The notes under the pieces were generated by a model. It had not been told where the DNA came from. It saw only the letters and a list, made by a program, of their open reading frames with translations, and did not search any database. Positions 1 through 28,736 of a stretch of DNA of 28,736 bases are shown piece after piece. Both the position numbers and the translations under genes were made by a program. Origin of the DNA: a virus; the IMG/VR virus record IMGVR_UViG_3300009002_000031, positions 1-28,736 of that record. One strand, 5' to 3'. Each line of letters begins with the position of its first letter. The first letter of the stretch is position 1.

Positions 1-855
1 AATTTCACGACATTGATACTCCTGCATGAACGTTTCCTTGATAAACGTAGCTTCTTCGTAGCTAATCGGAATATCAAGTGTAACACGTAGGTACATTCGG
101 TCTTTGATTAGTTCATCTTTTTCGTCGATGAGTTGACTAAGCTTTACTGTTCGGTACTTTGGACATAAATCCCAATCAATGTATTCTGGTTCAGCTTCGT
201 TTTCACGGTCGAGTATCATCATTCCTCTGGCATCGTCCCATGCATCGGCATAGTTGTGCGGAAACGCATTACCAATGTAATGAACCTTGCCTTGTTTTTG
301 TCTTTTATGGAAGTGTCCACTAAAAACATATTCTTGATTTTTAAAATGTTCAGATCTTAGTTCTCCGTGGTCGGGCATTTGCACCATTGCGTTCATATAG
401 AAGCTTGGAAGCTCGAAGTGTCCAAACATATACTTTGCTTTAATCTTAGAAATGCCTTTCCACTCATCACCAACCAACCATGGAACAAGAACTACGTCTT
501 CTTCTTCATAAATTTCGTTGACAACTGTGATACCTGGAATGTGTTTTGCAAATTCTGTTGACTTTACGTCACGTTTGTCTTTATAATAAAGATCGTGATT
601 GCCGGCAAACATGTAAAACTTGTCAAATGCTGCACCAAGCTTTTCCAAACTGCGCAACCCGCTGTCTAATGTTGTAAGGTTGATGCTGTTTCTGTTGTGA
701 TTCCAGTCACCGCAAAAGATTCCAGTTTCACAACCGTTAGCTTTTGCGGTTTCGATAAACCAATCAACAAATTCGTCACAATCCTGGTTATGAACCTTAG
801 AATTGCCTTTCATACCATAATGTAGGTCAGTAAAGACCGCTGCTTTTTTAAACAA
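1..855 (-). CDS. gp47: gp47-like recombination endonuclease subunit (Mre11-type metallophosphoesterase), C-terminus outside window
   Basis: In T4 this nuclease subunit pairs with the gp46 ATPase (the phage Rad50/Mre11 pair) to resect DNA ends for recombination-dependent replication. Read on the minus strand, 285 codons are present; T4 gp47 has 339, so roughly the last 50 are missing. The metallophosphoesterase motifs are all visible: D10-L-H12, G-D50-W-N-H53, G-N-H87-D, G-H146-F-E and G-H181-F-H183, which fit a two-metal phosphodiesterase site. The start is TTG at 853-855 with ACGGAG just upstream; an in-frame stop lies at 871-873, and the first in-frame ATG would remove the D-x-H motif, so a non-ATG start is needed. 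It lies downstream of gp55 on the same strand and has its own sigma-70-like promoter. Confidence 0.93.
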   Translation of the reverse strand, partial: MFKKAAVFTDLHYGMKGNSKVHNQDCDEFVDWFIETAKANGCETGIFCGDWNHNRNSINLTTLDSGLRSLEKLGAAFDKFYMFAGNHDLYYKDKRDVKSTEFAKHIPGITVVNEIYEEEDVVLVPWLVGDEWKGISKIKAKYMFGHFELPSFYMNAMVQMPDHGELRSEHFKNQEYVFSGHFHKRQKQGKVHYIGNAFPHNYADAWDDARGMMILDRENEAEPEYIDWDLCPKYRTVKLSQLIDEKDELIKDRMYLRVTLDIPISYEEATFIKETFMQEYQCREI

Positions 856-878
856 ACTTGTACTCCGTAATTAGTATT

Positions 879-907
879 ATTATAGTTTAAGTTGAAATAA
901 AAGTCAA
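879..907 (-). promoter_or_regulatory. sigma-70-type promoter for gp47
   Basis: On the minus strand TTGACT (902-907) is separated by exactly 17 bases from TATAAT (879-884), close to the bacterial sigma-70 consensus. It sits in the 55-base gap between the gp55 stop (911-913) and the gp47 TTG start (855), pointing at gp47. This suggests early or middle transcription of gp47 by host polymerase, in addition to any read-through from gp55. Activity is inferred from the match. Confidence 0.75.
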
Positions 908-910
908 CAA

Positions 911-1741
911 CTATTTCTTATGATCGTCTTCGAATCTCTTCAATCCTACTTCATACTCGCCTTCGGCTTGACGAGTGTATGATGGGTTTAAGTCGTTCAT
1001 CTCAAGTATGTCATCTCTAACACTTTGATTGCGCTTTTCTATGTTGATAACACGTACAAATGAGTTTGTGACTGCGGCTGTATAGTAAGCAAAGGGATTT
1101 TGACTTTTTGATTCGTCAAACTGCAAGCCGATCTGAGCTAATTGTAAGATTGCTTGGCCCTTCATTTCATCATTATAAGTGTAACCTCTAACGTTACCGC
1201 GTGTTGCATAGCGATCACATAGTTTCATCCACATCATTGCTAGTTTGTTGGTTGCACGTCCATGTTCTTTGGAAAAATATCCATTTTCCATGCCGCCAAC
1301 CCAATGACTCTTACCTACACATATAATTTCGTCATCGTCGTTGAACTTAAAGTGCTGGTATGGAGGAAAATTGAGTTTAATCTTGGTATCTGCAACTGTT
1401 TTTGGATTTTTCTTACGACCGGGTTCTTCAGGTATGTGATCAAATGTCATAATTCTAAATATTAGGTCTGTTTTTTCTATTTGCTTGTAATCATACTCGC
1501 AATCAGCTTGCTTAACTTTCTCTCCAGCTAACTTTCTGCGTTCATATTCTTCTGAACCGATCTTTTTAGCTTTGTTACGCTTTGCCTCTGCAATAGTTCT
1601 GATATTAATCTTATCAACTGTTGGTAAAATTATGTCATAGTTGGCATATGCTGGTTCAACAAAGCTCGAGTATGTAGCTTTTGATTTTTGAATTTCTAGT
1701 AGCATGTCCTTGTTGTTTAAGTAGTTAACTCTTTTGGCCAT
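911..1741 (-). CDS. gp55: gp55-like late-transcription sigma factor
   Basis: gp55 is the small sigma-like factor that directs host RNA polymerase to octamer late promoters, activated by the sliding clamp and co-activator in T4. Similarity to T4 gp55 is readable by eye: the N-terminal VNYLNNKDML, then residues 163-240 with TNKLAMMWM, a YTYNDEMKGQ stretch, GLQFDESKSQNP and FAYYTAAVTNSFVRVI, which match T4's region-2-like core-binding part (NFDETKYKNPHAY). The protein is 276 residues against 185 in T4. Most of the excess is between residues about 25 and 160, which includes a Lys-rich stretch and FPPYQHFKF. The start has ACGGAG upstream. It is divergent from the structural genes that such a factor would switch on. 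Confidence 0.93.
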   Translation of the reverse strand: MAKRVNYLNNKDMLLEIQKSKATYSSFVEPAYANYDIILPTVDKINIRTIAEAKRNKAKKIGSEEYERRKLAGEKVKQADCEYDYKQIEKTDLIFRIMTFDHIPEEPGRKKNPKTVADTKIKLNFPPYQHFKFNDDDEIICVGKSHWVGGMENGYFSKEHGRATNKLAMMWMKLCDRYATRGNVRGYTYNDEMKGQAILQLAQIGLQFDESKSQNPFAYYTAAVTNSFVRVINIEKRNQSVRDDILEMNDLNPSYTRQAEGEYEVGLKRFEDDHKK

Positions 1742-1762
1742 TTTTTCTCCGTTTCACTTATT

Positions 1763-1791
1763 ATAATAATATACATAGTTAATTTTGTCAA
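1763..1791 (-). promoter_or_regulatory. sigma-70-type promoter for gp55
   Basis: Minus-strand TTGACA (1786-1791) is followed after 17 bases by TATTAT (1763-1768), five of six matches to TATAAT. It lies 22 bases before the gp55 ATG (1739-1741), whose ribosome site is the ACGGAG between them. It would let the host polymerase make gp55 before late transcription. Its -35 box directly abuts the late-type octamer facing the other way. Confidence 0.72.
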
Positions 1792-1799
1792 CTAAATAC
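1792..1799 (+). promoter_or_regulatory. late-type promoter octamer CTAAATAC for the baseplate operon
   Basis: CTAAATAC resembles the T4 late consensus TATAAATA and stands 18 bases before the first structural ATG (1818). If transcription starts about six bases past the octamer, as in T4, the leader would begin almost at the ribosome site (GGAG, 1805-1808). Similar octamers precede two other genes here at like distance, which supports the call. Activity is inferred. Confidence 0.6.
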
Positions 1800-1817
1800 T
1801 AATAGGAGTAAATCAAA

Positions 1818-2693
1818 ATGCCAATAAATGGAGTTAATCAATTCTTACAAACAGTAACAAGTACAGCCGGGCAAGTAAACCGAGTTCTTGGTGCTGGACA
1901 AAATGTTCTAAATGCGTTTGGCGGCCTTGGAAGTGCCCTTGGAATTTCTAGCCTAGCGAGACTAGGTAACCTTCCAGTAGGTGCCGAAGAAACTTATGAA
2001 AACTACTCTCCGGGTAGTTGCACTGCAGGATCAGAATCTCTTGGTAACGATTGGAGGGTAAGAATTCATCTTCCTACAAACGTTAGCACCTTTATGAACT
2101 CTCCAATTTTACAACCTTTGTACGAATCAAATAACAGCATGGTGTTTCCTACAACTCCCCAAATTCTTGTAACACACTCTGCTAATTACAATAACTTACA
2201 ACCTACACATACTAATTATGCCTTTCCGATATACGAAAGTAGCAGTGTTGAAGACATTACAATTACTGCTGAGTTTCCTGTCGAAAATGAAGTTGACGGA
2301 AGATATTGGATATCAGCAGTACACTTCATGCGAAGTGCAACAAAGATGTTTTATGGAAACAGTAGCTATCAAGGTGCTCCGCCACCTCTTGTTAAACTTA
2401 GTGGATACGGTGATTTTGTTTTTAACAAAATGCCCTGTGTTATTAAATTGTTTACACTTGACTTACCGGATAGCGTAGATTACATACAGGTTCCAATTTC
2501 TGATACTTTAGATTTAGCTCAAACACCAGAATTAAAAAGAGTTGATGTACCTGGCGGTTATTCGTATGTTCCGACACTAAGTCGTTTGAACATTACAGTA
2601 TCGCCTGCATACAGTAGAGATACTGTGCGCAGATTTAGCCTTGATTCGTATGTACAAGGCGGATACATTGGCGGCGGACAAGGAATCGTATAA
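1818..2693 (+). CDS. baseplate tail-tube-end protein, gp48/gp54 type
   Basis: A 291-residue protein, the first gene of the rightward structural block. It has a Gly/Ala-rich N-terminal segment (about residues 20-55), then a beta-rich core with YWISAVHFMRSATKMFYG, a PPPLVKLSGYGDFVF stretch, LFTLDLPDSVDYI and a C-terminal SPAYSRDTVRRFSL. I recall this pattern from proteins annotated as gp48 (tail-tube cap) in T4-like cyanophages; T4 gp48 and gp54 are both tube-like proteins that join the hub to the tail tube. Which of the two it corresponds to cannot be decided by eye, and T4 itself shows no obvious identity. Ribosome site AGGAG lies at 1804-1808. Its stop overlaps the next start by one base (TAATG), so translation is probably coupled. 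Confidence 0.58.
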   Translation: MPINGVNQFLQTVTSTAGQVNRVLGAGQNVLNAFGGLGSALGISSLARLGNLPVGAEETYENYSPGSCTAGSESLGNDWRVRIHLPTNVSTFMNSPILQPLYESNNSMVFPTTPQILVTHSANYNNLQPTHTNYAFPIYESSSVEDITITAEFPVENEVDGRYWISAVHFMRSATKMFYGNSSYQGAPPPLVKLSGYGDFVFNKMPCVIKLFTLDLPDSVDYIQVPISDTLDLAQTPELKRVDVPGGYSYVPTLSRLNITVSPAYSRDTVRRFSLDSYVQGGYIGGGQGIV

Positions 2694-2998
2694 TGGCAGC
2701 ACGATATAACAAAGCAAGTCCGTGGGGATCGACAAAAGTTAACAGAGGTGGATATTTAGATTTCTGGCAGAAGCGATTTATACCAGCTGACCCGTCGGAT
2801 ATTTTTTATGAGATTGCACCACAATATACTTACAGACCCGATTTGCTTGCGTTTGACTTATACGGAACACCGAAACTTTGGTGGGTATTTACAGAACGCA
2901 ATAACGAAGTACTAAAAGATCCAATTTTTGATTTTGTACCTGGAACACAAATATATTTGCCAAAGAAATCTACTCTCTCAACATTATTAGGAGTCTAA
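2693..2998 (+). CDS. gp53: gp53-like baseplate wedge protein, short form
   Basis: A 101-residue protein. The segment from about residue 46 (YRPDLLAFDLYGTPKLWW, then VFTERNN, DPIFDFVPGTQIYLP) is the LysM-like pattern of gp53 proteins and related small baseplate proteins: a short alpha-beta unit with 'YG' and 'WW' followed by a Pro-rich loop. In T4, gp53 (196 residues) is a wedge component that helps link wedges to the hub, and T4 gene 53 also lies directly before gene 5. This copy is about half the T4 length. The start overlaps the previous stop by one base, and a strong AGGAG (2989-2993) at its end serves the following gene. A different small LysM-type baseplate protein is the main alternative. 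Confidence 0.72.
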   Translation: MAARYNKASPWGSTKVNRGGYLDFWQKRFIPADPSDIFYEIAPQYTYRPDLLAFDLYGTPKLWWVFTERNNEVLKDPIFDFVPGTQIYLPKKSTLSTLLGV

Positions 2999-2999
2999 T

Positions 3000-5495
3000 A
3001 TGGCATTACTAAAGAATCCGTTGAATGAATTTGCAACGCACAACTATTCGTGGGCTTTGAGCGCAATGTATCCTGGTGAAGTTAATCAACCAGAAGAATA
3101 CATCGGAACACTTGGTAAACTTCTAGTTGCACGTTCCGGCGGTGTTGGAAATGCTAAAGGAACAACAACAGAAGCAGAAGAAAAAGTTAATTCAAATGTT
3201 GAATTCTTTATTGATGATGTAAGAATATCAACAACAGTTACGCCAAACGAAGCTGCAACACTTTCGAACTTTGCTACTTTAGAATTTAAAGTGACTGAAC
3301 CGTATAGCCTTGGATTATTTTTGCAAACACTTGCTCTTGCAGCTAATAAAGCAGGATTTAGTAATTATACACAAGCCCCCTTTTTGCTAACTGTAAGTTT
3401 TAAAGGGTTTAAAGACGACGGATCATATGAAGAAGTTTCAAGAAAAAACTTTGTTATACAAATTGCAACTGTTACATTTACTGCTGATGGTAGTGGATCT
3501 GTTTACGATATAAGAGCTACATATTATTCTCAAACTGGATTGTCATTAGCGTATCAAGGTATACAGCACGATATTAGTATTACTGGAGAAACAGTTGCTG
3601 AAGTTTTAAGTTTTGGAGAAAACAGTCTTGCAACTGCACTTAATAGACAACAAATCTTGCAAGAAACAAACAATTTTAAAATAGTAAGAGACGAATTTCA
3701 AATTACATTTCCATTTGACATTGCACCAGACAGTGACATTAATGGCGGCAACGGATTCTTTGGTAGTGCGTTAAGGTCTATACAAAGTAGCTTAGATAGA
3801 GTAAACAACACAATTGAAGCAATTGGAGCAGTTGGAACTTCCTTGGGCAATTTTGGCGATGTATTAAGCGACATTGGTAGAGTTGGTATCGGAAATGGCC
3901 TAAACCAGAATAATTTTACTACGCCAGGAGTAGGTGTTAATTCTACGTTAGAAACAATTGGAAATGCAATTACTGATCTTGCAACATCAATATCAACTTC
4001 GGGTATAAATCAAATTGCCAATGAAATTGGAACAAGTCCAATTATTGATAGTTTTAACGAATCAGGAGATGTTCCGTTTGCAGATGAAAATTTAACTTGG
4101 GATCCTAATGAAGAAGTTTATACTAGAGGAAGTATGTCAATTGATCCAGCTAACAGAACTTTTCATTTTCCTCAAGGAACTACAATTGAACAAATAGTTG
4201 AAACTGTTGTATTAACCTCAAGATGGGGACAACAGTTTTTAACAAGACCGGTTGACCAAACAGGTATGCGTCCTTGGTTTAGAATTAAACCTAAACTTTA
4301 TATTTTATCACTTGCTGAAATGCAATCTGCAGGCCGCCCAGCATATAGATTTGTCTATGAAGTATACCCTTATTTTATACATCAGTCAACTGTTTCGTTG
4401 CCGTCTGTTAATACTAATTTAGATTATGCTATTGACGATGCAGTAAAAGCATACAATTATATGTACACTGGTGAAAACAGAGATATTATTAACTTTGAAA
4501 TGGAATTTCAAACCTCATACTTTATGGGAGCGGCGGCAGATGCCAACCAATCGACACCCGAAGAATGGAGATCTCAGGGCGGCACGGCGTTTGCTGAACC
4601 CGACAGACCAGCTGTTGCAACTCCGACAGCCGGAAGTTCTGAACTACAACAAACACTAGGATCAATAAGATCAACGATTGAAAGAGTTACTGAACTTTAT
4701 CGTGCAGCAGGCGGCACGTTTATTGATAATGATAGAACAAGAATAGCACAAAGATTTAGAAATTTGATTCTAAACAACCAAGCAGATTTAAATCGTCTTG
4801 ATTTAACAATTTGGGGCGATCCGTATTATATTAATAATAGCGAATCAGGAAATTATGCAGCCTTGCCGTTAAGACCAAATATTAACGCAGACTTAGAAGC
4901 TGATTATTTGCGCGGCGAAGTTCACATTTTACTAAAATTTAATACTCCGGCTGATTTTAATAACGATTTGTTGTTATCGGATCCAGCTGATCAATTTACC
5001 GGCGTTTATAAAGTACATGCTATTGAACATAACTTTAGTGGCGGAAAATTTACACAGATGTTAATCACTAACCGTGTGCTGAATCAAAAGCCCGGCGACA
5101 TTGATAAATTAAAAAGAATAGTCGATGCATTCTTTAATGCACTCGGGTCGATTTCTAACTTTGCATCAGTTGTAGGCGCCGACGATGTAGCTGCCGGCGT
5201 TGATAACTTTATGCAAGAACTCGGCCCAACTGCGGACCAGTTTCTTGGATTAGCACAAATTGGATCAAACATTCAGGATATTGTTACAGGCGATTATCAA
5301 ACACTTGGAGACAAGTTAATTGGGCTTGAAGGTTTTTTTGATCAAGTACAACAATTAGAAACACAATACAGAAGTACAATACAATCTCTTGGAAACATTG
5401 ATTTTAATCCTGATACATTACCTCAGAATAGTAGGATCAATCCCGGTAGTAACGTGCCACCAACAATTAACCGAAACGGCTCAGGGCCATCTTAA
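3000..5495 (+). CDS. large baseplate hub protein (gp27/gpD-like C-terminal domain)
   Basis: An 831-residue protein between gp53 and the gp5 spike, the position expected of the hub that holds the spike. N-terminal region (about 1-250): beta-rich, with LEFKVTEPYSLGLFLQ. Middle (about 250-350): Gly/Ser/Asn-rich, low complexity. Region about 395-515: WGQQFLTRPVDQ, a RIKPKLYIL strand and INFEMEFQTSYFMGA. Region about 640-695: a long strand (EVHILLKFNTP) then FTGVYKVHAIEHNFSGGKF and MLITNRV, which is the typical ending of hub proteins of the gp27/gpD/VgrG-N fold ('G.Y.V..V.H.FS.GKFT..L...R'). T4 gp27 has 391 residues, so this would be an enlarged form. Start: AGGAG six bases before ATG, two bases after the previous gene. 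No whole-length relative is recognised with certainty. Confidence 0.62.
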   Translation: MALLKNPLNEFATHNYSWALSAMYPGEVNQPEEYIGTLGKLLVARSGGVGNAKGTTTEAEEKVNSNVEFFIDDVRISTTVTPNEAATLSNFATLEFKVTEPYSLGLFLQTLALAANKAGFSNYTQAPFLLTVSFKGFKDDGSYEEVSRKNFVIQIATVTFTADGSGSVYDIRATYYSQTGLSLAYQGIQHDISITGETVAEVLSFGENSLATALNRQQILQETNNFKIVRDEFQITFPFDIAPDSDINGGNGFFGSALRSIQSSLDRVNNTIEAIGAVGTSLGNFGDVLSDIGRVGIGNGLNQNNFTTPGVGVNSTLETIGNAITDLATSISTSGINQIANEIGTSPIIDSFNESGDVPFADENLTWDPNEEVYTRGSMSIDPANRTFHFPQGTTIEQIVETVVLTSRWGQQFLTRPVDQTGMRPWFRIKPKLYILSLAEMQSAGRPAYRFVYEVYPYFIHQSTVSLPSVNTNLDYAIDDAVKAYNYMYTGENRDIINFEMEFQTSYFMGAAADANQSTPEEWRSQGGTAFAEPDRPAVATPTAGSSELQQTLGSIRSTIERVTELYRAAGGTFIDNDRTRIAQRFRNLILNNQADLNRLDLTIWGDPYYINNSESGNYAALPLRPNINADLEADYLRGEVHILLKFNTPADFNNDLLLSDPADQFTGVYKVHAIEHNFSGGKFTQMLITNRVLNQKPGDIDKLKRIVDAFFNALGSISNFASVVGADDVAAGVDNFMQELGPTADQFLGLAQIGSNIQDIVTGDYQTLGDKLIGLEGFFDQVQQLETQYRSTIQSLGNIDFNPDTLPQNSRINPGSNVPPTINRNGSGPS

Positions 5496-5510
5496 AGGAA
5501 CAAACAATAA

Positions 5511-8500
5511 ATGGCAAGACAAGAACATCAAAGACCAGTTGATTCTGCATTACCCGGAGGAAGCTCTGGCCCATTTTTAGCAAGAGTACTAAGTCACCTT
5601 GATAACAGATTTATGGGTTCTTTAAAAGTACAAATTTTAAGAGTTAACAGTGCAGGAACGTACGATCTTACTGATCGTACAATGACTGCATATTATGCAT
5701 CACCATTTTATGGTTCGACAAGTCACCGCTCTGTAGGCAATACAGATGATTATCAGAATACACAACAAACATACGGTATGTGGTTTGTTCCTCCTGACCC
5801 GGACACTACTGTTCTTGTAACAATGGTCGAAGGTAGATCGGATATTTGTTTTTGGTTTGCGTGTGTACCAGACGATTATATGAACTTTATGATTCCTGAT
5901 GGCCGCCCATCTACTACATTATCTTCGAGTGGCAGCGGCGGACAGAATGGACGCCGATTACCAGTTGGCGAATATAATAAAAGAATTGTAAATCCTCAAG
6001 GAAATAACCAGCCTACAAGTTATCCAAAACCAGTTAATACAGATTTTGTTAACACCTTAACTGAAGAAGGATTGTTAGAAGATGATCACAGAGGTTTAAC
6101 AAGTTCGAGTGCGAGAAGAGAATTACCAAGTGCAGTTTACGGTGTAAACACACCCGGACCGCTTGATAAAAGACCATCTGCTCCAAGGGCACCTCGTGGA
6201 CCAAGCGACGACCAAGCAAACATTCCACGTAGCCGATTAGGTGGCCACAGCCTTGTAATGGATGACGGTGATGATAAACTTCTAAGAAGGTTTGCAGCAA
6301 GTGAAGGCGGACCGGAATATATTGATATTGAAAATGGCGACGGCGAGATTCCAGTAGGTGCAGAAACACGTCCAGCAAATGAACTGTTTAGAATTCGTAC
6401 AAGAACCGGCCATCAAATACTTTTACATAATACTGAAGATTTAATTTATATTTCAAATGCAAGGGGAACGGCTTGGGTCGAACTTACATCAAATGGTAAA
6501 ATTGATGTTTATGCACAAGATAGCATTAGTATGCATACCGAAGGTGAGTTTAACCTTACAGCTGATTCAAATATTAATTTAACATCAGGTGGAAATATTA
6601 ACTTAAATTCTACAAGTAGCATTAAAAGTAGTGCTCGAAATATAGACACTACTGCCGGCGGTAGAATTGCGTTTAAAGCAGCAAGTGAATTTACTGCTTT
6701 AGCTGGCGATTACATGGCATTAAAAAGTAGTGCTGATCTTGGATTAACATCAGGAGCATCAAACGTTAATATTTCAGCTGGAAGTAATGTTGAACTTAAT
6801 AGCGGATCTGATGTTAATATTATTTCTGATGGCGGCAAAGTTGCAGTATCAGCAAGCACTAGTTTTGATGCGAGTGCAGGTACCCAAATTGTAATGGGTG
6901 CTCCTGAAATACACGATTCTAGTGATAGTAGATTTATAGATGCAACCGAAATTAACTTGTTTGCATCTGCTGGAATATTTGTTACTGGTAACGGAACAAT
7001 TGACCTATTAACTCCAACGTTAAAAATAGAAGGTAGTGGCACAGTTGATATCAGAACTGACGGCGCATTAACTGCATCATCTGGCGCAGCAACTACATTC
7101 CAAGCAGGCGCATTGTTTGAAGTAGGAAGTACTAACTTTAGTACATCGTCGTCGGCATTGTCATTTAACGGAGTAGGCAACTTTAGCAGTCCAATAAATG
7201 TTCCGATTGTAAACGCCGGTATAATGAATACTAGCAGACTTAATGCTGGCATTTCAAGAGCCAATCACGTATCAGGTAGCGGTTCAGGACCAAGTAGCGT
7301 TAGCTATTCTGCAAACGCGCCGGGCGACGCTGCAATAGCGTTGCCATCAGCAGAGGGTAACATTCCGGCACCTCCGGCAAAAACAGATCCTCCAGAACCA
7401 ACTGAACCAAATCCAGCAGATATTGCTGCAAGAGTTCCAGAACACGAACCGTGGTTCCAACACGAAAACCTCGATCCGGCAGCATCTAATGTAAGGGCAG
7501 GAAACGGAAATGGTATAGATTCGTATAATTCGCCATTACAGGATACTTTCTTAAACATTGGTAGAAATGTAGGGCAAGGCACAGTTGCAACTCAACAGGT
7601 TGGAATTGCTGGACCAAATGCTGGTGTTGGTAATGATGACGGCGACGAAGGTGTTGATATTAATTATAACTATAATGATTACAATGACAATGTTGCTGAA
7701 GTAATTGGATTCTTTGAAAACAACGGATTTGAACCGTGGGTTGGCGCAGGCGTTGCTGGCGCACTACAATGGGAAGCAGGCCGCGGAATTAATCCTGGTG
7801 CTTATCTTGCACCAAATGATCGCTCTGGCGGATCGTATAACATTCCAGGAAACGGTGGATTAGGTGCAAGGGGAATTTGTCAATGGAGAGATTCAGGAAG
7901 ACGACTAACTTTACTTGAAAGATATCTTGGAAAATCTATTCTAATCCAGCCCGAAACAAACCCAAATTCAGAAGGATATGAAAGAAACAGAAACGGTAGA
8001 TTGCCTAACGTTACTTACAGTTCATTAGAATATGACAGAGGTGTAAGGGTTGCACCTGCTAATGCAACATTACAAGAACAGCTTGGCGGTATGCTTTGGG
8101 AAATGAACAATACTGAAGCAAGCACTTTACAAGCAATTAGAGCAGTAAATTCAGGAAGTGAATTGCAGAGAGCAAGACGTGTTGCTGAAATTATGAATGA
8201 TGTATTCTTGAGATCACAAAATCCGTCAATTCCAGTAGTAGGAAATACCCGTGTTCCGGTTAAAACACTTAGAGCAAATTCAGCACAAGAAATTTGGGAA
8301 GCGTACATTAGTGGACGTTCGACAGCCCCTATTAATGATCCAAGCCAGTATCCTTCGCCGCCACCTGCTGAAGGACAGGATCCGGCTGCAAATTCTCGTC
8401 CTAGAAACCAAGCCGATCCAATTGATATGAGTGTTTCATCAAATGCTCCTAATGTTGTTACTGGTAGTGCTAATACACGACAGGGTCCTTTAAGACCTGC

Positions 8501-9077
8501 GTTTATTTCAGCACTTAATAGAGCCGCTGCCGAAACCGGTATTCATAGAATTACTGGCACTAGCTTTGGAAATGAACCGTTAAGAAGAATTAATACTTCA
8601 ACTCAATTACCGATATCAAACTGGCGCACTTTCCCTTCAAGAGCAGTTGGCCCAGGTGCCGACATGTCAGGATCTGGAAATAGTTGGAGAAAGCTAAACC
8701 CAGCAAGTGGGCAGTTTGAATTTAGATCAAACGGCGCGAGTTGGAGAACTGGTACAGAAAGACACGATACTGGATTATGCATTGATGCATATCTTCAAAT
8801 AAGCGTTAACGGCAATTATAGAAGTTTGTTACCAACTAATGAAGCAGATAGAAACAGAATTATTAACTTTATAGAAGCATTTGCCAAATATGGCGGCCGA
8901 GGCGTTGGCGTCGGCGGCGGCAATTCAACAATGGGTAATGGACTATTCCACCTTGATATGCTAGGTGGAGATAACGGATCTGGTTGGAATAGACAACCGG
9001 CAGCTTGGCCATACGGCGGACAAGCATATCCGAAATGGGCGGTTGACGCACTAATAGAGGGCATAAGAAATGGCTGA
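5511..9077 (+). CDS. gp5: gp5-like baseplate spike with tail-lysozyme domain and M15-like peptidase domain
   Basis: The 1188-residue central spike. Residues about 22-130 are a gp5-type OB-fold (RFMGSLKVQILRV, YGMWFVPPDPDTTVLV, FWFACVPDDYMNFM). A Pro/Ser-rich linker follows, then about 285-560 a repetitive strand pattern rich in S/T/N/G (NINLTSGGNINLNS type) like the VgrG/gp5 triplex needle. Residues about 723-935 look like a phage-tail-lysozyme domain: QWEAG with likely catalytic E755 and GICQWRD (788-794). Residues about 990-1188 look like an M15 peptidase: H1085-x-x-G-x-x-x-D1092 and H1147-x-D1149 (FHLDM). T4 gp5 is 575 residues with its lysozyme between OB-fold and needle; here both enzymes follow the needle-like part. 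Likely role: piercing and locally degrading the cell wall during injection. It overlaps the next gene by eight bases. Confidence 0.87.
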   Translation: MARQEHQRPVDSALPGGSSGPFLARVLSHLDNRFMGSLKVQILRVNSAGTYDLTDRTMTAYYASPFYGSTSHRSVGNTDDYQNTQQTYGMWFVPPDPDTTVLVTMVEGRSDICFWFACVPDDYMNFMIPDGRPSTTLSSSGSGGQNGRRLPVGEYNKRIVNPQGNNQPTSYPKPVNTDFVNTLTEEGLLEDDHRGLTSSSARRELPSAVYGVNTPGPLDKRPSAPRAPRGPSDDQANIPRSRLGGHSLVMDDGDDKLLRRFAASEGGPEYIDIENGDGEIPVGAETRPANELFRIRTRTGHQILLHNTEDLIYISNARGTAWVELTSNGKIDVYAQDSISMHTEGEFNLTADSNINLTSGGNINLNSTSSIKSSARNIDTTAGGRIAFKAASEFTALAGDYMALKSSADLGLTSGASNVNISAGSNVELNSGSDVNIISDGGKVAVSASTSFDASAGTQIVMGAPEIHDSSDSRFIDATEINLFASAGIFVTGNGTIDLLTPTLKIEGSGTVDIRTDGALTASSGAATTFQAGALFEVGSTNFSTSSSALSFNGVGNFSSPINVPIVNAGIMNTSRLNAGISRANHVSGSGSGPSSVSYSANAPGDAAIALPSAEGNIPAPPAKTDPPEPTEPNPADIAARVPEHEPWFQHENLDPAASNVRAGNGNGIDSYNSPLQDTFLNIGRNVGQGTVATQQVGIAGPNAGVGNDDGDEGVDINYNYNDYNDNVAEVIGFFENNGFEPWVGAGVAGALQWEAGRGINPGAYLAPNDRSGGSYNIPGNGGLGARGICQWRDSGRRLTLLERYLGKSILIQPETNPNSEGYERNRNGRLPNVTYSSLEYDRGVRVAPANATLQEQLGGMLWEMNNTEASTLQAIRAVNSGSELQRARRVAEIMNDVFLRSQNPSIPVVGNTRVPVKTLRANSAQEIWEAYISGRSTAPINDPSQYPSPPPAEGQDPAANSRPRNQADPIDMSVSSNAPNVVTGSANTRQGPLRPAFISALNRAAAETGIHRITGTSFGNEPLRRINTSTQLPISNWRTFPSRAVGPGADMSGSGNSWRKLNPASGQFEFRSNGASWRTGTERHDTGLCIDAYLQISVNGNYRSLLPTNEADRNRIINFIEAFAKYGGRGVGVGGGNSTMGNGLFHLDMLGGDNGSGWNRQPAAWPYGGQAYPKWAVDALIEGIRNG

Positions 9078-10200
9078 AGACGATAGTACAATAATTGTCC
9101 CAATTGATGATGATAGTTCACTTGGCGGAAGTACACAGCCTAGTTTTACTTCAGGCATTACTAATGCACTCGGTGCAGTTGCGGGCCTACAAGCAATAGG
9201 TAGCATTGCAACTGCTTTATCTGATATATTTACAACCCAAGGAGCACCTGCTGATTTTATTGTTCCAGATTTAGCAAACAACGGAAGTCCGTCATTAGGC
9301 TCATCTGGCTCATCCGGCGGGCTTTTTGGATCATCATCAATTGTTAATACAGTTGATCCAACTATAGATGATGATTTGTTAGCGTCTGGAATTTCGCCAA
9401 GAACTTGGGAAGCACTTGATTTTGTTCTAAATAAAACACTTACAATGGACTGGACTGTTAGAAACGCTGATCCTGGAAATGAAAATATTCTAGAAGCATA
9501 CAGATTTGCCGGCAGAGGATTCACACAAGACGGCGGAACAGGACAGTTTTCATGGGCAGCAGCATTTGCTACTTGGGTACTAGTAAAATCAGGATTTCAA
9601 GGACTAAGAACTATGGCACCTAGTGCATTTCGTACATATGGAGATTCAGTTAGATTTCATGCCGGTCCGTTAACTAATGTTAGAAAATGGGATATGGTTA
9701 TTTTTACTAGCAATGTTAATATACAACATATTGGATTTATTCAAAGCTTTGATCCGGCGCAGCAAACAATGCAAATAATTGGCGGCGATCAAGCTGAGAC
9801 TGTAAAAGTTACTTCTATGCCATACAGTGTTTCTAATCCTTTATTTAGAGTGACTCACGTTAGAAGAAATTGGACAATACCAACAGGAATTGATACATCA
9901 ATTTTTGCAACAAGTGCAAGTCCGGCCCCTGCAGCAAATAATGTACTTCCTGTTCTTCCTTCGTCAACAATTACAATTCAACCATTGCCGCCAGCAGGAT
10001 CTACGCCTGAAGAAATTGAAGCATTTAACAGACGATATCCACCGCGTGCTACAGACGATCCTCGAGCACAATTTGGCCCTTATACATTAAACAATTCAAG
10101 ACCTACAACAGACCAGCTTATTGCTGCGGCTGATGCAGCAATTAATGAAGCACCAGCAACTGCACCGATACGAACACAGCCAAATAGAGGTCCTAGATAA
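9070..10200 (+). CDS. CHAP/NlpC-P60-like protein with catalytic cysteine replaced
   Basis: A 376-residue protein that starts inside the end of the spike gene (ATGGCTGA overlap), so probably co-translated and part of the same complex. N-terminus to about residue 105: Gly/Ser/Asp-rich with a hydrophobic stretch (about 29-55). Residues about 110-265 follow the CHAP-like fold: helix WEALDFVL, then SWAAAFATWVLVKSGF where family members have 'WCAAFV', RKWDMVIF (usual 'GDVVVF'), QH220-IGFI and GGDQ (usual 'GGNQ'). The cysteine site is A163 (GCA at 9556-9558), so peptidase activity is not expected, while the histidine remains. The C-terminal 110 residues are Pro/Ala-rich and disordered-looking. It may have become a structural or wall-binding part. 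The fold call rests on motif spacing alone. Confidence 0.62.
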   Translation: MAEDDSTIIVPIDDDSSLGGSTQPSFTSGITNALGAVAGLQAIGSIATALSDIFTTQGAPADFIVPDLANNGSPSLGSSGSSGGLFGSSSIVNTVDPTIDDDLLASGISPRTWEALDFVLNKTLTMDWTVRNADPGNENILEAYRFAGRGFTQDGGTGQFSWAAAFATWVLVKSGFQGLRTMAPSAFRTYGDSVRFHAGPLTNVRKWDMVIFTSNVNIQHIGFIQSFDPAQQTMQIIGGDQAETVKVTSMPYSVSNPLFRVTHVRRNWTIPTGIDTSIFATSASPAPAANNVLPVLPSSTITIQPLPPAGSTPEEIEAFNRRYPPRATDDPRAQFGPYTLNNSRPTTDQLIAAADAAINEAPATAPIRTQPNRGPR

Positions 10201-10215
10201 TAAGGTAAATATGTT

Positions 10216-10659
10216 ATGAGTTCATTAGAAAAAAATCTGTACAAAAATTTAAGAGTTGTTCCTCCTAAAAGAGAAGCGCCAAAAGTTTCATCTGGAACCT
10301 ACAGAGGAATTTCCACCACAGATCCAACAACTAAAGAATTTAAGCTTTTTGATCTTGCTCTTATTAAGCAAGATTTAGTAAATCATTTTCATATTCGTTT
10401 AGGCGAAAAATTAGAGAATCCTAGCTTTGGAACAATCATCTGGGATGTGCTTTACGAGCCACTAACTGATTCATTAAAAGATGTTATCATACAAAATGTA
10501 ACAGAAATCATTAGCTATGATAAGCGTGTTAAAGTTGATAGAGTTATTGTTAATAGCTACGAATCTGGTATCCAAATTGAGTGTGATTTAACGTATATTG
10601 AGTACAGTATTAGCGAACAATTAAAACTAAGTTTTGATCAAAGAAACGGACTCATTTAA
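10216..10659 (+). CDS. gp25: gp25-like baseplate wedge protein
   Basis: A 147-residue protein (T4 gp25: 132) that in T4 joins wedge and sheath and is the conserved trigger piece of all contractile tails (HsiF/TssE in type VI secretion). Recognisable parts are KLFDLALIKQDLVNHFHI, the NPSFGTIIWDVLYEPLTD stretch (residues 68-85) and the final beta strands. The conserved Glu-Pro-Arg of the family reads D102-K103-R104 here (YDKRV), keeping only the arginine. Ribosome site AAGG at 10202-10205. It lies 15 bases after the CHAP-like gene and before gp6; T4 also has 25 before 6. Confidence 0.9.
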   Translation: MSSLEKNLYKNLRVVPPKREAPKVSSGTYRGISTTDPTTKEFKLFDLALIKQDLVNHFHIRLGEKLENPSFGTIIWDVLYEPLTDSLKDVIIQNVTEIISYDKRVKVDRVIVNSYESGIQIECDLTYIEYSISEQLKLSFDQRNGLI

Positions 10660-10664
10660 TACAC

Positions 10665-10708
10665 GCACTTTAAGATTCTCATAAATATTATATAATTGAG
10701 GAAAGTGC
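10665..10708 (+). repeat. inverted repeat flanking the late promoter and ribosome site of gp6
   Basis: GCACTTT (10665-10671) and AAAGTGC (10702-10708) are perfect inverted arms of seven bases around a 30-base loop that holds the late octamer and GAGG (10698-10701). The right arm lies between the ribosome site and the gp6 ATG (10712). RNA read through from gp25 would contain both arms; RNA started at the late octamer would lack the left one. It has no T-run and so does not look like a terminator. The stem is short with a long loop, so stability is uncertain. Confidence 0.4.
10680..10687 (+). promoter_or_regulatory. late-type promoter octamer CATAAATA before gp6
   Basis: CATAAATA matches seven of eight bases of the T4 late consensus TATAAATA. 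It lies in the 52-base gap between gp25 and gp6, 24 bases before the gp6 ATG, with GAGG (10698-10701) as ribosome site. It is the best late-promoter match in the window. Confidence 0.7.
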
Positions 10709-10711
10709 CAC

Positions 10712-13700
10712 ATGTCATCAACCGACAGACAAAATAGACTGCTTTTAGCAGAAGATTGGAAGAAAATCTACCAAAGCTTTAAGTATGCTGATTTCAAAAG
10801 CTATGACTTTGACAACCTGCGTCGTACGATGATCGAATATCTGCGCGAAAATTATCCAGAAGATTTCAATGACTACATTGAGTCAAGTGAATACCTTGCG
10901 CTAATCGATATGATTGCTTTCCTTGGACAAAACATCAGCTTCCGTATAGATCTTAACGCAAGAGAAAACTTTATTGAACTTGCAGAACGTAAAGAAAGCG
11001 TGCTACGTCTTGCAAATCTTTTAAGCTACAACGCAACTAGAAACAGGCCTGCCCAAGGATTGTTGAAGTTTACAAGTGTGCGTACTACTGAGCAAGTTAC
11101 AGACAGTAATGGTTTTAATCTTTCAAACAGAACAGTTGTCTGGAATGATACCACAAACCCTGATTGGTTTGAGCAGTTTACTAAAATTCTTAATTCGTCG
11201 TTGCCGGTACAAAATACATTTGGCAGACCAGTTAAGTCTGAAAGAATTGCGGGTGTTGCAACTGAGCAATATCGTTTGAATAATGTTTCAAATAGTGTTT
11301 CAGTTTTTACGTTTACTAAGCCTGTTAACAGCAAGACTCTTGAATTTGAAGTTGTAAGCACTGGAATTGGCGATGGGGAAATATTTGAAGAATCACCTCT
11401 ACCTGGAAGTCAGTGGGGTTTTGTGTACAGAGACAATGGCCAAGGACCGGGCAGCAACACAACAGGGTTCTTTGCACACTTTAGACAAGGATCGCTTCAA
11501 AGAGGCGATTTTACTGTTGATTCAGCAGTGCCGAACCAAAAAATTAATATAGACTCTGAAAATATCAACAACAGTGACGTATGGCTGTACAAGCTAGACA
11601 GCAATGGCCAAGAGGGCGAATTGTGGACAAAAGTTGATTCGGTCGAAGGCAACAATGTTGTGTTTAACAGTTTAAACAAAAAGCTTAGAAGTATCTATAG
11701 CGTAATAACTAGATCAAGTGACAGAGTTTCTCTTGTATTTGCCGACGGCATTTTTGGCGAACTTCCAAAAGGTAATTTTAGAACATATTACAGAACTAGC
11801 GCAAACAGCGATTATGTAATCCTTCCGCCAAACATGACAAATATTACTATTAGAATTCCGTATTTAAGCAGAGCAAATAAGCCAGAGACATTAACTATTA
11901 CAATGGATCTTAAGGTTCCAGTTGATAATGCAGCAAGCACAGAAACAATTGATAGTATTAAATCAAATGCTCCGTCAACATATTATACACAAAATAGATT
12001 AATTACAGCAGAAGATTATAACGTTGGCCCGCTAGGAGTTAGCCAAGATATTATTAAAGTAAAAGCTGTTAATAGAACTGCTAGCGGTATTAGCAGAAAC
12101 TATGATATTTTAGATGCTACTGGAAAGTACAGCACAACAAATCTGTTTGGTACCGACGGTGTTCTTTATAGAGAAGAACTATTAAGTAAAACAACTTTTA
12201 AATTCCGCACAAGAACAGATATCGAAAGTGAAGTAGAAAACACAATTACTAAAATTCTTGAAGATAATAACGTTAGAAATTTCTATATTAAAGAATATCC
12301 AGATCAAGATTACAGTGAATTAAATCTAGAATGGACGCAAGTAACAGCAGAGACTAATAGATCAACAGGACTTATTGAGGATTCAAATGGAATTACTTAC
12401 ACAGTAGGTAGCTTTACTGAAGGTCCTCTAAGGTTCCTTGAATCGAGCGCATCGGTAAAGTTTTTACCTCCAGCAGGACGTGCTTTCCTAGGAGATGGAT
12501 ATACAGAAAATCTAAATGCTCCAGGTGCAACAAGCTACAAATGGGTTAAAGTTGTTAGTGTATCAGGTAATGGTACTGTAACATTAGATTCAGGTCTAGG
12601 ACCGATTGTTTTCAATGATGTAATTCCAGATGGAGCCATTCTTAGTAAAATTAAACCTAAATTTGTTCGAGATTTGTCTAACTCAGTTAAGTCACAAATT
12701 ATCGATAACGCATTTGCTTATAGAACTTTTGGATTAAGATATGACAGAGAGCTTAGAGCATGGAGAGTTATAACACAGGAAAACCTAAATGTGGTAACTG
12801 ACTTTAGTTTGGGTCTTGCTGGCGATAATACTGGACAACAAATCGACAGTAGTTGGATTGTGTTGTTTGAGACTGACGGTACAAGCTATGAAGTTACATA
12901 TCGTAACTTTAGATATATCTTTGAAAGCGACACTGAAGTTAGATTCTACTTTGACGGCAATAAGAAAATCTATGATAGCAAAACAGGAAACATTATTAGA
13001 GATAAAATTTCTGTACTAAGTATTAATACCGACATTAATACTGATCCGGGAACAAGTGCTTTTACTAGAGATTTCGGCTGGCAAGTGTCAAAAGAATACA
13101 GAGATACTAGTGGATATGTCGATAGCAAGAAAGTTGAAGTAACATACTTTGATAGCGACGACGACGGGGTTGTTGACGATCCTGAAATCTTTGATGTAAT
13201 TGTTGATCCGTCACAATATGTCTTTACAAAGAAAGTAGTAATTAACAGCAGTGAATTTGAAGTGTACGTTAATTCTGTAACTGAAAATATTGTTACAGTT
13301 GCTAGTTCAGCAAACATTAGTTTGCAAGCAATTGGCGATCCTATTTACTATGTTGTTGCCGATGACGTTTTCTATCAACTTAATAGTCTTACAAGGACTC
13401 TAAGCACCCTGTTTGATTATAATGCATACATTGGAAGAGAAAATATTAAATTTCAGTACAATCATGCTAGTGACGAAAATACAAGAATTGATCCAAGTAG
13501 TACAAACATTATTGACACATACATTCTTACTAGACAGTATGATACTATTTTTAGACAATACCTAAATGGTACAGTTGTTAATAGTCCACTACCACCAAGT
13601 AGTGATCAATTGTTTAGAAGCTACGGAGCAGAGATTAATAAGATTAAGAGTATAAGTGACGAAGTAATATATCAACCTGTAAAATATAAAATTTTATTCG

Positions 13701-14146
13701 GTGACAAAAGTGAACCAGATATGCAAGCAGTATTTAAAATTGTAAAAAATTCAGATAGAGTTGTTAATGACAACGACGTAAAATCTCGTGTTATTAGTGC
13801 AGTGAATAATTTCTTTGCACTTGACAACTGGGACTTTGGCGAAACATTTTATTGGAGCGAATTAAGTGCATATATTATGAAAGAATTAACACCGGATCTT
13901 GCTAGTATTGTACTAGTACCAAGAGACGCAAATAGCAACTTCGGCAGCCTTTTTGAAATAAAATGCGAATCGGACGAGATCTTTATTAGCAGTGCTACTG
14001 TTGATGATGTCGAAGTTATTTCAGCAATTACAGCAGAGCGACTAAAATCCGAAGGCGCAATTGTAACATCAACAGGAAGTTCATCGAGTGGCATTCAAAG
14101 CTCATCAACAAATTCATCAACTAATACTGGAGGCTTTATTTTCTAA
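10712..14146 (+). CDS. gp6: gp6-like baseplate wedge protein, enlarged
   Basis: gp6 dimers form the inner ring of the baseplate around the hub; relatives are the J proteins of Mu/P2-type phages and TssF. Residues about 1-110 carry the family N-terminus (KSYDFDNLRRTMIEYLRENY, EYLALIDMIAFLGQNISF, RKESVLRLANLLSY). A second conserved block at about 428-490 holds LITAEDYNVGPL, DIIKVKAVNRTASGISR and LFGTDGVLYREE. The C-terminus has YWSELSAYIMKELTPDL and ends in a Ser/Thr-rich tail (about 1110-1140). At 1144 residues it is much longer than T4 gp6 (660); the extra part is mainly beta-rich sequence at about 490-1000. The first hundred codons use CGT/CGC for arginine more than the rest, where AGA dominates. 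The stop overlaps the next ATG by one base. Confidence 0.92.
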   Translation: MSSTDRQNRLLLAEDWKKIYQSFKYADFKSYDFDNLRRTMIEYLRENYPEDFNDYIESSEYLALIDMIAFLGQNISFRIDLNARENFIELAERKESVLRLANLLSYNATRNRPAQGLLKFTSVRTTEQVTDSNGFNLSNRTVVWNDTTNPDWFEQFTKILNSSLPVQNTFGRPVKSERIAGVATEQYRLNNVSNSVSVFTFTKPVNSKTLEFEVVSTGIGDGEIFEESPLPGSQWGFVYRDNGQGPGSNTTGFFAHFRQGSLQRGDFTVDSAVPNQKINIDSENINNSDVWLYKLDSNGQEGELWTKVDSVEGNNVVFNSLNKKLRSIYSVITRSSDRVSLVFADGIFGELPKGNFRTYYRTSANSDYVILPPNMTNITIRIPYLSRANKPETLTITMDLKVPVDNAASTETIDSIKSNAPSTYYTQNRLITAEDYNVGPLGVSQDIIKVKAVNRTASGISRNYDILDATGKYSTTNLFGTDGVLYREELLSKTTFKFRTRTDIESEVENTITKILEDNNVRNFYIKEYPDQDYSELNLEWTQVTAETNRSTGLIEDSNGITYTVGSFTEGPLRFLESSASVKFLPPAGRAFLGDGYTENLNAPGATSYKWVKVVSVSGNGTVTLDSGLGPIVFNDVIPDGAILSKIKPKFVRDLSNSVKSQIIDNAFAYRTFGLRYDRELRAWRVITQENLNVVTDFSLGLAGDNTGQQIDSSWIVLFETDGTSYEVTYRNFRYIFESDTEVRFYFDGNKKIYDSKTGNIIRDKISVLSINTDINTDPGTSAFTRDFGWQVSKEYRDTSGYVDSKKVEVTYFDSDDDGVVDDPEIFDVIVDPSQYVFTKKVVINSSEFEVYVNSVTENIVTVASSANISLQAIGDPIYYVVADDVFYQLNSLTRTLSTLFDYNAYIGRENIKFQYNHASDENTRIDPSSTNIIDTYILTRQYDTIFRQYLNGTVVNSPLPPSSDQLFRSYGAEINKIKSISDEVIYQPVKYKILFGDKSEPDMQAVFKIVKNSDRVVNDNDVKSRVISAVNNFFALDNWDFGETFYWSELSAYIMKELTPDLASIVLVPRDANSNFGSLFEIKCESDEIFISSATVDDVEVISAITAERLKSEGAIVTSTGSSSSGIQSSSTNSSTNTGGFIF

Positions 14147-17100
14147 TGGCTTATGATAAAGATCAAGAAGATTTCTCTTTACCCGACGGAAACAATTCAG
14201 ACAGAAGTGCAAGTAATTTCTTACCAAAGTTTTTTAGAACAGAGACAAACAAAAAGTTTATAAACAGCACAATTGATCAAATGATCAATCCAGGGGTAGT
14301 TGAAAAAATTGACGCATTTGCAGGACGTAGATATGCAAAGGCTACAACAGCCATTGACAATTTCCTACCGGACTTTACTTCAGATAGAGAAAATTATCAA
14401 TTTGAGCCAGTTACTGTTTATAAAGATGAACTAGATAATGTTGAATTTTTAAAGAACTATAATGATTATATTTCTCAATTAAAGAATTTTAAAGGTTCTG
14501 TCAACAATCACAGCTCAGTAAACAGTCAAGAATTTTATGCTTGGGATCCACACATTGATTGGGACAAGTTTGTAAACTTCCGTGAATACTATTGGTTACC
14601 AACTGGCCCATCACCGATTTCGGTTACTGGACAAGCACAAGAAGTTGTTAGTACCTACACAGTTACGCTATCCGACGAGGGTGATAATTTTGCCTACGTA
14701 TTTACTCCAAATGGATTTACTAGAAATCCTCTACTAAAGCTTTATAGAGGACAGACGTATCGTTTTGAAATTGACACTCCTGGGCATCCTTGGGCTATTG
14801 CAGTACTAAGAAACTTTGTTGACAACGACCTAACTGACGGCACTGACTTTGAAAATGTTAGTGTTCTTTATAAGGACGGTGTAACGTCTGATACTGACTA
14901 TGTTGAATCAGGTACAGTTGAGTTTACTGTTCCGATAAATTCTCCAGATAAGTTATATTATATTAGTGAAAACAATATTAACACAAGTGGCGTGTTTGCA
15001 ATATTTGATATTGAAGCTAATACCGAAATTGATATCGATAATGAGATTGTTGGAAAAAAGACATATAAAACTAGTAACGGAGTTGAATTAAGCAACGGAA
15101 TGAAGTTGTTCTTCCAAGGAACAGTAACTCCAGAAAAGTACGCAACTGGTTTCTGGTATGTCGAAGGAGTAGGGTCAAGAATACAATTAGTTTCTGAGAA
15201 AGACCTCGAAGTACCATCGATATTCACAAGCAATTTTGAGATTCCGTTTGACGATGCTGAAATTGGATTCGACGAGTTTCCCTTTGAAACTGCAACTAGC
15301 TATCCAGGTACAAAGGATTACATTGTAATTAACCGTGCAAGTCCTGACCGAAATCCCTGGACAAGATACAACAGATGGTTCCATAGAGACATACTTGAAG
15401 AGTGCCTGGCCTGCAATAATCTTCCAATCAACATCGACGAAGAAGCAAGAGCAAAACGCCCTATTATTGAATTTGAAGCAGGATTAACACTGTATCAACA
15501 TGGCGCAAAGGCTAAACAAAACGTTGATATTGTAGACACATTTACCGCAGACGTATTCAGTACTATTGAGGGCAGCTTGGGTTATAACGTTGACGGTGTA
15601 GACCTAATCGACGGTATGCGTATTCTGTTTACTGCTGATCGAGATGTACTAGTTAATGGAAAAATTTATGAAGTTAATTTCATTTTGCATAATGGCCGCC
15701 GTCAAATTAGTCTTATAGAAACAGATGATACTAACCCGGCACTAGGTGAAGTTGTACTTTCACTTGGTGGACTTGGGTTCGCTGGAAAAATGTTCTATTA
15801 TGATGGCGAACAATGGAATCAATCACAAGACAAAACTAGTGTAAATCAGGCTCCGTTATTTTCTCTTTATAGCAAAGACGGAAATGAGTTTGACGACACA
15901 TTAATTTATCCTGCTACTAGCTTTAAAGGAAACAAACTCTTTAGCTATCGTATTGGCACAGGCTCAAACGATATTGAATTAGGATTTCCGCTTTCTTATA
16001 AAAATATTGCAAACGTAGGCGATATCGTTTTTGATTTTAACTTGCTACAAGGAAACTTTGTATACCAAGTTGCGCTGCACAAATCTCAAACAATTGGTAC
16101 TGACGTAGGGTATCTAAAAAAGTACGATGTAAATGGCGAAGAATTTACTTATGTAAATGCTTGGAAGAAAGCAGCTAAAGATAGCGAACAGCCGGTTATT
16201 AGACAATATGATACACAAAGTCAATTAAACAATTTTGCAATTGATGTTTTTAACAAAAGCTTTAACCTATCAGACTTGCGTGTTAAAGTTTCTGTAAACA
16301 GCGAACGTAAATCTGAAGGAACCGATTATACTATTATCGACAACGGCGCTGGCACTGCAATAGTCAAATTCACTAATGACGTTTCAGTAGGCGATGTTGT
16401 TTTGCTAAAATGCTTTAGCTCGGCAGATAAAAACGATAACGGGTTTTATGAAATTCCAATCAACCTTGAGAGAAATCCTCTTAATGAAAATATTACAGAT
16501 TTTACGCTTGGACAGGTTAACGACCATCTTGATTCAATTATTGACGATGCACCGAACTTCAGAGGAACGTACCCTGGAAAAAGCAATCTGCGTGATATCG
16601 GTCCTGTTACAAAATACGGAAAAAGATTTGTACAGCACAGTGGTCCTGTAAATCTAGCACTTTATCATATTACTGATAAAAATGCTAACCTTGTTAAATC
16701 ACTTCAATTTGCTAGAAAAGAATATGCTAAGTTTAAGAGAAAATTTATTAACGAATCGACAACAACTGGATTTCAAGGAAGCATAAAAGAACATGTTGAC
16801 TTACTATTGTCTCGTATCGTAAAAGATAAAATTTCTTCAATGCCTTTTTATTTTAGTGATATGATTGGAATAGGAGCATTTAGAAAAACAGTAAACAATA
16901 TCGAATTTGCTGGCCCTGCATACTTTGGAATTTCACAAGGCTTTGACTTAGAAACCTTGTCTCAAAAGGCAATTAGTGTCTATCAAAACGGAATACAGCT
17001 TCTACACGAAAGAGATTATGTGTTTGCAGACGGCTTTGTTTATGTAACAATAAACTTGCAAGACGGCGATGTTGTAGAAATTTATGAGTACGAAACTTCA

Positions 17101-20100
17101 AATGGTTCGTACATTCCGCCTACTCCAACTAAGTTAGGGCTATTTCCAAAATACGAACCTGCTGTTTATACTGACAACACTTATGTTGAATCGCAACTTG
17201 TTATTAGAGGACATGACGGAAGTCAAATGATTGCGTTTGGCGATTACAGAGATGACCTGTTAATTGAACTTGAAACAAGAATCTACAACAATATTAAAAC
17301 TAATAATAATAGAGCAATAATTGACATTGACGAATTCGTTGGAGGTTATTCTAGAGAGACTGGATTCTCTAAAGACGAAATTGATAATGTTATTCTTTCG
17401 GACTTTGCTCAGTGGTTAGAAATTAGCGGATCTCCAGATTATTCAGCACATGACTTTTGGGATCAATCAAACTCGTTTACTTACAACTACTCTAGCACAA
17501 CTGACCGTTATGGTAATTCGTTGCCGGGCTTTTGGAGAGCAATTTACGAGAAGTATTACGATACTGACAGCCCGCACACATCTCCTTGGGAAATGGTTGG
17601 TTTTACTATTAAGCCAACATGGTGGGAAGAAGTTTATGGCCCTGCGCCGTATACTAGCAATAACCGAATACTTTGGAATGATATACAAGAAGGTATTATT
17701 AGAGAGCCAAACAAGTCGGTTATTAGAAAGCCACAGTACAAGAGACCAGATCTTTTAAAATTTCTTCCAGTTGATGAATTTGGTAGACTGCTAAGTCCTC
17801 TACAATCAGGCATTGCTCAAAACTTTTCTGTTTCTAATAGTAAAGGAAGTTTTGTTTTTGGTGATCATTCTCCTACTGAAACAGCATGGAGACGAAGCAG
17901 CGAATATGCATTTAGCTTAATTACAGCATGGGTAGTTTTACAACCGACTAAAATTATAGGTTTAGGATTTGATACAAGCAGAATAATTAGAGATATAACC
18001 GGTAATATAATTTATAAAGATACTGGAAAAGCTATTAGTCTTGATAGCTTAGTAATTCCAACAGTTGAAGTTGGCACTACTCCGCTGGTATTAACCTCGG
18101 GATTGGTTAATTATGTTGCTAACTATATGGTTACAAAAACTATTGCAAGATACAATGATTATAAAACAATATTAGCAAATCTTGATAATCAGCTAGCAAT
18201 AAAATTAGGCGGATATGCTGACAAGACAAAACTAAAGCTGGTACTTGATAGCAGAAGTCCTTTAAATAAAACGAGCGTATTTGTTCCTGAAGAAAATTAT
18301 CAAATTAATTTCACAGTAAGTAGCGCAATTGACATTGTTGTGTTTAGTGGTATTATTATTGAAAAAACAGAACTCGGGTATATTATTTCTGGATACGATA
18401 AAGAAAATCCAGTCTTTAGTTTTAACCGTCCAATTGTTCAACAATCAGATCCGGCTATTACTGTAGGCGGTATTTCGGAGTCGTTTGTAACTTGGAATGA
18501 AAGACAAGAGTATAACAGTGGAACAGTTGTTGAATATCAAAATAGATATTACAGAACAAGAATTTCCCATACTAGCGGAACTAGCTTTGACTCTGGAAAA
18601 TTTGTAGTATTGCCATCACTACCGATAGTCGGCGGCATTACTGCTAACCTTAGAAAATCTTTTGAGAAAGAAATTTCACGAATTCCTTACGGAACACAAT
18701 TATCAAGTGTACAAGAAGTAGTAGACTTTATGTCAGGATATGAAAACTATCTTGTTGAGCAAGGCTTTAGGTTTGATTTTTACAACAACGATACCGAAGC
18801 ACTTGAAGATATGAGACTTTGTATTCAGGAATTTATGTTCTGGGTAACACAAAATTGGGATGACGGTACAGTACTAACAGTTAGTCCTGTTGCTAACAAA
18901 GTTCTATTTGAAAGAAAGTACTTTGTTGTAGACGACATCTATGATAGCTTCTATGATTATAATCTGTTAACAGGAGACGGAAATCGTATTAATAGAGATT
19001 TCTCAAATATCTTTAGAGACAATGCTAACGAGTTTGGGGTTAAGCCAGTTAATTCCGATGAAGGTATTTTCCTTGTTAAATTACCTCTTGTACAAAAAGA
19101 GCATGTTATATTAGTTGACAATAATACAGTTTTCAATGATACTATTTTTGACAAGAAAACAGGATATCGTCAAGAGAGAATTAAAGTTGTTGGTTACAGA
19201 ACCGATGATTGGACTGGTGGACTAAATGCCCCGGGCTTTATTTACGACACAGCAAAAGTTACACTTTGGAAAGAGTGGACAGATTATGCTATTGGCGACG
19301 TTGTTAAGTATAAAGAATTTTACTATTCATCAAATCAAAAGCATACAAGTACTGACTTCTTTGATGCAAACTATTGGAATATTCTGCCCAAGCGTCCAGA
19401 ATCAGAACTGTTGCCAAACTGGGATTACAGAGTAAATCAGTTTACTGATTTTTATAGCCTTGATACAGATAACTTTGACAGTGAACAACAGCGTCTCGGA
19501 CAACACCTTATTGGATATCAGAAGAGAGAATATCTTGCTAATATCATTCCAGATAGTGTTAGTCAGTATAAGTTCTACCAAGGATTTATACAAGACAAAG
19601 GTACTTTAAATTCGTTAACTAAATTGTTTGATGCCCTAAGTTCGGCAAACAAGGATAGCTTGGAATTTTTTGAAGAATGGGCAATTCGTTTAGGACAATA
19701 TGGTTCAGTTAATAATCTACAAGAAGTAGAATTTAATCTCAATGAAGGCAAGTACAGACTTGAGCCGCAATTAATTGAACTAGTTGATAACCTTTCGTCA
19801 ACTAGAACTGATCTAGTTTATGAATTTGCTCCGTACCAAACTTACATTAAGCCTGATGATTACGATCATCAGAACTTGTTTACTGAAAACGTTAACTCAG
19901 AAATGTATGTAAAAGATAGTGGCTATGTACGTGATAAGGATGTTTCTTTCCTTGCTATTAGCGACGAGCAATTACTTCAATTGTCAATTGACGATATTCT
20001 AATTGGTGAATTTGTTTGGATTAAGGATCAACAACAATCTTGGACAGTGTCGCGTTATGTTAACACTGAATACGAAATTGTCAATATCGAACCTGCAATA

Positions 20101-23100
20101 CCGGATGACGAATTCCTTCCTTATGATCCTGGAAATCGAGTAGGCTTTGTGATTACACTTGACAAGTTTAGTGACTTTGAAAAAGATGAAGTTATTGGAA
20201 TTAAGAGCGGCATACCGGACATTAATGGTTTCTTTAAAGTAACTTATGCATCACTTGACAAGATTGTAATACTAACAGATTCGCCAGTTAACGTACAAGA
20301 ATTTACAGATAGCAGTACTCTAGCAGTTACTCGATTTGTTAGAAGAAGATTTGACGATGCTGACGATCTTAACAGCAACATTACTGATATCAAAGTTGAT
20401 CTAAATGATAGAATTTGGCTTGATGATACAGGTGAATCGCGCTGGGGCGTTTACGAGAATGAAAACATCTATAGCTTATTAGAAGAAATTCCAAACCCAA
20501 CTGGTGACGGTGATGGATTTGCAACAAGCTTTGATGCAATTGATAATAACAGTATTATTATAATGGGCGCACCTGAAAGAGATTTAGATCCAGTAGTTAG
20601 AATTTACAGAAGATTTGCTGAAAATTCAGTTTTAACTCTCCTTCAGGCAATTACAGCAACAGATTCAGTTGACAGCAACAGCTTATTTGGATTTGATGTG
20701 TCAATCAGTAGTAATGGTGAATTTATTGCTGTTGGTGCTCCACATGCAAGTAACGCTAAAACTTTCTACGACGGTGATTTAGTACCGGGAGAAAGATACG
20801 AAGCAGGATACATTGTTAAAGATAGAAACACATTCTGGAGAGCGCTAGTTAGTGTTAATCCAGCACCGGCAGTTATTTCTCCTACTGATACAAACTGGGA
20901 ACAAGTTAATATTCTTGAAGCTAGTTCGGATTCTGGAGGAATTGAAAGTGGGCTTACACGTCAGGGAGTTGTATTCCTTTATGAAAAAGCAGTTAACAGC
21001 ACTTACACTCTGAAGCATATTATTACAAGTCCAGATCCAACTGACAATGAAAGATTTGGTTACAAGGTTGAACTAAGAAGAGATGCACTTGGAAGAACAC
21101 GTTTATTTGTTGGCGCACCTGGTGAGGAAAATATATCAAAAGGAAGAATTTATTTCTTTGATAATTTAAGTGGTGAATTTTCTTGGACAGCCGATAGTTC
21201 TTACAGAGGCATTTATAATGTGTCGTTTGATTATTATGCTGGCGAAATTGTTTATACTGCTGGCGAATTTAAGAAAGCAATTGTTAATGCACCCGGCGCA
21301 ATTGACAGCATTGATTGGGAAACTCTGGTAACTACAGATTATCCAGAACATACTGGATTTATTCCAAGACCAAATTCACCTGTTCTTTCAGATAGCGAAA
21401 ACGGAGTTTATGCAGACGCTACAAACATCGGAGACAAATTTACTGTAAACCGCCTTGGTGATGTATTAGCAGTTGCCGCAATTGAAGACGATATTGAAAA
21501 GATTATTATCTACAGATTTGTTTCTGATAGGTTTGGTTTCTCACAGAAAATTGATACCGACGACAGCCTAGAAACTTTTGGATATGTTATTGCACTTAAC
21601 GAACAAGGTAATAAGCTTGCTGTTGCAGCACCACGCAACGATGACGAAGGTATCGATTCGGGTGTTGTTTATATCTACGACCAAAATGATAACACACAAT
21701 ACGAAATCGGTCAAACTCTAAGAAGTCCGTTTGATGAAAAGAATGAAGCATTTGGTACTGGAGTATCGTTTTACGGAAACAAAGTTGCTATCTCAGGAAA
21801 GAATACTGATACTAGAATCTTTACAACGTTTGACAATTACTTTACATTGGATACTAATTTTGTTTCGTCTTATGTGTTTGATCAAAATACTACTCGTAGC
21901 GAAGTTAGCACAACATACGATGGCGGAACAACACGATTTATGACTAAGCGTGCCGATACTGGAAGAATTGCTCTCTTCCAACAAATTGGAAATGCATTCA
22001 TCTTTGCTGAAGATATCAATTATAATAGAGACACAAAGTTTAATAGTCTTTCAAACTTTAAATTAATTGATAACCATATCTACATCGGATTGCCTAAATT
22101 AAATCCGGCATTAACAAATGATGACCTTGTTGGAAATTATGTCGACAACGATTCAACGGTTGGAATGTTTGTTGATATGCGAGCAGAAAGAAATGCTAAT
22201 AGCTGGACACTTATTACACAAGAAGACGGCAAAATTGATATCTCAAAGATTTCACGTTGCTTCTTGTACTCAAAAGATTTAAATGATATTATTGCTGAAC
22301 TTGATATTGTAGATCCAAGACAAGGTAAAATTGCAGGTCCTGCTGAGCAAGAACTTGATTATAAAACTTTCTATGATCCAGCAGTGTACTCGATTAATAC
22401 AGCAGGAGTGCAGGGTGTAGTAGTTGATAGTGAATCAAACTGGACAGACAAGCAAGTGGGGCAGCTATGGTGGGATCTAAGCACTGTAAGCTGGTACAAT
22501 CCTTACCAAGGCGAGTCTCAGTATAGAGCAAACAATTGGAATAGAATCACGCCTGGTTCGTCAGTTGATGTATACGAATGGATAAGCACTGATTTACTTC
22601 CATCAGATTGGAACCGTCTTGCTGATACAAACGAAGGCTTTGCTAAAAACATTAGCGGTACTACATTGTACGGCAATAGTGTTTACAGTTCAAAGAGAGT
22701 TTACGACAATATCTCAAGAACATTTAGTACAAAATACTTCTATTGGGTTAAGAATAAAAGAATTGTTCCACAACTTCGTACTAGAAGATTGAGCGCATTT
22801 GACGTTGCAGAAATTATTAGAGATCCTGCAAATTCGGGATACCGATTTGTTGCACCGCTTGACACAAATAAGTTTGCAATTTATAATTCAAGAAGCTTTG
22901 TAGAAGGTACAAATACTATTTTGCACTTTAGCTTTGCTAAGGATCCTACTTTACAAACAAACCTACACAGAGAATATCAGCTAGTTACTGAAGGACTTGA
23001 CACTAGTATTATTAATGTCGAGGTTCAATCTAAGTGGGTTGACAGCTTAGTTGGATATGATCAAAATAACAACAACGTTCCGGATCCAGAACTTCCTGTA

Positions 23101-26100
23101 AAGCAAAAGTACGGAATTCTAAACTTCCCTCGCCAGAGTATGTTTATTAACAGACTTGAAGCAGTTAAGCAGGTTGTGGAAAGAGTTAATGACGTTCTAG
23201 TAAACACTCAAGTAGTTGATGGAAAAGATTTTACATCTCTATTACTAAAAGACGAACCACCTTTAACTGTTGAAGGAAAGTACGATAGCGTAATTGATAG
23301 TGTTGCTCAGTTAAGATTTGTTGGCGTTGCTAAAGTAGAGCAAGCAATATTAGAACCGGTTATTGAAAATACTCGAATTGTCGGAGTTAACATTATTAAC
23401 TCTGGTAGAGGATATTCTGTTGCACCTACTGTAAAGATCAGTGACAATAAAGGCGCGTCAGCTGTAATCCAAACCACAATTAATAATCTTGGACAAGTTA
23501 CAAGTGTTAACATTAAAAACGGTGGAAAAAATTACACTAGTAATACTAAATTAACAGTTAGAAAATTTAGTGTTCTTGTTAACAGTGATGAGGAAATAGG
23601 CGGTCGTTGGGCAATTTATACTTGGGATAAAACATCGCAGGAATGGTCACGCTCAGACAACCAAGCGTTTGATACAACACGTTACTGGGATTATGCAGAT
23701 TGGTACGCAGAAGGATATAGTTCTCAAACAGCAATCAACCGAATACTAGCACAGACTTTTGAGTTAGCAAGTATCGATGCTGAAATTGGTGATATTATAA
23801 AAGTTGAAAGTGTTGGATCAGGAGGTTGGTTACTTCTACGTAAAGTTGACGATCAATTTACACAAGATTTTACTGTTAACTTTGAAACAATTGGTAGACA
23901 AGATGGAACAATCCAGCTTTCGACTAGATTGTACGATTATGCTTCTACAACTAGCGGATTTGATTCTAATATTTACGACAGTGCTTTTTATGACAGAGAA
24001 CCGGTAGTTGAATTAAGAAATATCTTAACTTCTTTAAGAGACGATTTGTTTATTGGAGACTTAGCAGTTGAATGGAACAAGTTATTCTTTGCAAGTATGA
24101 GATATGCATTTTCTGAGCAAGCAGATATTGATTGGGCGTTTAAAACTAGCTTTGTAAGAGCCAAGCACAATCTTGGTGAACTAACACAAAAAGTTACCTT
24201 CCAAAATGACAACTTAGAAAATTACGAAGATTATGTTAACGAAGTTAAGCCATACAAAACAAAAGTTCGAGAATACATTAGTTCTTATGAAAAATTAGAA
24301 CCGACTGAAACCCTAACAACGGACTTTGATTTACCGCCGTCTTATGATGCTGTAACAAGAAGTATTTTAACAAATATTGCAACTCAAAATGGCGATGCAT
24401 TATTTGGTGTTGGCGGCCTATACTTTGAAGAACCGTTTAACCAATGGACTAACAATAACGGATACGAAATTGTAAGAATTGATATTGCAGATGCAGGTCA
24501 GGGCTACCTTGAAACTCCAACAATTGAGATCGAAGGAAATAAAGGAACAGTAGCAACGGCATTCGTAAGCAGAGGAACAGTTCGTTCAATTGAAATAGAA
24601 AATACTGGATCTACTTATTATACTGCTCCAACTATTAACATTGTTGGCGCTGTTGATCAATTTGGTCGCCCTGCAAAAGCTGTTGCAATTCTAGGCAATG
24701 GTAAAGTTCGTGGAATGCATATGACTATCAAGTTTGATAGAGTAAGCGGATCTTACTTGTTTACAGAATTAGATAAAACAGAAACGTTTGTAGGTACATC
24801 TGCTAGAGAAAAATTTGAACTACAATGGCCAATGAGCGTTAACACTTCTAATTACACTATAATTGTTAACGGTATTGAACAGCTTGAAAGTTCTTTTGAT
24901 GTCGGAAATGATCTTGACACTTCAAAAGGATATGACAGATTTACAGGATTTATTGATTTTGCAGAAGCACCTGGTGAAGATGCAGTTATCGAAATTCAAT
25001 ATAAGAAGGAAGTTTCGTTGCTACAAGCAGCAGACAGAATTAACTTCTTCTATAATCCAACAACTGGTATGCTAGGTAAAGACTTGTCTCAATTAATGGA
25101 CGGTGTTGAATACAGCGGCGTACAAATTGATAGCTTTGACTTTGGAAATGAGCAAGGCTGGGACGTTGCTGGATGGGCATCTCTTCCGTGGGATACATTT
25201 GACGATGCACAAGATGAAGTTTTTGTGCTAGATGGAAGTACTGTTATATTTGAGCTAAGTCAGCCACTTGAAGACGGCGCAGAGTATAACTTCTATAGAA
25301 ATGGAATCAGACTTGATGATCCTGTATATGATGGAAGCACTCCAACTCAAAACCCAAATGCAATTATGCAAACAATTGTTGGCGATGGTGTTACAACCAC
25401 AATTACAATTAGTGAAGAAATCACAACCGAAATTGGCGACCTTATTGTAATTAGAAAGAGCACAAGCGATGGCGCAAGTAGTGCTATAAACTTCGACACT
25501 CAATTAGAAGGCGGCAATCTTGCATATTCAACTGCAACTGGCATTGATGCAGGAGAAATTAATATCGACGGCGACGGTTTTGTTACTCCAACTACTTCAA
25601 AAGGACCCGAAGAACTTGTTCCTGGAGAGATTGTTGACACATTAGATATTCGTGTATATCATAGACCATCTGAAGGTATTGGAGTTATTGCAACTGCAAA
25701 CTACAGACTTGACGGAGTGACTACAGAATTTCCACTACCAGGAATGCCACAAAGCAACGAAGGAATCATTGTTAAAATTAACAACGTTATATTAGGTAAC
25801 GATTCTTATTCAATTGACTTTGAAAATGAATTACTGTTGTATAATGATAATAATACAAATACAGGTGCAAGTCTTGCTATAACAACTATTGGAACTAATG
25901 GCGCAGATCTAATCGATACTAACACATTTGTTTCCGACGGAAGTACGATTACTTTTGTAACTTCGGCAACTTGGACTGATGAACTTTCTGCACTAGTTCT
26001 AGTCAATGGCGAAGTTGCTCGTGAAGGATATACTTTACTTCAATCCGACGCAACAGATGGATTTGTAGATAGATTAAAAATTGTTTTTGCACAAGGTCTG

Positions 26101-27858
26101 TTAGCCGAAGGCGATTTTGTTCAGTACAGTGTTTACGGTACTAATGTTAAGACTTATAGCGAAGTTATTATTGATAGAACATTTATTCCAGATGGTATAA
26201 CTAAAACTTATCAATTTGATGGCGAAATAATTCCAGTGCCGTTTAGTAAAGAACCAATCTCGCATAACATTCTTGTTAAAGTTGACAACACAATTCTAAA
26301 TCCAGGATACAGTGTTTCTTACACTACTACAGCATCAAGAGTTTATGACATCGAAGAATGGCAGTTTACTGGAGAGGATTTGGAAAGCGTAGACGTCCTA
26401 GTATTTGCCGATTATGTACAATTGTCATCAACGCTATATAGCTTTGATCCATTAAACGTAAGAGTAGAATTACTTACTCCAGATGTAGCCCCTGCAGGCA
26501 CACGACTAGACATCTATGTAATTAAGAACGCTGAATATTACTTTGTAGACACACAAATTGAATTCGACAGCGACACAATTTCAAACTACGCAGAGGTTGG
26601 TGGAGAATTAACATTAGAATCACTAGCTACAAGCACTATTTACACAGGAACAATTGTATCTGTAAATAGTAACATAGTTGTAATTCAAAGTATACGAGAA
26701 GATATCAGAGACGCATTTATTAATGGAGACCAGTTTGTTGCATCAGTTGACGATGCTGACAGCACCGTTCTAACTGTTGACGATGTAATCTATACATCAG
26801 GCGAAACACTAACATTTGCTGAAGCACCGGCAGCAGATTCAACAGTTGAAATATATCAATTTAGTAATCACGACGTTAATAATTTTGAACGATTTACTTA
26901 CAAAGTTGTTAACGAGGTTCCGTTGGATATCTCTCCAAGCGAGTCTACTACTAGAAACTTAATTTCGAGTGGATATATTCCGCTAAGAGGAACCATTACA
27001 AATGCAAACTATGCATGGGTGGCACTAAATGGAACCTTGTTGACTCCAAATGTTGATTATAGCCTGGCTATATCTCTTGACGCTGTGCAACTAACTAACG
27101 ATCCTGAAATTGGCGACGTAATTGACGTAATACAGTTTGGCGCTCAACCAGTAACTAAAAAGTTTGGTTATAGAATTTTCAAGGATATGTTGAATAGAAC
27201 TCATTACAAGAGACTTAACCAGGATAACAGTTATAAACTAGCATCTCCGCTAAATTACTATGATGTGAGAATTGTTTTGGAAGACACAAGCGGAATTTTC
27301 CAACCTGACAAAACAAGAAATATACCTGGAGTACTATTCATCGAAGGCGAAAGAATTGAGTACTTTGAAGTACAAGGCAACACAGTAAGACAGCTAAGAA
27401 GAGGTACTCTCGGAACAGGTGTTAGAGATACATACAACGAAGGCATAATAGCATACGGCCAAGGCCCAGAGGAAAATATTAATTATAACGACACAACATT
27501 GACTCAGATAATTATGTCTGATGGAAGTATTGATTATGAACTTAATTTTACACCATCTAGCATTAACGAAATTGATGTGTTTGTTGGCGGTCGCAGACTT
27601 AGAAAGGTTGCAGTTGAAAGATTTAATCCATCAATTGCTCAAGATAGCCCAGCCGGCGACGAAACTTTAGCCCCAGAATATATTCTAGACGGAAATATGA
27701 TTATTTTGGATTCGTCCCTGCAACCTGCACCAGAAACACAGGTTCGCGTACTAAGAAAAATTGGTAAAGTGTGGAATGAATCAGGAAAATCTTTGGCTAG
27801 ATCGAAAAATGCAATAGGCAATTTCTTGCGAGAAGCAACAATAGAGTTACCTAAATAA
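14146..27858 (+). CDS. giant 4570-residue multidomain virion protein in the gene 7 (baseplate wedge) position
   Basis: One unbroken ORF of 13.7 kb, with ATG overlapping the gp6 stop and TGGAGG at 14128-14133. T4 gene 7 (1032 residues) also follows gene 6, so by position it is the wedge arm or an extension of it. Visible parts: conserved N-terminus 1-165 (FLPKFFRTETNKKFINSTID, EFYAWDPHIDWDKFVNF); cupredoxin-like domain about 170-290; 'DGMRILF' modules about 305-360 and 480-535; carbohydrate-binding-like modules at about 1450-1489, 1708-1747, 2207-2254 and 2358-2394; FG-GAP-like propeller about 2119-2678; a WWDLST / PGSSVDVYEW block about 2770-2815; Gly/Tyr-rich modules at 3078-3138 and 3442-3501; tail-fibre-like repeats from about 3546 to 4150; C-terminal GERIEYFEVQGN and LRRGTLGTG about 4400-4425. 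The N-terminus and these blocks recall very large structural proteins of T4-like marine phages. Wedge part, host contact, or both are inferred roles. Confidence 0.88.
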   Translation: MAYDKDQEDFSLPDGNNSDRSASNFLPKFFRTETNKKFINSTIDQMINPGVVEKIDAFAGRRYAKATTAIDNFLPDFTSDRENYQFEPVTVYKDELDNVEFLKNYNDYISQLKNFKGSVNNHSSVNSQEFYAWDPHIDWDKFVNFREYYWLPTGPSPISVTGQAQEVVSTYTVTLSDEGDNFAYVFTPNGFTRNPLLKLYRGQTYRFEIDTPGHPWAIAVLRNFVDNDLTDGTDFENVSVLYKDGVTSDTDYVESGTVEFTVPINSPDKLYYISENNINTSGVFAIFDIEANTEIDIDNEIVGKKTYKTSNGVELSNGMKLFFQGTVTPEKYATGFWYVEGVGSRIQLVSEKDLEVPSIFTSNFEIPFDDAEIGFDEFPFETATSYPGTKDYIVINRASPDRNPWTRYNRWFHRDILEECLACNNLPINIDEEARAKRPIIEFEAGLTLYQHGAKAKQNVDIVDTFTADVFSTIEGSLGYNVDGVDLIDGMRILFTADRDVLVNGKIYEVNFILHNGRRQISLIETDDTNPALGEVVLSLGGLGFAGKMFYYDGEQWNQSQDKTSVNQAPLFSLYSKDGNEFDDTLIYPATSFKGNKLFSYRIGTGSNDIELGFPLSYKNIANVGDIVFDFNLLQGNFVYQVALHKSQTIGTDVGYLKKYDVNGEEFTYVNAWKKAAKDSEQPVIRQYDTQSQLNNFAIDVFNKSFNLSDLRVKVSVNSERKSEGTDYTIIDNGAGTAIVKFTNDVSVGDVVLLKCFSSADKNDNGFYEIPINLERNPLNENITDFTLGQVNDHLDSIIDDAPNFRGTYPGKSNLRDIGPVTKYGKRFVQHSGPVNLALYHITDKNANLVKSLQFARKEYAKFKRKFINESTTTGFQGSIKEHVDLLLSRIVKDKISSMPFYFSDMIGIGAFRKTVNNIEFAGPAYFGISQGFDLETLSQKAISVYQNGIQLLHERDYVFADGFVYVTINLQDGDVVEIYEYETSNGSYIPPTPTKLGLFPKYEPAVYTDNTYVESQLVIRGHDGSQMIAFGDYRDDLLIELETRIYNNIKTNNNRAIIDIDEFVGGYSRETGFSKDEIDNVILSDFAQWLEISGSPDYSAHDFWDQSNSFTYNYSSTTDRYGNSLPGFWRAIYEKYYDTDSPHTSPWEMVGFTIKPTWWEEVYGPAPYTSNNRILWNDIQEGIIREPNKSVIRKPQYKRPDLLKFLPVDEFGRLLSPLQSGIAQNFSVSNSKGSFVFGDHSPTETAWRRSSEYAFSLITAWVVLQPTKIIGLGFDTSRIIRDITGNIIYKDTGKAISLDSLVIPTVEVGTTPLVLTSGLVNYVANYMVTKTIARYNDYKTILANLDNQLAIKLGGYADKTKLKLVLDSRSPLNKTSVFVPEENYQINFTVSSAIDIVVFSGIIIEKTELGYIISGYDKENPVFSFNRPIVQQSDPAITVGGISESFVTWNERQEYNSGTVVEYQNRYYRTRISHTSGTSFDSGKFVVLPSLPIVGGITANLRKSFEKEISRIPYGTQLSSVQEVVDFMSGYENYLVEQGFRFDFYNNDTEALEDMRLCIQEFMFWVTQNWDDGTVLTVSPVANKVLFERKYFVVDDIYDSFYDYNLLTGDGNRINRDFSNIFRDNANEFGVKPVNSDEGIFLVKLPLVQKEHVILVDNNTVFNDTIFDKKTGYRQERIKVVGYRTDDWTGGLNAPGFIYDTAKVTLWKEWTDYAIGDVVKYKEFYYSSNQKHTSTDFFDANYWNILPKRPESELLPNWDYRVNQFTDFYSLDTDNFDSEQQRLGQHLIGYQKREYLANIIPDSVSQYKFYQGFIQDKGTLNSLTKLFDALSSANKDSLEFFEEWAIRLGQYGSVNNLQEVEFNLNEGKYRLEPQLIELVDNLSSTRTDLVYEFAPYQTYIKPDDYDHQNLFTENVNSEMYVKDSGYVRDKDVSFLAISDEQLLQLSIDDILIGEFVWIKDQQQSWTVSRYVNTEYEIVNIEPAIPDDEFLPYDPGNRVGFVITLDKFSDFEKDEVIGIKSGIPDINGFFKVTYASLDKIVILTDSPVNVQEFTDSSTLAVTRFVRRRFDDADDLNSNITDIKVDLNDRIWLDDTGESRWGVYENENIYSLLEEIPNPTGDGDGFATSFDAIDNNSIIIMGAPERDLDPVVRIYRRFAENSVLTLLQAITATDSVDSNSLFGFDVSISSNGEFIAVGAPHASNAKTFYDGDLVPGERYEAGYIVKDRNTFWRALVSVNPAPAVISPTDTNWEQVNILEASSDSGGIESGLTRQGVVFLYEKAVNSTYTLKHIITSPDPTDNERFGYKVELRRDALGRTRLFVGAPGEENISKGRIYFFDNLSGEFSWTADSSYRGIYNVSFDYYAGEIVYTAGEFKKAIVNAPGAIDSIDWETLVTTDYPEHTGFIPRPNSPVLSDSENGVYADATNIGDKFTVNRLGDVLAVAAIEDDIEKIIIYRFVSDRFGFSQKIDTDDSLETFGYVIALNEQGNKLAVAAPRNDDEGIDSGVVYIYDQNDNTQYEIGQTLRSPFDEKNEAFGTGVSFYGNKVAISGKNTDTRIFTTFDNYFTLDTNFVSSYVFDQNTTRSEVSTTYDGGTTRFMTKRADTGRIALFQQIGNAFIFAEDINYNRDTKFNSLSNFKLIDNHIYIGLPKLNPALTNDDLVGNYVDNDSTVGMFVDMRAERNANSWTLITQEDGKIDISKISRCFLYSKDLNDIIAELDIVDPRQGKIAGPAEQELDYKTFYDPAVYSINTAGVQGVVVDSESNWTDKQVGQLWWDLSTVSWYNPYQGESQYRANNWNRITPGSSVDVYEWISTDLLPSDWNRLADTNEGFAKNISGTTLYGNSVYSSKRVYDNISRTFSTKYFYWVKNKRIVPQLRTRRLSAFDVAEIIRDPANSGYRFVAPLDTNKFAIYNSRSFVEGTNTILHFSFAKDPTLQTNLHREYQLVTEGLDTSIINVEVQSKWVDSLVGYDQNNNNVPDPELPVKQKYGILNFPRQSMFINRLEAVKQVVERVNDVLVNTQVVDGKDFTSLLLKDEPPLTVEGKYDSVIDSVAQLRFVGVAKVEQAILEPVIENTRIVGVNIINSGRGYSVAPTVKISDNKGASAVIQTTINNLGQVTSVNIKNGGKNYTSNTKLTVRKFSVLVNSDEEIGGRWAIYTWDKTSQEWSRSDNQAFDTTRYWDYADWYAEGYSSQTAINRILAQTFELASIDAEIGDIIKVESVGSGGWLLLRKVDDQFTQDFTVNFETIGRQDGTIQLSTRLYDYASTTSGFDSNIYDSAFYDREPVVELRNILTSLRDDLFIGDLAVEWNKLFFASMRYAFSEQADIDWAFKTSFVRAKHNLGELTQKVTFQNDNLENYEDYVNEVKPYKTKVREYISSYEKLEPTETLTTDFDLPPSYDAVTRSILTNIATQNGDALFGVGGLYFEEPFNQWTNNNGYEIVRIDIADAGQGYLETPTIEIEGNKGTVATAFVSRGTVRSIEIENTGSTYYTAPTINIVGAVDQFGRPAKAVAILGNGKVRGMHMTIKFDRVSGSYLFTELDKTETFVGTSAREKFELQWPMSVNTSNYTIIVNGIEQLESSFDVGNDLDTSKGYDRFTGFIDFAEAPGEDAVIEIQYKKEVSLLQAADRINFFYNPTTGMLGKDLSQLMDGVEYSGVQIDSFDFGNEQGWDVAGWASLPWDTFDDAQDEVFVLDGSTVIFELSQPLEDGAEYNFYRNGIRLDDPVYDGSTPTQNPNAIMQTIVGDGVTTTITISEEITTEIGDLIVIRKSTSDGASSAINFDTQLEGGNLAYSTATGIDAGEINIDGDGFVTPTTSKGPEELVPGEIVDTLDIRVYHRPSEGIGVIATANYRLDGVTTEFPLPGMPQSNEGIIVKINNVILGNDSYSIDFENELLLYNDNNTNTGASLAITTIGTNGADLIDTNTFVSDGSTITFVTSATWTDELSALVLVNGEVAREGYTLLQSDATDGFVDRLKIVFAQGLLAEGDFVQYSVYGTNVKTYSEVIIDRTFIPDGITKTYQFDGEIIPVPFSKEPISHNILVKVDNTILNPGYSVSYTTTASRVYDIEEWQFTGEDLESVDVLVFADYVQLSSTLYSFDPLNVRVELLTPDVAPAGTRLDIYVIKNAEYYFVDTQIEFDSDTISNYAEVGGELTLESLATSTIYTGTIVSVNSNIVVIQSIREDIRDAFINGDQFVASVDDADSTVLTVDDVIYTSGETLTFAEAPAADSTVEIYQFSNHDVNNFERFTYKVVNEVPLDISPSESTTRNLISSGYIPLRGTITNANYAWVALNGTLLTPNVDYSLAISLDAVQLTNDPEIGDVIDVIQFGAQPVTKKFGYRIFKDMLNRTHYKRLNQDNSYKLASPLNYYDVRIVLEDTSGIFQPDKTRNIPGVLFIEGERIEYFEVQGNTVRQLRRGTLGTGVRDTYNEGIIAYGQGPEENINYNDTTLTQIIMSDGSIDYELNFTPSSINEIDVFVGGRRLRKVAVERFNPSIAQDSPAGDETLAPEYILDGNMIILDSSLQPAPETQVRVLRKIGKVWNESGKSLARSKNAIGNFLREATIELPK
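14653..15015 (+). other. cupredoxin-like domain without copper ligands (inside the giant protein)
   Basis: Residues about 170-290 follow the plastocyanin-like pattern: RGQTYRFEID, then GHPWAIAV, a VLYKDGVTSD turn, TVEFTVP and PDKLYYISENNINTSG. In copper-binding relatives the last block reads YYxCxxHxxMxG. Here the positions are S274, N277 and T280; only H214 of the GHP remains. The fold is inferred from spacing; it probably serves as a beta-sandwich module and not in electron transfer. Confidence 0.55.
20500..22180 (+). other. FG-GAP-like beta-propeller with inserted modules (inside the giant protein)
   Basis: Residues about 2119-2678 repeat an FG-GAP-like unit: IIIMGAPERD, FGFDVSISSNGEFIAVGAPH, FGYKVELRRD with LFVGAPGEE, LAVAAIEDD, FGYVIALNEQGNKLAVAAPR with SGVVYIYDQ, FGTGVSFYGNKVAISGKN, and weaker copies to about residue 2678. 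Six or seven blades fit an integrin-alpha-type propeller, a fold used for ligand contact. Two short 'Y..G.IV' modules (2207-2254, 2358-2394) interrupt blades. Confidence 0.65.
23377..23559 (+). repeat. Gly/Tyr-rich beta module, copy 1 (inside the giant protein)
   Basis: Residues 3078-3138 read as two half-units: IINSGRGYSVAPTVKIS, then a variable strand, then VNIKNGGKNYTSNTKLTV. The pattern (I..GGxGYtsaPtV.I) is a small repeat found in many phage tail proteins. A second, diverged copy lies 1.1 kb downstream. Confidence 0.6.
24469..24648 (+). repeat. Gly/Tyr-rich beta module, copy 2 (inside the giant protein)
   Basis: Residues 3442-3501 repeat the arrangement of copy 1: DIADAGQGYLETPTIEIEG, then IEIENTGSTYYTAPTINIVG. 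Similarity to copy 1 is at the protein level; the DNA has diverged, so this is an old duplication. Confidence 0.58.
24781..26560 (+). repeat. array of diverged tail-fibre-like repeats (inside the giant protein)
   Basis: Residues about 3546-4138 hold a degenerate repeat of the form 'F..DGst..F.l.......v.VNG......Y': VFVLDGSTVIFELSQP; TIVGDGVTTTITIS; YRLDGVTTEFPLPG with VKINNVILGNDSYSI; TFVSDGSTITFVTSA with VLVNGEVAREGYTLL; TFIPDGITKTYQFDG with VKVDNTILNPGYSVSY. Such units are common in phage fibre and wedge proteins. Copies are diverged beyond easy DNA alignment. Confidence 0.6.
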
Positions 27859-27861
27859 ATA
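27854..27861 (+). promoter_or_regulatory. late-type promoter octamer AATAAATA overlapping the giant gene's stop
   Basis: AATAAATA differs from the T4 late consensus TATAAATA only at the first base and includes the TAA stop (27856-27858) of the giant gene. It stands 17 bases before the ATG at 27879, with AGGTGG (27868-27873) as ribosome site. It would allow the following gene to be expressed independently of the 13.7-kb message. Confidence 0.62.
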
Positions 27862-27878
27862 CAGTATAGGTGGTAGGA

Positions 27879-28490
27879 ATGACAGATTTAAAAGATTACA
27901 GTGGTTTACATGTAGAAGGTCATATTAAAATATTTGATCCTTCTTCGGGAGAAACTTTTATTAACAAGCGTAATGCTATTCATTATGAAAACATGAGTTT
28001 ATCATTAGCAGAAAGCTTGGCCAATTCTGGTCAAGGATTTGTATATGAATTAAGCTTCGGCAACGGCGGCACGAGTGTAGATCCAACAGGCATCATTACA
28101 TATTTGACTCCGAATACAGTTGGCACAAATGCTAGCTTGTACAACGAAACTTATTCAAAAGTTATTGACGATAGAAGTGTTAACAACTTAGATCCTACTA
28201 GAAATAAAACTGAAATTAGACATGTTTCAGGAACCAATTATACTGATATTTTAGTTAGTTGTTTGTTAGACTACGGCGAGCCTAACGGCCAAGACGCATT
28301 TGATACAGCAACAAACACAGATCAAATTTATGTTTTTGATGAATTAGGACTACGAGGGTTTAGTTCAACAGGCACAGGAAGGCTTTTAACTCATGTTATT
28401 TTCCATCCTGTACAGAAAAGTTTGAACAGACTAATTCAAATTGACTATACTGTTAGAGTACAAAGCCTTAGCGGGTTGAGCGAGGGATAA
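27879..28490 (+). CDS. virion-type protein of unknown role
   Basis: A 203-residue protein. ATG at 27879 is preferred over the in-frame GTG at 27870, because AGGTGG (27868-27873) is five bases before the ATG and overlaps the GTG. Conserved-looking blocks are HIKIFDPSSGETFINKRNAI, YELSFGNGGTSVDPTGIITY, DILVSCLLDYGEPNGQDAF and LLTHVIFHPVQKSLNR. I recall this combination from proteins of similar size in T4-like marine phages, found among structural genes and usually without assigned function. In T4 the position corresponds to gene 8, but no similarity to gp8 is evident. No signal peptide or membrane segment is seen. It has its own late-type octamer. Confidence 0.8.
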   Translation: MTDLKDYSGLHVEGHIKIFDPSSGETFINKRNAIHYENMSLSLAESLANSGQGFVYELSFGNGGTSVDPTGIITYLTPNTVGTNASLYNETYSKVIDDRSVNNLDPTRNKTEIRHVSGTNYTDILVSCLLDYGEPNGQDAFDTATNTDQIYVFDELGLRGFSSTGTGRLLTHVIFHPVQKSLNRLIQIDYTVRVQSLSGLSEG

Positions 28491-28492
28491 TA

Positions 28493-28736
28493 ATGAGCAC
28501 ACAGATAAATTTTACAGATTTTGTTAACAAAGGCTCAATAACTGTTGATGACGATTCGAATAACAACGAAACTAGTTTAACGCTTGTTGGTCGAAACGTT
28601 ACAAGTTATGGTAAACCAGTTAATGAAAACTTTTTAAATCTGTTAGAAAATTTTGCAGACAATACCTCACCGGAGAATCCTATCGAAGGACAGCTTTGGT
28701 ATGACAACACTGACAATGCTACACAGTTAAAATTGT
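28493..28736 (+). CDS. N-terminus of a tail-fibre or wedge-type structural protein, cut by window end
   Basis: An open frame from ATG at 28493 (two bases after the previous stop, CGAGGG upstream) runs to the window edge, giving 81 codons. It begins MSTQINFTDFVNKGSITVDD and continues with SLTLVGRNVTSYGKPVNENF, LLENFADNTSPENP and GQLWYDNT. The 'L.G.n...YG..inEN...LLENFA...P..pi.GQLWYD' pattern is familiar from fibre-like structural proteins of marine T4-like phages, which often contain repeated units later on. The remainder lies outside the window. Confidence 0.75.
   Translation, partial: MSTQINFTDFVNKGSITVDDDSNNNETSLTLVGRNVTSYGKPVNENFLNLLENFADNTSPENPIEGQLWYDNTDNATQLKL

Follow-up and report, generated by a model that had tools for sequence, protein, structure and literature searches.

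A 28.7-kb IMG/VR record from a giant T4-like phage (28,736 nt, analyzed in full and referred to here as the window) contains, next to the tail spike gene gp5, a gene whose product resembles a CHAP-type cysteine peptidase but has Ala where the nucleophile Cys is expected. The question raised by this locus is what such a protein is kept for, if it is kept at all. The gene lies at positions 9070 to 10200 on the plus strand, starts with ATG, and encodes 376 amino acids. The gene order in the window is late sigma factor (minus strand), structural, wedge, structural, gp5, CHAP-like, gp25, gp6, and an open reading frame (ORF) of 4570 codons; gp6 is closest to its counterparts in jumbo phages SCTP-2, Phosso, Atu_ph07, RaK2, and GAP32 (33 to 36% identity). 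The CHAP-like gene fills the slot between gp5 (5511 to 9077, plus strand) and the baseplate wedge gene gp25 (10216 to 10659, plus strand), and its homologues are found in the same slot. Since the gp5 stop codon TGA is at 9075 to 9077, the two genes overlap by 8 nt (ATGGCTGA, 9070 to 9077). The GAGGG at 9057 to 9061 is, judged by sequence, a plausible ribosome-binding site of the CHAP-like gene, and together with the overlap (9057 to 9077, plus strand) it joins the gp5 stop to the next start. The earlier note's description of an intact frame translationally linked to the spike is thus borne out: the 376-codon frame is open and overlaps gp5.

The earlier note had also read the order of motifs in this ORF as that of a CHAP or NlpC/P60 peptidase, and all four motifs are present. 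The profile comparison that it proposed agreed in part: the protein matched TIGR02594 with an E value of 1.8e-6, but the score of 28.3 bits is under the curated cutoff of 70.55 bits, which the Cys-bearing relatives (47 to 48 bits) do not reach either. The match to DUF2272 (PF10030; 19.8 bits, E = 7.6e-4) was below the gathering score of 27 bits. Syntenic Cys-bearing homologues exceeded the Pfam CHAP gathering score (37.9 versus 26 bits). Searches of the Protein Data Bank (PDB) with the single sequence or with a profile found nothing relevant, and a match of residues 75 to 120 to NuoB was dismissed as weak and located in a Ser/Gly-rich linker. The AlphaFold model of the CHAP-like domain has a pLDDT above 90 over most of its length. 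When this model was compared to known structures using VIA-align, NlpC/P60 and CHAP enzymes topped the list (Z of 8 to 10, maximum 10.1; 115 residues at 3.0 Å); Foldseek matches were weak (best E = 0.03). By prediction, residues from about 105 to 272 (9382 to 9885, plus strand) therefore adopt the CHAP/NlpC-P60 (papain-like) fold.

In CHAP and NlpC/P60 cysteine peptidases (PF05257, PF00877, and TIGR02594), with which the 376-aa protein has the fold, the motif order, and the His column in common, the Trp of the WC motif must be followed by the catalytic Cys for the enzyme to be active. Here, this position is occupied by Ala163 (codon GCA, 9556 to 9558). Another Cys acting as the nucleophile is ruled out, as there is none among the 376 residues. 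The catalytic His is present: His220 (CAT, 9727 to 9729) aligns with the invariant His of the 57 Cys-bearing sequences from viral contigs described below, while the third polar residue is Asp240 (GAT, 9787 to 9789) instead of the Asn found in all of them. The alignment thus places A163 and H220 in the columns assigned to them in the earlier note. In PHROGs, the protein matches phrog_1259, the gp5 tail lysozyme family (E = 9e-6), and tblastn detected the domain in gp5 of Ackermannviridae and in tape-measure proteins of Caulobacter phages (E of about 1e-7); the two matches inspected have the Cys (SWCASF and SWCAAF). Together with the TIGR02594 and DUF2272 matches, the syntenic homologues, and the model, this resemblance exceeds chance. 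In Ackermannviridae, the same domain, at about 30% identity, is part of the spike protein, the “baseplate hub subunit and tail lysozyme” (phrog_1259; Kuttervirus allotria). In Kuttervirus, it forms an internal part of gp5 and carries the catalytic Cys (SWCASF), whereas in the window it is encoded by a separate, overlapping gene and lacks this residue.

A scan of viral contigs with the 376-aa protein alone recovered only an identical copy; so poor a yield meant that the neighbors gp6 and gp25 were required to reach relatives. Several hundred loci were gathered in scans with gp6, gp25, CHAP proteins, the gp5 N-domain, and the M15 domain of gp5 as queries. An iterated CHAP profile then yielded 169 copies with 78 unique domain sequences, nearly all adjoining gp5. 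No copy was detectable in the isolate jumbo phages SCTP-2, Atu_ph07, Phosso, and GAP32, and the bacterial genomes searched held no relative of the Cys-less form. Among the 78 unique sequences, the nucleophile column contains Cys in 59 (57 from viral contigs and two from annotated phages), Ala in 7, Gly in 1, His in 8, Asn in 1, and Ser in 2. The comparison of related phages suggested in the earlier note thus shows that the column is usually Cys. In a CHAP tree computed after masking of the nucleophile and His columns, the 17 Ala, Gly, His, and Asn forms make up a single clade (support 99/99), and Ser is a separate replacement.

The Ser forms (WSAA; L049, 2307 to 3893; L055, 3 to 1151; L340, 7998 to 9584) keep the His, Asn, Trp196, and Gly219 and adjoin a GH19-type gp5 without an M15 domain; they could be active serine enzymes or another dead form. 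The His forms (WHTAF; L139, 3736 to 5982; L131, 3148 to 5985; L110, 3922 to 5982; and relatives) carry about 500 extra N-terminal residues, and by eye, a GDSH-like stretch is seen in their gp5 together with lysozyme-like and M15 domains. The most degenerate forms (L141, 4900 to 5982; L338, 6360 to 7688) have Asn as the nucleophile and Val or Ile in place of His; their genes are still open and in the same place.

The spike protein itself provides a likely reason for the loss of the Cys. The 1188-aa gp5 comprises an OB domain, a beta-helix (DUF2345 like), a glycosidase domain, Phage_lysozyme2, at residues 727 to 931 (7689 to 8303, plus strand), and a C-terminal domain at residues 978 to 1188 (8442 to 9074, plus strand). 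The match to Phage_lysozyme2 (PF18013, E = 2.5e-6) scores 28.1 bits, narrowly below the cutoff of 28.2; relatives L096 and L141 score 55 and 92 bits. The C-terminal domain, which escaped the earlier note, is a putative M15-like zinc peptidase. It has the invariant pattern RHDxGxxxD...HxD, in which H1085, D1092, H1147, and D1149 do not vary, and the zinc-ligand columns (H108, D115, and H170 in the alignment) are invariant in 16 rows. Its AlphaFold model (pLDDT of 85) has almost exclusively M15 enzymes as nearest structures, among them Ply500, LysB4, Zn DD-peptidase, and MepA, whose H..D..H pattern is kept, although with modest Z scores of only 4 to 5.5. It differs from them in ending in HxD, and no Pfam match is significant (best VanY, E = 0.037).

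To define what else distinguishes the Cys-less forms, we compared the positions that are invariant in the 57 Cys forms: C163, S184, Q185, W196, R205, G219, H220, and N240. C163, S184, W196, and G219 are kept in none of the 17 Cys-less forms; Q185 (8 of 17), R205 (10), H220 (13), and N240 (11) are partly kept. In the 376-aa protein, Ser184, Gln185, Trp196, and Gly219 are all replaced, in addition to the nucleophile. Core positions W162, D208, F223, G239, K246, and R266 are retained in the Cys-less forms, and A143, G148, G155, S214, G222, P251, and R265 are invariant in the Cys-less clade and not in the Cys forms. The ratio dN/dS for the domain was 0.09 to 0.14 for Ala/Gly forms, 0.06 to 0.12 for His forms, and 0.04 to 0.15 for Cys forms, estimated from close pairs, the only informative ones since synonymous sites are near saturation against more distant relatives. 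These values indicate purifying selection on the Cys-less clade. That the gene is decaying and has simply not been removed yet, as the drift of the nucleophile column through Ala, Gly, His, and Asn might suggest, is scarcely credible: copies are open throughout the clade, several clade-specific residues are invariant, and dN/dS of about 0.06 to 0.14 is the same as in Cys forms. The earlier note's proposal of a retained pseudoenzyme rather than a decaying gene agrees with the existence of Cys relatives and with this selection.

Hydrolysis that does not depend on Cys but uses a different residue or a metal site is very improbable. In all 8 His forms, the nucleophile column does hold a His, adjacent to the catalytic-His column, and the Ser forms carry Ser with the His and Asn kept. 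However, in the group of the 376-aa protein itself the column holds Ala or Gly, this protein is devoid of Cys, and the other cleft residues are lost together. A second possibility is that the dead domain binds peptidoglycan, its cleft holding a stem peptide so that the lysozyme and M15 peptidase of the spike are positioned against the wall. In favor of such a module, the predicted model shows an intact fold, and besides His220, Asn or Asp at position 240 (17 of 17) and Gln241 (15 of 17) are kept. Nevertheless, we consider it unlikely. With Ser184, Trp196, and Gly219 gone from every Cys-less form and Gln185, Arg205, and His220 lost in part, the old substrate contacts have probably disappeared.

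The state of the nucleophile was next related to the content of the adjacent gp5. All 17 Cys-less forms are accompanied by an M15-like domain, located in gp5 itself or, in L108, encoded by the next gene; no such domain accompanies any of the 50 Cys forms whose gp5 could be seen. The latter gp5 proteins are not enzyme-free, a notion that we considered and rejected: they have GH19-like (phrog_181 endolysin; 37 loci) or SLT-like (phrog_27932 tail lysozyme; 12 loci) muramidases, and the remaining one is a gp5-CHAP fusion. Five previously unseen domain sequences from later loci (three Cys without M15, one Asn with M15, and one Ser without M15) fit the pattern except for the Ser one. In L102, where the slot holds no CHAP gene, gp5 has Peptidase_M15_4 (E = 1.7e-11) and the slot gene has an endolysin domain (phrog_90, E = 1e-23); L332 combines an M15-like gp5 with a slot gene of the same kind, and gp5 of the His forms contains phrog_90 plus M15. 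Judging by their domains, enzyme-bearing cassettes thus usually appear to combine one glycosidase with one peptidase. The pairing is confined to such cassettes, since at many further gp5 loci of the wider group gp5 is short and nothing occupies the slot.

The loss of Cys may, however, be unrelated to M15, the two changes having occurred in one ancestor of a retained pseudoenzyme and been inherited together. There is one Cys-less clade in the CHAP tree, the Ser forms dropped the Cys without M15, and hitchhiking is possible because the CHAP-like gene and gp5 are adjacent. With only two independent pairs behind it (sign test, p = 0.5), the link is suggestive and not significant, and the association amounts to one to three evolutionary events. 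Yet, the M15/lysozyme pairing recurs in the CHAP-free cassettes (L102 type and L332) and therefore looks functional, so we regard coincidental loss as a doubtful though serious alternative. In the gp5 N-domain tree, a single clade of Cys-less phages is rejected (p-AU = 0.0038), and in the CHAP tree the same holds for a grouping of the His/Asn forms with their Cys-bearing neighbors from the gp5 tree (p-AU = 0.0009); the gp5 C terminus and CHAP therefore appear to have been transferred together. The simplest account is a single loss of Cys followed by exchange of the gp5 C terminus and the slot gene as a unit.

Overall, these results suggest that the protein is probably a TIGR02594-like CHAP peptidase that became a pseudoenzyme when M15 took over its role and that now plays a noncatalytic structural or adaptor role in association with the spike. 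The gp5 spike of an ancestral lineage would have acquired a C-terminal M15-like zinc peptidase beside its own muramidase, so that the neighboring CHAP would no longer be needed to cut peptidoglycan. The nucleophile and other cleft residues would then have been lost, while purifying selection held the fold and new conserved residues arose. The present protein is most likely a subunit whose translation is coupled to gp5 and which docks on the spike or hub. We infer that it is present in the virion, docked on the spike, and inactive, and that the takeover by M15 caused the loss. Spike attachment fits the fusion of the domain to gp5 in L253 and its location inside gp5 in Kuttervirus. A structural or adaptor role is the most economical, since the nucleophile and cleft are gone, the fold is under selection, and an M15 domain adjoins; of the two adaptor roles considered possible in the earlier note, the structural one is favored over the wall-binding one because cleft residues were lost in concert. 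Besides the small number of events and the adjacency of the two genes, several findings count against this explanation: the Ser forms lack both Cys and M15, His220 persists in more Cys-less forms than a pure scaffold would need, and the M15 assignment has modest structural scores and no significant Pfam match.

Cutting of both glycan and peptide at a myophage hub is already known: according to the available part of the report on Anabaena myophage A-1(L), its hub protein gp15 has lysozyme, endoglucanase, and peptidase domains (PMC10966104). The likeness to the window lies in the glycan- and peptide-cutting domains at the tail hub; domain placement differs, and that part of the report describes no retained dead peptidase (PMC10966104). 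Spike-borne peptidases of myoviruses have received little study: among virion-associated lysins of Gram-negative phages, a 2017 review listed only one with shown endopeptidase activity (PMC5380687). In the literature searched, we found no dead CHAP domain or pseudoenzyme of a phage tail. Cases in which a tail wall hydrolase became structural, and in which one slot holds both active-looking and dead relatives, would show how injection machines recycle enzymes, and with the present set Cys proteins can be compared directly with matched Ala/Gly/His/Asn ones. A broader proposition, to which we give somewhat less than an even chance, is that the spikes of these phages combine, as a rule, one glycan-cutting with one peptide-cutting enzyme; modules would be swapped as a gp5-slot cassette, and once a spike acquires a peptidase of its own, the displaced CHAP would be put to new use as a dead subunit of the spike, bearing a newly conserved surface. 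As a design rule for spikes, the glycosidase-plus-peptidase pairing is testable.

Several further loci deserve mention. In L287 (5863 to 7074), an M15-like domain is joined to a stretch that by eye is lysozyme/transglycosylase-like, another peptidase-glycosidase pair; the gp5 N-domain was not detected in this contig. In L253 (4165 to 6774), a Cys-type CHAP and gp5 form one 870-aa fusion protein. In the window itself, the 4570-aa ORF following gp6 occupies positions 14146 to 27858, and Atu_ph07 and Phosso have a virion structural gene of 13.4 to 13.7 kb at the same place.
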